This document shows positions 1 through 64,000 of a DNA stretch of 64,000 nucleotides, piece by piece. The position numbers and the translations under genes were made by a program. Below the pieces are notes generated by a model. It was not told the origin of the DNA, did no database searches, and saw only the letters and a list, made by a program, of their open reading frames with translations. Origin of the DNA: Draconibacterium aestuarii (GTDB lineage Bacteria > Bacteroidota > Bacteroidia > Bacteroidales > Prolixibacteraceae); the NCBI GenBank assembly GCA_026671195.1, contig JAPOHD010000007.1, positions 248,001 to 312,000 on the forward strand, in the 5' to 3' direction. Numbering within the stretch: the stretch's first letter is position 1; each line of letters begins with the position of its first letter.

Positions 1-1
1 T

Positions 2-427
2 GTAAAAGTATTCTTAAAAGTGGCCCAGGAGTACAAAATTCCGGCAAATGCTATTGATCTTAACGATCCCGAAGTAGTTGAATTTTATAAACAAGCCGGC
101 TATCCGATAACCGATGAAGTTATTGCTTTGCTTGCCGACTATACATTACCCAAACTTGATAATTTTGGGAGTGTACCTAACGGGAAAAGCTATGAAGAAA
201 AGCGCCAAAATTTTTTCAATCTGGTAAGCAATTTAAAACCCGGATTAACCGAAATTATCTTTCATCCGTCTATCGAAACAGATAGTCTGAAAAGTATCAC
301 CGGCTCGTGGCAACAACGTGTATGGGAAGCCAAAATGTTTTCCGATCCTGTGGTTATCAGTTTCTTTAAAGAGAACGATATTGTATTAACCAATTGGGGT
401 GAAATAATGCAAAAATTTAACCAGTAA
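2..427 (+). CDS. ChbG/YdjC-family carbohydrate deacetylase, C-terminal part (5' end outside window)
   Basis: The reading frame is open from base 2 with no stop, so the gene begins upstream of the window. A GTG at base 20 is only an internal codon. About 141 residues are visible. The tail resembles ChbG/YdjC (HpnK-type) polysaccharide deacetylases: a conserved TEIIFHPS stretch near visible residue 82 supplies a late histidine typical of the metal-binding barrel, followed by a W-E-A-K-M segment and a closing LTNWGEI segment. Family members remove acetyl groups from small N-acetylated sugars. The catalytic aspartate and the first histidines would lie upstream and cannot be checked. The stop is only two bases before the GH28 start, so the two genes are probably co-transcribed. 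The family call is moderately sure; the substrate is unknown. Confidence 0.72.
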   Translation, partial: VKVFLKVAQEYKIPANAIDLNDPEVVEFYKQAGYPITDEVIALLADYTLPKLDNFGSVPNGKSYEEKRQNFFNLVSNLKPGLTEIIFHPSIETDSLKSITGSWQQRVWEAKMFSDPVVISFFKENDIVLTNWGEIMQKFNQ

Positions 428-429
428 AA

Positions 430-2082
430 ATGAAATTTTTTCTTCGACATAACTATTTTTCAATACCAGGGCTTGCTGTTATAGCGGCCCTTTTTATTTC
501 GGGCAGTGTTTTTACCACTGAATATTTTTCGAAAGAATACGATTTAAAACAATTCAACATTACCGATTTTGGGGCAGTGTCCGACACTACTGTTTTAAGC
601 ACAAAAGCCATTCAAACCGCTATAGACGAATGCAGTAAAAATGGCGGAACAGTTGTTATTCCTGCAGGTAATTACAAATCGGGAACTTTGTATTTTAAAG
701 ATAATGTCACACTTCAAATTGATAGGGGAGCCACTTTATTTGGCAGCCTCCATTTAAAAGATTATCCTGAAAACAATCCGGATTACACCTTTTTTAGAAA
801 AGGAACACTTAAACGCGCACTTATTTATGCTGAAAAATGTACAAACATTGCGATTACCGGCGATGGAACAATTGATGGTCAGGGCGCGAAATTTTGGATT
901 CCAAAGGGAGCAAAAGTAAATTCATACTCGGTCCGTCCCTATGTTATTTGGATGATTAAAAGCCGCGATATTCGAATTGAAGGGGTAAGACTACGCAATT
1001 CGCCTTTGTGGATGCAACATTACCTTGCCTGCGACAACCTGTATATACACAATATCGATGTCTTTAACCACAGTAACAAAAACAACGATATGATGGACAT
1101 TGATGGTTGCCACGATGTAAGAATATCGGATTGTACCGGTGATACCGATGACGACGGGATTACATTCAAAAGTACTTCGGGCAGAGCCAATAAAAATGTG
1201 GTAGTAACCAACTGTATTCTCAGCAGCCATTGTAATGCCATAAAAATGGGAACAGAATCGAACACCGGATTTAAAAATTTCGCTATCTCGAATATTGTTA
1301 TCCGGCCCTCGAAAGTAAGCGACAAATACATTTACGGAAGACCCGAAGGAATTGGTGGAATTGCGTTGGAAACGGTTGACGGTGCAGAAATCGACGGTGT
1401 AGTAATTTCCAACATTCGTATCGACGGAACTTTATGTCCCATCTTTCTTCGTCTGGGTAACCGGGCGCGCAAATATTTCGACGAACAAAGTATTGAACGG
1501 CCGGGTGTGTTGCAAAATGTATCGATTAACAATGTGGTTGCAACTGGCGCCCAACAAATTGCCTGTTCGATCTCCGGACTTCCGGACTACCCGGTTGAAA
1601 ATATTAGTTTAAGCAACATCAGTGTTGAATTTGAAGGCGGCGGCACGCTGGAACATATAAACAGAGAAGTACCTGAAGAAGAACAGTCATACCCCGAATT
1701 CAATATGTTTGGCGAACTCCCCAACTACGGTTTCTTTATCCGCCATGCACAAAACATTAATTTTTCAAATATTCGCTTATTTACAAAAAACAGCGATTTG
1801 CGACCGGCTCTTTTTCTTTCCGATGTTCAAAAGTCTGATTTTAGAGACATAAACATGGATAGTACGGAAGGAAACAACTGCAATATAGTAGTCGAAAACA
1901 GTCAACACATTCTGTTCAGCGGATGCCGAGTAAACGGCCCGTCGTCAAGTTTTATTCGGTTTAAAGGAAACGAAAATCAAAATATTTATATTCAGAACAA
2001 CCTGCTCCCTGAGGTGAAACAAGTTTTTACTCCTAGCGAAACCAAGGTGATGAATATCCGGGAAACCGGGAATATAAAATAG
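430..2082 (+). CDS. Glycoside hydrolase family 28 (polygalacturonase-like) exported enzyme
   Basis: 550 residues. A hydrophobic N-terminal segment (about residues 10-30) acts as signal peptide or anchor. The body is a right-handed beta-helix of the GH28 pectinase family. It starts with the typical FNITDFGAVSDTT entry near residue 41, which leads into the A-I-Q-x-A-I-D-x-C strand and a GDGTIDGQG turn near residue 140. The catalytic aspartate cluster is visible as NNDMMDIDG (about 217) and GDTDDDG (about 236). A C-N-A-I-K-M-G segment (about 266) stands where classic polygalacturonases carry G-H-G, which is common in the bacterial exo- and rhamnogalacturonan-type branches. It probably hydrolyses galacturonic-acid linkages in pectin in the periplasm or outside. 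It follows the deacetylase by two bases and precedes the GDPD gene by 24. The exact specificity (polygalacturonan, rhamnogalacturonan or another) cannot be read from sequence alone. Confidence 0.88.
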   Translation: MKFFLRHNYFSIPGLAVIAALFISGSVFTTEYFSKEYDLKQFNITDFGAVSDTTVLSTKAIQTAIDECSKNGGTVVIPAGNYKSGTLYFKDNVTLQIDRGATLFGSLHLKDYPENNPDYTFFRKGTLKRALIYAEKCTNIAITGDGTIDGQGAKFWIPKGAKVNSYSVRPYVIWMIKSRDIRIEGVRLRNSPLWMQHYLACDNLYIHNIDVFNHSNKNNDMMDIDGCHDVRISDCTGDTDDDGITFKSTSGRANKNVVVTNCILSSHCNAIKMGTESNTGFKNFAISNIVIRPSKVSDKYIYGRPEGIGGIALETVDGAEIDGVVISNIRIDGTLCPIFLRLGNRARKYFDEQSIERPGVLQNVSINNVVATGAQQIACSISGLPDYPVENISLSNISVEFEGGGTLEHINREVPEEEQSYPEFNMFGELPNYGFFIRHAQNINFSNIRLFTKNSDLRPALFLSDVQKSDFRDINMDSTEGNNCNIVVENSQHILFSGCRVNGPSSSFIRFKGNENQNIYIQNNLLPEVKQVFTPSETKVMNIRETGNIK

Positions 2083-2106
2083 ATCGATCAACTAAAAAAT
2101 ACACAA

Positions 2107-2964
2107 ATGATTAAGAGTAACTTCAAATTATTTATTTTACTGGCCATCCTGTTTTTGTCGGCTTGCCAAACCGAACAACCACTTGATAAAATACTAAACA
2201 GGTTTCACGATACAAATTCAAATTATGTAATGGTGGCAGCGCACCGGGCAGGTCATAACGGATACGTCGAAAATTCCATTCCGGCCATTCAGCATGCCAT
2301 CGATTTGGGAGTCGATATAATAGAATTGGATGTAAAAGTTACGAAAGACAGTGTTGTGGTGTTAAACCACGACCGAACAATAGACCGCACCACAACGGGT
2401 AAAGGTGATCCGGAAGAATATACATGGGCTGAATTACAAGAATTCAAACTTAAAATGCCCGATGGTACAATTACCGAAGAACGACTTGCAACTTTTGAAG
2501 AAGCTCTGAAAATGGCAAAAGGAAAGGCGATGATCGACATTGATATAAAAACAGGTAATTTAAAACCGGTAGCAGATGCGATAAAAAGAACGGGTACCGA
2601 AAACCAGGTTTTCTTTTTCGACAACGATTACGATGCGCTGGAAGAAGTTCTTACTTTGCTACCCGAAGCTTTGTTGATGCCACGTGCCTACTCGTACGAA
2701 ATGGCTGACTCGGCAATTGCAGTGTTCTCTCCGGAAGTCATTCACATCGACGACAAATTTTACACCTCAAAAGTAGTCAGTCTAATTAAGCGTAATAATG
2801 CGAGAGTCTGGATTAACTCATTGGGCAAATCCGATGCAGCAATCCGCGATGGAAAGATCGAAACTGCAATGGGAACACTGCTCCAACACGGAGCAAATAT
2901 CATTCAAACCGACGAACCGGAAATTATGATTCCTTATTTGAAAGCGAATGGTTTGCGCAATTAA
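2107..2964 (+). CDS. Glycerophosphodiester phosphodiesterase family lipoprotein
   Basis: 285 residues. A lipoprotein signal ends in LSAC near residue 20, so the mature protein should be anchored in the envelope. The GDPD TIM-barrel signatures are clear: AAHRAG (about residue 45) supplies the first catalytic histidine, ELDVKVTKD (about 74) the metal-binding Glu/Asp, and LNHD (about 87) the second histidine. The C-terminal QTDEPE closes the barrel. Family members hydrolyse glycerophosphodiesters to glycerol-3-phosphate plus an alcohol. In Bacteroidota many secreted members sit among carbohydrate genes and their real substrates are untested. The gene follows GH28 by 24 bases and is probably in the same transcript. 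The catalytic residues look intact. Confidence 0.9.
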   Translation: MIKSNFKLFILLAILFLSACQTEQPLDKILNRFHDTNSNYVMVAAHRAGHNGYVENSIPAIQHAIDLGVDIIELDVKVTKDSVVVLNHDRTIDRTTTGKGDPEEYTWAELQEFKLKMPDGTITEERLATFEEALKMAKGKAMIDIDIKTGNLKPVADAIKRTGTENQVFFFDNDYDALEEVLTLLPEALLMPRAYSYEMADSAIAVFSPEVIHIDDKFYTSKVVSLIKRNNARVWINSLGKSDAAIRDGKIETAMGTLLQHGANIIQTDEPEIMIPYLKANGLRN

Positions 2965-3080
2965 TCAAATTGTGTAGAAGAATAAGAGCAAGCAATTAAA
3001 CCGTTTGCCGGCTTTACGATAAGATTAACTGTTGTATATTTAAATACTTATTACAAAAAAACCTTAATCAACATTATAGA

Positions 3081-4193
3081 ATGAAAACAATTGTTTGCAT
3101 CTTATTTTTGGCAGCCAGCCTAATTTCGTGTACAAATGAAAAGAATACACAGTATCAGTGGTATAAAGGAAATACACATTGCCATTCGACCATAAGTGAC
3201 GGTGATAATCCGGTAAAAAAAGTGATTAAATCATACCACGATCGGGGTTATAATTTTTTGGTGGTTACCGACCATAATTTCCTGGTTGATACAGATACAG
3301 TTCTATACGATGAACCACTTCGCAACGACTTTCTACTGATTCAGGGAGAAGAAGTAACCGATCAAAAATCGGTGCATACCACGGCATTAAATATTTCTGA
3401 GTATGTGCGTTTCAGTAACGATCCAAACCAAGAGAAAGATCTTCAAAAAAGACGCGAAGAGATAACAACAGCACTTCGCACCGAAGTAAATATCAGTAAA
3501 TCAGAAATACTGCAAATGCATGTTGATGGCATTCGAAAAGCAGGAGGCACTCCCTTTTTAAATCATCCTAATTTTGCCGATGGTTTGCAGGTAGAAGATA
3601 TTTTCGCGGTTACAAATTTACACCACATGGAACTGTATAACGGGCACCCTTACGTTTATAACTGGGGAAAAGAAGAGCATATTTCGGTTGAAGCTAAATG
3701 GGATTCGATTTTAAGCCGCGGACATATAATGTACGGAGTTGCTGCCGACGATATGCACAATCTCGAAACCCGGTCGGAAAAAGATGCCAATCCTTTCAGG
3801 GGTTGGATCATGGTAAAAAGTAAACAACTCACACCCCATGCAATTCAAGCAGCTATTAACAACGGAGATTTTTATTCCACTACCTCCGTAACTTTGAAAA
3901 CCTGCGAAATGAATGCAAAAAAATGTGTAATTGAAGTAGATCCAATCACAACAATGAATGAAGTTAAAACTTCACTTTCGGTCCCAAGAATTGACGAGAC
4001 CGGCGAAGAAGGTTTTCTCATTGAATTTATAGGTCAGGGCGGTAAGGTTCTTGCTCAAAAAGCCGGAATAAAAGCCCGCTATAAGCTACAAGCAACTGAC
4101 AGATATGTTCGTTCAAGAATAACATATTGTGAGAAAACCGAAAGCGGTTACGAAAAACGCTTTGCCTGGACACAACCTGTTTTTATGAATTAA
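3081..4193 (+). CDS. PHP-domain metal-dependent phosphoesterase-like lipoprotein
   Basis: 370 residues. A lipoprotein signal ends in LISC near residue 17. The N-terminal half is a PHP domain. NTHCHSTISDG (about residue 32) gives the H-x-H metal pair, VVTDHNF (about 61) the D-H pair, GEEV (about 91) a metal-binding Glu, LNHPNF (about 160) another histidine, and ADDMHN (about 222) the late D-x-H. PHP proteins of this type hydrolyse phosphate esters, but secreted Bacteroidota members are mostly uncharacterised. The last 100 residues form a beta-rich extension without a family I recognise. The gene is separated from the GDPD gene by 116 bases and ends just before a strong terminator. Pairing with a GDPD lipoprotein suggests a joint role in releasing phosphate or sugar-phosphate from envelope or environmental polymers; this is inference. 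Confidence 0.83.
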   Translation: MKTIVCILFLAASLISCTNEKNTQYQWYKGNTHCHSTISDGDNPVKKVIKSYHDRGYNFLVVTDHNFLVDTDTVLYDEPLRNDFLLIQGEEVTDQKSVHTTALNISEYVRFSNDPNQEKDLQKRREEITTALRTEVNISKSEILQMHVDGIRKAGGTPFLNHPNFADGLQVEDIFAVTNLHHMELYNGHPYVYNWGKEEHISVEAKWDSILSRGHIMYGVAADDMHNLETRSEKDANPFRGWIMVKSKQLTPHAIQAAINNGDFYSTTSVTLKTCEMNAKKCVIEVDPITTMNEVKTSLSVPRIDETGEEGFLIEFIGQGGKVLAQKAGIKARYKLQATDRYVRSRITYCEKTESGYEKRFAWTQPVFMN

Positions 4194-4207
4194 TTTGATT
4201 TAATAAA

Positions 4208-4256
4208 AACGAACCGTTCCTTTTACATCTTCAAAAAAAGAACGGTTCGTTTTTTA
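4208..4256 (+). terminator. Rho-independent terminator after the PHP gene
   Basis: A perfect 12-bp stem (AACGAACCGTTC at 4208-4219 pairing with 4240-4251) with a 20-base loop runs into a T-rich tail. It lies 15 bases after the PHP stop. Because it faces the minus-strand pseudogene, it may serve both directions, since the left side of the stem is A-rich. Confidence 0.88.
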
Positions 4257-4262
4257 TCCAAA

Positions 4263-5122
4263 TTACTCTGCCGGTTTAAATAATTCTATTGCATTGTCAT
4301 GAAACATCATTTGTGCAATTTTTTTCGCTTCCTGTTCTGTAAAATAACCATCATTCACCTTTTCAATTAAAACACCGGCAACAATTTCTTTGGCAAAAAG
4401 CAGGTGTCCGCAAACCGTTTCGGCCTTGTGATAATCACCACAAAAGCTATTATCTTATTTGCAGGAATGGTTTCGAGCCATTCATGAAGGTAGCGTCTAC
4501 TATAGGTAGGTGAGATAATATACAACCAACACAAATCGATATATACATTTCGAAAGTTTTTTGCCAAACTTGCCAGCTCGCCGCCAAAAGGATAAGCACC
4601 ATGGAAAAGTATAAATTTCACATCACGATATTTCAGAAACAGGTTAGCTAAATGTGTTGGGTTTATACGCTTCTCTTATTCTTGCCGAAAGTTCTTCCAC
4701 GCTATTGGCATCAAGCCTGTCGATACCAAACAATTCTTTTATTGAAAGTAATACTACCTTATTACAGGCAGTATTCGATGACTTTTCCCAGTAAGGTTCA
4801 ATCGTTTTCCATTTTTCGGTAACACTCATCGAATCAGTTCATAAACGCTGAAAAGAGATTTTGGCATCCCACTCGATTTAATATCATCATCGGCATAATG
4901 ATGCAGCAACAACATAAAATCAAACATTCCACTCGTTTTTATATTTTCAGGATTCATCAAGTGCTCATGTGTATGAACTACATGCATATTACTGATTTAA
5001 TTTCTGAGGCATTTTTCAAATCCATCTTCCGGTTCTGAATAGATTTTTACCTGTGCCTGCAATGCTAAATTAAAGCTAAGCAGAACAAACAAAGCCAAAT
5101 AATATCTTAATGGATTTATCAT
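4263..5122 (-). pseudogene. Degraded secreted amidohydrolase (Amidohydro_2-like)
   Basis: Reading the minus strand from the ATG at 5122 gives a signal peptide (MINPLRYYLALFVLL, cleavage near ALQAQ), then an in-frame TAA at 4997-4999 after 41 residues. The same frame continues through a metal-site-like HTHEHL motif and DFMLLLHHYADDD. A frameshift near 4835 moves the reading to a frame encoding TEKWKTIEPYWEK and LLSIKELFGIDRL. Near 4660-4672 the reading jumps frame again, into THLANLFLKYRDVKFILFHG. From memory of the family, roughly 150-170 residues seem missing at this point. A one-base deletion near 4441 breaks IPANKIIAF from GGDYH-like coding, which then runs to the stop at 4263. The gene starts 2 bases after the DUF1080 stop, so it was the second gene of that operon. 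Multiple independent lesions make inactivity very likely. Confidence 0.85.
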
Positions 5123-5124
5123 TT

Positions 5125-5892
5125 TTAAAGTTTTCTAATTTTAATATTCCTGTACCACGACTCATCCGAGTGATTAGTAATTACAATATGCCCCTTACGT
5201 CGTTTTTCAAAATCAGGGTACCTGGCATATTTACTTTGCTGAAATAAGGAATCAAATGCTGCAGTACCAAATTCGAATTCCACCACCTTAATTCCGTTCA
5301 ACCAGTGTTCGCCATGGTTTCCGTTTAATACGATTCGGCTGTGGTTAAATTCACCAATCGGATTTACCTGGACATTCTCTGCAGGATACATTTCGTAAAG
5401 CGATGCCAGGTATTGCGATGGTTTGAGTTTCCCTTTGTACATTTCGTCATTATCGTCCAGTATCTGGTATTCAAAACCAAGCGCCGAGTACTTCCCTCCG
5501 TACGATGTAGACATTTCTTCCGACACATTGTATTTTATACCACTGTTTCCGGCCTTTTTTATCTTCCACTCAAACGATAATTCAAAACTGTCAAAAGTTT
5601 CAATGGTCATTAAATCACCGCCTTCAACAGGCTTCCCATTGGCTTGTAGAGGCACTTCATCCGAATTCACTTTTCGAATCATTCCATTTTCTACTTTCCA
5701 ATGGTCGGTTTGTACACTGTCCCTTCCAAGGCCGCGCCAGCCGTTAAACGTTTTGCCGTCGAAAAGTAATTCCCAGTCGTCGTTAATTTCGTTTTTTGTT
5801 AATCTGTTTAATTGATTTTCTTTTCCCGAATTACACCCGATAAATAGTCCAAACGTTGCCGTTAATGTTATAAACAATATTGTCCTTTTCAT
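5125..5892 (-). CDS. DUF1080 (3-keto-disaccharide hydrolase-type) lipoprotein
   Basis: 255 residues. A lipoprotein signal ends in FIGC near residue 20. The rest is a single DUF1080 jelly-roll domain, with hallmark features WELLFDGKTFNGWRG (about residue 41), GGDLMT (about 92), SFEWKIKKAGNSGIKYNV (about 108) and the closing SWYRNIKIRKL. This fold resembles carbohydrate-binding and GH16-like lectin folds. Some members hydrolyse 3-keto-glycosides, and many are untested. The length is normal for the family. The neighbouring amidohydrolase gene 2 bases downstream is a pseudogene, so this gene may be the surviving half of an operon. The substrate is unknown. Confidence 0.88.
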   Translation of the reverse strand: MKRTILFITLTATFGLFIGCNSGKENQLNRLTKNEINDDWELLFDGKTFNGWRGLGRDSVQTDHWKVENGMIRKVNSDEVPLQANGKPVEGGDLMTIETFDSFELSFEWKIKKAGNSGIKYNVSEEMSTSYGGKYSALGFEYQILDDNDEMYKGKLKPSQYLASLYEMYPAENVQVNPIGEFNHSRIVLNGNHGEHWLNGIKVVEFEFGTAAFDSLFQQSKYARYPDFEKRRKGHIVITNHSDESWYRNIKIRKL

Positions 5893-6192
5893 GCGATTTT
5901 TATTTGTGGTTGAATTGGTAATCTAAATTAATATCAGCCTCATAATAAAATTATTAGCTAAATTTTGATGGTATGAAACGACCATGACAAAAATTTGCAA
6001 CAAACAAGCATAATTAAAATCATGGGAGTTCCATCTAATGCCTTTGAAAACTTTAAATTTTAATTAGGTGAAATTACGATAAAAAAGAAAACAAGGAGGT
6101 GAAAATATATCCATAAACAGACAAAATTATATTTGCCTGAAACCAACGAATAATGCAGTTTCGTAAACTTTATTCACTTAAAAAACAGAAGA
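5893..6192. promoter_or_regulatory. Divergent intergenic region with a candidate -7 element for the propeller/toroid gene
   Basis: This 300-base AT-rich region separates the divergent DUF1080 and propeller/toroid genes. TATATTTG at 6128-6135 on the plus strand fits the Bacteroidota -7 consensus TAnnTTTG and lies 58 bases before the ATG. No TTTG stands at the expected -33 spacing, so the call is tentative. The same TATATTTGCCT string occurs before the next gene. I see no small gene or hairpin here. Confidence 0.4.
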
Positions 6193-8322
6193 ATGAGAAT
6201 TTTGATATTCGTTTTACTTATACTTCCCTTTTCTATGTTGGCACAAAACATAGGAAATCAAATGTTAAAACAAGACATTGCCATTCGTCATACACAAAGA
6301 AGCGGTTTTACTGATGAAAAGGTAAATTCGGTTATTTTCAATAAGAATCAACTCGTGGCTATTCTCGATAATACAAATTTTACGTGGGATGGAAAGCAAT
6401 GGAAGTCGGCTGGCTACAAAACAAAAGAGAACGACCTTAAAGTTTCAGGACTTCCCGGTTGTGCCGGCAATATACTTGCATCAATCATTTACAAGGGCGA
6501 CAAATACGCAGGAACGGAGAAAGGATTTTTCGTTCAGAAGTGGGGTCAAAACGAATGGGAAGAGTTAATACCCCGAGATGATAAATACCGTTGGGCGCCT
6601 TACAATGTTTCTGCTCTGGTAATCGATTCAAAAGAACAGTTGTGGTTTGGAGCCGAACAGGGTGTTGGATGCTTGAATAATGAACAGTGGAAACTATATT
6701 CAGGAAAGGAAGGACTTCCTTATAATCATTTTACAACTGCAGCAGCTGGTCCTGACGGGATTATTTGGTTTGGTACAGAAAAGGGTGCAATTCGTTTTGA
6801 AAACGGGCAATTTTACTATCGTTTTAGCTTGCGTTGGCTACCGGACGACTATATAAACGGAATTGCTGTAGAAAAAAACGGTACAGCCTGGTTTGCCACC
6901 AACAAGGGAATTGGCCAAATAATTTCTCGTGAGATGACATTCAACGAAAAATCAAAACATTTTGTGCGGTTGACTGAAACCAGACATCAGCGTATGGGAT
7001 TTATTGCACCAAACGAATTGGAAATACCGTACGATACAGCCTCTTTTAAACCGGGTATTTCGGATAACGACGGGATGTATACATCAATGTATGGGGCCGC
7101 ACAGGCTTTCCGCTTTGCGCTTACAGGTGAAACAGAAGCAAAAGAACTGGCTGTACGAAGTTTTGAAGCTTGTAAATGGCTGGTAGATATTACTCATGAA
7201 CCGGGTTTTGTTGCACGTGTAATTGTTCCACACGACTGGCCAGAACCATTAGCGAATCCGGAATACAGTCATCAAATGAATGTTACACGACAAGAAAGTG
7301 ATCCGTTTTGGAAAGATATTAATCCTCGTTTTGTAAAAAGTAAAGACGGAAAATACCTTTGGAAATGCGACACCAGCTCTGACGAACTGGCCGGGCACTA
7401 TTTTTTTTATGGTGTTTACTACGATTTAGTAGCTAAAACTGAAGCAGAGAAAGCGCCTGTTCGCGAAGTGGTGGCAGCCATAACCGACCATCTTATTCGT
7501 AATGGTTTTTACTTGCGCGACCACGATGGAAAACCTACACGCTGGGGTGATTTCTCTCCTGAGTTTTGTAACTCAGTTTGGGGTTGGGATCAACGTGGTT
7601 TAAATTCTATGATGATGCTTTCGTTTTTAAATGTGGCTAAACACGTAACAGGAGATTCGAAATACGACGAAGCGGCTGCACTATTGCGCGACAAATACAA
7701 TTACCACATCAATGCCATGCACGGAAAAGAGTTTTTTCCACCTGAGAATGTTGTACCATGGGACAATAACCTGTGCCTGATGAGTATGTTCGGATTACTC
7801 AATTACGAGGAAAACCCGGAACTTCAAATCATGTACAGAATGTCGCTTGAAAACTCGTGGTTGCATATTAGCAAACAAAATAATGCCTTTTGGAATACAC
7901 TTTACGCTGCAATGGCAGGCAATTTTAAGAAACAGGTTGAAAAAGGAATATTCGATGAGAATGTATTTTCGGATGCCGGAGGTTTTACAAAAATGGCGAC
8001 AAAGGAATTTAGCAATTACCCCGATCCAGGCTGCAGCATAAAAAAAACACTGGAAAGAATTCCGCTCGACCTGATCGGATATGAGATGGATAACACCCAC
8101 CGTTTAGATGTGGAGTTCGATCCAACACCCGGACAAGAGTCAACAATGGGTTGGCGTGTGGATGGTTATGCTGTTCCGGTTGACGAACGTGGCCATGTAC
8201 GCCAGGACCGCGACGGTTTTGCACTTCATTACAGTGAAGTGGGTGGGATAAAGGCAGAACAGGAAGGAACTTTTTTCCTTCTCCCCTATTACATGGCTCA
8301 ATATTATAATCTGTTAAAATAG
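6193..8322 (+). CDS. Secreted two-component-type beta-propeller fused to an alpha-toroid (six-hairpin-like) domain
   Basis: 709 residues with a signal peptide (MRILIFVLLILPFSMLAQ). Residues about 30-255 contain sensor-type propeller blades like those on hybrid two-component sensors, with repeats QLWFGAEQGVGCLN, IIWFGTEKGAIRF and TAWFATNKGIGQI. From about residue 275 to the end the sequence changes to an aromatic, helix-rich region with motifs such as GMYTSMYGAAQAFRFA, WGWDQRGLNSMMMLSF and NNAFWNTLYAAMAG, which suggest an alpha/alpha-toroid of glycosidase or lyase type. No kinase, receiver, Y_Y_Y or DNA-binding part follows. I do not recognise a named GH or PL family. A role in binding and cutting an oligosaccharide fits the neighbourhood but is inference. 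The gene ends before a terminator, so it is probably a single-gene transcript. Confidence 0.7.
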   Translation: MRILIFVLLILPFSMLAQNIGNQMLKQDIAIRHTQRSGFTDEKVNSVIFNKNQLVAILDNTNFTWDGKQWKSAGYKTKENDLKVSGLPGCAGNILASIIYKGDKYAGTEKGFFVQKWGQNEWEELIPRDDKYRWAPYNVSALVIDSKEQLWFGAEQGVGCLNNEQWKLYSGKEGLPYNHFTTAAAGPDGIIWFGTEKGAIRFENGQFYYRFSLRWLPDDYINGIAVEKNGTAWFATNKGIGQIISREMTFNEKSKHFVRLTETRHQRMGFIAPNELEIPYDTASFKPGISDNDGMYTSMYGAAQAFRFALTGETEAKELAVRSFEACKWLVDITHEPGFVARVIVPHDWPEPLANPEYSHQMNVTRQESDPFWKDINPRFVKSKDGKYLWKCDTSSDELAGHYFFYGVYYDLVAKTEAEKAPVREVVAAITDHLIRNGFYLRDHDGKPTRWGDFSPEFCNSVWGWDQRGLNSMMMLSFLNVAKHVTGDSKYDEAAALLRDKYNYHINAMHGKEFFPPENVVPWDNNLCLMSMFGLLNYEENPELQIMYRMSLENSWLHISKQNNAFWNTLYAAMAGNFKKQVEKGIFDENVFSDAGGFTKMATKEFSNYPDPGCSIKKTLERIPLDLIGYEMDNTHRLDVEFDPTPGQESTMGWRVDGYAVPVDERGHVRQDRDGFALHYSEVGGIKAEQEGTFFLLPYYMAQYYNLLK

Positions 8323-8386
8323 GATTACTCGAAATAGCAAGACAAGAAAGTAGATGTAGATAATTTACCAGATAATAACACTAAGC

Positions 8387-8427
8387 AAACTCCTGTAAAT
8401 GTAATTTTTACAGGAGTTTTTTTATTT
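8387..8427 (+). terminator. Rho-independent terminator after the propeller/toroid gene
   Basis: A perfect 13-bp stem (AAACTCCTGTAAA at 8387-8399 pairing with 8407-8419), with a 7-base loop, is followed by a run of T. It separates the propeller/toroid gene from the histidine kinase gene downstream. Confidence 0.9.
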
Positions 8428-8458
8428 TAAAAAATTCTGTTTGAAGGACACCAAGAAA

Positions 8459-8466
8459 TATATTTG
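8459..8466 (+). promoter_or_regulatory. Candidate -7 promoter element for the propeller histidine kinase
   Basis: TATATTTG fits TAnnTTTG and is followed by GCCTA, the same context as the element at 6128. A TTTG lies upstream at 8440-8443, but the spacing is 15 bases rather than the usual 19 or so. It lies 47 bases before the ATG and just after a terminator, which makes an independent promoter here reasonable. Confidence 0.45.
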
Positions 8467-8513
8467 CCTAAAAAATTAAAAATCAGTAGTTTGCACATCT
8501 ATTGTAAAAACCA

Positions 8514-11500
8514 ATGCAAAAACTTGTAACCATACTGATATTCAATTTTGTATTACTTAACCATGTTTATACACAATCCTACAATTTTTCAAATTATTCG
8601 ATTAACGACGGGCTTTCGCAAAGTGTTGTAAATTGTGTTTTTCAGGATTCGAGAGGATTTATTTGGATGGGAACCCAAAGCGGATTAAACCGTTTTAATG
8701 GTGAAACTTTTGATATCTTTAATTATAACCCTAACGACTCGTTTTCAATTTCAAACAACTGGATTTATGCAATAAGTGAAGATACCGATGGAGACTTATG
8801 GATTGGCACCAGGGGCGGGCTAAACAAATACCTGGTTAAACAGAATAAATTCGAACACATAAACTATAAAACCAACTTTCCACACGATGTTACTTCGTTT
8901 TGTTACGACAATATTTGTTTGAACAATGGAAAAATCCTGATCAACACGCCGCCCGTATTATCACTTTTCGATCCTCAAAGTGGAAGTTTCTCTCATTTTC
9001 AAAATAAATTGGAATACGACGGGGCCGTAAAAGATGTAAAAATTCCTCTGCTGGAAGATAAAAACGGTCGTATTTGGGTGGCATCAACCAAAGGATTATC
9101 GAGTTTTTCGTTTCAAACAGAAGAATTTACTTATTACACTTTCGAGACCAAAAACGGTGACTTACTCGAAAATGCAAATGTAACGGCATTATTTAACGAC
9201 AAGAATGGCATAATTTGGGCAGGAACCACAACCGGTTTATTCAAATTGAATGCGAAATCAAATTATTTTCAAGAACTACATTTTAAACAAAAAGAAGCTG
9301 AAGATTACATCTTTGAAAACACTTGTATACGATCGATACTTGAAGATAAAAACGGGAACCTGATAATTGCCACCGAAGGCTCCGGATTGTTTGTTATTTC
9401 GCCTAATTCTGAAAAACCAGCAAGCATACAAAACTATACATCTGCTAACAGTACCCTGGGGCATAACATTGTACAATCGTTAATTATGGATCGTTCGGAA
9501 AACCTCTGGATAGGAACACTTCAGGGAATTAGCAAAACCGATTTAAAAAGAAAGAAGTTTACGCTTTACCGTAACAGTATTTCGCCAAACTCAACCAATC
9601 TGCTTGGAAATGTTATTGCATCGTTGTATAAAAACGATGATGGTATTTTATGGGTTGGGAACTGGGGGCAGGGCCTTAATCTTGTTAACCGAGAAACCAA
9701 CGAAGTGGAACATTTTTCGACCCGGGAAACCGGAAATCATTCTATTCCGAATGATTTTGCACATGTGATATTTAAAGATGTAATCGGGTTAATCTGGCTG
9801 GGAACGCGCGACGGAGTTCTTATTTACGACAAGTCAAACAATACATTTGTTCCCTGGACTATTTATTTCAACAAAACTAATTTCCCCACATTTTCGAACA
9901 CAAGGATTTATTCTATCATTCAGGACAGTACTAAAAATTACTGGATTGGGACACAAAATGGTCTTTATAAAATCAATCTGGAAAAATCGACAATTGAAGT
10001 ATTTCAGAAAGAGCTGGATGAGAACCATCGTTTAAGCGCCAATTTGGTTTATTGTTTGCTTGCAGACTCGGAAGGATTAATATGGATCGCCACAGTTAAC
10101 GGGCTTCAGGTGTACAATCCAGAAACAAAAACAATACAATACTTCAGTAAAGAAAAAAATGGCATGAGCGATAACTTTATCGTATCGCTATGTGAAGACA
10201 GCCAAGGCCGGATTTGGATTGGCACCGCCACTTATGTGAATGTATACAATAAAGAGGACTCTACGTTCATGCTCTATTCGCAAGAGCACGGGGTGCCAAA
10301 CAACCGTATTTTTGAAATAGCAAAAGACAAGAACAATGACATTTGGCTGGCCACAGGAAGAGGTTTATGCAAATTCGATGAAGAACAGAACACATTTCAC
10401 ACTTTCACTCTTGAAGATGGATTACAAAGTCTTGAATTCAATATACGAGCAGCTTATGTTTGCGATGATGGCGAAATATTAATGGGCGGAATGAATGGTT
10501 TTAATTCGTTTCACCCTGATTCAATTTTTCACAATCCCTATGTTCCGAACCTGGTTTTTACAGCCTTCTACAAAACGGAAGACACCATAGAAGAATCAAT
10601 CAATCTTACTGAAAACAATGCCGTTACTTTAGACTACAAAGCCCATTCATTTACTATTGAATTTGCTGCACTGGAATATACAAATCCCAACAAAAACCAA
10701 TATGCCTATAAAATGGAAGGTATTTCGAATGAGTGGGTAGATATTGGAAACCGAAAGTTTGTTCCCTTTTCAGGGCTTCAACCCGGAGAGTATTATTTTC
10801 AGGTAAAAGGTTCAAATAACGACGGTGTGTGGAACAATGATGCAATCGGTATCAGAATAAATATTCTCCCTCCGTGGTGGAGAAGTAATTATGCATATTC
10901 ATTTTATATCCTGCTGCTATTTATTGGTGTTTATGGTTTTATAAAAATGCGGGAAAAAAAATTGAAGCACGACAAAAAGATTCTTGAAAAGAAGGTTTTG
11001 GAACGTACCATACAAATTGAACACCAAAACCGGAAACTTGAAGAGTTAAATCAAACAAAAAACAAACTATTCTCAATTATTGGTCATGATTTGGGTAACC
11101 AATTTAATATTATTGTGGGCTTTTCCGATCTGTTGCTTTCTGATTTCCGAAAACTTGATGCAGCAAAAATTGAGTACCATTTACGCAATATTTACGAGTC
11201 ATCAAGCCATGCAAACCATCTGCTCGAAAATTTACTAACCTGGGCCAGAATGCAAACAAAATCCATTCGGTACAATCCTGTAGTATTTAATGTAAATGAA
11301 AAAATTGAAGAGTTAATACAGTTCCATAAAGAAGCACTCAATAAAAAAAGGATCATTCTGGAATTTGAGAATAAAAATGGAATAATGGTGAAGGCCGATG
11401 TAAATATGTTCTCAACTGTACTGCGGAATTTAGTTGCAAATGCAATAAAGTTTACACACGAAAACGGACATATTTATATTCTCTCGTCCCAAATGAAGGA

Positions 11501-11759
11501 CTTTTGCGAAATAAAGGTTAAAGACAATGGTGTGGGAATAGAATCTGAAAACCTTGAAAAAATATTCAGGATTGACAGTAAACACAAAACCACAGGTACC
11601 AAAGGCGAAAAAGGAACCGGATTAGGTCTTATACTTTGTAAAGAGTTTGTTGAAAAAAACAATGGCAAAATTTGGGTTAAAAGTGAATCGGGAAAAGGCA
11701 GTGAATTTTGTTTTACCATACCAAACGGACAGGTTGAAGTAAATTCAACAGTAAATTAA
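8514..11759 (+). CDS. Periplasmic propeller sensor histidine kinase (no receiver, no DNA-binding domain)
   Basis: 1081 residues. A short signal peptide is followed by about 14 propeller blades with the W-I-G-T-x-x-G-L pattern (residues about 25-690), a Y_Y_Y domain (about 700-785, GLQPGEYYFQVKGSNNDG), one membrane segment (about 795-815), a coiled-coil linker, and the kinase core. The phosphoacceptor is the histidine of IIGHDLGNQ near residue 858, an H-D-L variant. The HATPase boxes are NLVANAIKF (about 972), DNGVGIE (about 1004) and GEKGTGLGL (about 1030). Unlike the hybrid sensor at 28763 it ends after the HATPase domain, so it must pass phosphate to a separate response regulator that is not in this window. 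The ligand is probably a glycan or oligosaccharide. Target genes are unknown; the adjacent propeller/toroid and PQQ-propeller genes are candidates. Confidence 0.93.
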   Translation: MQKLVTILIFNFVLLNHVYTQSYNFSNYSINDGLSQSVVNCVFQDSRGFIWMGTQSGLNRFNGETFDIFNYNPNDSFSISNNWIYAISEDTDGDLWIGTRGGLNKYLVKQNKFEHINYKTNFPHDVTSFCYDNICLNNGKILINTPPVLSLFDPQSGSFSHFQNKLEYDGAVKDVKIPLLEDKNGRIWVASTKGLSSFSFQTEEFTYYTFETKNGDLLENANVTALFNDKNGIIWAGTTTGLFKLNAKSNYFQELHFKQKEAEDYIFENTCIRSILEDKNGNLIIATEGSGLFVISPNSEKPASIQNYTSANSTLGHNIVQSLIMDRSENLWIGTLQGISKTDLKRKKFTLYRNSISPNSTNLLGNVIASLYKNDDGILWVGNWGQGLNLVNRETNEVEHFSTRETGNHSIPNDFAHVIFKDVIGLIWLGTRDGVLIYDKSNNTFVPWTIYFNKTNFPTFSNTRIYSIIQDSTKNYWIGTQNGLYKINLEKSTIEVFQKELDENHRLSANLVYCLLADSEGLIWIATVNGLQVYNPETKTIQYFSKEKNGMSDNFIVSLCEDSQGRIWIGTATYVNVYNKEDSTFMLYSQEHGVPNNRIFEIAKDKNNDIWLATGRGLCKFDEEQNTFHTFTLEDGLQSLEFNIRAAYVCDDGEILMGGMNGFNSFHPDSIFHNPYVPNLVFTAFYKTEDTIEESINLTENNAVTLDYKAHSFTIEFAALEYTNPNKNQYAYKMEGISNEWVDIGNRKFVPFSGLQPGEYYFQVKGSNNDGVWNNDAIGIRINILPPWWRSNYAYSFYILLLFIGVYGFIKMREKKLKHDKKILEKKVLERTIQIEHQNRKLEELNQTKNKLFSIIGHDLGNQFNIIVGFSDLLLSDFRKLDAAKIEYHLRNIYESSSHANHLLENLLTWARMQTKSIRYNPVVFNVNEKIEELIQFHKEALNKKRIILEFENKNGIMVKADVNMFSTVLRNLVANAIKFTHENGHIYILSSQMKDFCEIKVKDNGVGIESENLEKIFRIDSKHKTTGTKGEKGTGLGLILCKEFVEKNNGKIWVKSESGKGSEFCFTIPNGQVEVNSTVN

Positions 11760-11997
11760 TTCAGCTTTATTTTGCAATTGACACTGTATTCCTGCCATCA
11801 TATTTTAGTTAATATTATTACGGAATTTTATAAACAGGATACTTATTATTAAATAAAACGCTTTAGAAAACAATGAAAAGAAAATGTATATGATTTAATT
11901 TTTCGGATAAAACTATTGAATTAAAGAATTTTTACCGGTAACAAAATGTGCACAATTGATAAAAACAGTTATGTATTAAAACCAAAAGTCATACAAT

Positions 11998-13272
11998 ATG
12001 AATAAAGCTAAACTTGTATTACCCCAACTTACTTCAGTCATTTTAATTGCTTTTGCCGTATCCACTTTTTTTCCGGCATGTACCACAAAAACCACAACAG
12101 ATAAAAAAACGGAAACGGCTCAGTGGAGAGGAATTAATCGGGATGGAATTTATAATGAAACAGGACTTTTAAACGTTTGGAATGAAAATGGCCCGGAATT
12201 ACTCTGGTCTTACGTAGGAATTGGCAAAGGCTATGCCTCACCGGCAATTGCAGACAACAAACTTTTTGTTAACGGTGAACAAGATAGCAGCAGTTTTTTA
12301 TTTGCATTCGACCTCCTGGGCAATTTACTTTGGAAAGCTCCCAACGGAAGGGAGTTTATGGGCGATGGCTTTTCTGCTACCTATCCCGGTTCGCGATCGA
12401 CACCTACTGTAGTTGACAATCTGGTTTATACAACATCTGGAAAAGGAAGAATTGCCTGTTTTGAAACTTCCACAGGAACAGAAAGATGGGCAGTTGATAT
12501 TGTGAATGAATTGGGAGGTCTGTATTCTTATTTTGGGTATTCCGAATCGGTATTGATTGATAACGACAAATTATTTTGTTTCCCGGGCGGGAATAAGAAT
12601 AATACTGTTGCATTAAACAGATTTACCGGAGAAATAGAATGGTCGGTAAAAGCAATGCAAGATACTTTCTCCTACTGCTCACCCATACTTGTTAAGCTGG
12701 CAGAGCGTAAAGTTGTAGTAACCACTTCGCGCCATTATTTATATACTCTGAACTCCGAAACCGGAGAAGTACTTGATTCCTATTTAATAGACCATTATAA
12801 GTACGATGGTGAACATTGTAACTCGCCATTGTATGTAAATGGAAATATATATTTTGTAGGCAACGAAGAAAATGACGGTGCAATAAAATTAGAACTTACA
12901 CAAAATGGAAAACTAAACGCACTCTGGCAGAATAAAACAATAAAAAACAACTTTAACGGCTATGTTAAAATTGACAACCATCTGTTTACCATGGTTAAAG
13001 GCAATTGGCTCAAAGCACTCGATGATGAAACCGGAGAAGTTACAGATTCTGTAAAAGCTGCAACAGGAAGTATCATCTATGCCGACAACAAATTTATCTG
13101 TTACGGAATGAATGGCGATGTATCGTTAATTACTTTCAACAACAACCAATTTGAAAATAAAAGTACATTCAAAGTACAACAAGGAAGCGGACACCATTTT
13201 GCACATCCTGTATTGGCTGATGGAGTATTATATATCAGACATGGAGATACTCTATTGGCCTATAAAATATAA
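11998..13272 (+). CDS. PQQ-type beta-propeller (BamB/quinoprotein-like) lipoprotein
   Basis: 424 residues. An N-terminal hydrophobic segment ends at PACTTK (about residue 29), a plausible lipoprotein cysteine. The entry motif QWRGINRDGIYNETGLL (about residue 42) is typical of Bacteroidota and Planctomycetes PQQ-like propellers. It is followed by blades such as LFAFDLLGNLLWKAP, IACFETSTGTERWAVDI and LYTLNSETGEVLDS. There is no catalytic quinoprotein signature, so a binding or scaffold role is more likely than dehydrogenase activity. The gene lies 238 bases after the kinase, and no clear terminator or promoter was found between them. It converges on the TPR gene with only 32 bases between stops. 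Confidence 0.82.
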   Translation: MNKAKLVLPQLTSVILIAFAVSTFFPACTTKTTTDKKTETAQWRGINRDGIYNETGLLNVWNENGPELLWSYVGIGKGYASPAIADNKLFVNGEQDSSSFLFAFDLLGNLLWKAPNGREFMGDGFSATYPGSRSTPTVVDNLVYTTSGKGRIACFETSTGTERWAVDIVNELGGLYSYFGYSESVLIDNDKLFCFPGGNKNNTVALNRFTGEIEWSVKAMQDTFSYCSPILVKLAERKVVVTTSRHYLYTLNSETGEVLDSYLIDHYKYDGEHCNSPLYVNGNIYFVGNEENDGAIKLELTQNGKLNALWQNKTIKNNFNGYVKIDNHLFTMVKGNWLKALDDETGEVTDSVKAATGSIIYADNKFICYGMNGDVSLITFNNNQFENKSTFKVQQGSGHHFAHPVLADGVLYIRHGDTLLAYKI

Positions 13273-13304
13273 TAAACAGAATTTGGAGCACAGCAGCACA
13301 AGGT

Positions 13305-15530
13305 TTATCCTTCCACAAAATACCGCAACTGATCGAGCATAATCGGTACATCTTCGTTTTCAACTCCCTGTTCTATCAAATGATGTAAATCCTCCTCAAA
13401 AACCTCAAAAAATTCGGATTCAGTAAAATCGGGTTGTTTTATGGACTGTTTGTAGAATTCCAGTGCTTCTTTGCGTCGTCCCAAACTCCATTGCACATGC
13501 CCCATGTTCATCAAATCGTGCTTGTTGGGTTCATCGTCAATCAGTTTCTGGAAATATTTTTCGGCCTGCTCTTTTTTCCCTGCCACAAACGAACACCAGG
13601 CAATTGGTTTCCAAACTTTTTTATTTCCAGACGCGATATATTCCACTTTAAAATAACACTTCAGAGCCTCATCAAATTGGTCGAGTTCCAACAAACAATG
13701 CCCAATATTTAGCTGAACATTCAGATTTTCCTCGTCGAGCTTTTCAACTTCCCGATAATATTCCAGTGCTTTTTTGGGTTGTTTTAAGTTGCGGTAGCAA
13801 AGTGCAATTTTATTAAAATTCCATTTGCGGTTTAAGTCGTACAGTTCAGCCTTTTTGTATGCATTTAATGCTTGTTTAAAATCGGCCATTTTCTGGTAAC
13901 AGAATCCAAGTTTTTGGTACAACTCGCCACTTTTTTCAATGCTGAGCAAGTAATTAAAAACCTCGGCAGCATCATCAAAATAGTTTTTTGTGAAATAATA
14001 TTCGGCTATATTCCGAAGTATATTTTCGTCTTCCTTCAGTATTTCGCCAAGCGCTATTTTGTTGTGGAAATCGAAACGCCAGTTAAAAATATCTTCAAAG
14101 TCGTTTTTCCGCGGATGCAGCTTATAAAAACGGTACAAATCCTGGATGATCTGGTTTGAAATAAAACCGGCCTTTTTGCCCGGTTCTGTGAGCTCTTCGT
14201 CATTTTGTAACTCTTCAAACTGTGCCATTTCCGCTTTCATACCTTCGGCCATAAATTCACGGTTTTCTGCAGGCAGGTTTTGTATGCTGAAACAGAATGA
14301 ATATTTATCGGAATTACACAACACAGGTGCAATATCAATGGCTTTTATAAACCGTGCATTCACCTCGTCGGTTGAATCAACCATCATCGAAATATCAGGA
14401 TTTGCAGCAAAAAATGGCATAAACCAATTTGAAAACTCGCTAAAAAACGGGAACATCTTCAGCATCGAAAACGAGCTCATAAAAACATCGGCGCCTTCCA
14501 TTTGCATTTCCGAAAATTCCTCCATTTTATTCATCAATCCCGGCGAATCTTCAAAAATCTTTTCCCACTCCGGATTTTTATCTTCCCCCAAACTGTCGTC
14601 CATTAAACTATCAAGATTAATTTTATCCTTTAGGTTTGGGCTAATTTTTATCATCTCGGGAATGATCTCATCCTTTATTTTTTGCTGAATTTTTTCGGTT
14701 TCTTTACTTCTTATAAATTGAACAATCACCCGCTCGAGATTTTGCTTAAATTCCGGATTTTCGTTCAATATTTTTAAACGTGCAGTTATGGACGGATAAA
14801 ATGGTAAACGCGCGTCGTACTTATAAAAGCCAATTAGCATACCTATAATCGCACGCTGATTGATTTCCATTTCTTCCTGTTCGTAGGCATCAAAAAGAAG
14901 CGCGAACTTTTCCTCATTGAAATAACGCAATAAACTCAACATCAGCGACGAGACAATTAATGCTTTATAAGCCGTTGAAATCAACTCACTGTCAAGGATC
15001 TGTTTTATTGCTTTCACTTCAGCTGAATGTAATTCATTCTGAAACCAAATATGATAGAAGAATGAAACGACTTTTTCCTGATGATTCTGTGTATCGATTT
15101 GTTTCGATGATTCCTGTATCTCCTCATCATCAACCAAAGCTTTCAATTCTTCCTGTAAATAAAAATCTTCAAGCTCGGCAAATAGTGTTTCCAAATTGAT
15201 TGTGTTGCCGGCAAAACCCCTTTTCCTCTCGTATTCCAACGCAGGGGAGGCTTTCAAACGAATTTCATCGTTTATTTTATCAACCAGCTTAAAAACCGAA
15301 ACAATAAGTTTCCGATATACCTTTTGACGCTCCGGATCCTGAATACCCTCAACCGTATATTTGAGCATGTAACTGTAGGTTTGCTCCAGGTTTCGCCATT
15401 CATCGAGATAAATCAACAATCCACTATCGTGAATAAGTTTCTCTAATTTATCAAAAGCAGGTTTTAATTTGCGCTCTGCCAGATTTTGGCAGATTTCTGT
15501 ATATTGTATTTTAAGTTCTCTATCCGTCAT
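13305..15530 (-). CDS. Large TPR-repeat protein of unknown role
   Basis: 741 residues without signal peptide or membrane segment, so probably cytoplasmic. The first 480 or so residues are acidic and helical, with no domain I recognise. The C-terminal 240 residues contain tandem TPR units, for example FDDAAEVFNYLL, GELYQKLGFCYQKMADFKQALNAYKKAE, KIALCYRNLKQPKKALEYYREVEKL and MGHVQWSLGRRKEALEFYKQ. TPRs are protein-protein interaction scaffolds. The gene is the last of the minus-strand cell-wall cluster, 109 bases after the AmpG-like gene, but it may have its own promoter and need not belong to that pathway. Function unknown. Confidence 0.85.
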   Translation of the reverse strand: MTDRELKIQYTEICQNLAERKLKPAFDKLEKLIHDSGLLIYLDEWRNLEQTYSYMLKYTVEGIQDPERQKVYRKLIVSVFKLVDKINDEIRLKASPALEYERKRGFAGNTINLETLFAELEDFYLQEELKALVDDEEIQESSKQIDTQNHQEKVVSFFYHIWFQNELHSAEVKAIKQILDSELISTAYKALIVSSLMLSLLRYFNEEKFALLFDAYEQEEMEINQRAIIGMLIGFYKYDARLPFYPSITARLKILNENPEFKQNLERVIVQFIRSKETEKIQQKIKDEIIPEMIKISPNLKDKINLDSLMDDSLGEDKNPEWEKIFEDSPGLMNKMEEFSEMQMEGADVFMSSFSMLKMFPFFSEFSNWFMPFFAANPDISMMVDSTDEVNARFIKAIDIAPVLCNSDKYSFCFSIQNLPAENREFMAEGMKAEMAQFEELQNDEELTEPGKKAGFISNQIIQDLYRFYKLHPRKNDFEDIFNWRFDFHNKIALGEILKEDENILRNIAEYYFTKNYFDDAAEVFNYLLSIEKSGELYQKLGFCYQKMADFKQALNAYKKAELYDLNRKWNFNKIALCYRNLKQPKKALEYYREVEKLDEENLNVQLNIGHCLLELDQFDEALKCYFKVEYIASGNKKVWKPIAWCSFVAGKKEQAEKYFQKLIDDEPNKHDLMNMGHVQWSLGRRKEALEFYKQSIKQPDFTESEFFEVFEEDLHHLIEQGVENEDVPIMLDQLRYFVEG

Positions 15531-15639
15531 TATTATTCAAAATTACGTGAATGACAGCAAATATTCAAAAAGCAATCCAAATTTATATTCGGCTGTTTTG
15601 ACGCATAAAGAGGATTTTTATCTGCCAAAGTTACCTTGG

Positions 15640-17475
15640 CTAACTCTCTTCTTTCTTACCAAAATTCGGATCTATTTTAATAAACGGAAGAACAACAAAA
15701 ATAGGAAGGGTACAAATTAACACCCATACAAAGAAATTTTGATAGCCGATAATTTCCTGCAGCCAGCCGCTTATCATTCCCGGAATCATCATTCCGAGCG
15801 CCATAAAACCGGTGGTAATTGCATAATGTGCCGTTTTGTGTTTTCCCTGCGAAATATAGATCATAAAAAGCATGTACGCCGTAAATCCAAAACCATAGCC
15901 AAATTGCTCAATAACCACTGCAGCTGACACGTACCATAACGAATCGGGAGTGAATGCAGATAATAACAAATAGCTTAAATTAGGTAGGTTAATCGCCAGA
16001 GCCATCCACCAAATCCAGTATTTCAAACCTTGTCGCGAAGCAACAATTCCGCCTAAAATACCGCCAATAGTTAAGGCAATCATTCCGGCTGTTCCGTATA
16101 CCAAACCAAGATCTCCGGTAGTCAGCCCCAAACCTCCGGCTTCTTTGGCATCCAATAGAAACGGAGATGCCATTTTCACGAGTTGCGATTCGGCCAAACG
16201 GTACAACAACATAAACAGAATGGCAACACCAATATTTTCCTTTTTGAAGAAACTAACAAAGGTGGCAAGAAACTCTGCAACAACTCCTCTGCCCTCTGTT
16301 TTATTCGACACATCATCAGCAGGATGCGGTAAAATGAAACGGTGGTAGAGAAAGAACAGAGCAAACATCACGGCAATAATTACAAATACTACCGACCATG
16401 CAAAGGTTATATTTCCCGACCGGCCAATAAAAGTTGCCCGGGTAGCTTTCTCTAACTTCGAATCGAGCTGAACCACTGCAAAAGCAGGTTTATCCCAGTT
16501 GTCGTCGTTAAAAACAAAACGGTATTCACGTATCAGCTTTATACTTTTATCGCCTTTATCGCTCCCAAAATTCAAAACTACATTTTCACCGGGTTCAGGT
16601 TTTTCCGAAAGCTGAATAGGAATTATGGCAATGTTTCCAACCTTATCGCTCAGCTTAACTTCGTCTTTATTAAACTTCTCTTTTAAATACCCCTTCAACG
16701 GTAATGATACTGATTTTGCCCACCACGAAAGATCCTTAGTTTCAATCCTTTCTTCAATTTCGTAAAATCTATTTTTAATGTTCCACTCGTTAACTTCGGC
16801 AAAAATGGAGTTAGTATAATCTGTACTAACCTGACCAATAGGAACGCTTAACTCATCAACTGAAACAAAACACATTTCCTCCGGTTTGGCAGTACTACCA
16901 AACAGTTCCGGTTGAAACTGAACTTCCGTTACCATTTCGTTTTTGGCAACCACCTCCACCGTTACCGGATCTAAGCCTGTTGCACTCTCCAGAGATCCGG
17001 CCAGAATTACCAAAAGTCCCTGCCCGGTGAGCATGGCAATCCGATAAAATGTACTTCTTATACCTACAAAAAATGCCTGATCTCCGGTTGATAATCCGAG
17101 CATGTAAAAGCCATCGGCGGCAATATCATGGGTAGCCGAACTAAATGCAAGTAACCAGAAAAATGCCAGCGTGTACTGGAAAAACCGTTCAACCGGTATT
17201 GTAAAAGCCACACCGGCTAATCCAACACCGATTATTAATTGCATAATGCTTATCCAATAACGTTTGGTTTTGAGGATATCAACAATTGGGCTCCAAAGTG
17301 GCTTAATTACCCATGGCAGATACAACCAACTGGTGTACAATGCGATGTCGGTATTCGAAATCCCCAAACGTTTGTACATAATTACGGAAAGAGTCATTAC
17401 AATTACGTATGGTATTCCTTGTGCGAAATAAAGTGATGGAATCCAAAACCAGGGTGATCGTTGTTTCGCTGACAT
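15640..17475 (-). CDS. AmpG-like MFS transporter with a large extramembrane insert
   Basis: 611 residues. The start SAKQRSPWFWIPSLYFAQGIPY and the SPIVDILKTKRYW loop (about residue 62) resemble the AmpG branch of the major facilitator superfamily, which imports anhydro-muropeptides through the inner membrane. Transmembrane segments fill residues 10-165 and 355-600. Between them is a hydrophilic, charged stretch of roughly 180 residues (about 170-350), not seen in the shorter proteobacterial AmpG. With cytoplasmic ends it would lie outside the membrane on the periplasmic side if it follows an odd number of helices; this needs a topology prediction. The gene sits 82 bases after the SpoIID gene, in a locus that also encodes an amidase, MurQ and an amino-sugar kinase, which supports a muropeptide cargo. 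Another sugar or peptide remains possible. Confidence 0.78.
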   Translation of the reverse strand: MSAKQRSPWFWIPSLYFAQGIPYVIVMTLSVIMYKRLGISNTDIALYTSWLYLPWVIKPLWSPIVDILKTKRYWISIMQLIIGVGLAGVAFTIPVERFFQYTLAFFWLLAFSSATHDIAADGFYMLGLSTGDQAFFVGIRSTFYRIAMLTGQGLLVILAGSLESATGLDPVTVEVVAKNEMVTEVQFQPELFGSTAKPEEMCFVSVDELSVPIGQVSTDYTNSIFAEVNEWNIKNRFYEIEERIETKDLSWWAKSVSLPLKGYLKEKFNKDEVKLSDKVGNIAIIPIQLSEKPEPGENVVLNFGSDKGDKSIKLIREYRFVFNDDNWDKPAFAVVQLDSKLEKATRATFIGRSGNITFAWSVVFVIIAVMFALFFLYHRFILPHPADDVSNKTEGRGVVAEFLATFVSFFKKENIGVAILFMLLYRLAESQLVKMASPFLLDAKEAGGLGLTTGDLGLVYGTAGMIALTIGGILGGIVASRQGLKYWIWWMALAINLPNLSYLLLSAFTPDSLWYVSAAVVIEQFGYGFGFTAYMLFMIYISQGKHKTAHYAITTGFMALGMMIPGMISGWLQEIIGYQNFFVWVLICTLPIFVVLPFIKIDPNFGKKEES

Positions 17476-17557
17476 AGTTTTTTTCTGATTCTAATTCTTG
17501 GTACTTTATACTTCAACTCCGCTCAATATTACAGTCACAGTGAGCGGACTCGAACGA

Positions 17558-18892
17558 TTAGTAACGTTTTTCTAAAGTAATATTTTTAAAATAATGCTGA
17601 AGGATTTCGTCGTATTTGTAGCCTTTGTGCCCCATTACTGCAGCACCAATCTGACACAGTCCCACGCCGTGCCCCCAGCCGGCACCATGTAAAATAAAAT
17701 TTTGAGGAATACCTTCAACCACATCCTGTTTTTCAATTGTAAAAGCCGAACTATACAAATGCGATTCGCTTAACCAGCGGCGGATCTCCAACTCTTTCCC
17801 AAAAATGAGTGTCTTTTTCGAACCCACAATTTTCAGTTTTGTCAACCTGCCCGAAGTTCCTCGTTCAACCGGAATCATATCGATAATGTCTCCAAAATCG
17901 CGCCCCGATCGTTTTAATATCAACTCCGATAATTCTTTTTGAGAGTATTCAACCATCCAACGATAAAAATCTTTGGCTACCCAGTCGTACTCATTTAAAA
18001 CCTGTTTCAGCACTTCCTCATCATCGGTATTACAAAACGCTTCCGGATTATTTTGGATCCATTCCACAGAATTCTCTTCAACAATCAGATTAGTGTTATA
18101 ACCTTTTGCTGCCTTAGGATTATCAATTACAGCAGTCAGGTAGGGATGATTTACAGGTTCCCAGCAATTTTCGAAAAGTTCGGCAATTCCGCCACAACAT
18201 TTCGAAAAACGAGCATCGCAAACCACACCATTGTAGCTCAAAATCACACCGGCAGTTTCATTTACTGCTTTTATTACATTTGGATTTTGGGCGCGTGTGG
18301 TACCCTGGTAACGCTGACAGTGATCGTCGGCGCATACATGAAAGTTTACATGATCTTCGCGGTCGTACCATTTTATAAATTCGGTTTCGGTTTCAAAGGT
18401 ACTTTCGTAACTCTCAGTGGTACCCGACAGTTTATCCTGTTTTTCAATTTGAGCAATCAACCAGCTCCGCGATATAATAGCATGTGCTTTTAACAAGTCC
18501 AAAGAATTTGTGGCACTCATTTCTGAAGAAATTACACTAATCAGGTAATTTTCGAGCGGAAGAACATTAATAACGGTAATTTTACCGTCTTCGACAATTA
18601 GTTTCAAGACTCCCTGAAACTTCTGATTTTCATTTTGTTCCCAGTGAAAATTCACTCCAATGGTTACATCTTTCAACTCAAATTCAGAGGTCATAAAATC
18701 AAGCGGCGAGAAATACAATTCTTCTTGAGAAATGTCAGAATCCGCCAATTTAATTTTCCCGTTTTCAATCTGAACGGAATAATTTCCATTACATATTTCC
18801 TGACTTCCTTTGAGTTGAAATTTTCCGTCGAAAGAAAATTCAACCTTGTCGCGACACATTATGCCAACATCAATATTCGGTGCTGTATTCAT
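17558..18892 (-). CDS. SpoIID/LytB-domain protein lacking an export signal
   Basis: 444 residues. A SpoIID core is clear: the entry GVLKLIVEDGKITVINVLPLE near residue 92, then ENYLISVISSEM with the glutamate of S-S-E-M (about 121) that corresponds to the family's catalytic position, then LKAHAIISRSWL. There is a cysteine-containing insertion (CADDHCQRYQG, CGGIAELFENCW) and a C-terminal HGAGWGHGVGLCQIGA motif (about 405-420). Family members bind or cleave peptide-free peptidoglycan strands as lytic transglycosylases. The protein starts MNTAPNIDVGIMC, with no hydrophobic leader. The previous gene stops only 2 bases before, so no longer N-terminus is hidden. It should therefore be cytoplasmic, which is odd for this family and suggests imported muropeptides as substrate. 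Domain call firm, role inferred. Confidence 0.85.
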   Translation of the reverse strand: MNTAPNIDVGIMCRDKVEFSFDGKFQLKGSQEICNGNYSVQIENGKIKLADSDISQEELYFSPLDFMTSEFELKDVTIGVNFHWEQNENQKFQGVLKLIVEDGKITVINVLPLENYLISVISSEMSATNSLDLLKAHAIISRSWLIAQIEKQDKLSGTTESYESTFETETEFIKWYDREDHVNFHVCADDHCQRYQGTTRAQNPNVIKAVNETAGVILSYNGVVCDARFSKCCGGIAELFENCWEPVNHPYLTAVIDNPKAAKGYNTNLIVEENSVEWIQNNPEAFCNTDDEEVLKQVLNEYDWVAKDFYRWMVEYSQKELSELILKRSGRDFGDIIDMIPVERGTSGRLTKLKIVGSKKTLIFGKELEIRRWLSESHLYSSAFTIEKQDVVEGIPQNFILHGAGWGHGVGLCQIGAAVMGHKGYKYDEILQHYFKNITLEKRY

Positions 18893-18894
18893 TG

Positions 18895-19839
18895 TTATGC
18901 TTTAGTTTTAATCAGTTCGATTAATTTATCAAAGGTTTCTTCATCCAATAAAACCTGCGCGAGAATGTCCTTTATATCGTCCTTTCTTATTTTTTTGAAA
19001 TCCTTTTCGAGCGGGGTTATAAAAACACCACCCATATCAACAGAAGCCGGGCTAAGCAAAATATTCTTCTCCCCTTCTTCGAAATATTGAGTTGGTCGAT
19101 GCAAGGCACGCGGGAAAATGAAAACCCGCCAGATACTTCTGTGAAACGAAGCCAGAATATTCATCATCGGTTCCTCTTCATTTAAATCAACTTTCATGGA
19201 TTGATAGATGCTCTCAATGTTAATTTTCAATGCCTTTTTATCGGTCGACTCCAAAAAAATAAAATTTCGTAACCCATCTTTTATGCTCCAAACAGTACCT
19301 GCTTCAGAAAAGAGTTTTGTGCCATAACTTTCTTTTAGGAAATCGATTTCATTATTAATCGGCATAAAATCACTGTTCCCGGCCTGAAAATGAAAATGAT
19401 CGGGTGCCGACGCGCCACACTTTGGCCCGTTGTAAAAAACAGTAAACTCCTGCATCACCCGGGCCAAATCAAGCATATTCCCAAAATTTCCCTGAATACG
19501 CTGCGGTGTATGTGCAAAGCCTGGTATTGTAAAATGCTCCGGAAAAATAGGAAACGGATTTACCAGAATCGAAAAATCATTAAAAGCTACACCGCGCTGC
19601 TCTTTCGGACGATTTGCTTCGCACAAAAAGCAGGGACGTGCTTCGATCGATTTTTTATCGACTTTGGCAGCCGACGAGACAATTCGCACGGGATTAAACT
19701 GCACTTTCACCTTAAATCCATCAAACTGAAAAGTTCGTACCTGCACCTTATCTAGTCCTGTAAAATTCTTTCGGGCAAGCTCCCATTCATTTTTTTGCGC
19801 TACAAGTAAATCTCTTGTTTCTTTTGTTAATACATCCAT
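18895..19839 (-). CDS. DUF4922 HIT-like protein (nucleotidyltransferase/phosphorylase fold)
   Basis: 314 residues, no signal peptide. CFLCEANRPKEQRG near residue 82 holds a C-x2-C pair that could bind zinc. GPKCGASAPDHFHFQAG near residue 142-158 carries H-x-H-x-Q, the active-site signature of the GalT/GDP-L-galactose phosphorylase branch of the HIT superfamily. Such enzymes transfer a nucleotide to or from a sugar-1-phosphate through a nucleotidyl-histidine. The name DUF4922 is my recognition of the Bacteroidota family. The gene is translationally close to SpoIID (2-base gap) and 37 bases after the double glycosyltransferase gene, so the three are probably one operon. A role in activating or salvaging an amino-sugar phosphate is inference from the location. 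Confidence 0.75.
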   Translation of the reverse strand: MDVLTKETRDLLVAQKNEWELARKNFTGLDKVQVRTFQFDGFKVKVQFNPVRIVSSAAKVDKKSIEARPCFLCEANRPKEQRGVAFNDFSILVNPFPIFPEHFTIPGFAHTPQRIQGNFGNMLDLARVMQEFTVFYNGPKCGASAPDHFHFQAGNSDFMPINNEIDFLKESYGTKLFSEAGTVWSIKDGLRNFIFLESTDKKALKINIESIYQSMKVDLNEEEPMMNILASFHRSIWRVFIFPRALHRPTQYFEEGEKNILLSPASVDMGGVFITPLEKDFKKIRKDDIKDILAQVLLDEETFDKLIELIKTKA

Positions 19840-19876
19840 ATTTTTCTACTGACATCATTTCAGACGTGACACGACA

Positions 19877-21337
19877 CTAGTTTCTATTTTTACGTTGACG
19901 TGCTTTTAATTCGATCGTCCGAATTCGGTCTTTGTATGTGTTGTGATTATTCGTTTTTACAATATCCAGGGCTGCATCTGAGTTATCGTCCCAACGACGA
20001 CACAAATAAATATTCTCGTACACACGGCCAATCTTATAATCGCGTGATATTGCCAAGCCCACCGCATAATCTTCACCGTAACTCGTATTTGGCACTTTTA
20101 CATCGCACAATACCGGTGTAAAGAAAGCACGCGGCGCACCCAACCCGTTTATACGTAGTGCATTATTTTTACCGTTATCGGGTGTCCATTCTTTGTGATC
20201 GATAATACCAGGAGGAATTTCATCCAAATCAAAATTCACCAGTTGATATGTTCCCACCACCATGGCACATTTTTCCTTTTCGAATACATCCATCACTTTC
20301 TGCAATGTGGTTTCGTTTTTATAAATGTCGTCGCTATCGAGTTGCATGGCAATCATTCCACAACGAGAATCGTGCACACCGAGGTTCCAGCAGCCACCAA
20401 TTCCAAGATCATGCCCCACAGGGATAATGTGCACCACCCGCTCATCCTTATCGGCAAACGAATCAATAATTTCTGTTGTTTTATCGGTTGAATGGTTGTC
20501 GACAACGATCAGGTTAAAATCGAAATCGGTTTTCTGCATCAACACCGATTCAATGGCATCGGCAATTGTTTTTTCGCGGTTGCGCACCGGAATAATCACC
20601 GACATTTTTTTATTAAAAACGGATTCATCCAAATCAACCGGCTTAAAATCGGGACTCAGCCAGGCACCCACATCTTTTAAATGTTCGGTTGCAGCCTGTT
20701 CCATTTCAATTTGCACCTTTTGGTTTTTCGGATCGACATAATCAAATATTTTCTGGCCGCTATTGCGCGTATCAGTATCGTCTATTGTATACAGGAATTC
20801 AGGCATACGAAAGAATTCACCTTGCTGAGCCACTTTTAAACGCAAGTAATACATCCCGGCATGCTCAAATTCCTGAGTCATGTTTTTAATGGCAGTTTTT
20901 AATGCATCGGTTCGGTATAACACCAAAGGGCCAAAGTTAAAATCGTCGCGCAAACTACCCTCCTGGTAATCAATTACCGGATGCGCAGCCATTTTCCCTT
21001 CATTCACCTCATAATAGTCGGAATACACTTTAACCGCACCCGTTGATTCGGCTACGTTTACAAATCGTTCAACAGCAAACTGCCCCAACTCAACGGAAGT
21101 TGTTTTTGTTAGCATCAGTACATAGTCTGCACCTTCAGAAGCTTCCACAATCTTTTTTAAAGTAGCTGTAGCAGCAAGGTTTTCAAAAGAAAATGCACTG
21201 GCTTTTCCACCTGCATTTGCTGCAATGTTTTCGGGAACATAAATGGTACCAACCATGGTATTTTCCTGCAGTTCGCGAATCATATTCGCCACACTTTTAA
21301 ATTCGTCAGCAGGTATAAAACAGTTTATCTTGATCAT
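19877..21337 (-). CDS. Double GT-A glycosyltransferase (GT2 domain behind a degenerate GT-like domain)
   Basis: 486 residues, no signal peptide or membrane segment. Residues about 245-440 form a GT2 domain: MSVIIPVRNREKTIADAIESVL opens it, VVDNHSTDKT follows, MQLDSDDIY (about 333) is the metal- and nucleotide-binding D-x-D, and SYGEDYAVGLAISRDY (about 420) gives the E-D of the acceptor site. The first 230 residues start IKINCFIPADEF and contain GADYVLMLTKTT and KVYSDYYEV, which look like a second GT-A-like unit without a clear D-x-D, hence probably degenerate. No membrane anchor is present, so it acts in the cytoplasm. Its place in a wall-salvage operon is unexplained. The donor and acceptor are unknown. 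Confidence 0.8.
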   Translation of the reverse strand: MIKINCFIPADEFKSVANMIRELQENTMVGTIYVPENIAANAGGKASAFSFENLAATATLKKIVEASEGADYVLMLTKTTSVELGQFAVERFVNVAESTGAVKVYSDYYEVNEGKMAAHPVIDYQEGSLRDDFNFGPLVLYRTDALKTAIKNMTQEFEHAGMYYLRLKVAQQGEFFRMPEFLYTIDDTDTRNSGQKIFDYVDPKNQKVQIEMEQAATEHLKDVGAWLSPDFKPVDLDESVFNKKMSVIIPVRNREKTIADAIESVLMQKTDFDFNLIVVDNHSTDKTTEIIDSFADKDERVVHIIPVGHDLGIGGCWNLGVHDSRCGMIAMQLDSDDIYKNETTLQKVMDVFEKEKCAMVVGTYQLVNFDLDEIPPGIIDHKEWTPDNGKNNALRINGLGAPRAFFTPVLCDVKVPNTSYGEDYAVGLAISRDYKIGRVYENIYLCRRWDDNSDAALDIVKTNNHNTYKDRIRTIELKARQRKNRN

Positions 21338-21423
21338 ATTTATTTATTTAAATTTTAAATAGTGAAAAATAAAAGGTTGTTGGAAACCAATTGCCCTCCC
21401 CTTTACAAAGTCTAAAAATATAA

Positions 21424-24405
21424 CTACTCCATTAACATTTTCAGTATTTCATTCATTAATTTATTCCGTGCGTTATCGCCTTTCACACTTTCATAGGGGA
21501 AACCAAGGGCAACTACCTTGTAATCGCCTTTATACAATACGCCGGCACTCACATTATTTTCGCTGTACCGGAAAATGGTTTGTGCGCTACTGTCTTTTGG
21601 TTCAATTCCGTCGGGCGCTTCCACCGGGTATTGTTCCAGGTTATAATCGGTATTGTATTCGCTCTGAAAATTCAAATCGTCTGATGTGGAATAAAACTGT
21701 CCGTTTTTCACGGCATGGTTGGTTCTCCACTTAAACTTCAGGATTTCAGTCACCCGATTAACCGTTTCTTTGTCTTTGGGAATATCTGTTCCGATGTAAG
21801 CACCGGTAATCAGAATGTTTCCACCATTTTTAGTATAGCCTTCCAATGCTTCCAGCATTTTATCAGTATAAATTTCAGAATAAGGTGTTGTATCTTTACC
21901 CGGCAGGAAACTTGTTTTTTCCTCACCATAAAGCAGATCGACCAAAGCATAATTGTTCAAATTAATCCGCCCGTTTTCCACAGCTTCATCGCTGCAGGTA
22001 GTAAAATTGTAACCTGCAGCCAAAATACCTGTGCCGTGTGCACACGAAAAATCAAAAGTATTTCCGCGAAAAATAGTGGTTTCCAAATCGGCATAACTTG
22101 CACCATGTCCCGGATTGTCGTCATCTTCCCATACTGATTTCCTTGTAAAATCGTACTGGTCGCCGGTGGTAGAAATATCGTAACCATAGGCAACACCATG
22201 ATCCAACTGACGCCATACTCCGGATAATGAATCGGTTTCGAAAATTTCAGGCCCGTCAACGCGATCGAAACCATTTACAATGAGAATTTCACCTTTACTA
22301 TTTTCTGCAATTCCCACAGAAACAATTTCCGACGGAAAACTTTCGCCACCTGCATTTACAGCCGTTATTTTAAATCCGTAAACTTTTCCTTTTTCAAGGT
22401 TCGAAATTGCTATTTCTGGTTTTTCTACCAGCATTCCGTTGTCAAACCCGTTTTCACCGGTTCGTTGATAGACCATGTATTTATTGGGTTTTGCACTTGG
22501 CTCAATCTCATCTAAAACAGGCTGCCAGCTTAATTTTACTGAATTCCCCGATACAAATTCAGAACTTAAATGATCAACCGGCAAGGGTTGAACCACATAA
22601 TCGAAACCATTCTGTGTTGCTAAGAATCGAAGGATTGCTTTATAAATAGCGCGCGAAACATCGAATCGGAATTTTGGATGCAGAATATATTTTACATCGT
22701 TAAAGTTCTGATGCGACAACAATTCCAGCAGCATAGAGGGAACCTGCGGACGATAAGCTTCGCTGTATTGCGAATTCCACATTCCGCGGCGTTTCCAGTC
22801 ACATTTGTAAATGCTGTTTATATCGTCTACAATCTGGGTTTGAATTAAATCGCTTAGATCGCGCGATGCGTATTTCGATTGTCCATCGGCAAAAACGGAG
22901 GTATCACGGTCGGTTGAGTAGATTCCCAAAGTCCCCACAATTTCGTCGCCGGACAAAATACCGGCATCGGTATGAAATGCCAAAGCCAAATCAATTGGAA
23001 TGCGTAATCCGGGATGTTGACGGTTTTTAGCGGGGCCAAAGGGCGCTCCAATCAGCCAGTCCACCCATTCTCCGCGACTCATGTAGTCATCTTTGTAATC
23101 GTCGTTTTCATTCAGTTTCCAAACCAAAGTATCAGGTGCACCCGAAAATTGTATATTATATCGCGCTCCTTCGAAATACCTGGCGCGTCCACCAGTTTTG
23201 CCTTTACGTTCAATTACACCCATTCCTCCACCAAAACGAACAGCATCAGCAGAAAATTTCTTCGATGATCCTTCAGGAATAATCAAATCCACTTTACTTG
23301 CTTTCTTATCAACTCCTTTGAGAAAATGGAAATTACCCAAATAAATCCAGGTTCCGAATCCAATTTGCTGGTCTACTTCAAAATCGGTTGTTCCTCCGCT
23401 GTGATAAACACGGTAAGTGACTTTCCCCTCCCCTTTTCCATACGAAACGTAAACCGAATAATCGCCGGATTCAGGAATGTCGGGAATATATGTAGCAACA
23501 TTTTCCTTCCTGTTCAAACTCTTAAAAGTTATCGAAGTTCCTAATTCAAATGGATTTTCGGAAACATACGGTGTTTTTCCAACGGCAAATCCAATTTGTT
23601 TTTCATCCCGCTTCTTTGGTTTTTTAAATCTACTTTTCCCGTTTGAGCCGTTATTATCCACAATCACCATGTTATGTTGCCGGTCGCGTTCGCGTGGATT
23701 AAAAACGTTGGCACCGGCATTTTCAAGCATTGGTGTAATGTATTCGGTTACAAAAACTGTTGGAGAAATATCTTCGAGCGTTGTAAAAAGCCTGGCCCGC
23801 TGCCACTCCCAACGATCAAATTTGGGTTCGTAATACCAGCCGTGACTATTCCACATGGCAATATTTGAGTTTTTTAACCCTGAAGAAATTTCATACGGTA
23901 GCCGAGGCGTAACCACATTTTTCCGTTCAGTCTGTACTTTTTGCGTCAGACGATTTTTGTTTTGTTTTTCGAACGATCGGTAGTAATTCGGTATCAGGTC
24001 GCTTAATTCTACTCCATTCGCTACTATCTTTATCGGTTTTGACTGAACATTTTCAGGAAGCAATGTTTTTATCGAATTCTTTATATTTCCAATCTTTGCT
24101 TCCCGAACCGGCATTTCCGCAAGCGCCTTGTTAAAAAGTAATACAAGCGTATCGTTTTCAGAACTGAAATAAACCGAATCAATTGCAACCCTTTTTGTGT
24201 TAAAATAATTTTGATCGCCAAAATAGATATCGGAACTACGTACACTCTTTAACCGGGTATTTAAATAAATACGTATAGAATCTGTATCTTGACCAAATAG
24301 AGTAAAAAAAGGATGTAGAAGGAAAAATGCAGTTAGAAAAAACACTTTTAAAAGTGTCATATTTTTTGCTTTACTTAATTTTGAGTTGGTTTGATACATA
24401 TTCAA
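21424..24405 (-). CDS. Secreted N-acetylmuramoyl-L-alanine amidase-like protein (split Amidase_3, golvesin-C-like, Fn3)
   Basis: 993 residues. The ATG at 24405 gives a long n-region; an ATG at 24360 (MTLLKVFFLTAFFLLHPF) gives a cleaner signal peptide, so either start is possible. An Amidase_3-like zinc site seems split. WNSHGWYY (about 187) supplies a first histidine and VTEYITPMLENAGANVF the adjoining helix. After an inserted beta domain resembling golvesin C-terminal/xanthan-lyase domains (about 275-400), AFHTDAG (about 476-481) and MLLELLSHQN (about 570) give the second histidine and the glutamate. An Fn3-like unit (about 630-715) and an unassigned C-terminal region follow. Annotation pipelines often call such proteins xanthan lyase, but the zinc-site motifs argue for peptide-stem cleavage from MurNAc. 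It is the first gene of the minus-strand cluster. Confidence 0.75.
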   Translation of the reverse strand: MNMYQTNSKLSKAKNMTLLKVFFLTAFFLLHPFFTLFGQDTDSIRIYLNTRLKSVRSSDIYFGDQNYFNTKRVAIDSVYFSSENDTLVLLFNKALAEMPVREAKIGNIKNSIKTLLPENVQSKPIKIVANGVELSDLIPNYYRSFEKQNKNRLTQKVQTERKNVVTPRLPYEISSGLKNSNIAMWNSHGWYYEPKFDRWEWQRARLFTTLEDISPTVFVTEYITPMLENAGANVFNPRERDRQHNMVIVDNNGSNGKSRFKKPKKRDEKQIGFAVGKTPYVSENPFELGTSITFKSLNRKENVATYIPDIPESGDYSVYVSYGKGEGKVTYRVYHSGGTTDFEVDQQIGFGTWIYLGNFHFLKGVDKKASKVDLIIPEGSSKKFSADAVRFGGGMGVIERKGKTGGRARYFEGARYNIQFSGAPDTLVWKLNENDDYKDDYMSRGEWVDWLIGAPFGPAKNRQHPGLRIPIDLALAFHTDAGILSGDEIVGTLGIYSTDRDTSVFADGQSKYASRDLSDLIQTQIVDDINSIYKCDWKRRGMWNSQYSEAYRPQVPSMLLELLSHQNFNDVKYILHPKFRFDVSRAIYKAILRFLATQNGFDYVVQPLPVDHLSSEFVSGNSVKLSWQPVLDEIEPSAKPNKYMVYQRTGENGFDNGMLVEKPEIAISNLEKGKVYGFKITAVNAGGESFPSEIVSVGIAENSKGEILIVNGFDRVDGPEIFETDSLSGVWRQLDHGVAYGYDISTTGDQYDFTRKSVWEDDDNPGHGASYADLETTIFRGNTFDFSCAHGTGILAAGYNFTTCSDEAVENGRINLNNYALVDLLYGEEKTSFLPGKDTTPYSEIYTDKMLEALEGYTKNGGNILITGAYIGTDIPKDKETVNRVTEILKFKWRTNHAVKNGQFYSTSDDLNFQSEYNTDYNLEQYPVEAPDGIEPKDSSAQTIFRYSENNVSAGVLYKGDYKVVALGFPYESVKGDNARNKLMNEILKMLME

Positions 24406-24425
24406 TATTCAAAAAAGTATGCTTA

Positions 24426-24433
24426 CAAAGATA
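24426..24433 (-). promoter_or_regulatory. Candidate -7 element for the amidase gene
   Basis: The minus strand reads TATCTTTG, fitting TAnnTTTG. Transcription would start near 24420, giving a short leader before the ATG at 24405 or about 60 bases before the one at 24360. No good -33 box is visible. The putative operator at 24441-24455 lies directly upstream of it. Confidence 0.4.
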
Positions 24434-24440
24434 AAACATA

Positions 24441-24455
24441 ATTTGTATTACATAT
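24441..24455. promoter_or_regulatory. Putative FadR-type operator between the amidase and kinase genes
   Basis: ATTTGTATTACATAT is a near-palindrome differing by one base from the perfect 15-base palindrome at 45651 and resembles the copy before the FadR-type gene at 47960. The half-site pattern TnGTnnnACnA is known for FadR-subfamily GntR regulators; here one outer base deviates. It lies between the divergent promoters of the amidase and kinase genes. A 14 of 15 match also occurs inside a GH43 gene, so chance cannot be excluded. Confidence 0.4.
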
Positions 24456-24476
24456 TACCAATATTTAAAAAAGTTA

Positions 24477-24484
24477 TATATTTG
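24477..24484 (+). promoter_or_regulatory. Candidate -7 element for the kinase/murQ transcript
   Basis: TATATTTG fits TAnnTTTG and lies 46 bases before the kinase ATG. The putative operator at 24441-24455 ends 21 bases upstream, in the -33 region, a typical place for repressor binding. No TTTG at the standard spacing. Confidence 0.5.
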
Positions 24485-24530
24485 CAGCATCGAAATCAAG
24501 CAACAATTTAAAACGAATACAACGAATAAA

Positions 24531-25367
24531 ATGTTAATTATTGCAGACAGCGGTTCATCTAAAACAGACTGGTTATTTATAAATGGAGAAAACACATACA
24601 ATATTCAATCTCCCGGAATAAATCCATTTTTTCAGAACATGGACGAAATTATAGGTAACCAAAAAGATCTGATAAATGATGAATTTAAAGCAGCAGCAAG
24701 CAAACTCTTCTTTTATGGAGCTGGCTGTATAAAAGGAAAAACCGATAAAACGGTACTAGATGCTTTGTCTCAGATTTTCCCAAATGCCCAAATTCAGGTT
24801 GAGGATGATATGTTGGGAGCTGCGCGGGCATTGCTTGGAAACACAAAAGGTATAGCTTGTATTTTAGGAACAGGAGCAAATTCCTGTTTTTACAACGGAA
24901 CTAAGATTATGGACAAAATCCCGACACTCGGTTTTATTTTAGGCGACGAAGGTAGCGGTGCACATATTGGGAAACTTTTTCTGAATGATTATTTTAAAAG
25001 AGCCATTCCCAAAGACCTGAAAGCAAAAATTGATATGGAGCTTCAACTGGAAATGGCCGGGGTTTTAAATTCGGTTTACAGAGAAGAATACCCAAGTAGA
25101 TATCTCGCCTCTTTTTCCACATTTTTAAACAAAAACATCAACCATACTTATACACAAAATCTTATAAAAAAATGTTTTGCTGAGTTCTTCATCAGAAATA
25201 TTGAGCGTTACGAGAATTACAAAAATCTGCAAGTTAATTTTGTTGGATCAATCGCCTATCATTATTCCGACTTACTAAAAGAAGTGGCTTTTGAACGCGG
25301 AATTACGGTTGGAAAAATTATCTGCAAACCTATTGAGGGGTTAAAGCGTTTCCATACAAATTTTTAA
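24531..25367 (+). CDS. murK: BadF/BadG-type ATPase family kinase, probable MurNAc/GlcNAc kinase
   Basis: 278 residues, cytoplasmic. The ASKHA-fold sugar kinase motifs are present: LIIADSGSSKTDW at the N-terminus (phosphate 1), CILGTGANSCFYNG near residue 112 (phosphate 2), and LGFILGDEGSGAHIGK near residue 135, typical of N-acetylhexosamine kinases in the BadF/BadG/BcrA/BcrD family. Such enzymes phosphorylate MurNAc or GlcNAc at position 6 or 1. The next gene, murQ, starts 7 bases after the stop, so the pair is co-expressed, and a MurNAc kinase feeding the MurQ etherase is the simplest reading. The symbol murK is by analogy with other amino-sugar kinases beside murQ; a GlcNAc kinase is the main alternative. 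Confidence 0.82.
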   Translation: MLIIADSGSSKTDWLFINGENTYNIQSPGINPFFQNMDEIIGNQKDLINDEFKAAASKLFFYGAGCIKGKTDKTVLDALSQIFPNAQIQVEDDMLGAARALLGNTKGIACILGTGANSCFYNGTKIMDKIPTLGFILGDEGSGAHIGKLFLNDYFKRAIPKDLKAKIDMELQLEMAGVLNSVYREEYPSRYLASFSTFLNKNINHTYTQNLIKKCFAEFFIRNIERYENYKNLQVNFVGSIAYHYSDLLKEVAFERGITVGKIICKPIEGLKRFHTNF

Positions 25368-25374
25368 GTAAACA

Positions 25375-26178
25375 ATGAAAATTACTGAATCATCATCATT
25401 ATACGATAATCTGGAAAAAATGTCGGTGAGAGAAATTCTGACCGGAATAAACAACGAAGATGCCAAAATCCATGAGGCAGTTAAAACTCAAATTCCAAAG
25501 ATTGAGCAGCTGGTAGAACAGCTTGTCGACAGGATAAAATCAGGAGGTCGATTATTTTATCTGGGCGCAGGTACAAGTGGCCGGCTGGGAATTTTGGATG
25601 CCTCGGAAATTCCTCCAACTTTTGGAATGCCCTATGGAGTAGTAATTGGCCTTATCGCAGGTGGCGACACAGCCATTCGTAAAGCGGTTGAAGCAGCCGA
25701 AGATGACATTAATGGGGGCTGGAGCGATTTGCAGGCCTTTGATATAAACAAAAAAGATACAGTGGTTGGGATTGCCGCATCAGGAGGTACTCCATACGTA
25801 ATCGGAGCACTTAAAGATGCCAATCAAAACGGATTGCTTACCGGATGTATTACCTGTAATCCCGATTCAAAAATTGCTGAAGTTGCCCAAATTGCCATAG
25901 AACCTATTGTTGGCCCTGAGTTTTTAACCGGAAGTACCCGTATGAAAGCCGGAACAGCACAAAAAATGGTTCTGAATATGATCACCACCTCGCTGATGAT
26001 AAAACTGGGCCGCGTGAAAGGGAACAAAATGGTGGATATGCAATTAACCAATAAAAAACTGGTAGAACGGGGTTCGAAAATGATTGTTGATGAACTTGGA
26101 ATAGGCATTGACGAAGCCCGAAGACTTCTCCTTTTACACGGATCGGTGCGTGCAGTTTTAGATAACTTCAGAGTATAA
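25375..26178 (+). CDS. murQ: N-acetylmuramic acid 6-phosphate etherase
   Basis: 267 residues with a single SIS-fold domain. The hallmark LGAGTSGRLGILDASEIPPTFG (about residues 62-83) includes the catalytic glutamate of A-S-E-I. GIAASGGTPYVIGAL (about 126) and GPEFLTGSTRMKAGTAQKMVLN (about 180) complete the phosphosugar site. The enzyme cleaves the lactyl ether of MurNAc-6-phosphate to give GlcNAc-6-phosphate and D-lactate, the committed step of MurNAc catabolism in wall recycling. It is about 30 residues shorter than the E. coli enzyme, mainly at the C-terminus. It is coupled to the kinase gene upstream and followed by a strong terminator. Confidence 0.96.
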   Translation: MKITESSSLYDNLEKMSVREILTGINNEDAKIHEAVKTQIPKIEQLVEQLVDRIKSGGRLFYLGAGTSGRLGILDASEIPPTFGMPYGVVIGLIAGGDTAIRKAVEAAEDDINGGWSDLQAFDINKKDTVVGIAASGGTPYVIGALKDANQNGLLTGCITCNPDSKIAEVAQIAIEPIVGPEFLTGSTRMKAGTAQKMVLNMITTSLMIKLGRVKGNKMVDMQLTNKKLVERGSKMIVDELGIGIDEARRLLLLHGSVRAVLDNFRV

Positions 26179-26211
26179 GTACAAAAAATACTTATGGATA
26201 AGATCCTGAAA

Positions 26212-26248
26212 AAACACCACTTTCGAATATGAAAGTGGTGTTTTTTTA
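26212..26248 (+). terminator. Rho-independent terminator after murQ
   Basis: A perfect 13-bp stem (AAACACCACTTTC at 26212-26224 pairing with 26231-26243), with a 6-base loop, is followed by a T run. It closes the kinase/murQ transcript. Confidence 0.95.
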
Positions 26249-26359
26249 TTAGTTCTTACCAAAATTATTTTATTGAAATACAACCAAAAATAATCTTGTC
26301 CTTTTTCATTCGGGCGGATAAATATGAATTACCAGTAGACCAATCTTAAAAATGAATAA

Positions 26360-28315
26360 TTAATAATTTTCGCTAAGCCAAACATTCATTTTATTGGCTC
26401 CCCTGTTGTTCCATACATAATATGGGATAGCCGTAAAGATCTCATTGTTTACACTACCCGATGCTTTTATCACTTCCACTCCTGCTAAAAGATCGGATCT
26501 ATATCCGGTAGAGAACCGGGTATTTTCTGAAATGGCAATTGATTCAATTTTAGGATTATCAACTTCTTCCACACAATAAACAATTGGTCCGCGTTCAAGA
26601 GCCACTTTCCCCCTGTCGTCTTCAACCAGATTATTGGCTCTTACTTTTCGCACATTCATTGGCAGCAACAATTCAATAGTATCACCCGAATTCCATTCCC
26701 GGGTAAACACGGCATACCCATTTTCTATTTTGTAATCTACATTTTCGTTGTTAACTGTAAGGGTTGGTTTAGCATCTATTATTTCGTTATACGAATATAA
26801 ATCGCCAGGTACCGCTGTATTTACCGACCAACCCGGAATTCGAACCTTTACACTAAATGCAGATTTCTTTTCAGGAGATACCGAAATTCTAACATCCCCT
26901 TCCCACGGATATTTGGTTTCTTGTGCAACTTTTACTGTATTTCCTTTAATTTCAAGCTCAGTACTACTTTGAACAAAAAGATTTATGTATAAATTATCAT
27001 CTTTCTGTGCATAAATGTAGCCAGGAACCGAAGGCATAAAACGGCACAAATTTGTGGGACAACACGAACAATCGAACCAGGTTTGACGTTCAAGATGTTC
27101 GCGATTAAAATGATAATGCATATCACACGAAAGCGGATTGGGATAAAAGAATTCCTTTCCGTTTAGGGCCACTCCTGAAATTACTCCGTTATAGAGGCTT
27201 CTTTCCAACACATCGATGTATTTTGAGTCGCCATACAGCAAGAACATCCTGTAGTTCCAGTACACATTGGCGATGGCTGCACAGGTTTCGTTATAAGCTG
27301 TCAGGTTTGGTAATTCATAATTTTCACCAAAAGCTTCTCCATCGTGTTTTGCTCCAATTCCTCCGGTGATGTACATCTTTTTTGTTACAACATTATCCCA
27401 TATTTTATTTACCGCACTTTTGTAGGCCGTATCGTTATAAAGTGCAGCGATGTCAGTCATTCCGGCGTACATATAGGCTGCACGCACGGCATGTCCAACC
27501 GCTTCGTCCTGTTCAGTTACAGGTTTGTGGTCCTGGTTGTAACGCCCCCAAAGTTCGCGTTTGGTGCTGTCGCCACGCGTATCTAAAAAATGACGCGCCA
27601 AATCGAGGTATTCCTTTTTATCCGTAATTAAAAACAGCTTTATTAAACCGGTTTCTACGATCTGATGCCCCGGAACCTGGTTATTTTCGTTGGCTCCAAA
27701 AACTTTCACAAGCAAATCAGCATTTTTTGTAGCGATATCCAAAAAGTTTGTTTTTCCTGTGGCAATATAATGAGCTGCTGCTGCCTCAAACATATGACCT
27801 GCGTTATACAATTCATGGCTCCAGGCAAGGCCTTCCCAGCGTTCCCCAGGAGGACACCATTCTGCTGGCGAATGAGTCGGGTCAATGGTTTTCCAGGTGG
27901 TAAGGTAACCATCTTCTTCTTGTCCGATAGCAATAATTTCGATCAAAGAATCCACATAAGCATCCAATTTTGGGTCGGGAATGGTGGTCATGGAATAAGC
28001 AGCACCTTCAATAATTTTGTACACATCGGTATCGTCAAAAGGCATATCACCTCTCACGGTTCCTTCCATTTTTCCTCCGGCAATCAGGAAATTTTCTAAA
28101 CGTCCTGTTTCTTCACATTTCTCAAAAGAAGCCGGTATTGTCGCTGTTCGATTGGTTTCAATTTTTGGCAGCCAAAAATTATCGTTTATTTGAACACCGC
28201 TGAATGAAACACCCGAAATGGGATATTCAGCGTGTTGGGTTTTGGGTTCTTCTTTTTGTGTTTTGCAACCAATAAGAAGTACAAAAAAGGAGATGATTAG
28301 ATAATTTAGTTTCAT
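26360..28315 (-). CDS. GH127 beta-L-arabinofuranosidase-like lipoprotein
   Basis: 651 residues. A lipoprotein signal ends in LLIGC near residue 16. The family entry GVQINDNFWLPKIETNRTATIPASFEKCEETGRLENF (seen in part near residue 38) is typical of GH127 (former DUF1680). YNETCAAIAN (about residue 341) supplies the Glu and Cys, and DCSCCPTN (about 422) the Cys pair, that in characterised GH127 bind zinc and provide the cysteine nucleophile. The family removes beta-L-arabinofuranose, and some relatives act on other furanosides. It diverges from the arabinan-type hybrid sensor gene, which fits a role on arabinose-rich polymers. The catalytic residues look intact. It lies 181 bases past murQ and is convergent with it. 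Confidence 0.9.
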   Translation of the reverse strand: MKLNYLIISFFVLLIGCKTQKEEPKTQHAEYPISGVSFSGVQINDNFWLPKIETNRTATIPASFEKCEETGRLENFLIAGGKMEGTVRGDMPFDDTDVYKIIEGAAYSMTTIPDPKLDAYVDSLIEIIAIGQEEDGYLTTWKTIDPTHSPAEWCPPGERWEGLAWSHELYNAGHMFEAAAAHYIATGKTNFLDIATKNADLLVKVFGANENNQVPGHQIVETGLIKLFLITDKKEYLDLARHFLDTRGDSTKRELWGRYNQDHKPVTEQDEAVGHAVRAAYMYAGMTDIAALYNDTAYKSAVNKIWDNVVTKKMYITGGIGAKHDGEAFGENYELPNLTAYNETCAAIANVYWNYRMFLLYGDSKYIDVLERSLYNGVISGVALNGKEFFYPNPLSCDMHYHFNREHLERQTWFDCSCCPTNLCRFMPSVPGYIYAQKDDNLYINLFVQSSTELEIKGNTVKVAQETKYPWEGDVRISVSPEKKSAFSVKVRIPGWSVNTAVPGDLYSYNEIIDAKPTLTVNNENVDYKIENGYAVFTREWNSGDTIELLLPMNVRKVRANNLVEDDRGKVALERGPIVYCVEEVDNPKIESIAISENTRFSTGYRSDLLAGVEVIKASGSVNNEIFTAIPYYVWNNRGANKMNVWLSENY

Positions 28316-28702
28316 TAATAGTAGTTATTTCAATTGTTAATTATTTGATTCGTCCAGTTTTCATTCAAAGAGTATTTTCTACTCTCACAACAATTCAAAT
28401 GTAATATAAAACGGCCTAAAATATGTGGATAATCAGAGAAATGAAGTGGACAAATAATGATTTGGAAAAAAGGAATCAACAGAATAACTACTGATAAACT
28501 AATGGTTTTCGAGACACTATATAGTAGATGTACAAATTTAATGCCCTTTACCACTCAAAACCTTCAAATTCCCCATTCTATTTGAAATGATGAACGTTAA
28601 AGCCAGTGACTTAACGGAATTGCTCAGGTATTGTGTAAGAGGACTTCAAATTCAGGCAGGCCCACACATGCAGCCCAATTAACCTTTAGTGTAATGCCTG
28701 AT
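28316..28702. other. Non-coding stretch between GH127 and the hybrid sensor gene
   Basis: About 390 bases of AT-rich DNA. A minus-strand TACATTTG (28396-28403) could be a -7 element for GH127, but its -33 box is missing. A 31-codon plus-strand frame at 28587-28682 and a 74-codon minus-strand frame at 28330-28554 have no recognisable content. Nothing else is seen. Confidence 0.4.
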
Positions 28703-28733
28703 TTTGTGTGAGAACTTTTATTATCTAGATTTG
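28703..28733 (+). promoter_or_regulatory. Consensus Bacteroidota promoter for the hybrid sensor
   Basis: TTTG at 28703-28706, exactly 19 bases, then TAGATTTG at 28726-28733: a full match to TTTG-N19-TAnnTTTG. Transcription should begin near 28738-28740. That leaves only about 5 bases before the ATG at 28745, so the in-frame ATG at 28763, which also begins a better signal peptide, is the more likely start. Confidence 0.8.
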
Positions 28734-28762
28734 TATATAGACTTATGCGACGAACAACCATT

Positions 28763-31700
28763 ATGCAAATTTATTTGAAAAATACATTGATAATCCTTTT
28801 TCTGGTAGCATTAACTGGTGTTGTTTTTGCATTTAACTCGGACACAAATCCTGAACAGTTAAGGTTTAGTTACATCACAACAAACAATGGGTTACCTCAA
28901 AATACGGTTGATTGTATTTTAAAAGACAGCCGGGGTTTTATGTGGTTTGGAACCTGGAACGGATTGTGTCGTTACGATGGATATTCTTTTAAAACCTACC
29001 AACGAAATCAAAATATGGTTTCGCTTCCAAGTAATTTTATACAAACTCTTTGCGAGGACGGGTTAGGAAACATTTGGGTTGGAAGTGCTAAAGGACTAAT
29101 TTGTTTCGACTACCAGAATTTGCGATTTATGAGCAACGAATCGTTAAACGACAATATCGCTAAGTTTGCCATTACGCATACTTTAAAAGATAATACCGGC
29201 AACTTGTGGGTGGCTACCGAAGAAGAAGGACTCTGGAAGATTAATCAGAATAACAATGGTGAAATAACAAGCACAAAGGTTTTCGACAAGCTATTGTCCA
29301 ATCGAAATATAAGTAATCTTTGCCTGTTAAACGATAATGATTTGCTGATTGCCACAGAAAATGGGCTGATAACTGTTGATGTAAATAAAGGAGTTGCAGC
29401 GTCCGTTTGGAAGGAACTTGAGAAAGATCTTGCGGGCCAGAACATTTCCAAACTATTTCGTGACTCGCATAGCAATATATGGGCAGGCACCGAAAATGGA
29501 TTATTTCTTTACGAAACTGCCACTAAACAAACCACCTATTTTGGTGCGGAAAATAATGTTGAAACCGATCTAAATCACTTAACCGTTTACGACATTATTG
29601 AAGATAACAATGGAACCGTTATAGTGGGAACCCTGGGCGGACTTAACTATTTTGATTATGGCAAAAAAACTTTTTTGAGCATCTCAGACGAAACTGAATC
29701 AAAAAAATACTTAAACACTCCTTTTGTAAATTCCTTATATGCCGATGAAGATGGGAACATTTGGATTGGCACCGAAAAGGGTGGCGTAAATTATTACAAT
29801 TCTTATCAGAAACCATTTTATTCGATTAAACACGATCCCAGCAACAACAACACAATTAGCCACAACACGATTAATTCAATATTTATAGAGGAAAATTATT
29901 GGTGGATCGGAACTGCAGGTGGTGGACTAAATAAACTTAGCGCCGATGGAAAAAACAATGTAAGGTTTGAATCTGATCCAGGTAATAATAGAAGCATTTA
30001 CAGCAATTTTATTTCGTCGCTTTTACGAGACCAAAACAAAAATATGTGGGTAGGAACCTGGGGTGGCGGCATTAACCTACTGCTTTCAGAATATAAAAAT
30101 CAGTTCAGGGTTTTGCTTCATAACCCTTTCGATTCGACCAGTTTATGCAACAATTTTGTTTCGTCGTTAAAGGAAATTGACAAAAGCAGAATTTTAGTAG
30201 GAACCCGAAACGGACTTGATATTTTTAATCCTTCTGAAAATACATTCTTGCATGTTCACGAAAAAATGAACCTTGCAAATGATTTGGAAGTTGGCTGCCT
30301 GTTAGCTGATCAAAAGGAACGAATCTGGATTGGAACACGAAACGGGTTGTACCGTTTGTCACGTAGAGATTTACTTGAATTCGCTCCTACTACAAAAACC
30401 ACAGAGTTTGTTAAATATACGAACCAAACCAACAATACCGGTTCATTGGCGGGTAATTATGTGATCTCGCTTTGCGAAACAAAAGACAGCACAGTTTGGC
30501 TGGGTACCTATGGTAACGGAATTTGTAAATATGTGGAGGACAAAGGATCGGGGCATTTTATTAATTATTCAGAAAAAGACGGGCTGTGCAATAACTTTGC
30601 CTATTCGATTGAAGAAGATCTGCAGGGAAATTTGTGGATAAGCACCGACAAAGGACTCTCAAAGTTTAATCCCGAAACTAAAGAATTTCAGAATTTTTAC
30701 ACCAGCGACGGACTGTTAAGCGACCAGTTTTATTGGTCTGCATCGTTTGCCGACGCAAATGGGAATCTATACTTCGGAGGGATTAAAGGATTAAACTATT
30801 TTTCGCCTGAGCAAATAGAACCCTATCCAAATACGCCGCATCCTGTTTTTACCGAATTCTCGGTTTTTAACACTCCGGTTAAAGTTGGCGACAAATACCA
30901 TTCAAAAGCTATTCTTGATAAACCTATTGAAGAAACCCGGAAAATAAATCTTTCGTACAAAGACGCTGTGTTTTCTATCGAATTTTCTGCCCTCGACTAT
31001 TTTCTTCCAAACAAAATAAAGTATGCCTACAAAATGGAAGGTGTGGATCAGGATTGGGTGGAGGTTCCTTCAACCCGGCGTTTTGCTAATTATACCAACC
31101 TGTCGGGTGGCGATTACACCTTTAAAATAAAAGCTACCAACAGCGATGGTGTTTGGTCGGAGAACGAACGGGAATTAGTAATATACGTACAACCACCTTT
31201 CTGGCAAACAACCTGGTTCCAGTTCTTGTCGGTTCTAAGTATCATATTTCTTGTAATGGCTTACATTCGATATCGCACCCGGTTTTTAAAAGAGCAAAAA
31301 CAAAAACTGGAAAAACAGGTGCGCGAACGAACCCATCAAATCGAAGAGCAAAAAGAAGAGATTGCCAAACAACGCGACGAAGTAATTGAATTAAATGAAA
31401 AAGTGAAGCTCGTAAATCAGTTACGCCTGCGTTTTTTCACTAATATCTCGCATGAATTCCGTACACCGCTTACGCTAATCATCGATCCTTTGGAGCAATT
31501 AAAGCAAAAGTTAAAAGACAACCAGGATGCAAAAAATACAATTACCATAATCAATCGAAATGCACAACGTCTGCTCCACTTAATCAACCAGCTTTTGTAT
31601 TTCAGACGAATTGAAACCGGCAAACTCGATTTAAATGTAAGTAACGGAAACCTTGTGGAATACCTGTCCGGTATTTTTGAATCATTTAAAGACTTGGCTG

Positions 31701-33034
31701 ATCATCAACAAATTAACTACCATTTTTTTGCAGAAAAAACCAATAAAGAAACCTGGTTTGATGCCGAAAAAGTGGAAAATGTGTTCTACAACCTACTATC
31801 AAATGCCTTTAAACATACACCTGTATCAGGAAACATTAGTATGAAGGTTGAGTTTATTGATAGTACAAACAGAAATTGCATTGATCCTCCTTATGTTGTC
31901 ATTCGTATTCAAGACTCGGGCACAGGAATTTCACAGAAACATTTACCCAATATTTTTAAACGCTTCTACAAAGCCGAGGAAGCCAATAAAGATTCGTACT
32001 TTACCAGTTCAGGAATTGGTCTGGCACTTACCTACGAAATAGTACAAGCCTTGCACGGCGAAATTAAAGTAGAGAGTGAATTGAGCAAGGGCAGTTCGTT
32101 TGCCGTGTGTATTCCCTATACAAAAGATCGTTTCTCAGAAAATGAAATTAATCAAACCGCTGTTCCAACCGACATTAATATAGAAGGCCGTGTAAACGTA
32201 CTTGCAGAACACATTATTGCAGAAAAAACGGGTTACGAACAAGAAAACGATTCGCAAGAGAATAAATCGAAACCAACCATATTAATTGTGGAAGACAATT
32301 TTGATCTGCGTAGTTTCTTGTTGCAAACACTTCGCTCAGATTACCGGGTTTTGGGTGCTGAAAATGGAAAGATTGGTTTGGAAATGGCGAAAAAATATTC
32401 TCCAGAATTAATTATCAGCGATGTAATGATGCCTGTAATGGACGGCATTGAACTCTGCAGCCGACTAAAGAAAAATATTCAAACAAGCCATATTCCAATC
32501 GTATTGTTAACGGCTAAAAATATGGTGGAAAGCTGGATTGAAGGGTTGGAAACCGGTGCCGACGATTACATTCCAAAACCATTCAATTTCCAAATTCTCC
32601 AGGTAAAAATGCGTAACCTTATTGAATCGCGCAGAACGATTAAACAAATGTTTAGCCGCCCCGAAAACATTTCTTTCGAGCAGATAATGCCCAATACTTT
32701 GGATCAGAAATTCATAAACAAAGCATACGAAGTACTGGAAAAAAACTATACCGAATCTCATTTTACAGTCGATCAGTTCGCCAAAGAAATGTTTGTTAGC
32801 CAAAGTTTGTTGTACAAAAAAATAAAAGCCCTGACAGATCTTAACATCACTGATTTTATTAATTCCTTCAAATTAAAAAAAGCCATTGAACTAATAAAAA
32901 CAAGTAGCGAGCCCATATCTGAAATTGCGTATAAAGTCGGTTTTAACGATCCTAAATATTTTAGCCGTATCTTTAAAAAGTTTTATGGTATGAGTCCGAG
33001 CGATTTTTCAAAAAATCCACAAACGCCTAGCTAA
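28763..33034 (+). CDS. Hybrid two-component system sensor/regulator (HTCS) of the arabinan locus
   Basis: 1423 residues from the preferred ATG (1429 from 28745). After a signal peptide (MQIYLKNTLIILFLVAL) come 14 or so periplasmic propeller blades (about 30-715) and a Y_Y_Y domain (about 730-800). A membrane helix (about 810-830) leads to a coiled coil and then HisKA with the phosphoacceptor in NISHEFRTPLTL (about 897). The HATPase domain follows (NLLSNAFKHTP about 1010; SSGIGLALTYEIV), then a receiver with phospho-acceptor Asp in ISDVMMPVMDG (about 1220) and a C-terminal AraC-type helix-turn-helix (about 1310-1420, ending FGMSP-like YGMSPSDF). One polypeptide thus senses an oligosaccharide outside and activates genes inside. 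The SusC gene 131 bases downstream is the obvious target; GH127 upstream is a second. All core residues are present. Confidence 0.97.
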   Translation: MQIYLKNTLIILFLVALTGVVFAFNSDTNPEQLRFSYITTNNGLPQNTVDCILKDSRGFMWFGTWNGLCRYDGYSFKTYQRNQNMVSLPSNFIQTLCEDGLGNIWVGSAKGLICFDYQNLRFMSNESLNDNIAKFAITHTLKDNTGNLWVATEEEGLWKINQNNNGEITSTKVFDKLLSNRNISNLCLLNDNDLLIATENGLITVDVNKGVAASVWKELEKDLAGQNISKLFRDSHSNIWAGTENGLFLYETATKQTTYFGAENNVETDLNHLTVYDIIEDNNGTVIVGTLGGLNYFDYGKKTFLSISDETESKKYLNTPFVNSLYADEDGNIWIGTEKGGVNYYNSYQKPFYSIKHDPSNNNTISHNTINSIFIEENYWWIGTAGGGLNKLSADGKNNVRFESDPGNNRSIYSNFISSLLRDQNKNMWVGTWGGGINLLLSEYKNQFRVLLHNPFDSTSLCNNFVSSLKEIDKSRILVGTRNGLDIFNPSENTFLHVHEKMNLANDLEVGCLLADQKERIWIGTRNGLYRLSRRDLLEFAPTTKTTEFVKYTNQTNNTGSLAGNYVISLCETKDSTVWLGTYGNGICKYVEDKGSGHFINYSEKDGLCNNFAYSIEEDLQGNLWISTDKGLSKFNPETKEFQNFYTSDGLLSDQFYWSASFADANGNLYFGGIKGLNYFSPEQIEPYPNTPHPVFTEFSVFNTPVKVGDKYHSKAILDKPIEETRKINLSYKDAVFSIEFSALDYFLPNKIKYAYKMEGVDQDWVEVPSTRRFANYTNLSGGDYTFKIKATNSDGVWSENERELVIYVQPPFWQTTWFQFLSVLSIIFLVMAYIRYRTRFLKEQKQKLEKQVRERTHQIEEQKEEIAKQRDEVIELNEKVKLVNQLRLRFFTNISHEFRTPLTLIIDPLEQLKQKLKDNQDAKNTITIINRNAQRLLHLINQLLYFRRIETGKLDLNVSNGNLVEYLSGIFESFKDLADHQQINYHFFAEKTNKETWFDAEKVENVFYNLLSNAFKHTPVSGNISMKVEFIDSTNRNCIDPPYVVIRIQDSGTGISQKHLPNIFKRFYKAEEANKDSYFTSSGIGLALTYEIVQALHGEIKVESELSKGSSFAVCIPYTKDRFSENEINQTAVPTDINIEGRVNVLAEHIIAEKTGYEQENDSQENKSKPTILIVEDNFDLRSFLLQTLRSDYRVLGAENGKIGLEMAKKYSPELIISDVMMPVMDGIELCSRLKKNIQTSHIPIVLLTAKNMVESWIEGLETGADDYIPKPFNFQILQVKMRNLIESRRTIKQMFSRPENISFEQIMPNTLDQKFINKAYEVLEKNYTESHFTVDQFAKEMFVSQSLLYKKIKALTDLNITDFINSFKLKKAIELIKTSSEPISEIAYKVGFNDPKYFSRIFKKFYGMSPSDFSKNPQTPS

Positions 33035-33165
33035 CTGCAACTTACACCCACCCAATTATTTATTTACCGAATTATCCACTTCCTTTCCGAAATCGTCCTC
33101 CCCTTTCATGTACACGTCAATGTAATTTTATGCCAGTTTAAAATTGATAACCAATTTAATTAATT

Positions 33166-36100
33166 ATGAAGAGAAACTTAACTTATCTATTGTCGTGCTT
33201 ATTTCTTTTTACATCAGGAATAAGTTTCGCGCAACACACCGTTACTGGTGTTGTTTACGACGCCGGGAGCAATACTACACTTCCCGGAGTAAATGTGGTT
33301 GAAAAAGGAACAGTAAATGGTACGATTACGAATATGGATGGAGAATATACCATAACTGTAGACGACGAAAATGCAACACTTGTATTTTCATTTATAGGTT
33401 TCACTGCACAGGAAGTTCCTATACAAGGAAAAACCAATGTTGATATAAACCTGGCACAAGATGTTATTGGTATTGAAGAAGTAGTTGCCATTGGTTACGG
33501 TACTCAAAAGAAATCGGATTTAACCGGTGCAATTGGTATTGTTGATGTTGAAGAGATGGCTCAAACAGCGACCAACGATGTAGGTAAAGCCTTGCAGGGA
33601 AAATTAGCGGGTGTAACTGTTCAGGGTTCAGGAGAACCGGGTGCTGCACCAAGAATAAAAATAAGGGGTATTGGCTCTTTTGGCGACAACTCTCCTTTAT
33701 ATGTAGTAGATGGAGTTTTTGCTCCTATAAACGATATTCCAATGTCTTCGATTCAGTCGGTGCAGGTATTAAAAGATGCTTCGGCTGCAGCCATTTACGG
33801 ATCAAGAGCGGCAAACGGAGTTGTTATTATTACTACAAACCGTGGTAAAAGCGGAGAAACGAAGGTCAACTATTCGGGTTATTATGGTGTACAAAACGTT
33901 ACACAACGTTACGATATGGCTAACCGCGAAGAATATCAGATGTTGGTTAATGAGGCTACCGAAAATGCTCTTTATTTTGATCCAAGCCTGGTAATCAAAC
34001 CTGCAAACGATCCAAATTCGCCCTACTATGTAAACAACATTGATACCGACTGGCAGGAAGAAGTATTTAAAACAGGTACAATTACAGACCATAATATATC
34101 AGTGAGTGGTGGTAACAAAGTATCGAACTTCAATATTGGATTGAACTATTTCGATCAAACTCCAACGGTTGAAGGTCGCGGACCATCATACAAACGATAC
34201 GGAATTTCTGTTACTTCTGATCATACAAAAGGAAGATTCAAATTTGGCGAGTCAATTCACTACACCATAGCCGATCAAACGCTTATGTCGTTTGTACACA
34301 CCGGTACTATGATGAATTACATGGTAAACGCCATTCCAACACTTCCTGTTTATGACGATTCTACTATCGACGGATACGGCAGTGCCAGCCAAACTATTCA
34401 TGGTTCGTACACTGCTAACGTTGTTGGTATGAACAGCATGATTGAAAGCGAAACACAACGTGCCCGCCTGATTGGGAATACATATGGCGAATTTGAAATT
34501 ATAGAAGGCTTAAAATATAAATTGAGCTTGAGTTACGAACGTACAGATTGGAGAGATCACCATTTCGACCCGGTGCATGATTTAGGATGGTTCTATGTAA
34601 ATAACATTGCGAAACTGGATGACAACCGCGGTTCGGGATATACGGGAACCGTTGAACAAACACTTTCTTACAACAAAGAATTTGGTAAATTAAATTTGAA
34701 TGCACTTGCCGGACATAGTGCTTTGAAATCAAAAATTTCAAGAAACTATGGCCATGCCGAAGGTTTTTCCGAACCTTACTTTAAAATGTTGAGTAATGGT
34801 GAATCAACCAGTTCGAAAAGCGATGAATTCCAATCGCGTCTTATCTCCTACTTTGGTCGTTTAATTTTAAGTTACGACGATAAATATTTAGTGACCGGAA
34901 CTATCCGTCGCGACGGTTCTTCGCGTTTTAGCCCGGCTAACAAATGGGGAAATTTCCCATCGGTAGCAATTGCATGGAAAATGCAAAACGAAAGTTTTAT
35001 GGCTTCAACAGAAGATGTAATAAGCGAATTAAAAGTAAGAGCCAGTTATGGTATTTTGGGTAATCAAAACATTGGCGACTACTTGTACCAGGGTTTTATT
35101 AATCCATATGCTCAATATGTTCTTAACGGACAGGCAGTATCGGGTGCTTCTCAATATATTCCCTCTTCACCTGATGTAAAATGGGAACAATCTATTTCAA
35201 CTAACATTGGTGTTGACCTTGGACTTTATAACAACAAACTTACATTTAACATCGACTATTTCGATCGTACAGTAGAAGATATGCTATACAGAGTTGTTAC
35301 TCCCGGTCACCTGGGATGGTACGATTGGGAATCGCCGGTAATCAATAACCTTTCAATTAAAAATTCAGGATTTGAATTTGCTGCAACTTTCCGGGATGTA
35401 AAAGGTAATTTCTCTTACTCGATCTCAGCCAACACATCTACATTAAAAAACGAAGTACTTTCGTTAGGTTACGGAAGCAATCCGATTTATGGAGCCATGA
35501 GCCGAACCGATATTGGCGGAGAAGTTGGTGAATTTTACGGATGGCAGGTTGAAAAAGTATTTCAAACTCAGACAGAAATCGACGCTTTAAATGCAAGCTC
35601 ACCAATCGGACGTTACCAGGAAGTGGATACACGCCCGGGAGACTTTATGTTTAAAGATATAAATGGACGTGACGAAAACGGTGATCTAACAGGATTTCCT
35701 GATGGTAAAGTTGACGACGACGACCGCACTTATTTGGGAAGTGCAATTCCAAATTTATATTATGGATTAAATTTCAACGCCGCATATAAAAACTTCGATT
35801 TCACACTTTCTGCTAACGGAGCCTCGGGAAACATGGTAAACAATGCCGTTCGTCGTGGAGTTGAAAGTGGTGCTGGCTGGGATAATTATGCAGCAAGTCT
35901 TTTGGATCGCTGGACACCTGAGAATACAGACACAGGACGTCCGCGTGTGGTAATGTATGACCCGAATAAAAACAACAGAGACTCTGATTACTGGCTGGAA
36001 GAAGGCAGCTATCTGCGTATTGCAAATGTTGAGTTAGGCTACAATTTCTCTCCAAAACTACTGAACAAAGTTAAAATGTCGTCATTACGTCTTTATGTAT

Positions 36101-36282
36101 CGGCTCAAAACCTTCACACATTTACAAAATATTCAGGATTCGACCCTGACTTTAACAATGACGGATTATTTAGCAGAGGTACTGATCAAGGTGCAGAAGC
36201 AAACAAAGTTTTTACGGCTTACTCAGGAGGCTTACCCAATCCACGTACATTCTTGGTAGGTGTTAAAGTTGGATTTTTATAA
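33166..36282 (+). CDS. SusC-like TonB-dependent outer-membrane transporter (arabinan locus)
   Basis: 1038 residues. A signal peptide ending GISFAQ is followed by a carboxypeptidase-D-like regulatory domain (about 24-100, VTGVVYDAGSNTTLPGVNV). Next come a plug (about 110-230, KSDLTGAIGIVDVEEM, VLKDASAAAIYGSRAANGVVIITT) and a 22-strand-type barrel ending in VGVKVGFL. It lacks the N-terminal STN domain present in the second SusC of this window, fitting control by a hybrid sensor instead of a sigma/anti-sigma pair. It imports oligosaccharides, here probably arabino-oligosaccharides, powered by TonB. SusD starts 18 bases after the stop. No clear TAnnTTTG promoter was found in the 131 bases upstream, so activation by the HTCS is likely required. 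Confidence 0.96.
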   Translation: MKRNLTYLLSCLFLFTSGISFAQHTVTGVVYDAGSNTTLPGVNVVEKGTVNGTITNMDGEYTITVDDENATLVFSFIGFTAQEVPIQGKTNVDINLAQDVIGIEEVVAIGYGTQKKSDLTGAIGIVDVEEMAQTATNDVGKALQGKLAGVTVQGSGEPGAAPRIKIRGIGSFGDNSPLYVVDGVFAPINDIPMSSIQSVQVLKDASAAAIYGSRAANGVVIITTNRGKSGETKVNYSGYYGVQNVTQRYDMANREEYQMLVNEATENALYFDPSLVIKPANDPNSPYYVNNIDTDWQEEVFKTGTITDHNISVSGGNKVSNFNIGLNYFDQTPTVEGRGPSYKRYGISVTSDHTKGRFKFGESIHYTIADQTLMSFVHTGTMMNYMVNAIPTLPVYDDSTIDGYGSASQTIHGSYTANVVGMNSMIESETQRARLIGNTYGEFEIIEGLKYKLSLSYERTDWRDHHFDPVHDLGWFYVNNIAKLDDNRGSGYTGTVEQTLSYNKEFGKLNLNALAGHSALKSKISRNYGHAEGFSEPYFKMLSNGESTSSKSDEFQSRLISYFGRLILSYDDKYLVTGTIRRDGSSRFSPANKWGNFPSVAIAWKMQNESFMASTEDVISELKVRASYGILGNQNIGDYLYQGFINPYAQYVLNGQAVSGASQYIPSSPDVKWEQSISTNIGVDLGLYNNKLTFNIDYFDRTVEDMLYRVVTPGHLGWYDWESPVINNLSIKNSGFEFAATFRDVKGNFSYSISANTSTLKNEVLSLGYGSNPIYGAMSRTDIGGEVGEFYGWQVEKVFQTQTEIDALNASSPIGRYQEVDTRPGDFMFKDINGRDENGDLTGFPDGKVDDDDRTYLGSAIPNLYYGLNFNAAYKNFDFTLSANGASGNMVNNAVRRGVESGAGWDNYAASLLDRWTPENTDTGRPRVVMYDPNKNNRDSDYWLEEGSYLRIANVELGYNFSPKLLNKVKMSSLRLYVSAQNLHTFTKYSGFDPDFNNDGLFSRGTDQGAEANKVFTAYSGGLPNPRTFLVGVKVGFL

Positions 36283-36299
36283 CAGAAAAAATTAGAAAA

Positions 36300-37835
36300 A
36301 TGAAAAATATAAAGAAATATCTATTCATATTCGTTCTTGCTGTTGGATTTTCAGCATGTACAGAAGGATGGCTGGAGTTAAGCAATCCGAATTTACAAAC
36401 AACAGAAACATTTTGGCAAACCGATGCTGATTTTGCGAAAGGAGTTACAGCTGCTTATCAATCACTGGCAGTTTATGATGGTACTTTCCTACGGTTTGCT
36501 CCGTTCGCTCTCGATGCAAGAGCCGATGATGTTTGGAGTCCAAGCCCCTGGGATGTACTTTCCAACACAGGATCTTTTAAACTGGCGAATAATTCGATTA
36601 TGCAAAACTGGTTATGGATTGGCTTTTTTGGTGTAAACCACAGAGCAAACCAGGTATTGGACTACATTGATGATGTGGAATTTGAAGATGCTACAAAAAA
36701 AGACCAATATAAAGGTGAAGCATTATTTTTACGCGGATTAGCCAATTTCTACCTTGTTACTTTTTTCGAGAATATTCCATTGGTAACCACAAGTATTTAT
36801 GTGGATAACGACAAAGATTATTTCCCAACACAGGCTGCTCCTGAAGAGGTTTGGGCACAAATAATTTCAGACTGGACTGAGGCTGCAAATTTATTGCCTG
36901 CAACTTACGATGCAAGTGAAACAGGACGTGCTACTAAAGGTGCCGCACTGGCTTATTTGGGCAAAGCGTATTTAACAAATCACGATTATACCAATGCTGC
37001 TGTACAATTCGAAAAAGTAAAAGGTATGGGTTACGATTTGGTAGCAAATTATGCTGACAATTTTAACGAGGCCGGTGAAAATAATTCAGAATCTGTTTTT
37101 GAAATTCAATTTTCGCGCGAAGTTGGGGGGACTGTTTTAGGATGGGTTGGAGCACCAGCTGCTGATTGGTCGTTAACAACAGCCAGAGCCATTACATATA
37201 CAATGAGTCCTTTTGGATGGGGAGATGCTGCTTGTACTCAATGGATTTTTGATGAATTCAAAGCAGAAAAAACAATTGAAAATGAAGATGATCCACGTTT
37301 AAGAACTTCTATTTTCTATGCAGGCGACGTACTCTACGGACAAGAATTTGATACTGTATTTTTTGCTACACCCAATGCTCTTGGTGTTAAAAAATATTCA
37401 AATTTCGATTCAGGTCGTGCAGATGAAAAAGACTGGCGCTCGGGAATTAACGAACGTTTAATGCGCTATTCCGATGTATTGTTAATGTTGGCAGAGTGTG
37501 AAATACAGGAAGGAAATATACCTGCAGCGGCACAATTAATGACAACTGTACGCGACCGTGCTAACTTGCCCGATCGTACAGCAGAATTTGCAGCAATGAG
37601 TAAAGATGCTATTATGGAACAGTTGGCGCACGAACGCGCACTGGAGTTCTGTTTCGAAGGTCACCGTTTTGATGATATTCAACGTTGGGGATGGCTGGAT
37701 AATCCGACAAAACTTGCCGAATTACAACAGCACGATAGCGAATTTCTGGGTTATGTTCCGGGGCGTGAGTTCTTCTCTATTCCTCAAGCACAAATTGAGG
37801 TAAATGGAAATTTCAAACAAAATGATGGTTATTAG
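36300..37835 (+). CDS. SusD-like glycan-binding lipoprotein (arabinan locus)
   Basis: 511 residues. A lipoprotein signal ends in GFSAC near residue 20. RagB/SusD architecture: an N-terminal ELSNPNLQTTETFWQ segment, TPR-like helices including GEALFLRGLANFYLVTFF (about 140), GAALAYLGKAYL (about 222), and the C-terminal RYSDVLLMLAECEIQEG plus ERALEFCFEGHRFDDIQRWG signature. It lies on the cell surface as the lid of the SusC barrel and captures oligosaccharides. It is separated from SusC by 17 bases and followed by a hairpin at 37851 before the enzymes. Confidence 0.96.
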   Translation: MKNIKKYLFIFVLAVGFSACTEGWLELSNPNLQTTETFWQTDADFAKGVTAAYQSLAVYDGTFLRFAPFALDARADDVWSPSPWDVLSNTGSFKLANNSIMQNWLWIGFFGVNHRANQVLDYIDDVEFEDATKKDQYKGEALFLRGLANFYLVTFFENIPLVTTSIYVDNDKDYFPTQAAPEEVWAQIISDWTEAANLLPATYDASETGRATKGAALAYLGKAYLTNHDYTNAAVQFEKVKGMGYDLVANYADNFNEAGENNSESVFEIQFSREVGGTVLGWVGAPAADWSLTTARAITYTMSPFGWGDAACTQWIFDEFKAEKTIENEDDPRLRTSIFYAGDVLYGQEFDTVFFATPNALGVKKYSNFDSGRADEKDWRSGINERLMRYSDVLLMLAECEIQEGNIPAAAQLMTTVRDRANLPDRTAEFAAMSKDAIMEQLAHERALEFCFEGHRFDDIQRWGWLDNPTKLAELQQHDSEFLGYVPGREFFSIPQAQIEVNGNFKQNDGY

Positions 37836-37850
37836 TAGGTAGTTAAAAAC

Positions 37851-37884
37851 GAAAAGGTAAGTTGCCTGATGCACTTTCCTTTTC
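37851..37884 (+). terminator. Imperfect hairpin between SusD and the GH43 genes (possible attenuator)
   Basis: GAAAAGGTAAGT (37851-37862) pairs with ACTTTCCTTTTC (37873-37884) over 12 positions with one mismatch and a 10-base loop, followed by a mixed pyrimidine tail rather than a clean T run. It lies 15 bases after the SusD stop and 35 before the GH43 ATG. It could reduce, but not abolish, transcription into the enzyme genes, or protect the SusC/SusD message. Confidence 0.45.
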
Positions 37885-37918
37885 TTTCAACCTTAATAAA
37901 AACAATCAGAAGAATACT

Positions 37919-38905
37919 ATGAACAAAACACTTAGCATCTTTATGGTTTTGCATGGAATACTGGCTTGTACAAAATCTGAAAAGACCTCGAAAAACAAGG
38001 CTGAAATAAAGGCAAAAGAATTTGAAATAAACAATCCGCTTATCACAGATAAGTTTACTGCCGACCCGACAGCATTGGTTGTTAATGATACCGTTTATTT
38101 ATACGCCGGACATGATGAAGCACCCGACGATTTCAATTTCTACAGGATGAACGAGTGGTTAGTGTATTCATCAACCGATATGGTGAACTGGAAAGAGCAT
38201 CCGGTTCCGCTTAAAACCTCCGATTTTGAATGGGCATCGGGCGACGCATGGGCAGCCCAGGTGATTGAACGGAATGGAAAATTTTACTGGTACGTTACCG
38301 TAAGCCATGCAACAATAAACGGGAAAGCAATTGGAGTCGCTGTGCCCGACTCTCCTGTTGGACCATTTAAAGACGCCCTTGGGAAAGCCCTTATTACAAA
38401 TGACATGACCACCGGATATACCAATATTGACTGGGACGACATTGATCCAACCGTTTACATCGACGACGATCGGCAAGCGTTCCTCTACTGGGGAAATACG
38501 GTTTGTTACTGGGCAAAACTCAAAGGAAACATGCTAGAACTAGATGGTGAAATACATACCATCGACTTACCCAATTTTACAGAAGCTCCGTGGATACATA
38601 AACGTGGCGAGTGGTACTATCTTTCGTATGCCTACCAATTCCCCGAAAAAACAGCCTACGCCATGAGTAAATCCATTACCGGACCATGGGAGTATAAAGG
38701 AATTTTAAACGAACTGGCAGGAAACTCAAATACCAACCACCAGGCTATCATTGAGTTTAAAGATAACTGGTACTACATCTATCACACCGGAGGAATTCAA
38801 CCCAATGGAGGAAGTTTCAAAAGGTCAGTTTGTATCGACAATTTGTATTACAATCCCGATGGAACAATGCAACGGGTGGTAATGACCTCAGAAGGAATTC
38901 AATAA
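37919..38905 (+). CDS. GH43 arabinofuranosidase/xylosidase-like lipoprotein
   Basis: 328 residues from the ATG at 37919, preferred because it opens a lipoprotein signal ending GILAC; the longer TTG-started frame adds only an unlikely leader that overlaps the hairpin. A five-bladed GH43 propeller: the base Asp is in TADPTALVV (about 43), the pKa-tuning Asp in DDIDPTVYID (about 178), and the acid Glu in FTEAPWIHK (about 221). It ends soon after the catalytic domain, with no accessory domain. Family enzymes release L-arabinofuranose or D-xylose. With two arabinanase-like neighbours, exo-arabinofuranosidase is the likely role. The next gene follows after 10 bases. Confidence 0.88.
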   Translation: MNKTLSIFMVLHGILACTKSEKTSKNKAEIKAKEFEINNPLITDKFTADPTALVVNDTVYLYAGHDEAPDDFNFYRMNEWLVYSSTDMVNWKEHPVPLKTSDFEWASGDAWAAQVIERNGKFYWYVTVSHATINGKAIGVAVPDSPVGPFKDALGKALITNDMTTGYTNIDWDDIDPTVYIDDDRQAFLYWGNTVCYWAKLKGNMLELDGEIHTIDLPNFTEAPWIHKRGEWYYLSYAYQFPEKTAYAMSKSITGPWEYKGILNELAGNSNTNHQAIIEFKDNWYYIYHTGGIQPNGGSFKRSVCIDNLYYNPDGTMQRVVMTSEGIQ

Positions 38906-38915
38906 TCACATCGAA

Positions 38916-39893
38916 ATGAAGCAAATAATTATCATAATCATAATACTGATCCTGACATCCGGAAAGGTCTTTTCACAAATTTTTGTTCACGATCCTGTTA
39001 TAACACAGCAAAACGATCAATATTATCTGTTTTGCACCGGATTGGGGATAACTGTTTGGTCGTCTCCGGATATGAAGAACTGGACTGAAGAAGGCCGCGT
39101 TTTTGATGAAACCCCACAATGGGTTTCCGAAACTTTGAATGATTTTGCCGGGCATATGTGGGCTCCCGATATCATATATTATAATGGTCAGTATTATTTA
39201 TATTATTCAGTATCAGCCTTTGGAAAAAATAACTCATGCATCGGTTTAGCGACCAATAAAACCTTGAATCCGGAAGATCCGGATTTTAAATGGATTGATC
39301 ATGGTAAAGTTATTCAATCTGTACCGGGAAGAGATGAATGGAATGCCATTGATCCAGCCATTGCATTTGATGATGCCGGGCAACCATGGATGTCATTTGG
39401 TTCATTCTGGAACGGATTGAAATTGGTAAAACTAAACGATGATCTAAAAAGTGTGACCCAACCTGAAGAATGGTACACAATTGCAAAAAGACAAAGAAGT
39501 TTTGAATCAGATGTTAGAGACGCTGGTGATGCAGCAATAGAAGCTCCGTTTATTTTCAAAAAGAATGGTTTTTATTACCTCTTTGTATCCTTTGACTATT
39601 GTTGCCGTGGACCTGAAAGCACCTATAAAATTATGGTTGGACGATCGAAAACGATTCAAGGCCCTTATATGGATAAAGCGGGAAAGTCCCTGGCCAACGG
39701 TGGAGGTTCATTGGTGTTAGAGGGCGATGAGAATTGGTATGCTATCGGGCACAATGCAGCCTATACTTTTAATGGAATAGATTATCTTGTTTGTCATGGC
39801 TACGATGCCCACGATAACGGAAGACAAAAATTGATCATAAAAGAAATGCATTGGGACTCTGATTATTGGCCTGCTGTAAAAGATTTTAAATAA
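38916..39893 (+). CDS. GH43 endo-arabinanase-like secreted enzyme
   Basis: 325 residues with a signal peptide made of a run of isoleucines (MKQIIIIIIILILTSG) and cleavage near KVFSQ. The catalytic triad is visible: Asp in FVHDPVI (about 26), Asp in WNAIDPAIAF (about 147), Glu in AIEAPFIFKK (about 210). The order and the HMWAPDIIYYNGQYYLYYSVS segment (about 87) resemble endo-1,5-alpha-L-arabinanases and related GH43 enzymes. It probably cuts the 1,5-linked arabinan backbone. It directly follows the first GH43 gene. A 130-base gap, containing TTTG-rich DNA but no full promoter consensus, precedes the third GH43 gene. Confidence 0.87.
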   Translation: MKQIIIIIIILILTSGKVFSQIFVHDPVITQQNDQYYLFCTGLGITVWSSPDMKNWTEEGRVFDETPQWVSETLNDFAGHMWAPDIIYYNGQYYLYYSVSAFGKNNSCIGLATNKTLNPEDPDFKWIDHGKVIQSVPGRDEWNAIDPAIAFDDAGQPWMSFGSFWNGLKLVKLNDDLKSVTQPEEWYTIAKRQRSFESDVRDAGDAAIEAPFIFKKNGFYYLFVSFDYCCRGPESTYKIMVGRSKTIQGPYMDKAGKSLANGGGSLVLEGDENWYAIGHNAAYTFNGIDYLVCHGYDAHDNGRQKLIIKEMHWDSDYWPAVKDFK

Positions 39894-40023
39894 AGAACAT
39901 ACAGCTTTACTCAAAGTAAATCTAACGATTAACAGTTGAAAATCTGTTGTTCTCGCGTAGTTTGTTTGCACAGATAAATGTTTGGATAAAAAAAAAAATA
40001 AATAATCCTGGAACAATAGAATA

Positions 40024-41628
40024 ATGAAAAAATACCCGCTATATATAATAGGCATCGCTTTTTTGGGTTTTTCCTGTAGTAAGGATTCTGATATTGATGA
40101 TCCGATAGATCCGGAAGATCCTGTGGAGGAGGTCTCTCCACCTCGAAACGAAGATTTTATTGGCCCAACCTATTCCGACAATTACATTTCGATAATGAGC
40201 TGGAGCAACCGTTCGAAGTGGAACCTGGCAAATGTACACGATCCGTCGGTTGAAAAATGCGACGACTATTATTACATGTATCAAACCGATGCATCATATG
40301 GGAATGTTCACGAAGGTCACGGACATTATCCCTACCGACGTTCAAAAGATCTGATAAACTGGGAGTTCCAGGGAATGGTGTTCGAAACAGTTCCGGCCTG
40401 GGTAAAAGATTCATTAAACAACAAACGGGCAAGAATGACTCCTGCCCTACCCGCGATTGAAAATCCCACTTACGGTTTTTGGGCACCTTGTATCCGAAAA
40501 GTCGGAAACAAATACCGACTCTATTACAGTGTGGTGGTTACTAATCCCATTGTTGGCAACAGCACCGAAACATCGTGGACCGAAAGAGCATTTATTGGAC
40601 TGGCCGAAACCGACGACCTCGCTTCAAACAACTGGGAAGACAAAGGAATGGTTGTTTGTTCAGAACCAGACGGAGAAGAAACCTATACCCGAACAAGCGG
40701 TAATGATTGGAGTGGCTATTTCCAGTTTAATGCCATCGATCCCAGCTTTATTGTAACGGCCGAAGGCGAACACTGGCTGATTTATGGTTCGTGGCACTCC
40801 GGAATTGCTGCCCTTCAGTTAAATACCGATACCGGGAAACCCGATAACCTGGAGACTCTTGAAGATTACGGTGTGCGGATTGCCGGGCGTGGCGATGTAA
40901 ACAACAATCGCTGGCAGGCACTAGAGGCTCCTGAAATCATTTATAATCCGGAAACAGATTACTATTACCTGTTTTTAGCCTACGACGAACTTTCGGTTGC
41001 CTACAATACACGGGTAGCTCGCTCGAAGAATATTACCGGCCCTTACCTAGGAATTAATGGCGAAAACGTGACCAACGGCAACGAATGCTGGCCCATGTTA
41101 GCACATCCTTATGCCTTTGCCAACCACACTGGCTGGGTAGGAATTTCGCACTGCTGCGTTTTCCAGAATCCGGAAACAAATCAGTGGTACTATTCGTCAC
41201 AAGGAAGATTGCCTGAGAATGTACCCGGAATTAATGCCTCTAATGCAATAATGATGGGACATGTGCGCGAAATTAACTGGACCGAAGATGGATGGCCGGT
41301 TGTAATGCCAGAGCGTTTTGCCGGTGTTCCGCAACTCTCGCTTTCCATCGAAGCCATGTATGGCCAGTACGAAATAATTACAATGGACTACCAATACAGA
41401 ACCATTCAAACTTCGAAAACCTTTAAACTGCATTCGGATGGTACTGTAAGCGGAATACTTTCAGGAACCTGGTCCTTAAATGCCAGTAACGGCATTTTAA
41501 CGCTTGGCAACCTGCAACTAATTGTACGCGATGGTTGTAACTGGGAGTCATCAGGACGGGAAGCAACACTGGTATTATCAGGTTTAACTACACAGGGAAA
41601 ACCAGTTTGGATAAAGAAGATAAATTAA
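40024..41628 (+). CDS. GH43 endo-arabinanase-like lipoprotein with C-terminal domain
   Basis: 534 residues. A lipoprotein signal ends in GFSC near residue 19, followed by an acidic spacer (SKDSDIDDPIDPEDPVEE) that probably serves as a surface-exposure tether. The GH43 propeller covers about 45-420: base Asp in NVHDPSVEK (about 76), Asp in FNAIDPSFIV (about 238), Glu in ALEAPEIIYN (about 303). The last 110 residues (from about 425) form a beta-rich domain like the one appended to two-domain endo-arabinanases. An acidic tract right after the lipid cysteine is typical of surface-exported Bacteroidota lipoproteins. This would therefore be the surface endo-enzyme that makes oligosaccharides for SusC/SusD; placement is inferred. 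Confidence 0.88.
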   Translation: MKKYPLYIIGIAFLGFSCSKDSDIDDPIDPEDPVEEVSPPRNEDFIGPTYSDNYISIMSWSNRSKWNLANVHDPSVEKCDDYYYMYQTDASYGNVHEGHGHYPYRRSKDLINWEFQGMVFETVPAWVKDSLNNKRARMTPALPAIENPTYGFWAPCIRKVGNKYRLYYSVVVTNPIVGNSTETSWTERAFIGLAETDDLASNNWEDKGMVVCSEPDGEETYTRTSGNDWSGYFQFNAIDPSFIVTAEGEHWLIYGSWHSGIAALQLNTDTGKPDNLETLEDYGVRIAGRGDVNNNRWQALEAPEIIYNPETDYYYLFLAYDELSVAYNTRVARSKNITGPYLGINGENVTNGNECWPMLAHPYAFANHTGWVGISHCCVFQNPETNQWYYSSQGRLPENVPGINASNAIMMGHVREINWTEDGWPVVMPERFAGVPQLSLSIEAMYGQYEIITMDYQYRTIQTSKTFKLHSDGTVSGILSGTWSLNASNGILTLGNLQLIVRDGCNWESSGREATLVLSGLTTQGKPVWIKKIN

Positions 41629-41651
41629 GTGTACAATCGACAATAATTCAT

Positions 41652-41659
41652 TATTTTTG
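41652..41659 (+). promoter_or_regulatory. Weak candidate internal -7 element before GH51
   Basis: TATTTTTG fits TAnnTTTG and is 26 bases before the preferred GH51 ATG. No -33 element at the usual spacing. It might give GH51 some independent expression. Confidence 0.25.
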
Positions 41660-41684
41660 AATCGGAACATTAAACTTGAAAAAT

Positions 41685-43217
41685 ATGAACATACCAAAAT
41701 CAATTTTATCTATTTTTTTAATGGTAGTAGCAACTACCACATTTGCTCAAAGCAGTCTTACTTTGCACACCGACCAGGCAGAAACCCAAATCAGTAAAGA
41801 CATTTACGGGCATTTTGCTGAACATCTTGGTCGTTGTATTTACGGTGGAATCTACGTTGGTGAAGATTCAGACATTCCAAACGTTCGTGGTTTTCGCGAT
41901 GATGTGATCGGTGCGCTGATCAACATGCACATTCCGCTGTTACGCTGGCCGGGTGGTTGTTTTGCCGACACTTACCACTGGGAAGACGGGATCGGACCTC
42001 GTGAAGAACGCCCTTCAATGGTAAATACGCACTGGGGAGGTGTTACCGAAGACAACAGCTTTGGAACACACGAATTCCTCGACTTCTGCGACCTGATTAA
42101 AGCTGAACCGTATATCAACCTGAATGTTGGCTCTGGAACTGTTCGCGAAGCTGCACAGTGGGTTGAATATGTTACTTCGTCGAATATCAGCCCGATGACA
42201 GACCTGCGTAAGAAGAACGGCCGCGAAGAACCATGGGATGTAAAATACTGGGGAATTGGTAACGAAAACTGGGGCTGCGGTGGAAACATGACTCCGGAAT
42301 ATTACGCCGATTTATACAATCGTTTTGCCAGTTATTGCCTGGGAGACTTATACCGTATTGCAGGTGGACCAAACGTTGACGATTACAACTGGATGGAAGT
42401 GCTGATGCAAAAAACTATGCGTCACCCACATTTGGTTCAGGGAGTTTCGCTGCATAACTACACATTCACCACCGCCTGGGAAGACAAAGGACATGCCACT
42501 GAGTTTGGTGAAAAAGAGTGGATTTCGGTAATGAACAACACCTTGAAAATGGAAACACTTGTAAACCGCCATTCAACTATTATGGACAAGTATGATCCTG
42601 AAAAACGAGTGGGTTTAATTGTTGACGAATGGGGGAACTGGTTTAATGTTGAAGAAGGTACAAATCCTGGTTTTTTATACCAACAAAATACTTTGCGCGA
42701 TGCACTGGTTGCAGGTATCAACCTGAACATCTTTAACAACCATGCCGACCGTATTCACATGGCAAACATTGCACAAACCGTTAACGTTCTGCAATCGGTT
42801 ATTTTAACCAAAGAAGATGAAATGGTGCTTACTCCGACCTACTACGTATTTAAAATGTACGCGGTTCACCAAAATGCAAAACTAATTCCATCGAACCTGA
42901 AAACCGAAAAATACGAACTAGATGGTAAATCAGTGCCAGCTGTTCATGTTTCCGCATCAACAAAAGACGGTGTGGTTTCAATTACACTTTGTAACCTGAA
43001 TCCAAATAAAAGCGAATCAATCGATATCAACATAACCGGCGACGACTTTTCTTCGGTATCGGGACAAATTATTACATCAGACAATATGAATGATTTTAAT
43101 GATTTTGGTAGACAGGAAACGGTTAACTTAAAATCATTTGATGTAGCAAAACCAAAGGACGGGAAACTAACGGTTGAGTTACCATCAAAATCGGTTGTAC
43201 TTGTACAACTAAAATAA
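41685..43217 (+). CDS. GH51 alpha-L-arabinofuranosidase
   Basis: 510 residues from the ATG at 41685, which opens a clear signal peptide ([15 protein letters not shown], cleavage near TFAQ); a TTG three codons earlier is less likely. GH51 signatures: [17 protein letters not shown] (about 45), [20 protein letters not shown] (about 87), the acid/base Glu in [12 protein letters not shown] (about 190), and the nucleophile Glu in [10 protein letters not shown] (about 311). The C-terminal beta-sandwich ends [10 protein letters not shown]. It removes alpha-1,2/1,3/1,5-linked arabinofuranose. It is the last plus-strand gene of the arabinan locus, 56 bases after the third GH43 gene, with a terminator behind. 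The signal suggests the periplasm. Confidence 0.95.
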
Positions 43218-43240
43218 GAAATACCGTTTTATAATAAAAG

Positions 43241-43268
43241 AAGGAGGCTCTTTAGCTTCCTTTTTTTG
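43241..43268 (+). terminator. Terminator after GH51
   Basis: A 9-bp stem (AAGGAGGCT at 43241-43249 pairing with 43254-43262, one G-T pair) with a 4-base loop runs into seven or more T. It closes the arabinan locus and separates it from the convergent epimerase gene. Confidence 0.85.
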
Positions 43269-43282
43269 TTATTTATTCTCTT

Positions 43283-44296
43283 CTAAATTTTACGAATTCC
43301 GATTCCCGGTAAATCGTTCAAAATTACTTTCCCGTCAACCACTTTTACACCTTCAAAAATATCGTTCGATATCAACAGGTTGCCGTCTAAATCGGCCCAA
43401 TCGCATAAAGGGGAGAGTTGCGCTGCAGCCGAAACCGCACACGAAGTTTCGGTCATACAACCCACCATCACTTTCATATCGAGTGTACGCGCCACATCGA
43501 TCATCTTTTTGGCCTCGTGCATCCCGGTACTTTTCATAAGTTTGATATTGATCCCCGTGTACACATCCTTGAACTTGGGAATATCGTGGATACGCTGAAA
43601 AGCCTCATCGGCAATGGTTGGCAAAGGGCTGTTGGCGGTAAGCCATGCCATATCATCAATTTGTTCTTTCGGCATAGGTTGCTCAATAAAAACAATTCCC
43701 CTCTCTTTTAACCAGTGAATCATTTCCAAGGCTTTGTGTTTATCCGTCCAGCCCTGGTTAGCATCCACACACAAAGGCACGTCGGTAACCGACCGAATGG
43801 CTTCAACCATTTCTTTATCATTGTCCAGGCCCATTTTTACCTTTAGCATCTTGAATTCAGCAGCTTCGTGTGTTTTTTGCACTACCACTTCGCGTGTATC
43901 AATTCCAATGGTAAACGATGTATTTGGCGTATTTTCGGGCGATAAACCCCATATTTTATACCAGGGTTGCCCCATTATTTTTCCTAACAAATCGTGTAAG
44001 GCGATATCGATACTGGCTTTGGCTGCTCTGTTTCCCGCTTCAATTCCATCAACATAATCCAGGATTTCTTCCATCCGGAACGGATCGTTAAATCCAGACA
44101 AATCTATTTTTCCAAGAAACTTTGCTACCGTTTCGTGCGACTCGCCCAAATACGGTGGCAATGATGCTTCGCCATAACCAATAATTCCTTCGTGTTCCAG
44201 CTCCACTAACATTACAGGTGTAGTGGTTCGAGAGCTGGTTGCCAGATTAAATGCGTGTTTTAACTGAAGTTCGTAGGGCTTAAAACGAAGTTTCAT
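43283..44296 (-). CDS. Enolase-superfamily dipeptide epimerase (L-Ala-D/L-Glu epimerase type)
   Basis: 337 residues, cytoplasmic. Enolase-superfamily MLE/dipeptide-epimerase layout: an N-terminal capping domain with YGEASLPPYLGES (about 57), the catalytic K-x-K in LKVKMGLD (about 149), metal ligands Asp in LCVDANQGW (about 176), Glu in FIEQPMPK (about 203) and Asp in TIADEAF (about 228), and the second lysine in INIKLMKSTG (about 252). The CMTETSCAVSAAA stretch near 284 is typical of L-Ala-D/L-Glu epimerases. These convert the D-Glu of muropeptide-derived L-Ala-D-Glu so that ordinary peptidases can use it. The upstream NlpC/P60 gene on the same strand releases such peptides, supporting this specificity over other dipeptides. 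Confidence 0.88.
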   Translation of the reverse strand: MKLRFKPYELQLKHAFNLATSSRTTTPVMLVELEHEGIIGYGEASLPPYLGESHETVAKFLGKIDLSGFNDPFRMEEILDYVDGIEAGNRAAKASIDIALHDLLGKIMGQPWYKIWGLSPENTPNTSFTIGIDTREVVVQKTHEAAEFKMLKVKMGLDNDKEMVEAIRSVTDVPLCVDANQGWTDKHKALEMIHWLKERGIVFIEQPMPKEQIDDMAWLTANSPLPTIADEAFQRIHDIPKFKDVYTGINIKLMKSTGMHEAKKMIDVARTLDMKVMVGCMTETSCAVSAAAQLSPLCDWADLDGNLLISNDIFEGVKVVDGKVILNDLPGIGIRKI

Positions 44297-44448
44297 TACA
44301 AATGGATTTTAGTATTTAATCAATAGTATTCGCACATTGTTTGATAAAATATTTTCATCAAATTTCAGACTGAAGTGACTGATAAGATTGACTCGATCTT
44401 AATCAATCTGTTTTCAATCTCATATCAATCTTTTCTGACTTGTTCAGG

Positions 44449-45636
44449 TTAGGGTAATACTTCTTTATAAAATGCATTGTCAACCACCCATTCAATGCCT
44501 GCTTCATCAACATTTCCGATAATGCGGCGGGCACGTACAAAACCATTTTCATAATGTTCTGTATACTTTTCGCTATTGCGATCGAGGCTGTTTATCCTAA
44601 CTTTTCCCGAGGCATGTATAAACTCCTGATTCCCCATACAAAGTCCAACATGTGTTACCTGTTCTTTTTGTGTGTTGGTATCTTTTTCCCCAAAGAATAC
44701 CAGGTCGCCGGTTTGCAGTTTATCGTAACCGCTTTCGGTCTCCACTAACTCTCCATAAAATGTTTGCTGCGAAGCATCGCGCTGAAGAATTACGCCCTGA
44801 TGATAATATGCCGATTTTGTTAAACCACTGCAATCTAACATTTTGGCCGATGTACCTCCCCATAAATACGGAACGCCTTTAAAATTAAAAGCCGTCTCCA
44901 TTACTTTCTCGATCGACAGATTTTTATTCTTCCAAACATCCAACGCAACACATTCATCCTTTTTAACAAAAGCCTCGCGTCCGTCGGCCATAAGTATTTT
45001 ATAAAAGTCCTTTTTTACTCCTGAAATGCTTAACAAATCAGTGAGAACCAAATCACATTCAACTGCACTTTTGGTATCAGCCTCAATATAAGCAAATCCA
45101 TTTTGTTTGTTGTAAAGCACTTTGTCCATTGCTTTCCACACCGCCAGTTCTGCATTTGTTTTTAAGGTAACACCGGCAGCATCAACCCAGCCAAAATAAC
45201 GATCGGGCGTTTGAACTAAATACCAGTCTCCTGATTGGGTGTACACTTTTACAGGCGTTCCCATTAAGGCCTGCGTAGCCAATTCGGCTGCGTGTGTTTT
45301 CCCGCTGCGAATATTGCAAACCGAGAGTGTTACAACTCCCCAGGAATTCTCTTTGAATTTGCCTTCGGGTAAAAGCTTCACTTCAAAACCAATGTTTTTT
45401 TCGTTTGCCAAATCCCGAAGCTCGCTAAATGCCGTTTCTGAAGCAGTGGCACCTGTTATACACGTTTGTCCATTTTCTGTTTGAACATCCACATTCCAAT
45501 AAATTAATCGTTTATCAGGAATGTTTTTTTGTTGAATGTCTGAAACCGATTCTGAAATAGCTTGGTTATTCTGCGAGTTGCAAGCAGTCATATATAATGA
45601 TAAGATTATTAAAAAGTACTTTAAATGATTCATCAT
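44449..45636 (-). CDS. NlpC/P60 endopeptidase lipoprotein with SH3-like domains (YkfC-type)
   Basis: 395 residues. A lipoprotein signal ends in MTAC near residue 19. The middle holds bacterial SH3-like units (VKVYTQSGDWYLVQTPDRYFGWVD near 130-150). The catalytic NlpC/P60 domain follows from about 240: GVPYLWGGTSAKMLDCSG carries the nucleophile Cys269, and THVGLCMGNQEFIHASG the histidine (about 327). Enzymes of this build cleave gamma-D-Glu-meso-diaminopimelate in stem peptides and often require a free L-Ala end, leaving L-Ala-D-Glu for the epimerase downstream. The gene lies between the transglutaminase-like gene (111 bases upstream, with an operator-like palindrome) and the epimerase (152 bases downstream). 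Envelope location from the lipobox. Confidence 0.9.
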   Translation of the reverse strand: MMNHLKYFLIILSLYMTACNSQNNQAISESVSDIQQKNIPDKRLIYWNVDVQTENGQTCITGATASETAFSELRDLANEKNIGFEVKLLPEGKFKENSWGVVTLSVCNIRSGKTHAAELATQALMGTPVKVYTQSGDWYLVQTPDRYFGWVDAAGVTLKTNAELAVWKAMDKVLYNKQNGFAYIEADTKSAVECDLVLTDLLSISGVKKDFYKILMADGREAFVKKDECVALDVWKNKNLSIEKVMETAFNFKGVPYLWGGTSAKMLDCSGLTKSAYYHQGVILQRDASQQTFYGELVETESGYDKLQTGDLVFFGEKDTNTQKEQVTHVGLCMGNQEFIHASGKVRINSLDRNSEKYTEHYENGFVRARRIIGNVDEAGIEWVVDNAFYKEVLP

Positions 45637-45650
45637 GATTGATAGATGTA

Positions 45651-45668
45651 ATTTGTATTACAAATTTA
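45651..45668 (-). promoter_or_regulatory. Putative operator overlapping the -7 element of the NlpC/P60 gene
   Basis: ATTTGTATTACAAAT at 45651-45665 is a perfect 15-base palindrome with one unpaired central base and contains TTGTATTACAA, an exact match to the TnGTnnnACnA pattern of FadR-subfamily regulators. On the minus strand, TAAATTTG at 45661-45668 fits TAnnTTTG, so a bound protein would cover the promoter. The NlpC/P60 ATG is 15 bases downstream. Confidence 0.55.
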
Positions 45669-45747
45669 AAATATTTATTGATGTTTTATTCCAATGCCCG
45701 CTACATTTAACAATAAAGCTAAAGTTAGAGTGTACTGTTGGGGCAAG

Positions 45748-47166
45748 TCAGTCCAAATATTCTACCTGCATTTTATACGACCAGCTGTCGAAATAAAGAT
45801 TGCCACCATCCCACTCCAACTCACCGCGCTGAAAATCGTAAGGTTCGCTGCGATAATGCTTTTTAGGTGGATAAAGTTCTTGTGAATAATCGTCGTTAAT
45901 TATTAAACGATAGCTATCCAATCCGTTCAGGTAAAATTTTTTTACTCGCTGGTCCTCCGAATCGATTAAACCAAACGAAGGATCAACCGGCACCCAACCG
46001 ATGCCTTCGTAGTACACTTCTGCCCAATCGTGCAGGTTTTTCTCCTCGGGCAATAAATACCACCCGCTTTGCCATTTACATGGAATTCCCAGACTACGCG
46101 TCATACTCAGCAATAGAAAGGTTTTCATGCCACAATCGCCGTGCCCGTTTTCCAAAACATATTTCGGTATACAGTCCATGGTTGAATATTCCAAAGCACC
46201 TGCCCAGGGAATATTTTTGTCGATCCAATAAAATAACAGTTCCACTTGTTTTACCGGATTTGTTTCAGCACCAACAATTTGTTTTGCCGTGCTTGATATT
46301 CTTTTGCTGAAAGTAATATTCGGCAAACGTTCCGCTGTAAATTTCTTATAAAACTCAGTTGATTTCTTGTAAGGTCTGGCCTGTTCGGGCTTTACATCGA
46401 ACCACTGCGCTACCGATTTAAAACTGTACGATACATTAAAAACGGTTTCCTCATTATTTACAGCCTGCTTTTCCATATAAACGGTTCGCTGCATGGTTTC
46501 TTCAGGAGCAATAATATATTCCTCCTGGCTTGCATCTATTAACGTAACTTCGGGTAAACGTTCCCTATTGATTCTGGGGTAAGGCAGCCAACATCGAACC
46601 ATTTCACCAGCAGACACCGCATTAGCTTTCAACGTTATAGTATAATTAACTTTTATGGTCCGCGAATCGAACGACTTTCCCGGCTGAAGTCCATTCCCGA
46701 AATAACCGGGGATTGCTGTTTGTTGAAATTTTTCAGAACCGCTGATTCTTTTCCCGTCAACGGACTCTTTCAACTTTTTTGCTTCAGTATTTAATCGGAA
46801 TAAATTACTGACTGATCGTTTAAAATAGCGTTTTTCCCCATCGATCACGCGCATTTCCAATTGCTTAGCGGCTTCCCACTCGTCTAATTGAGCATCACTT
46901 ATATTCGGGAAATATTTTTCGAGTTGTTTTTCTATATCCCTTCGATAATACGGAAATTCTTTTCGAATACGATCAATTGTTTCCAACTGAATTTGGTGAG
47001 CCTGCTTTTCTTGCCACGGACTTTTCTCGATATTTCGTTTTAAAATTGCTTCGGCTTTTGCAAATTCGCCTGCCTTTAAAAGAACTTCTATTTCACTTTT
47101 ATTTACTTTCAAATTTAAACAAGCACCTGTTACAACAATTAAAATTAATAGTATTACTCCGCGCAT
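45748..47166 (-). CDS. Transglutaminase-like (cysteine protease fold) lipoprotein
   Basis: 472 residues. A short signal (MRGVILLILIVVTGAC) gives a lipoprotein cysteine near residue 16. The first 170 residues are charged and helical. A beta-rich region (about 175-275) precedes the transglutaminase core: ENGHGDCGMKTFLLLSMTRSLGIPC with catalytic Cys345, LHDWAEVYYEGIGWVPVDPSFG with His (about 382) and Asp (about 397). Bacterial members usually act as proteases or peptide-modifying enzymes, not cross-linkers. It begins 12 bases after the FadR-type gene, so they form one transcript. Since the neighbours act on stem peptides, a cell-wall peptide or protein substrate is plausible but unproven. Residues of the triad are intact. 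Confidence 0.85.
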   Translation of the reverse strand: MRGVILLILIVVTGACLNLKVNKSEIEVLLKAGEFAKAEAILKRNIEKSPWQEKQAHQIQLETIDRIRKEFPYYRRDIEKQLEKYFPNISDAQLDEWEAAKQLEMRVIDGEKRYFKRSVSNLFRLNTEAKKLKESVDGKRISGSEKFQQTAIPGYFGNGLQPGKSFDSRTIKVNYTITLKANAVSAGEMVRCWLPYPRINRERLPEVTLIDASQEEYIIAPEETMQRTVYMEKQAVNNEETVFNVSYSFKSVAQWFDVKPEQARPYKKSTEFYKKFTAERLPNITFSKRISSTAKQIVGAETNPVKQVELLFYWIDKNIPWAGALEYSTMDCIPKYVLENGHGDCGMKTFLLLSMTRSLGIPCKWQSGWYLLPEEKNLHDWAEVYYEGIGWVPVDPSFGLIDSEDQRVKKFYLNGLDSYRLIINDDYSQELYPPKKHYRSEPYDFQRGELEWDGGNLYFDSWSYKMQVEYLD

Positions 47167-47178
47167 TCGAAAGCACTT

Positions 47179-47907
47179 TTAAATTGAATCGCTTAAATAT
47201 TTTTTGTAGATATCCATTGTTCGTATCAAGTGTTCTTTCATTAATTCAGAAGCATCCTTACGGTTCTGTTTATTAATCGCATCAAATATTTTTAAATGAT
47301 ACTCAATAGTAATTTCTCTTTCTCCTTCAACATTGGCATATACCAAATTCCGCATGCGTGGTAAGAGTGAGTATATGGGTTCCATCGAAATTTGCACAAT
47401 AGGATTGTGTGTGGCTTTGGCAATCAACAAATGAAATTTGTTATCGATATCGGCTTCCAACTGAATATTATCAGGATTACAAGCCTTAAATAGTTCAATG
47501 TTATCCTGAATGTCGCTCAAATCGTTTTGGTTACGTTGTTTTGCAGCTAAACTCGCAATTTCCGGTTCAAACAACCTGCGTACTTCAATAATTTGTGCAA
47601 TCAGGTTATGGTCGAATTGCATATCGTAATACAAGTTCAAATTATCTATGGCATCATCAAGCTTCAACCCGGTAACCTTCATTCCGCTTCCCTTTGTAAT
47701 TTCAATAAGACCACGCGCACTTAAACGGCGAAGTGCTTCGCGCAAAGCAGTCCGGCTAACCCCAAACGACTCACAAAGCTCTCTCTCGGTGGGCAACCTG
47801 GATCCAACCGGCAATTTTTTTTCACGAATTGCCGCCTCCATTCGTCGTTCAATCTTCTGACTCAAAGTAAGTTTACTTCCAATCTTTCTAAAAATTTCTT
47901 CGTTCAT
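47179..47907 (-). CDS. FadR-subfamily GntR transcriptional regulator
   Basis: 242 residues. A GntR winged helix covers residues about 10-80: IREKKLPVGSRLPTERELCESFGVSRTALREALRRLSARGLIEI is nearly canonical. The C-terminal all-helical FCD effector domain (about 95-230) contains IEVRRLFEPEIASLAA and the metal- or ligand-binding histidines in DNKFHLLIAKATHNP and MKEHL. FCD proteins bind small acids or sugar acids and repress adjacent catabolic genes. It lies at the head of the minus-strand transglutaminase, NlpC/P60 and epimerase cluster, 12 bases before the transglutaminase gene, so local regulation is likely. A palindrome-like site overlaps its own promoter, suggesting autoregulation. The effector could be a muropeptide-derived metabolite; this is inference. 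Confidence 0.93.
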   Translation of the reverse strand: MNEEIFRKIGSKLTLSQKIERRMEAAIREKKLPVGSRLPTERELCESFGVSRTALREALRRLSARGLIEITKGSGMKVTGLKLDDAIDNLNLYYDMQFDHNLIAQIIEVRRLFEPEIASLAAKQRNQNDLSDIQDNIELFKACNPDNIQLEADIDNKFHLLIAKATHNPIVQISMEPIYSLLPRMRNLVYANVEGEREITIEYHLKIFDAINKQNRKDASELMKEHLIRTMDIYKKYLSDSI

Positions 47908-47959
47908 AGTAAGTTTTGTTTAACGCGATTTAATTTACCAAGTAATAATTGATTATGTC

Positions 47960-47977
47960 CTATGTATTACAAATGTA
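47960..47977 (-). promoter_or_regulatory. Promoter with operator-like site before the FadR-type gene
   Basis: On the minus strand TACATTTG (47970-47977) fits TAnnTTTG, with GTTG at 47997-48000 at the proper 19-base spacing. CTATGTATTACAAAT (47960-47974) matches the 45651 palindrome at 13 of 15 positions, and overlaps the -7 element in the same register. Part of the similarity comes from the shared promoter element; the extra TGTATTAC is what argues for an operator. Confidence 0.45.
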
Positions 47978-48132
47978 CTATTTTATACGTATTCTTCAAC
48001 TTCAAAATTTACACAACCCTTGAATAAGCATAATTTGTAAAGAATCTTAAAATCTAATTCTTTTAACAAATTTTGTTCAACAGGATTCAAAATTTATTTA
48101 ATTTTATACACAATCGAAAAACCATTTAAACC

Positions 48133-49467
48133 ATGTTCAAGCATATTTTTTGTATTCTTTTTACTTCCTTACTTGTATTCAATATTTCCGCAGCAAACAA
48201 ATCGAAACCCAACATTGTGGTTATTCTGGTTGACGATTTGGGTTATGGCGATCTTTCATGCCAGGGAGGAACCGATATTCAAACCCCAAACATCGATCAG
48301 CTTTTTGAAAAAGGAATGAAATTTAAACAGTTTTATGCCAATTGTACGGTTTGCTCGCCAACAAGGGCAAGCTTATTAACCGGTTGTTACCCCGATATGG
48401 TTGGGGTACCTGGAGTGATAAGAACAAACGAAAGCAACAGCTGGGGCTATTTAAAAGAAGATGCAATTACACTGCCCAGCTTATTAAAAAAGGCAGGTTA
48501 TAAAACGGCAATAATCGGGAAGTGGCATCTTGGTCTGGAATCGCCAAACACACCAAACGAACGTGGATTTGATTTTTTCAACGGTTTTTTAGGAGATATG
48601 ATGGATAATTACTGGACACATTTGCGACATGGAAACAACTACATGCGCTTGAATAATGAAGCAATTGAGCCGGAAGGACATGCCACCGATATATTTAGCG
48701 ATTGGGCCATCGATTATATTCAAAATGCAAAAAATACCAACGATCCCTTTTTCCTGTATTTAGCTTACAACGCGCCACACTTTCCTATTCAACCACCTGA
48801 AGATTGGCTAAATAAAGTAGTGGCTCGTGAAAAACAAATCTCTGAAAAACGTGCAAAAAATGTAGCTTTTGTTGAACACCTTGATAATGGAATTGGACGC
48901 GTACTGACTGCTTTGAAAGAATCAGGTCAAGACAAAAATACCTTGATTATTTTTTCGTCGGATAATGGAGGACATTTACCCAGCGAGGCTTCAAACGGAA
49001 ATTTACGAGGTGGTAAACAGGATATGTACGAAGGAGGAATTCGAGTTCCTACCGTTTTTGTATGGAAAGAGGAGATAAAACCCAAAACATCTTGCGATAA
49101 CTTAGCGTTAACCATGGATATTTATCCAACTTTATGCGAAATTGCAGGAGTTGAAGTAAGACATCAAATTGACGGGTTAAGCTTGTACCGCACATTACAG
49201 GGTGAACAACAAACTACCGATAATCGTGCAGTTTATTTTATGCGTCGTGAAGGAGGTCACTACAGTGGACTTTGTTATTATGCTGTACGCTATGGAGAAT
49301 ATAAACTAGTACAAAACACCCCTTTCGAACCCATGCAACTTTTTAATCTTGAAACCGATCCCAGAGAACAGATCCCGCTCGATCCGGAAACACAAAAATT
49401 CAATGATATGAGATTTAAACTATCGCAGCACATTAGAGGAGCAGGATCGATACCCTGGCAGAAATAA
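48133..49467 (+). CDS. Secreted S1-family sulfatase
   Basis: 444 residues with a signal peptide (cleavage near NISAA). Alkaline-phosphatase-fold sulfatase: IVVILVDDLGYGDLSCQG (about 28) gives the metal-binding Asp pair, and CTVCSPTRASLLTG holds the C-S-P-T-R motif, where Cys74 would be converted to formylglycine. IIGKWHLGLE (about 127) and HFPIQPP (about 217) provide further active-site residues, and FSSDNGGHLP (about 275) the late metal ligands. A formylglycine-generating enzyme must be encoded elsewhere. It removes sulfate esters from a carbohydrate. It is followed closely by the GH29 fucosidase gene, so a sulfated fucose-containing glycan is likely. The sulfatase subfamily cannot be fixed by eye. 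Confidence 0.93.
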   Translation: MFKHIFCILFTSLLVFNISAANKSKPNIVVILVDDLGYGDLSCQGGTDIQTPNIDQLFEKGMKFKQFYANCTVCSPTRASLLTGCYPDMVGVPGVIRTNESNSWGYLKEDAITLPSLLKKAGYKTAIIGKWHLGLESPNTPNERGFDFFNGFLGDMMDNYWTHLRHGNNYMRLNNEAIEPEGHATDIFSDWAIDYIQNAKNTNDPFFLYLAYNAPHFPIQPPEDWLNKVVAREKQISEKRAKNVAFVEHLDNGIGRVLTALKESGQDKNTLIIFSSDNGGHLPSEASNGNLRGGKQDMYEGGIRVPTVFVWKEEIKPKTSCDNLALTMDIYPTLCEIAGVEVRHQIDGLSLYRTLQGEQQTTDNRAVYFMRREGGHYSGLCYYAVRYGEYKLVQNTPFEPMQLFNLETDPREQIPLDPETQKFNDMRFKLSQHIRGAGSIPWQK

Positions 49468-49536
49468 GGATTTAAATTGTACATTGCATTACCATTAAAT
49501 TACAACACTGTTTCATTCACAAATCGAATTATTGAT

Positions 49537-51189
49537 ATGAGAAAACGATATATTGTCCTTTCGCTGTTACTAATCACAAATGTACTTTGTGCCCAAATTC
49601 CAAATAACAACAATAACGAAAATCTGAATTTAAACAAAGCAGAACGATTGGAATGGTTTAAGAATCTGGGATTTGGTATGTTTATTCATTTTAGTTTCGA
49701 TAGTCAGCTCGGAATAGTTATCAGCCATTCGATGGCAGGAGCCTCCGATGATTACCTGAATCGTTTTGTAAACGAATTGCCCAAAACGTTTAATCCAAAA
49801 GATTTTGATGCGGTTGAAATTGCTACTCTTGCGAAACTGGCAGGTATGAAATACATTGTATTAACTACAAAACACCACTCAGGTTTTTGCATGTGGGACA
49901 CTGAAACCACTAACTTTAATATAATGAACACACCTTACGGTAAAGATTTGGTAGCAGAATACGTACAGGCAACCCGCGATGCCGGTTTGGCTGTTGGATT
50001 CTATTTTTCGCCCGAAGACTTTAATTTTTTATATGAACACGGGCAACAGGTGCGCAGAGTGTTTCCAGAACCACTACCCGATGCGATACTAAAAAAATAC
50101 ATTGAATTAAATGAACTGCAAAACATGGAGTTAATGGCCAAATATGGAGAAATTGATATTATATTTTACGACGGCGGCGAAGGACCGTTACTGGAAAAAT
50201 GTAAACAGGTAGTTTGGGAGTTACAACCCAATATTGTTGTTACACGAGGTGCCATAAAAACTCCCGAACAAAGTGTACTGGGAGTAATTACAACCGATCC
50301 GTGGGAAGCAAATTTAACGATGGGAACACAATGGGCCTACAAACCAACTAACGAAGAATACAAATCGGGCACCCGGCTGTTGGAAATTCTTATCGAAACC
50401 CGGGCAAAAGGAGGAAACCAACTTTTAAACATTGGGCCAAAACCCAATGGAGAAATTCCCATCGAACAAGAAAATCGTTTACGCGAAATCGCAGCCTGGA
50501 ACTTTATTAATGGTGAATGTATTGAAAAAGTAAGTCCTTGGATCTTACCTAACGAAGAAAACATTTGGTTTACCTCAAAACCCGAAGAAAAAACGGTGTA
50601 CGCCATTCTTACTAAAATTACAGAGTGGCCACGTGGAGAACGTCGCGTATTTGTGCTGAAATCCGTACAGGCAAACGAAAATACCCAGGTGAGCGTTTTA
50701 GGGCATGGAGGTAAACTTGTTGAATACAATCCAAACATTGATGCCACCACTTATTTCGAACAAAAAGAAGATGGTTTGCACATTTCCTGCGTTCGCGCCC
50801 AACGTATTTATAACAACCACAAGTGGCCCAACCCGATTGTTTTAAAAATTACGAATGCAATGCCGGCACTCGAACCACCTGTAATTGCTACTCAAACTGC
50901 CGAAATAAATGCACAACGAGGTTACGAACGTTTGGTTTTTAACGGAGAGGTAATCAGTACCGGAGATGCCAGTAAAGTAAAAGTTGGTTTTCAGTTCCGT
51001 GAGTATGCAGGATTTGTTGAAGAATTGTATTCGGACAAATGGCAGAAAACAGAAGTCATTGATAGTCAGGCAGGAGAATATAAATTATTGGCACCTGTAA
51101 AAAAGGAAGGAAAAACATATCAGTACAGGGCATTTGTTGATCATCCAAAGCTGCGTGTTTATGGTGATACTTTTAAGATAACCTTCTAA
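49537..51189 (+). CDS. GH29 alpha-L-fucosidase
   Basis: 550 residues from the ATG at 49537, chosen because it opens a signal peptide (MRKRYIVLSLLLITNVLCAQ); the longer TTG-started frame adds 20 unlikely residues. The GH29 barrel starts WFKNLGFGMFIHFSF (about 38), followed by KLAGMKYIVLTTKHHSGFCMWDTETTNFN (about 103) with the His pair typical of fucosidases. The nucleophile is the Asp of IIFYDGGEG (residue 212). LLNIGPKPNGEIP (about 293) is the family's end-of-barrel motif. Beta-sandwich domains fill the C-terminal 200 residues. It releases alpha-linked L-fucose. It lies 69 bases after the sulfatase gene on the same strand. The acid/base residue is not identifiable by eye. Confidence 0.93.
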   Translation: MRKRYIVLSLLLITNVLCAQIPNNNNNENLNLNKAERLEWFKNLGFGMFIHFSFDSQLGIVISHSMAGASDDYLNRFVNELPKTFNPKDFDAVEIATLAKLAGMKYIVLTTKHHSGFCMWDTETTNFNIMNTPYGKDLVAEYVQATRDAGLAVGFYFSPEDFNFLYEHGQQVRRVFPEPLPDAILKKYIELNELQNMELMAKYGEIDIIFYDGGEGPLLEKCKQVVWELQPNIVVTRGAIKTPEQSVLGVITTDPWEANLTMGTQWAYKPTNEEYKSGTRLLEILIETRAKGGNQLLNIGPKPNGEIPIEQENRLREIAAWNFINGECIEKVSPWILPNEENIWFTSKPEEKTVYAILTKITEWPRGERRVFVLKSVQANENTQVSVLGHGGKLVEYNPNIDATTYFEQKEDGLHISCVRAQRIYNNHKWPNPIVLKITNAMPALEPPVIATQTAEINAQRGYERLVFNGEVISTGDASKVKVGFQFREYAGFVEELYSDKWQKTEVIDSQAGEYKLLAPVKKEGKTYQYRAFVDHPKLRVYGDTFKITF

Positions 51190-51345
51190 ATTTCAGCAAA
51201 AATTGAATTTCTACTATTTTGAATTATTCTATATTGCTAAATTAGCAGTCATTATTATTTGGTAAACTTGGCTTAATATTTAATTTTAATCTACTAACTA
51301 ATATCTTTTTGTAAAACATACAAGAAGAAGAAACTAAACTATTTA

Positions 51346-51945
51346 ATGCTGAACAGTCAGAACGGAAAATTCTTAATCGCTCAAGGCAATCAAAAAGAAT
51401 TCAGGAGGTTAATGGAATTATCATCCGACGAATTACTTCATTTTGCGTTGGGTTTTTTACGCGACAAAGAAGTTGCAGAAGAAATTGTGAGCGATGTTTA
51501 CGTTCGAATTTGGAAAAATCGGGAAGAGATTCTAAATATTCAAAACCTGAAATCCTATTTATTTATTTGTGTAAAAAACGGGTGTCTTTCACACTTGAGG
51601 AAGATGAGAAACGAAAAAATAGTACTTATAGATGAGTACAATGATTTTCTTTTCCTTCCGGTTGACGGTCCGGAAGACGATTCTACCGACAAAGAAGTGA
51701 TTGCAAAAATATACCAGGCTATTGAAACCTTACCCCCAAAATGTAAACTTGCATTCACGCTAGCCAAAATTAACGGATTGAAGCACAAGGAAATTGCAGA
51801 AGTAATGGATGTGTCTGAAAAAACAGTAAACAACCACCTGGTGTCGGCCGTAAAAAAAATTACCGAAATGCTTGGTGTCGAGAAAAAATCGAAAAAACAA
51901 AAACATCCACTTAAGCAAGCCAGCCTTTTTTCATTTTTATGGTAA
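51346..51945 (+). CDS. ECF-type RNA polymerase sigma factor
   Basis: 199 residues. Sigma region 2 is seen in LLHFALGFLRDKEVAEEIVSDVYVRIWKNREEI (about 26-60), and region 4 in LPPKCKLAFTLAKINGLKHKEIAEVMDVSEKTVNNHL (about 126-165). The size and the linker fit the Bacteroidota ECF group paired with FecR-type anti-sigma factors and SusC transporters. The next gene, 64 bases downstream, is such an anti-sigma factor, and the SusC after it has the STN domain that relays the signal. The sigma factor is therefore expected to transcribe the SusC/SusD genes when the outer-membrane transporter senses its glycan. Confidence 0.95.
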   Translation: MLNSQNGKFLIAQGNQKEFRRLMELSSDELLHFALGFLRDKEVAEEIVSDVYVRIWKNREEILNIQNLKSYLFICVKNGCLSHLRKMRNEKIVLIDEYNDFLFLPVDGPEDDSTDKEVIAKIYQAIETLPPKCKLAFTLAKINGLKHKEIAEVMDVSEKTVNNHLVSAVKKITEMLGVEKKSKKQKHPLKQASLFSFLW

Positions 51946-52009
51946 AAAAATATAATCCGAATAGGTATAGTTAAACGTCAGTGCGTCTTTACAAGCAGAA
52001 AGACAACAA

Positions 52010-52990
52010 ATGACTGACAAGGATAAAATCTATAATCTAATAATTAAGAATTTAACTGATGAAATTTCAGAGGAAGAAAAAGAATTCCTCGAAAAAGGAT
52101 TATCGTCAGATAAAAAAATGAGAACAAGCTATTTTAGCTTATTTTCCTTTTGGAAAAAATTCTTTCCCAAACGACAAAATCACACTATAATTGAAAAGAC
52201 TGAAAAAAAGCTCGGACTCACATATCAGTTTGGAGCAAGAACTAATTCCTGGAGTTGGTCAAAAATAGCAGTCTCAATCTTATTGATCGTTTCGGTTAGC
52301 TTCTCTATTTACCAACTGGTAAAGCCAAAACAAAATATAACCTTGAACTCGTATACCTGTAATGCCAATAAAGCACAGGCACATATATTAAGCGATGGTA
52401 CCAAAGTTTGGTTAAACTCGAATTCCATGCTAATTGCCAGCGAACCTTTTATTGGCGATACGCGTGAAGTCACTTTATTTGGAGAAGCCTATTTTGAGGT
52501 TGCGCACAACGAAAACCAACCATTTGAGGTTCAAACCAGAAAATTAAAAACCAAAGTTCTGGGAACACACTTTAATGTAATTGCCTACCCTACCGACGAG
52601 ATTCATGAAATTTCGCTTTACGAAGGGAAGGTGGTTATTTACGAAGAAGACACCCCAAACGAAAATTACGTATTAACCCCGGGCGACCGAGCTTATTTTA
52701 CTTCAGAAACCGGAAAAATTAAAATTGTTCACACCGATCTGGGCAAAGAAGCCCAATGGCGCGATGGTATAATCCGTTTCTACGATGAAGATTTATTCAG
52801 TATCACAAAACAACTGGAACGAAAATTTCAATCAAGAATTTTTATTGCTGATTCAATTGTTGGCAATTTAAAATTCACAGCAGAGTTTGAAAAAGAATCG
52901 CTTGAAAGAATAATGAGTGTTCTTTCACAAGCACACGAATTTGATTATAAATTCACAAATAATGGAGTATTTATACAATCGAAAAATTAA
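52010..52990 (+). CDS. FecR-type anti-sigma factor
   Basis: 326 residues. An N-terminal cytoplasmic helical part (1-80) binds the sigma factor, and one membrane segment (about 84-105, SKIAVSILLIVSVSFSIYQLV) follows. The periplasmic FecR domain begins near 115, with ILSDGTKVWLNSNSMLIASEPFIGDTREVTLFGEAYFEVAHNENQPFEV and LGTHFNVIAYPTDEI. The C-terminal DUF4974-type region (about 255-326) ends DYKFTNNGVFIQSKN. It holds the ECF sigma factor inactive until the STN domain of the SusC partner signals ligand binding. Length and order are normal. Confidence 0.95.
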   Translation: MTDKDKIYNLIIKNLTDEISEEEKEFLEKGLSSDKKMRTSYFSLFSFWKKFFPKRQNHTIIEKTEKKLGLTYQFGARTNSWSWSKIAVSILLIVSVSFSIYQLVKPKQNITLNSYTCNANKAQAHILSDGTKVWLNSNSMLIASEPFIGDTREVTLFGEAYFEVAHNENQPFEVQTRKLKTKVLGTHFNVIAYPTDEIHEISLYEGKVVIYEEDTPNENYVLTPGDRAYFTSETGKIKIVHTDLGKEAQWRDGIIRFYDEDLFSITKQLERKFQSRIFIADSIVGNLKFTAEFEKESLERIMSVLSQAHEFDYKFTNNGVFIQSKN

Positions 52991-53118
52991 AACCAGTATA
53001 TAGACCATAAAAAAAACCTATACCAATTAAACTAAAAGTTTGGGGACCAGGTCAGTTCTCAGACTTTTAACAAGAGATTGACTAATATTTATTGTTTAAC
53101 AAACTAAACTGTTATTGT

Positions 53119-56100
53119 ATGGAACAATGCGTTAAAGAAATGCTACCCTGTACTTCAGGCTGGCAGAGAAAACTTCGCCGTATTTCAGGATTAACCCTGA
53201 TAATGCTAATGGCGATAGTAATCAACGTTCAGGCCAGCACTTATTCAGAAACGGTCAAATTCGACCTAAAAATGAAAAAAGTGAGCCTGAAAGAAGTTTT
53301 TCAAACTATCACTGATCAAAGTGAGTTCAAATTTGTTTACAACAACGACGTTGTGAACGACAATCAAAAAGTTACTGTTACATCCGATGGTGCGCAGGTT
53401 GAAGAAATTCTGGATGAAATTCTTCCAAAACATGATTTGGAATACCGTGTTATCGACCGCCAGGTAATCGTTTTTCCGGCTGAAACAAAAACCAATTCGG
53501 TTTCTCCTGCAAACAGTCAACAAGAAAAGACTATTAATGGGAAAGTTACGGATGAAGGAGGCATGCCTCTTCCCGGTGTTTCGGTAATTGTAAAAGGAAC
53601 AACCATTGGTATTGTGACAAATGTTGATGGGATTTACACCTTAGCGGGTGTTCCTGAAAATGCAAAAGTGCTTGTTTTCTCGTTTGTGGGAATGAAAACC
53701 CAGGAGGTTGCAATTGCTGGAAAAACAACAATTGACATCACTCTTGAAGAAGAATCGATTGGATTGGAAGAAGTAATTGCAGTAGGTTATGCTACGCAAA
53801 AGAAAGCCAATGTAGTAGGTTCGGTATCTACCGTTAACGGTGAACAAATCGAAGCCATTCCTGCTGCCGATATTTCTAACACATTGTCGGGCCGTATGTC
53901 GGGTGTTACAGGTATTCAAGGAACAGGAGAACCTGGTCAAAGCGATGCCAGAATTTTGGTTCGCGGTCGTACTACTCTAGGTGATCCCGACGATGCAAAC
54001 AGAGATGCAGCATTATCTGCTCCGTTAGTTGTTGTTGATGGAATTCCTGGTCGTTCATTGACCGACATTGACCCGGTTGACATCGAAAGTGTATCGGTTT
54101 TGAAAGATGCTTCGGCAGCTATATATGGATCAACTGCAGCAAACGGTGTTATTTTGGTAACAACCAAAAGAGGACAAACCGGTAAACCACGTATGAACTA
54201 CCAGTTCTATCAGGGTTTTATGACTCCAACCATCCTTCCTAAAGTTACAAACGCCGGTGATTATGCCACAATGTTAAGTGAATACCAGGATTACGAAAAC
54301 CGTAACCGTACTTATACTAACGAGGATATTGCATTATTTTACAGTGGCAGAGATCCTTGGAAACACCCAAACAGTGACTGGGTAGGCGATTTGGTTGCCG
54401 ATTGGACAACTACCAGCAAACACAATTTCAGTATTGATGGAGGAGCAAACGGAATGCGCTATTATGTTTCTTTGGGTTACAAAAACGAAGAAGCCATTTA
54501 CAAACAAGAATCAACCAATTACAAACAATATAATTTACGCGCAAAACTGGAAATGCCAATTACCGATTGGTTAACCACATCAGTTGACTATGCCGGATTT
54601 TTGAATCACAAATTGTATCCGACCAAAGGTGCCGGTGCCATTTACGGTCAATCAACCCGTTTGCTTCCAACACGCTGGTCATTCTGGCCAAATGGATTAC
54701 CAGGTCCTGATATTGAGTATGGTGACAATCCTGTAGTTACCTCTACTTTTGAAGGTGGTACTGATGATCAGACGAACTACATTAATCAGTTTACTTTTAA
54801 AGGAACCATTACTCCTCCAATGATTGAAGGATTAACACTTAGCGGATATTATACCTATGATATCGATAACATGTATAGAAAACGTTTCCGTAAACCCTGG
54901 ACGCTTTATACTGAGAACTGGGATTCGGCGGAATACGACTCAGAAGGATATATAACCAATATGGATCTTACGCCTTCTTTGCGTGGTTATTCTGCTCCTG
55001 AATTGCAGGAAAATTTTGATCGCAGGACTCGTAAATTAGCTAATCTTAACTTCAATTATGCTCGTGAATTTGGAGATCACTCGATTAATATTTTTGGAGC
55101 ATACGAACAAATGGAAACAGCTGGAAATTGGTTTGGTGCATTTAGAAGGTACTACATTTCTGATGTAGTTCAAACCCTAGATGCGGGTGCCGATAAAGAT
55201 AAGGACAATAATGGCTCGATGGAGATATACGCCCGCAAATCATGGATTGGACGTGTTAACTATAGTTTCGCAGGAAAATATCTTGTAGAAGCATTACTTC
55301 GTCGCGATGGTTCGCTAAAATTCCCTACTGACAACCGTTGGGGTAATTTCCCTGCATTACTGGTTGGATGGCGTGCCTCTGAAGAAAACTTCTGGAAAGA
55401 AAACTTAAGCGTTATCAACTACTTTAAATTAAAAGGTTCTTATGGTAAAATGGGTATGGACCCAGGTGATCCGTTCCAGTTTATGAACAAATACGTTCTT
55501 GGTTCAGGTTTGACGATGGGAACAGGAAAAGTTGTTGAAACAGTAGTTCAACAAAGTGGTGTAGCAAATCCCAATATTACCTGGGAAAAACAAACTACTT
55601 ACAACGTTGGTTTCGAATCGCAAATAATGGACAATTTATTTACATTAAATGCTGATGTTTTCTACAGCAAACGTTCTGACATTTTAGCGTCACGCGATGC
55701 TTCGGTTCCACAATTCACCGGTTTGGCATTACCAGATGAAAACATCGCAGAAGTTGACAACCGCGGTTTTGAAATTGAAGCCGGTTACCATAAATCCATT
55801 AATAATGATCTAAGAATTAATGTGAACGGTAACATTAGCTACAACCACAACGAAGTGGTATTTATGGATGAGCCGGAAAGAGCAGAAGAATGGCAACAAC
55901 GCACCGGTCACCCTTATGGTGCATCGTTAATGTACGATGCCATTGGTGTATTTGCCGATGAGGCTGCACTTTCATACCCACACTGGGATGATGCAAAACC
56001 CGGAGACGTTATTTTCAGAGACGTTGATGGTGATGGTTCTATCACAAGTGATGATAAAATTCTAATTGATAAAACAGATGCTCCAGAACTTATTTATGGA

Positions 56101-56556
56101 TTGTCATTTGATGTATCGTATAAAAACTGGAATTTATCTGTACTGGCACAGGGTCAGGGAACGTACTACCGTATGAACATTGCTGACGGACGTCGTGGTG
56201 AAGCCGGTAACTATTTGCAATGGAGTTTCGACAATCGTTGGACACCAACCAATACCAATACCGATGTGGCAAGAGCTTACAACCGTGATGACCTTTATTG
56301 GTCGTTTGGCCGTAACATGAGTACTTATCACCTGGACAACATGGCCTTTTGTCGTTTGAAAAATGCCGTTCTTACGTATACTATTCCTAATAGTGTTTTT
56401 GGCAATCTTGGAATTTCAAGAGCACAAGTATTTTTTGCAGGAAACAACTTGTTCCTGATATACGCGGCTCAGAAAAACTTTGACCCGGAAATTGGTGCTC
56501 CAATGCAATACCCTGCTGTTAAAACACTTGCACTTGGAGTTAAGGTTTCCTTTTAG
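53119..56556 (+). CDS. SusC-like TonB-dependent transporter with N-terminal STN signalling domain
   Basis: 1145 residues from the ATG at 53119 (MEQCVKEMLPCTSG); the TTG nine codons earlier is unlikely. Signal-anchor-like leader ends near VINVQAS. An STN domain (about 45-120, FDLKMKKVSLKEVFQTITDQSEFKFVYNND) precedes the carboxypeptidase-D-like domain (about 140-225, INGKVTDEGGMPLPGVSVIVKG). The plug includes VLKDASAAIYGSTAANGVILVTT, and the barrel ends LGVKVSF. The STN domain marks it as the signalling partner of the FecR/sigma pair just upstream, in contrast to the SusC at 33166. It imports oligosaccharides from a probably fucosylated and sulfated glycan; the exact cargo is unknown. SusD follows 23 bases later. 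Confidence 0.96.
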   Translation: MEQCVKEMLPCTSGWQRKLRRISGLTLIMLMAIVINVQASTYSETVKFDLKMKKVSLKEVFQTITDQSEFKFVYNNDVVNDNQKVTVTSDGAQVEEILDEILPKHDLEYRVIDRQVIVFPAETKTNSVSPANSQQEKTINGKVTDEGGMPLPGVSVIVKGTTIGIVTNVDGIYTLAGVPENAKVLVFSFVGMKTQEVAIAGKTTIDITLEEESIGLEEVIAVGYATQKKANVVGSVSTVNGEQIEAIPAADISNTLSGRMSGVTGIQGTGEPGQSDARILVRGRTTLGDPDDANRDAALSAPLVVVDGIPGRSLTDIDPVDIESVSVLKDASAAIYGSTAANGVILVTTKRGQTGKPRMNYQFYQGFMTPTILPKVTNAGDYATMLSEYQDYENRNRTYTNEDIALFYSGRDPWKHPNSDWVGDLVADWTTTSKHNFSIDGGANGMRYYVSLGYKNEEAIYKQESTNYKQYNLRAKLEMPITDWLTTSVDYAGFLNHKLYPTKGAGAIYGQSTRLLPTRWSFWPNGLPGPDIEYGDNPVVTSTFEGGTDDQTNYINQFTFKGTITPPMIEGLTLSGYYTYDIDNMYRKRFRKPWTLYTENWDSAEYDSEGYITNMDLTPSLRGYSAPELQENFDRRTRKLANLNFNYAREFGDHSINIFGAYEQMETAGNWFGAFRRYYISDVVQTLDAGADKDKDNNGSMEIYARKSWIGRVNYSFAGKYLVEALLRRDGSLKFPTDNRWGNFPALLVGWRASEENFWKENLSVINYFKLKGSYGKMGMDPGDPFQFMNKYVLGSGLTMGTGKVVETVVQQSGVANPNITWEKQTTYNVGFESQIMDNLFTLNADVFYSKRSDILASRDASVPQFTGLALPDENIAEVDNRGFEIEAGYHKSINNDLRINVNGNISYNHNEVVFMDEPERAEEWQQRTGHPYGASLMYDAIGVFADEAALSYPHWDDAKPGDVIFRDVDGDGSITSDDKILIDKTDAPELIYGLSFDVSYKNWNLSVLAQGQGTYYRMNIADGRRGEAGNYLQWSFDNRWTPTNTNTDVARAYNRDDLYWSFGRNMSTYHLDNMAFCRLKNAVLTYTIPNSVFGNLGISRAQVFFAGNNLFLIYAAQKNFDPEIGAPMQYPAVKTLALGVKVSF

Positions 56557-56579
56557 TGAATTATGAATTTTGAAAAATT

Positions 56580-58457
56580 ATGAATATGAAGAAAATATTA
56601 GGATATTCAATAATGATGTTGGCGCTCGTTTTTGCTACAACATCATGCGACGATGTTCTCGATCAAAAAGCAGTAGATGCTTTTAACGAGGAATCTGTTT
56701 TTGAAGATTTAAACCTAACGAAGGCATATTTAGGAAGATGCTACGATTTTATTGGCGTAGACAATAATATGTTATTGGGTTTAAGAGAAGATCTGCTTGT
56801 AGGTGCAACCGACGAAGCTTTATGTATTCACCGTCCTGGAGGTTATCCGTTTGTTAAAGGAAACATGAGTCCTGACGAACTGGGTCACTTTGGAAACTGG
56901 CGTTTTAACTGGATTACCTGGAATTTATACGGTAACATTAAAAACGTAAATGTTTTTCTGGCAAACATCGACAATGTACCTACAGAAACAGCTAATGATG
57001 AAGTTTTAGTTCAGCAAATGAAAGCAGAAGCTTCTTTTATAAGGGCTTTCGACTATGTAAACTTAATGCGTTCATACGGTGGTGTTGTACTGGTTGATGC
57101 ACCTTTCGAGCTGGATCAGGATTTCTTGTCTGTGACAAGATCATCACTGGATGCAACACTTGATTTTATTCTTACTGACCTTGATATAGCCATTGCAGGT
57201 CTTCCTACAAAAGACGGTATTGAACAGGGACGAGCAACCAAAGGTGCTGCTGCTGCCTTAAAATCAAGAATTTTAAGCTGGAGTACCGGTGAATTAATGC
57301 ATGGTGGCTATTCTTCTGACGAGTTGGTTTCTTTTAAATCAAAAACACGTCAATCGTTATTAACAGCTGCTCAAACTATTGCAAAAGACATCATGGATGG
57401 CAAATATGGGACCTATACTTTAACTGGATCGACTGATGATCCAGCTTCGCCACTAACTGAGGCCGATGTAATGGTATATGCAGACAATTTTGCAAGCAAC
57501 TTTACTCAAAAAGGAGAATGGAATGATGAAGCGATTTGGGGTGTTCAACATTTAACTTCACAAGGTAACAGAACAACTCAAAACAGATGGTGGGGACCTT
57601 GTGGTTACCACAACTGGGGAAACAATGGTCCGAACGAGCCTGTTGTTCGCGAATTCGAAATGGCCGATGGAACTCCGTTTGTTTGGGACAAATACACTCC
57701 GGGTGATGACGTTTTAAGGAAAGCAACAGCTGCTGAATTGGCTGCTGATCCTGAAATAAATCCTTACGTTGGTCGTGAACCACGTTTTTATGCATCTATT
57801 CTTTTTGATGGTGCACCATGGATTCAACGTCCTGATGATGCAGCTCCACTTGATCCTGAGAATAAAGTTAGAACCGGTTATTATGTTGGTACCAACAGGG
57901 ATGATATTATAAGTAATGGTTTGGATACCCGTCAGGGACCAATTGAAGCCTGGAACGGAACTAAAAACGGTTATTACATCAAAAAATATCAGGATCCTGC
58001 AACTGTTGGACAATACTTCAACAACGAAAATGCATGGATTGAAATGCGTTATGCAGAGGTTGTTCTGGACTATGCAGAAGCCTGTATCGAACTTGGAGAA
58101 GTAGAAAAGGGAATGAATGCATTGAATATGATTCGTAACCGTGCCGGATTACCAGATAAAATGACTACAGACCAGGCGGAAGCCAGAGAATGGTATCGTC
58201 ACGAACGTCAGGTTGAATTCTTTGGTGAAGGCGACCGTTGGTACATGATACGTAAATGGATGATTGCTGAAGATGTAATTAAAGACGTTCACGCCATTAA
58301 AATCTACCACTATGAAGATGGTAGCAAAGAATGGTTTTACGACACTTCAACTGTAGTTGATGACAGATCGTGGAACGACATAAACTACTGGTTACCAATT
58401 TCCAGAACGGAACAAAATAAGGCTCCTCAGTTGCAACAGAATCCTGGATATAACTAG
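56580..58457 (+). CDS. SusD-like glycan-binding lipoprotein (second locus)
   Basis: 625 residues. A lipoprotein signal ends in TTSC near residue 23. RagB/SusD features: LTKAYLGRCYDFIG (about 43), QQMKAEASFIRAFDYVNLMRSYGGVVLVD (about 145-172), RATKGAAAALKSRILSWS (about 218), and the C-terminal MRYAEVVLDYAEACIELGEVEKGMNALNMIRNRAGLP plus RQVEFFGEGDRWYMIRKW. It is longer than the SusD at 36300, with an insertion in the 290-450 region. It partners with the STN-type SusC and sits on the cell surface. A terminator follows 39 bases after the stop. Confidence 0.96.
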   Translation: MNMKKILGYSIMMLALVFATTSCDDVLDQKAVDAFNEESVFEDLNLTKAYLGRCYDFIGVDNNMLLGLREDLLVGATDEALCIHRPGGYPFVKGNMSPDELGHFGNWRFNWITWNLYGNIKNVNVFLANIDNVPTETANDEVLVQQMKAEASFIRAFDYVNLMRSYGGVVLVDAPFELDQDFLSVTRSSLDATLDFILTDLDIAIAGLPTKDGIEQGRATKGAAAALKSRILSWSTGELMHGGYSSDELVSFKSKTRQSLLTAAQTIAKDIMDGKYGTYTLTGSTDDPASPLTEADVMVYADNFASNFTQKGEWNDEAIWGVQHLTSQGNRTTQNRWWGPCGYHNWGNNGPNEPVVREFEMADGTPFVWDKYTPGDDVLRKATAAELAADPEINPYVGREPRFYASILFDGAPWIQRPDDAAPLDPENKVRTGYYVGTNRDDIISNGLDTRQGPIEAWNGTKNGYYIKKYQDPATVGQYFNNENAWIEMRYAEVVLDYAEACIELGEVEKGMNALNMIRNRAGLPDKMTTDQAEAREWYRHERQVEFFGEGDRWYMIRKWMIAEDVIKDVHAIKIYHYEDGSKEWFYDTSTVVDDRSWNDINYWLPISRTEQNKAPQLQQNPGYN

Positions 58458-58496
58458 TTTGCCTTTAAAAAATAGTGCAGTTTAATTAGATTTTTT

Positions 58497-58527
58497 AAAG
58501 ACCGGCCCACTGGTGCCGGTCTTTTTA
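58497..58527 (+). terminator. Rho-independent terminator after the second SusD
   Basis: A perfect 10-bp stem (AAAGACCGGC at 58497-58506 pairing with 58515-58524), with an 8-base loop, continues into T residues. It separates SusC/SusD from the MFS gene. Confidence 0.9.
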
Positions 58528-58589
58528 ATACCCCTATGCGCATAACGTACAATACACAATAAGCAAATAAAACTTTAAATATCAGAACT

Positions 58590-59786
58590 ATGGCCAGATT
58601 CAAACTTTCATTAATGATGTTACTTCAGTATATGATGTACGCTGTTTGGTGGGTACCCCTTGCAGCCTATTTAACCAATCTTGAGGTAAGCAGTTTCGAA
58701 AAATCAATGATTTTAAGTTCGATGGCTATCGGTTGTTTGGTATCACCTGTTGTTGGAATGCTTGCCGACCGTTTTTTTGCCGCGCAAAAAGTACTTGCCG
58801 CGTTAAATGCCATTAATGCCGTAATGTTATTCCTTGCAGGCACCACTCAAAATCCCGATTTTCTTTTCATATGTTTGCTTATTGCCATGTTGGGTTATAT
58901 GCCTTCGTGGAGTTTAACCAGCTCAATTGCAATGTACCATTTACCTTCCGAGCAATTCCCAAAAGTTCGTGTATTTGGTTCAATAGGTTGGGTTGCCTCA
59001 GGTATATTTAGTATTGTTTTTATTAAAGTTCTGCACATCGATTTCGATGGCACGCATCTCCCCTTTTACTGTGGAGCTGCCGTAAGCCTCTTGGCTGTGA
59101 TCACCAATCTCACCCTTCCCAATACTCCACCTCTTGCCAAAGGTCAAAAAGCGTCAATCATCGATGCATTCGGACTACGAACTGTTGAACTAATGAGAGA
59201 CCGGAACTTTACCATTTTTATTGTGTTTTCCTTCCTTTCGATGATACCCTTTGCCATGTACTTTTCATTTTTTTCTGAATTCCTTCTAAATATTAATACA
59301 AAATATATTTCGGTAACCATGAACTGGGGAGTACTTGCTGAAATGGGATTTTTACTGTTGGTTCCATTTGCCATAAAAAGGTATGGGCTACGAAAAGTGA
59401 TGATTTTTGGCTTAATTGCTTTAGTTGTTCGATATCTGTCGTTTTACACCGGCGGAGCAATTAATCAAACCTGGATGTATTATATTGGTATTTTAGTACA
59501 CGGATTAATTTTTGGCTTTTTCTATGTGGGTGGCCAAATTTATATCGACAAAAAAGCTCCTGCTGAACTACGATCGCAGGCACAGGGTTTTATTTTTCTG
59601 GTAACTTTTGGAGCGGGTCTTCTGGTTGGTACTTTTATTTGCAGCGAAATTATCCATCACTACAAAAGCGAATCGGGTTACAACTGGAATGCGATTTGGG
59701 GAATTATAACCCTTTCTTCTCTTGCTTTATTGTTACTGTTTGTTCTGCTTTTTAAAAACAACGACAAGGTACTTCAAAAGGCCTGA
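58590..59786 (+). CDS. MFS transporter of the nucleoside/sugar-proton symporter type
   Basis: 398 residues with about 12 membrane segments. The start MARFKLSLMMLLQYMMYAVWWVPLAAYL and the VSPVVGMLADRFFAAQKVL loop (about 50) are typical of the NupG/XapB-like branch of the major facilitator superfamily, also common in Bacteroidota sugar loci. KVRVFGSIGWVASGI (about 128) and GFFYVGGQIYIDKKAPAELRSQAQG (about 309-333) fit this branch. It probably carries a monosaccharide or oligosaccharide through the inner membrane. It lies 132 bases past SusD, beyond a terminator, so it may have its own promoter, although none is obvious. The substrate is unknown; fucose or a HexNAc would fit the locus. Confidence 0.85.
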   Translation: MARFKLSLMMLLQYMMYAVWWVPLAAYLTNLEVSSFEKSMILSSMAIGCLVSPVVGMLADRFFAAQKVLAALNAINAVMLFLAGTTQNPDFLFICLLIAMLGYMPSWSLTSSIAMYHLPSEQFPKVRVFGSIGWVASGIFSIVFIKVLHIDFDGTHLPFYCGAAVSLLAVITNLTLPNTPPLAKGQKASIIDAFGLRTVELMRDRNFTIFIVFSFLSMIPFAMYFSFFSEFLLNINTKYISVTMNWGVLAEMGFLLLVPFAIKRYGLRKVMIFGLIALVVRYLSFYTGGAINQTWMYYIGILVHGLIFGFFYVGGQIYIDKKAPAELRSQAQGFIFLVTFGAGLLVGTFICSEIIHHYKSESGYNWNAIWGIITLSSLALLLLFVLLFKNNDKVLQKA

Positions 59787-59792
59787 TCGATA

Positions 59793-61559
59793 TTAATTAA
59801 AGAATACATAATACCAGTAAGTACCTGCAAAATCGTTGGCCAATGCTCGCTGTGCCTGTTGTTTGTTACTTTGGTTTTGCTGAAATATTTTGTAGAATTG
59901 TTGAAAGCGTTGTTCAGTTTCTGTTCTTATGCAGAGTTTTTTTAATTCCGGCATCTCTCCTACTTTCAGAAGCTTATAGCTAACTACTACTTCTTCAATA
60001 TTTTGAGGTACTTGCTGATAACCTGCTTTCTCCAAAATCGGAAGCAAATCAACAATTCCCTGCATATCTTTTTGCAACATAAGCCAGGCCAGTTTGTATT
60101 CCAATGCAAAAATATTCGTAGAATCAGATTTTATAATAAAATCCAGATTTGTCAAAGGATCATCCGACAAAACAAAAAAATCTTTTTTAGGTTTTAAGGC
60201 CTTTTTCACCCCAAGCTTCGGATGATTATTTATAGCTGACTCATCGTACAATAATTTCTCAAAATCAGCTGCACAATCGCGATAAAAAATGCTCCTTTTT
60301 AAAACTGAGATATATTTCTCAGCCATTTTAAAGTTACTATTAATCAACTCGGTTTTAATCAACATTTGTAACGTTTCGGGCGTTAATCCACGCATTACCA
60401 TATATTCATAAGCCCAGCGCAGTGCCTCGTTATTCATTCCTATCGAATAATAAAAATATCCGCCTTTACGAAGAACCTCACCTAACAACTCCCACTTTTG
60501 AAAAAGCGTACTACCATCCGGAGTTTGCGGAAAACGAAAAAACGAGTCGGATAAATGTCCGGTTTCGGCCAATGCTAGATTATTCAAAAAGGCAGTAAGA
60601 ATATTGGTAGAAGGGAATTGTGCATTAAAGCGAATTACCTCATCATACTTTTGCTCATAAAACAATTTTTCAACATGAAAATAATGGCTGTTCTTTTTAT
60701 CGATTCGCGGAATTACCAGAACAACAAGCATTACAATCAGCACAAACGGAGTTAACTCAACGAACCTCAATCTTCCTAACGAAAGAGAACTGATTTTCTT
60801 CAATTCAATCTGAAAAAAAAGTGGCAACACCACAATTAACAAAACCGCTGGCATAAAAACATTAAACTGTCCCCCAATATCCTGCAATGTAAACGGGTAT
60901 TTAAGCAAACTTGAAGTGGTTTGAAAAAAGAGAAACTCTTTTCCATAGAAAAAGAACAAGCCGGTACACACAAATAGTATTGGTAGTTTTATCCAGTCTT
61001 TCTTTTGAATTAAATAAATAGAAAATAGCGCAAGTAAAAGAGTAGAATAACTACCAAAAAGGTAATAGATAACAGGAAATAACACAACCGTTACCCATAA
61101 ATATTCATTTTTTTTAATGACTGTAAATCTATAAAAAAGAGCCAATTGAAATAAAATACCCAAATTATTAAAAGCCAGGTACTGATAATTTGTTTGCATG
61201 TAGAAAAGTACCACACCAATAAAAAACGGGAAGAAATAAAACATCCGTCCGGTTAACGATTTTCCTGTTTTCTGCAATAAATAGATTATTCCGCAAAGTT
61301 CCAGAACAATTAATACCGCGCCTAATAACGGAAAATAATAAAGGGTAGTTTGAAATTTGCCTAAATAAACTAAAAATCCGCCCGGCTGCTTTAAATGTTC
61401 GTTTAAATAATCGAATGTTAGCTGAAACAATATCGATTTTTCCTGATAAAAAAAGATGTAACCGGTAAAATAGAACAGGTAAAATATGCCCGATAAAAAG
61501 AGTAAAACAAAGGGGGCAATCTGCAGAAGTCGGTTTGTATTAGGTTTTGTTGAGTTCAT
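59793..61559 (-). CDS. DUF6057-like polytopic membrane protein
   Basis: 588 residues. The first 300 residues hold about ten hydrophobic segments (for example FVLLFLSGIFYLFYFTGYIFF, YFPLLGAVLIVLELCGIIYLL, LIVVLPLFF). The last 290 are soluble and helical, with TPR-like spacing (LRKGGYFYYSIGMNNEALRWAYEYMVMRG, ELINSNFKMAEKYISVLKRS). I recognise this as resembling the Bacteroidota family named DUF6057; no activity is known to me. It starts 10 bases after the haem/PD40 lipoprotein gene, so the two are co-transcribed and possibly form a unit. It is convergent with the MFS gene, 6 bases between stops. Function unknown. Confidence 0.7.
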   Translation of the reverse strand: MNSTKPNTNRLLQIAPFVLLFLSGIFYLFYFTGYIFFYQEKSILFQLTFDYLNEHLKQPGGFLVYLGKFQTTLYYFPLLGAVLIVLELCGIIYLLQKTGKSLTGRMFYFFPFFIGVVLFYMQTNYQYLAFNNLGILFQLALFYRFTVIKKNEYLWVTVVLFPVIYYLFGSYSTLLLALFSIYLIQKKDWIKLPILFVCTGLFFFYGKEFLFFQTTSSLLKYPFTLQDIGGQFNVFMPAVLLIVVLPLFFQIELKKISSLSLGRLRFVELTPFVLIVMLVVLVIPRIDKKNSHYFHVEKLFYEQKYDEVIRFNAQFPSTNILTAFLNNLALAETGHLSDSFFRFPQTPDGSTLFQKWELLGEVLRKGGYFYYSIGMNNEALRWAYEYMVMRGLTPETLQMLIKTELINSNFKMAEKYISVLKRSIFYRDCAADFEKLLYDESAINNHPKLGVKKALKPKKDFFVLSDDPLTNLDFIIKSDSTNIFALEYKLAWLMLQKDMQGIVDLLPILEKAGYQQVPQNIEEVVVSYKLLKVGEMPELKKLCIRTETEQRFQQFYKIFQQNQSNKQQAQRALANDFAGTYWYYVFFN

Positions 61560-61569
61560 TTAATCAAGT

Positions 61570-63036
61570 TTAGTTTTCGGTCCATTGGGCCTGAATGGCT
61601 TTTTGGTTGGCGGCTTTTCTAATTTTGCCCGGAATGAAATCCACATTGGCGTTTGCAAATTCAGGAATATTGAAAGTTTTAAGAAACTCGTTATAAAATC
61701 GCGGATTTTCTTGTGGCAATACAAATGGTTTTGTGGCTTTTCCATTAGTATCGATATAAGAAATATAAGGCCTGGCAGTTAATCCATCGCCTCGTTTACT
61801 GCTAAAAACCAACCATCTCCCATTCGACGACCAACTGTGGTAACTTTCGGTAAAATCGCTGTTAACGTTACACTCATCAACCGAGAAATCATTCAGATCC
61901 ACTGAATACAAATCAGCTTCTTTGTGCCAAATGGAAAAACAACCGTAATTGTGCAAAGTAAAAACCAATGAGTTTCCTTCGGGCGAAACTCGCGGAAAAG
62001 AAACACTTTTACCAACTGCCTCAGCATCAAAAATCAATTCAGATTTTCCAAAAGTTCTGTTTGCAGTATTAAATGCAACCCTACATAAATTGTATTTTGT
62101 ATCACGGTAATCATATTCGGTTCCAATTTGTTTGGCCCGGCAAAAATACAGGTATTCTCCATCAGGCGACCACTCAGGATACGTATCCATAAATTGTTTA
62201 TCCTGATCTATCGGAATCTGCATTATTTCATTTTTATTTACATCGTATAAAACCAGCGATGAGTTTAAATCAGAAACTTCAATCTTTTTTTCTTCACTTG
62301 AATGAAACTGCTGCACTACTTTATTCGACGAAAAAGCCACAAAATTCCCTGATGGATGCCAGCGAGGATAAACAGCCCCGTTTTTCATCTCTTTCGTTTT
62401 CAGGTTAAACTTTTTCAAATCGCCGTCTTTTACAAAATAAGTACCTCCCAGAGAACCACGCATGTGAAACATAAAATTGTCGGCGTCTTGATTGTTAAAG
62501 GCGTGACAGTTCACACAATTTTGCCCAACCACATTATTTTCAACTACCGATTTCTCGGCAAAACTTTCCATACTTCGCTTCACAATGCTTATTTCGGTCC
62601 AGCTTTCATATCCGGGATACAACAAACGGTAATACAAATACGGATCAACTTTGGCCTCAGCAACACGATTTGAAAAGGTTGTGTATGCATTCCATTTTCC
62701 ATTCACTTTTACAAAAATACCGTAAGTAATATCCGATCCAACATTTTTATTTAAAAGCTGCTTCCATTTCTTTTCCGAAAACTGAAATACACCATTGTTT
62801 GAAGAAACGGTTAATTCATTTCCTTTCTCATCTTTAATTTTCACATAAAATGCTTCGCCCTTCTCTTCTACCTGAAAGTTTAAGGGCGCAATATTTATGG
62901 GAATCGTAAGATTCGAATAGTCTGGGTAAATTTTTGCAGGTCGACCGGCAATGGATATTTCACCATCCGGAACATCAGTACAGGCCGCCAAAATGACCAA
63001 TAAAATTATAGATATAAACCCGTTTCTCATGCGCAT
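61570..63036 (-). CDS. Lipoprotein with c-type haem motif and TolB/PD40-like propeller
   Basis: 488 residues from the ATG at 63036, preferred since it opens a lipoprotein signal (MRMRNGFISIILLVILAAC); a longer frame to 63090 is less likely. One C-x2-C-H motif, VVGQNCVNCHAFNNQ near residue 176, could bind haem covalently. Downstream are PD40-like propeller repeats: YPRWHPSGNFVAFSSNK, YPEWSPDGEYLYFCRAK, FPRVSPEGNSLVFTLHN, YHSWSSNGRWLVFSSKR. The first 150 residues form a beta-rich domain of unknown type. Known TolB-like propellers bind proteins or glycans, but none with this haem arrangement is familiar to me. It stands between the GH20 gene and the DUF6057-like gene, all minus strand. Function unknown. 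Confidence 0.78.
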   Translation of the reverse strand: MRMRNGFISIILLVILAACTDVPDGEISIAGRPAKIYPDYSNLTIPINIAPLNFQVEEKGEAFYVKIKDEKGNELTVSSNNGVFQFSEKKWKQLLNKNVGSDITYGIFVKVNGKWNAYTTFSNRVAEAKVDPYLYYRLLYPGYESWTEISIVKRSMESFAEKSVVENNVVGQNCVNCHAFNNQDADNFMFHMRGSLGGTYFVKDGDLKKFNLKTKEMKNGAVYPRWHPSGNFVAFSSNKVVQQFHSSEEKKIEVSDLNSSLVLYDVNKNEIMQIPIDQDKQFMDTYPEWSPDGEYLYFCRAKQIGTEYDYRDTKYNLCRVAFNTANRTFGKSELIFDAEAVGKSVSFPRVSPEGNSLVFTLHNYGCFSIWHKEADLYSVDLNDFSVDECNVNSDFTESYHSWSSNGRWLVFSSKRGDGLTARPYISYIDTNGKATKPFVLPQENPRFYNEFLKTFNIPEFANANVDFIPGKIRKAANQKAIQAQWTEN

Positions 63037-63109
63037 TGCCGATTTTATAAGTCTGATAAAGTAAAACTTTAAAATAGTAAAAAAACACACAAATGAGCCA
63101 GTTTTGGGT

Positions 63110-64000
63110 CTAATCTACAATTATTTCATCTACAAAAATAAACACCCCCGAATTGGGTACTCTCGGATAAATGGTTTTAATTTTTAAATATTTACAGCTT
63201 GTTGTTTCAAAATCCACTTCAATGGTTCGGGTTACGCTATTGGAAGTTCTTATGGCTGACAAGTCCCGCTCAGATCGCCAGTTCTGCAGTCCCACGTATT
63301 TTTCTCCATCATTCGATACAGAAAGCTGTAACTCTTGTGGAAAAAATATACCTGCCCCGGTTTCCTCTATACAATTGTAACCTATTTTCGAAATTTCAGT
63401 TGGTTGATCAAATTCGATAGTAGTAACAAAATCGGTACTTAACATGCCCAGCCATTTCCCGTTACCCCACTTTGTTCCTCCAAAATCGGTATCCACCAGC
63501 GTGTACCCACCATTCGCTTTATATTTCCCGGTTGGTTCCGGATCAACAGTAACTTTGGCTCCCCGGGCCTTATGCAAAATGGCATCCGCCGATTCAACTT
63601 CTCCCATCACATTCCCATTTTTTACGGATATAGCGTTTACTGTTGCCGATGTACTTAACGAAAATGGCGCAGTGTATTTTACAGCAGTTTCCGGAGTGGG
63701 CTTCGTCCCATCAATGGTATAGTAAATTTCAGTTTCCAGTTCCGATTCAATGGTTACCTCAATATCTTTTGTATCCGCATTTAAAACAAATCCGATATTT
63801 GGGCGAAAGGCACTTTTAGCATAGTTAATATCCAATTGATCGTAATGCTGAATTAACCCGTCCATTTTTGCTCTGAAATGTTCCCAGTCTTTTTTACCTT
63901 TTGACTGCCAGGCTATTTCTGAAAGTGCCGCCATGCGAGGCATTGTCATATATTCTACTCGTTGTGGATTTTCCATATACTCGGTCCAAACGTTTCCCTG
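63110..64000 (-). CDS. GH20 beta-N-acetylhexosaminidase, C-terminal part (5' end outside window)
   Basis: The frame is open to the window edge (64000) upstream of the ATG at 63976, so about 296 C-terminal residues are seen. QGNVWTEYMENPQRVEYMTMPRMAALSEIAW at the start is the conserved end of the GH20 barrel, with the W-T-E substrate-site residues. A chitobiase-type C-terminal domain follows (YYTIDGTKPTPETAVKYTAPFSL, about visible residue 95), then a discoidin/F5-F8-type carbohydrate-binding module (about 155-296). It releases terminal GlcNAc or GalNAc. The catalytic Asp-Glu pair lies outside the window. With the sulfatase, the GH29 gene and SusC/SusD it suggests a HexNAc- and fucose-containing glycan. 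Confidence 0.92.
   Translation of the reverse strand, partial: QGNVWTEYMENPQRVEYMTMPRMAALSEIAWQSKGKKDWEHFRAKMDGLIQHYDQLDINYAKSAFRPNIGFVLNADTKDIEVTIESELETEIYYTIDGTKPTPETAVKYTAPFSLSTSATVNAISVKNGNVMGEVESADAILHKARGAKVTVDPEPTGKYKANGGYTLVDTDFGGTKWGNGKWLGMLSTDFVTTIEFDQPTEISKIGYNCIEETGAGIFFPQELQLSVSNDGEKYVGLQNWRSERDLSAIRTSNSVTRTIEVDFETTSCKYLKIKTIYPRVPNSGVFIFVDEIIVD

Follow-up and report, generated by a model that had tools for sequence, protein, structure and literature searches.

In Draconibacterium aestuarii and other Bacteroidales, the genes for a two-domain glycosyltransferase (GT2), a DUF4922 protein, a SpoIID-domain protein and an AmpG-family importer form a real four-gene module that is gained and lost together. 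GT2, DUF4922 and SpoIID, here called the trio, probably process the cargo of AmpG in the cytosol. The best explanation overall, held with moderate confidence, is that they act on peptide-free disaccharides imported by AmpG, upstream of MurK and MurQ. The trio likely represents an undescribed intracellular handling of imported wall sugars, while the gene set itself is already in print. A set of four genes inherited as a unit names candidate enzymes for those carriers that possess AmpG without AnmK. It would also provide a bacterial setting for DUF4922, locate an enzyme of the SpoIID fold in the cytosol and be relevant to the use of wall fragments by gut and oral Bacteroidota.

The window, a stretch of 64,000 nucleotides of the D. 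aestuarii genome, was re-examined for its ORFs, and all eight genes of the locus were confirmed in the arrangement given by an earlier sequence-only reading, i.e., a minus-strand run with a divergent kinase and MurQ. The run begins with an Amidase_3-like/golvesin protein (21424-24405), which has a signal-like N-terminus, fn3 domains, a Golvesin_C match of 62.7 bits and an Amidase_3 match of 25.0 bits, below the cut-off of 27. It is followed by GT2 (19877-21337), DUF4922 (18895-19839; PF16269, 215.9 bits) and SpoIID (17558-18892), separated by exactly the 37 and 2 bases originally noted. The permease gene comes next (15640-17475) and a TPR protein gene adjoins the run (13305-15530). On the plus strand lie a MurK-type amino-sugar kinase (24531-25367) and the N-acetylmuramic acid 6-phosphate etherase MurQ (25375-26178; TIGR00274, 309.8 bits, above cut-off). 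The profile search matched no Pfam family to the kinase, which instead matches solved chains of the MurNAc/GlcNAc-kinase type (8ow9, 8oqw and 1zxo), among them the “Putative novel MurNAc kinase” 8ow9 with an E value of 1.2e-63. Rfam (gathering thresholds) and tRNA scans across the window gave zero matches.

Evidence for the module comes mainly from its distribution. A survey covered 89 Bacteroidales genomes (88 families), and the same 26 hold DUF4922 (E <= 1e-3), GT2 (E <= 1e-40), SpoIID (E <= 1e-20) and a close AmpG. The trio is missing from the other 63, one of which (G315) has only a distant AmpG paralogue, at 41-42%; AmpG was counted at E <= 1e-20, a threshold at which more distant AmpG proteins could escape in other non-carriers. 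On an rpoB tree (FastTree, midpoint-rooted) of 86 of the 89 genomes, with G283, G308 and G331 omitted and G301 partial, the carrier state changes at least ten times. Trio and AmpG copies are unlinked and still co-occur in G248, G264, G270, G271 and G289. SpoIID was missing from 22 loci and AmpG from 23. A search for the displaced neighbour, made for 16 of the former and 13 of the latter, located SpoIID elsewhere in 15 of the 16 genomes and AmpG in 12 of the 13; several of these loci are short contigs, which may have lost the neighbour simply by truncation. MurQ, counted at E <= 1e-30, occurs in 16/26 carriers versus 5/63 non-carriers; ten carriers are without it. With AmpG in all 26 carriers, the trio is thus not found mostly apart from wall-salvage genes, and its proposed connection with muropeptide import stands.

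The permease itself matches TIGR00901 in two stretches along the MFS core (E 1.2e-49; 169.1 bits). Since this score is below the curated cut-off of 350, the AmpG assignment is family-level and not cut-off-level. Many homologues lack an insertion that in this protein spans some 180 aa, at residues about 170-350. At the family level, then, the window protein is a putative muropeptide permease, with substrate uptake known from its Tannerella forsythia counterpart only, which imports both GlcNAc-anhMurNAc and GlcNAc-MurNAc according to the available text of PMC7670621.

Neighbourhoods were counted in the best 80 of at least 578 confirmed loci (matches at E <= 1e-10 and at least 60 bits), and the neighbours of DUF4922 there include NamZ, the amidase, MurK and MurQ. 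In a subset of these 80 counted apart, the 47 loci flanked on both sides by 8 kb or more, MurK is present in 33 and MurQ in 28. Because the two share the neighbourhood so often, the trio more likely feeds MurK and MurQ, and the idea of a separate branch beside the MurQ route had to be abandoned. The TPR gene, originally counted with the cell-wall salvage run, is not conserved: it was matched in one of the best 80 of at least 578 loci and in one further stretch (L123), and it was rejected as a module member.

Where the trio works depends above all on SpoIID. This protein scores above cut-off with both PF08486 (82.5 bits) and TIGR02669 (174.9 bits), and Glu124, H181, C187, H191 and C192 are unchanged in 23 of 23 homologues. 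Glu124 aligns with the EM motif of 4rwr, a position which we take to be that of the catalytic Glu of SpoIID enzymes. The trio had been described as lacking export signals, and a hydrophobicity test bears this out: 57 of 58 SpoIID ORFs from the 80 loci (best of at least 578 confirmed) fail it, and it is passed by 0/75 DUF4922 and 1/70 GT2 ORFs but by 25/36 amidases and 41/45 NamZ. The threshold is our own and crude, in place of SignalP, and ORFs beginning at a locus edge were excluded. The single SpoIID ORF that passes (L043) has a start that looks misplaced. Moreover, in three fusion proteins (L082, 758 aa; L112, 787 aa; L113, 669 aa) SpoIID follows DUF4922 as the C-terminal half. Because of the failed signal test, and given the fusion to a probable nucleotide enzyme, the SpoIID of this module is predicted to be cytosolic; it has the SpoIID fold but is not classed as an envelope SpoIID, since it does not qualify as exported or anchored. 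It might nevertheless exit by an unrecognised route and act as a periplasmic lytic transglycosylase that makes AmpG substrates, as could be argued from the lytic transglycosylase activity of T. forsythia extracts (PMC7670621, in part) and from the gene name lytB, annotated there as an amidase enhancer precursor (PMC5388701, in part). This is very improbable given that the amidases and NamZ proteins of the same loci do pass the signal test, and that DUF4922, the fusion partner, should by its family need nucleotides.

DUF4922 looks like a nucleotide-transferring enzyme of the HIT/GalT superfamily, much as the sequence-only reading had proposed. A sequence search against the PDB gave zero matches up to an E value of 10, whereas the fold search succeeded: the model (pLDDT 93.4) is closest to the Ap4A phosphorylase Apa2 (E 1.7e-9 and 2.4e-9, TM on query 0.56 and 0.61), followed by a DUF4931 protein, CDP-diacylglycerol pyrophosphatase and GalT (E 1.5e-3). 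The CxxC pair (70, 73), H102, H110 and HxHxQ (148-152) are unchanged in 48 of 48 sequences, Q152 standing where a third His would be. PF19327 (Ap4A_phos_N) is above cut-off in the fusions L111, a GT2-DUF4922 protein of 826 aa, and L113, and below it in L112. Domain analyses place the GDP-hexose phosphorylases in the DUF4922 superfamily (PMC9871823 and PMC11047344, in their accessible parts), and in plant GGP the absence of the third histidine, paralleled by Q152, is described as favouring phosphate over water (available text of the review PMC11066809). Both points would suit a repair role in which DUF4922, like GDP-glucose phosphorylase, only clears a wrong nucleotide sugar under the flood of AmpG cargo, with GT2 and SpoIID acting elsewhere. 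The animal enzyme of this type works in metabolite repair. For DUF4922 such a role is improbable, since nothing about repair would require the enzyme to be gained and lost each time together with GT2, SpoIID and AmpG, or to fuse with module members.

The description of GT2 as a double GT-A protein was borne out by its model (pLDDT 89.4), whose six best Foldseek matches are chains of the chondroitin polymerase K4CP, itself a protein with two GT-A domains. PF00535 is above cut-off in the C-terminal half only (85.4 bits), the N-terminal half being recognised as GT-A by fold alone. In the C-terminal half DSDD (334-337), ED (422-423) and RRW (447-449) are kept in 39/39 sequences; in the N-terminal half RDD (130-132) is likewise present in all 39, the candidate DxD at Asp107 in 33 only. 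This last variability could mean that the N-terminal half, and/or a cytosolic SpoIID, binds muropeptides without turnover and reports cell-wall damage, and signal-transduction genes (clusters 17, 19 and 22) do lie near DUF4922 in 5 to 7 loci each among the best 80 of at least 578. A sensor is hard to credit, however, when residues of catalytic type are invariant in SpoIID, DUF4922 and the C-terminal half of GT2 and every regulator cluster is confined to at most 7 of those 80 loci.

The polymerase likeness of GT2 also bears on an anabolic alternative, in which DUF4922 and GT2 would make a nucleotide sugar from salvaged GlcNAc-1-P or MurNAc-1-P, bypassing AmgK/MurU or GlmU, and from it either a glycan or a precursor (UDP-MurNAc/UDP-GlcNAc), with SpoIID trimming the product. 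GalT belongs to the DUF4922 superfamily; T. forsythia is reported to be without GlmS, GlmU, MurA and MurB and to need a route from MurNAc to UDP-MurNAc (PMC5790795, in part); and earlier work termed its operon glycosylation-related (PMC5388701, in part). However, later work names AmgK and MurU for this conversion (PMC7670621, in part), the fold closest to that of DUF4922 belongs to a phosphorylase, with GalT ranking lower, and a distribution shared with AmpG fits the breakdown of imported material better than general precursor synthesis. Synthesis is therefore the unlikely direction, though the foremost of the alternatives considered.

Breakdown of AmpG cargo by the trio raises the question of AnmK, for which carriers and non-carriers differ. 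At the order level AnmK is present in 4/26 carriers versus 57/63 non-carriers (Fisher 9.7e-12), much of the contrast stemming from one clade of 23; 22 carriers have the AmpG importer with AnmK undetected. Outside the main clade the figures are 3/6 versus 55/57 (p 0.005), and at the phylum level, with weak partial DUF4922 matches in G027, G136 and G160 counted as non-carriers, the contrast is weaker (17/37 versus 155/210). Joint evolution of AnmK and the trio gave a likelihood ratio of 22.8 (p 1.4e-4) in our own script on the rpoB tree, a kind of test that can overstate when events are few. Carriers thus tend to be without AnmK, less markedly after phylogenetic correction, and the trio may tend to replace it. 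Strict replacement was rejected and statistical avoidance kept: the window's own genome holds both, with AnmK at C64:5146-6174, so that there the trio is not the sole AnmK substitute. Since only 4 of the 57 AnmK-bearing non-carriers have a detectable MurQ, AnmK in such genomes may have a role other than the one known from E. coli.

The explanation we prefer starts from GlcNAc-anhMurNAc and GlcNAc-MurNAc brought in by AmpG, both of which the cytosolic trio would work on. SpoIID has the fold of lytic transglycosylases, whose product is GlcNAc-anhMurNAc, and would run that direction in reverse, binding the intact anhydro-disaccharide and using either water or a sugar acceptor to open its 1,6-anhydro ring, which would make AnmK dispensable. 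This main mechanistic proposal is tentative. According to the available text of PMC7670621, T. forsythia has no predicted AnmK, yet GlcNAc-anhMurNAc preparations support its growth, less well than GlcNAc-MurNAc does; free anhMurNAc is poor, for which poor import is one reason the authors offer, and its fate “remains to be explored”. An Slt70 digest, mainly of GlcNAc-anhMurNAc-peptides, gave an OD of about 0.8 versus about 1.3 for GlcNAc-MurNAc-peptides (same source). The weaker growth on the anhydro-disaccharide digest lowers the likelihood of ring opening by SpoIID, and these OD values, together with the option of poor import, soften the argument at the disaccharide level. As a weaker part of the scheme, GT2 and DUF4922 may handle the GlcNAc-MurNAc bond, or the released sugar, via a nucleotide sugar, in which case DUF4922 would swap the nucleotide for phosphate or sugar-1-phosphate; any particular reaction of the two is doubtful. 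One ATP-sparing route, slightly more doubtful still, would combine ring opening by SpoIID with a reverse GT2 reaction passing GlcNAc from GlcNAc-MurNAc to a nucleotide and its release by DUF4922, with phosphate, as GlcNAc-1-P, which would sum to a phosphorolysis of GlcNAc-MurNAc by a glycosyltransferase and a nucleotide-sugar phosphorylase.

Each member of the trio resembles a known class of enzyme and departs from it. With the SpoIID/LytB lytic transglycosylases (4rwr, 5i1t, 5txu and the chlamydial SpoIID), for which glycan-strand cleavage is the described role (accessible part of PMC9928106), the module protein shares the domain, the aligned EM motif and the His/Cys cluster; unlike them, it is signal-less, fused to DUF4922 in three genomes and tied to AmpG. 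In a literature search with most subscription papers and bioRxiv outside its range, the matches listed included no report of 1,6-anhydro ring opening by SpoIID enzymes, no paper linked SpoIID with AmpG in Bacteroidetes, a single title, on a mite symbiont, matched a cytoplasmic lytic transglycosylase, and DUF4922 was named by two plant papers only. DUF4922 has the fold and HxHxQ of nucleotidyl-His enzymes such as Apa2, GDP-hexose phosphorylase (VTC2/GGP) and GalT, which use phosphate or sugar phosphate rather than water, but is only 16% identical to Apa2 and has an invariant CxxC. GT2 has the tandem GT-A domains of K4CP and other two-domain enzymes, and differs in its non-invariant N-terminal DxD and in a distribution shared with AmpG.

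Teaching on peptidoglycan recycling mostly follows E. coli, where the process runs through AmpG, NagZ, AnmK and MurQ. The module has AmpG-type import and the MurQ end in common with this anhydro-muropeptide pathway, and differs in the presence of SpoIID, DUF4922 and GT2 and in the usual lack of AnmK outside the window's genome. The nearest precedent is T. forsythia, and the initial statement that no described pathway has this set needs correction, as the genes are published as an operon (PMC5388701). In the available text of that paper, Tanf_08345-08385 form one transcript under GppX in the order 'xanthan lyase', gtf, gtf, lytB, ampG, ybbC, murT, murK, murQ. Tested function is given there for the transport, kinase and etherase genes only, Tanf_08350, 08355 and 08360 (gtf, gtf, lytB) being annotated and co-transcribed; in the literature searched, these three tags turned up in that paper alone. 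We infer from gene order, rather than from its sequence, that Tanf_08355 is DUF4922. The operon has the same order of annotated kinds as the Bacteroides-type loci analysed here (amidase/golvesin, GT2, DUF4922, SpoIID, AmpG, MurK, MurQ), some of which also have NamZ and a MurT-like gene. The window departs from it in the divergent orientation of MurK and MurQ, in a run that contains neither NamZ nor MurT, and in the TPR gene that comes after AmpG.

The module at this locus lies on the minus strand of the window and consists of a trio of genes, GT2 (19877-21337), DUF4922 (18895-19839) and SpoIID (17558-18892), together with AmpG (15640-17475). It is accompanied on the same strand by an amidase and a TPR gene and, divergently on the plus strand, by a MurK-type kinase and MurQ. 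All eight genes listed in a sequence-only reading of the locus were found at their places and on their strands, and the gaps of 2 and 37 bases that it gave between the trio genes are exact. Family scans back SpoIID, DUF4922, GT2, the AmpG family, MurQ and the MurK-type kinase, while the Amidase_3 match of the amidase is sub-threshold and the same protein has Golvesin_C and fn3 domains. The product of the next gene (26360-28315) is a member of the GH127-type beta-L-arabinofuranosidase family; its top NCBIfam hit, aceric acid hydrolase, falls under the cut-off of that model, and the gene looks unrelated to wall salvage.

Much of this arrangement recurs when the DUF4922 locus is compared with named related loci, the best 80 of 578 confirmed. 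In 73 of these 80, a GT2 gene on the DUF4922 strand starts at most 3.5 kb upstream of DUF4922, and SpoIID of the same family and AmpG are found in 58 and 57, respectively, many of the contigs being short. Of these best 80 loci, 47 have flanks of 8 kb or more on each side; in this subset, GT2 is present in 44, AmpG in 37, SpoIID in 36, MurK in 33, the amidase in 31, MurQ in 28 and the TPR gene in one. Where the locus has no SpoIID, another part of the genome encodes it in 15 of the 16 cases tried, and the same holds for AmpG in 12 of 13, the exceptions being the genomes of loci L089 and L097. NamZ exo-muramidases and a NagX/HGSNAT-type membrane protein are recurrent in Bacteroides-type loci; judging from gene order, the latter is probably MurT. 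A metallophosphoesterase with a PQQ/BamB-type propeller occurs in 22 of the best 80 loci, including L078:6654-8519, where it sits between the amidase and GT2. The window itself has a PQQ-propeller protein at 11998-13272, beyond the TPR gene.

In 89 genomes from the window's order, covering 88 families, DUF4922, GT2 and SpoIID are each present in 26, and these are the same 26 genomes. AmpG is present in 27, the one extra genome (G315) holding only a 41-42% paralogue. Since the module genes lie on separate contigs or about 25 kb apart in five genomes (G248, G264, G270, G271 and G289), their co-occurrence is not solely a by-product of linkage. On an rpoB tree of 86 of the 89 genomes, carrier state must have changed at least 10 times, and the set thus appears to have been gained or lost whole. 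MurQ (E <= 1e-30) accompanies the module in 16/26 carriers vs 5/63 non-carriers, leaving 10 carriers without it. The proposed link of the trio to wall salvage is strongly supported by this association and by the 26 of 89 genomes that the trio shares with AmpG.

AnmK, scored by PF03702 at E <= 1e-10, shows the opposite distribution, being present in 4 of the 26 carriers vs 57 of the 63 non-carriers (Fisher 9.7e-12), with much of the contrast coming from a single 23-genome clade (local support 0.99). When this clade is set aside, the counts are 3/6 and 55/57 (p 0.005). A model of joint evolution in which AnmK and the module depend on each other fits better than one in which they evolve independently (likelihood ratio 22.8, 4 df, p 1.4e-4), few events underlying such tree-aware tests, which may therefore overstate the effect. 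The contrast is weaker in a wider draw from the phylum (17/37 carriers vs 155/210), and AnmK is present in the window's own genome. The AnmK-bearing non-carriers are mostly without detectable MurQ (present in 4 of 57, E <= 1e-30).

AmpG homologues fall into a short form (~430 aa) and a long form (~610 aa), the latter with an extra ~180 aa between the transporter halves (residues ~170-350 in the window AmpG); the trio accompanies both. A second AmpG-type permease, ~37-44% identical over its pieces, is encoded elsewhere in the window's genome (L119:8621-9919, on G000:C13), and the surrounding 19 kb gave no match to any trio gene. An AmpG paralogue is also found in six other carriers among the 89 genomes (G230, G269, G281, G293, G319 and G333).

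Gene fusions bear on where SpoIID acts. Three loci encode DUF4922 and SpoIID as one protein, of 758 aa in L082 (Carboxylicivirga linearis), 787 aa in L112 and 669 aa in L113, and L111 has a GT2-DUF4922 protein of 826 aa; the order of the domains is the gene order. As the DUF4922 family should need nucleotides, a SpoIID domain fused to its C-terminal end is expected to lie in the cytosol of the species concerned. Consistent with this, of the 58 SpoIID ORFs in the best 80 of the 578 loci, 57 fail a test for a hydrophobic N-terminus, which amidases pass in 25 of 36 cases and NamZ proteins in 41 of 45. SpoIID moreover looks catalytic, given that the Glu aligned with the EM motif of a solved SpoIID and H181, C187, H191 and C192 are kept in 23/23 sequences. 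One genome, G230, holds two GT2 copies, as it has a GT2-SpoIID-AmpG run with no DUF4922 match there (G230:C1:168672-173447) and, elsewhere, the GT2-DUF4922 fusion (L111:8183-10663).

The structural model of DUF4922 (pLDDT 93.4) best matches the yeast Ap4A phosphorylase Apa2 (E 1.7e-9), followed by a DUF4931 protein, CDP-diacylglycerol pyrophosphatase and GalT. Pfam Ap4A_phos_N scores above cut-off in two fused relatives and slightly below it in a third; the Pfam scan gave no such match in the window protein. All 48 sequences compared share an HxHxQ motif, in which Gln replaces the third histidine found in hydrolytic HIT enzymes, as well as C70, C73, H102 and H110. In plant GGP, loss of a conserved histidine favours phosphate over water (reviewed in PMC11066809). 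Taken together, the motif, this precedent and the fold matches suggest that DUF4922 most likely works via a nucleotidyl-histidine, as a phosphorylase or transferase. For GT2, sequence matching is confined to the C-terminal half, and the description of the protein as a double GT proved right, because its AlphaFold model (pLDDT 89.4) most closely resembles the chondroitin polymerase K4CP, which has two GT-A domains. The two halves are not equally conserved: all 39 sequences keep DSDD, ED and RRW in the C-half, and 33 of the 39 have Asp at the candidate DxD position of the N-half, which may therefore serve for binding rather than catalysis.

A route can be proposed in which AmpG would import peptide-free disaccharides; the cargo of the Tannerella forsythia AmpG is GlcNAc-anhMurNAc and GlcNAc-MurNAc, chiefly peptide-free (PMC7670621). 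The cytosolic SpoIID fold would take GlcNAc-anhMurNAc and open the anhydro ring, for which it is well placed because the active site of a lytic transglycosylase holds this compound as its product. T. forsythia reaches an OD of ~0.8 on a digest rich in GlcNAc-anhMurNAc-peptides, vs ~1.3 with GlcNAc-MurNAc-peptides, and its growth is restricted on free anhMurNAc, for which the authors suggest poor import or slow metabolism (PMC7670621). Growth on the disaccharide and poor growth on the monosaccharide, in an organism without a predicted AnmK, would fit ring opening by SpoIID, import being a possible alternative cause. After ring opening, GT2 and DUF4922 would handle the GlcNAc part through a nucleotide sugar. 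This step could run towards breakdown (phosphorolysis) or synthesis, and the tie to AmpG favours breakdown. MurNAc would be taken by MurK and MurQ where these exist. The separate recycling branch envisaged for the trio is only partly supported. Beyond the four genes acting together and the trio being cytosolic, we infer every mechanistic step. The enzyme functions of the module are directly testable.

The closest known counterpart is the T. forsythia operon Tanf_08345-08385, a single transcript under GppX with the order 'xanthan lyase', gtf, gtf, lytB, ampG, ybbC, murT, murK, murQ (PMC5388701); a second kinase, K1058, lies directly upstream of the cluster (PMC10465942). The passages available from this literature mention no tested function for its gtf or lytB genes. 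The operon has the gene order of our Bacteroides-type loci, so the second gtf (Tanf_08355) is probably DUF4922 and lytB (Tanf_08360) SpoIID. The module is best seen as a form of peptidoglycan recycling rather than as a new kind of system.
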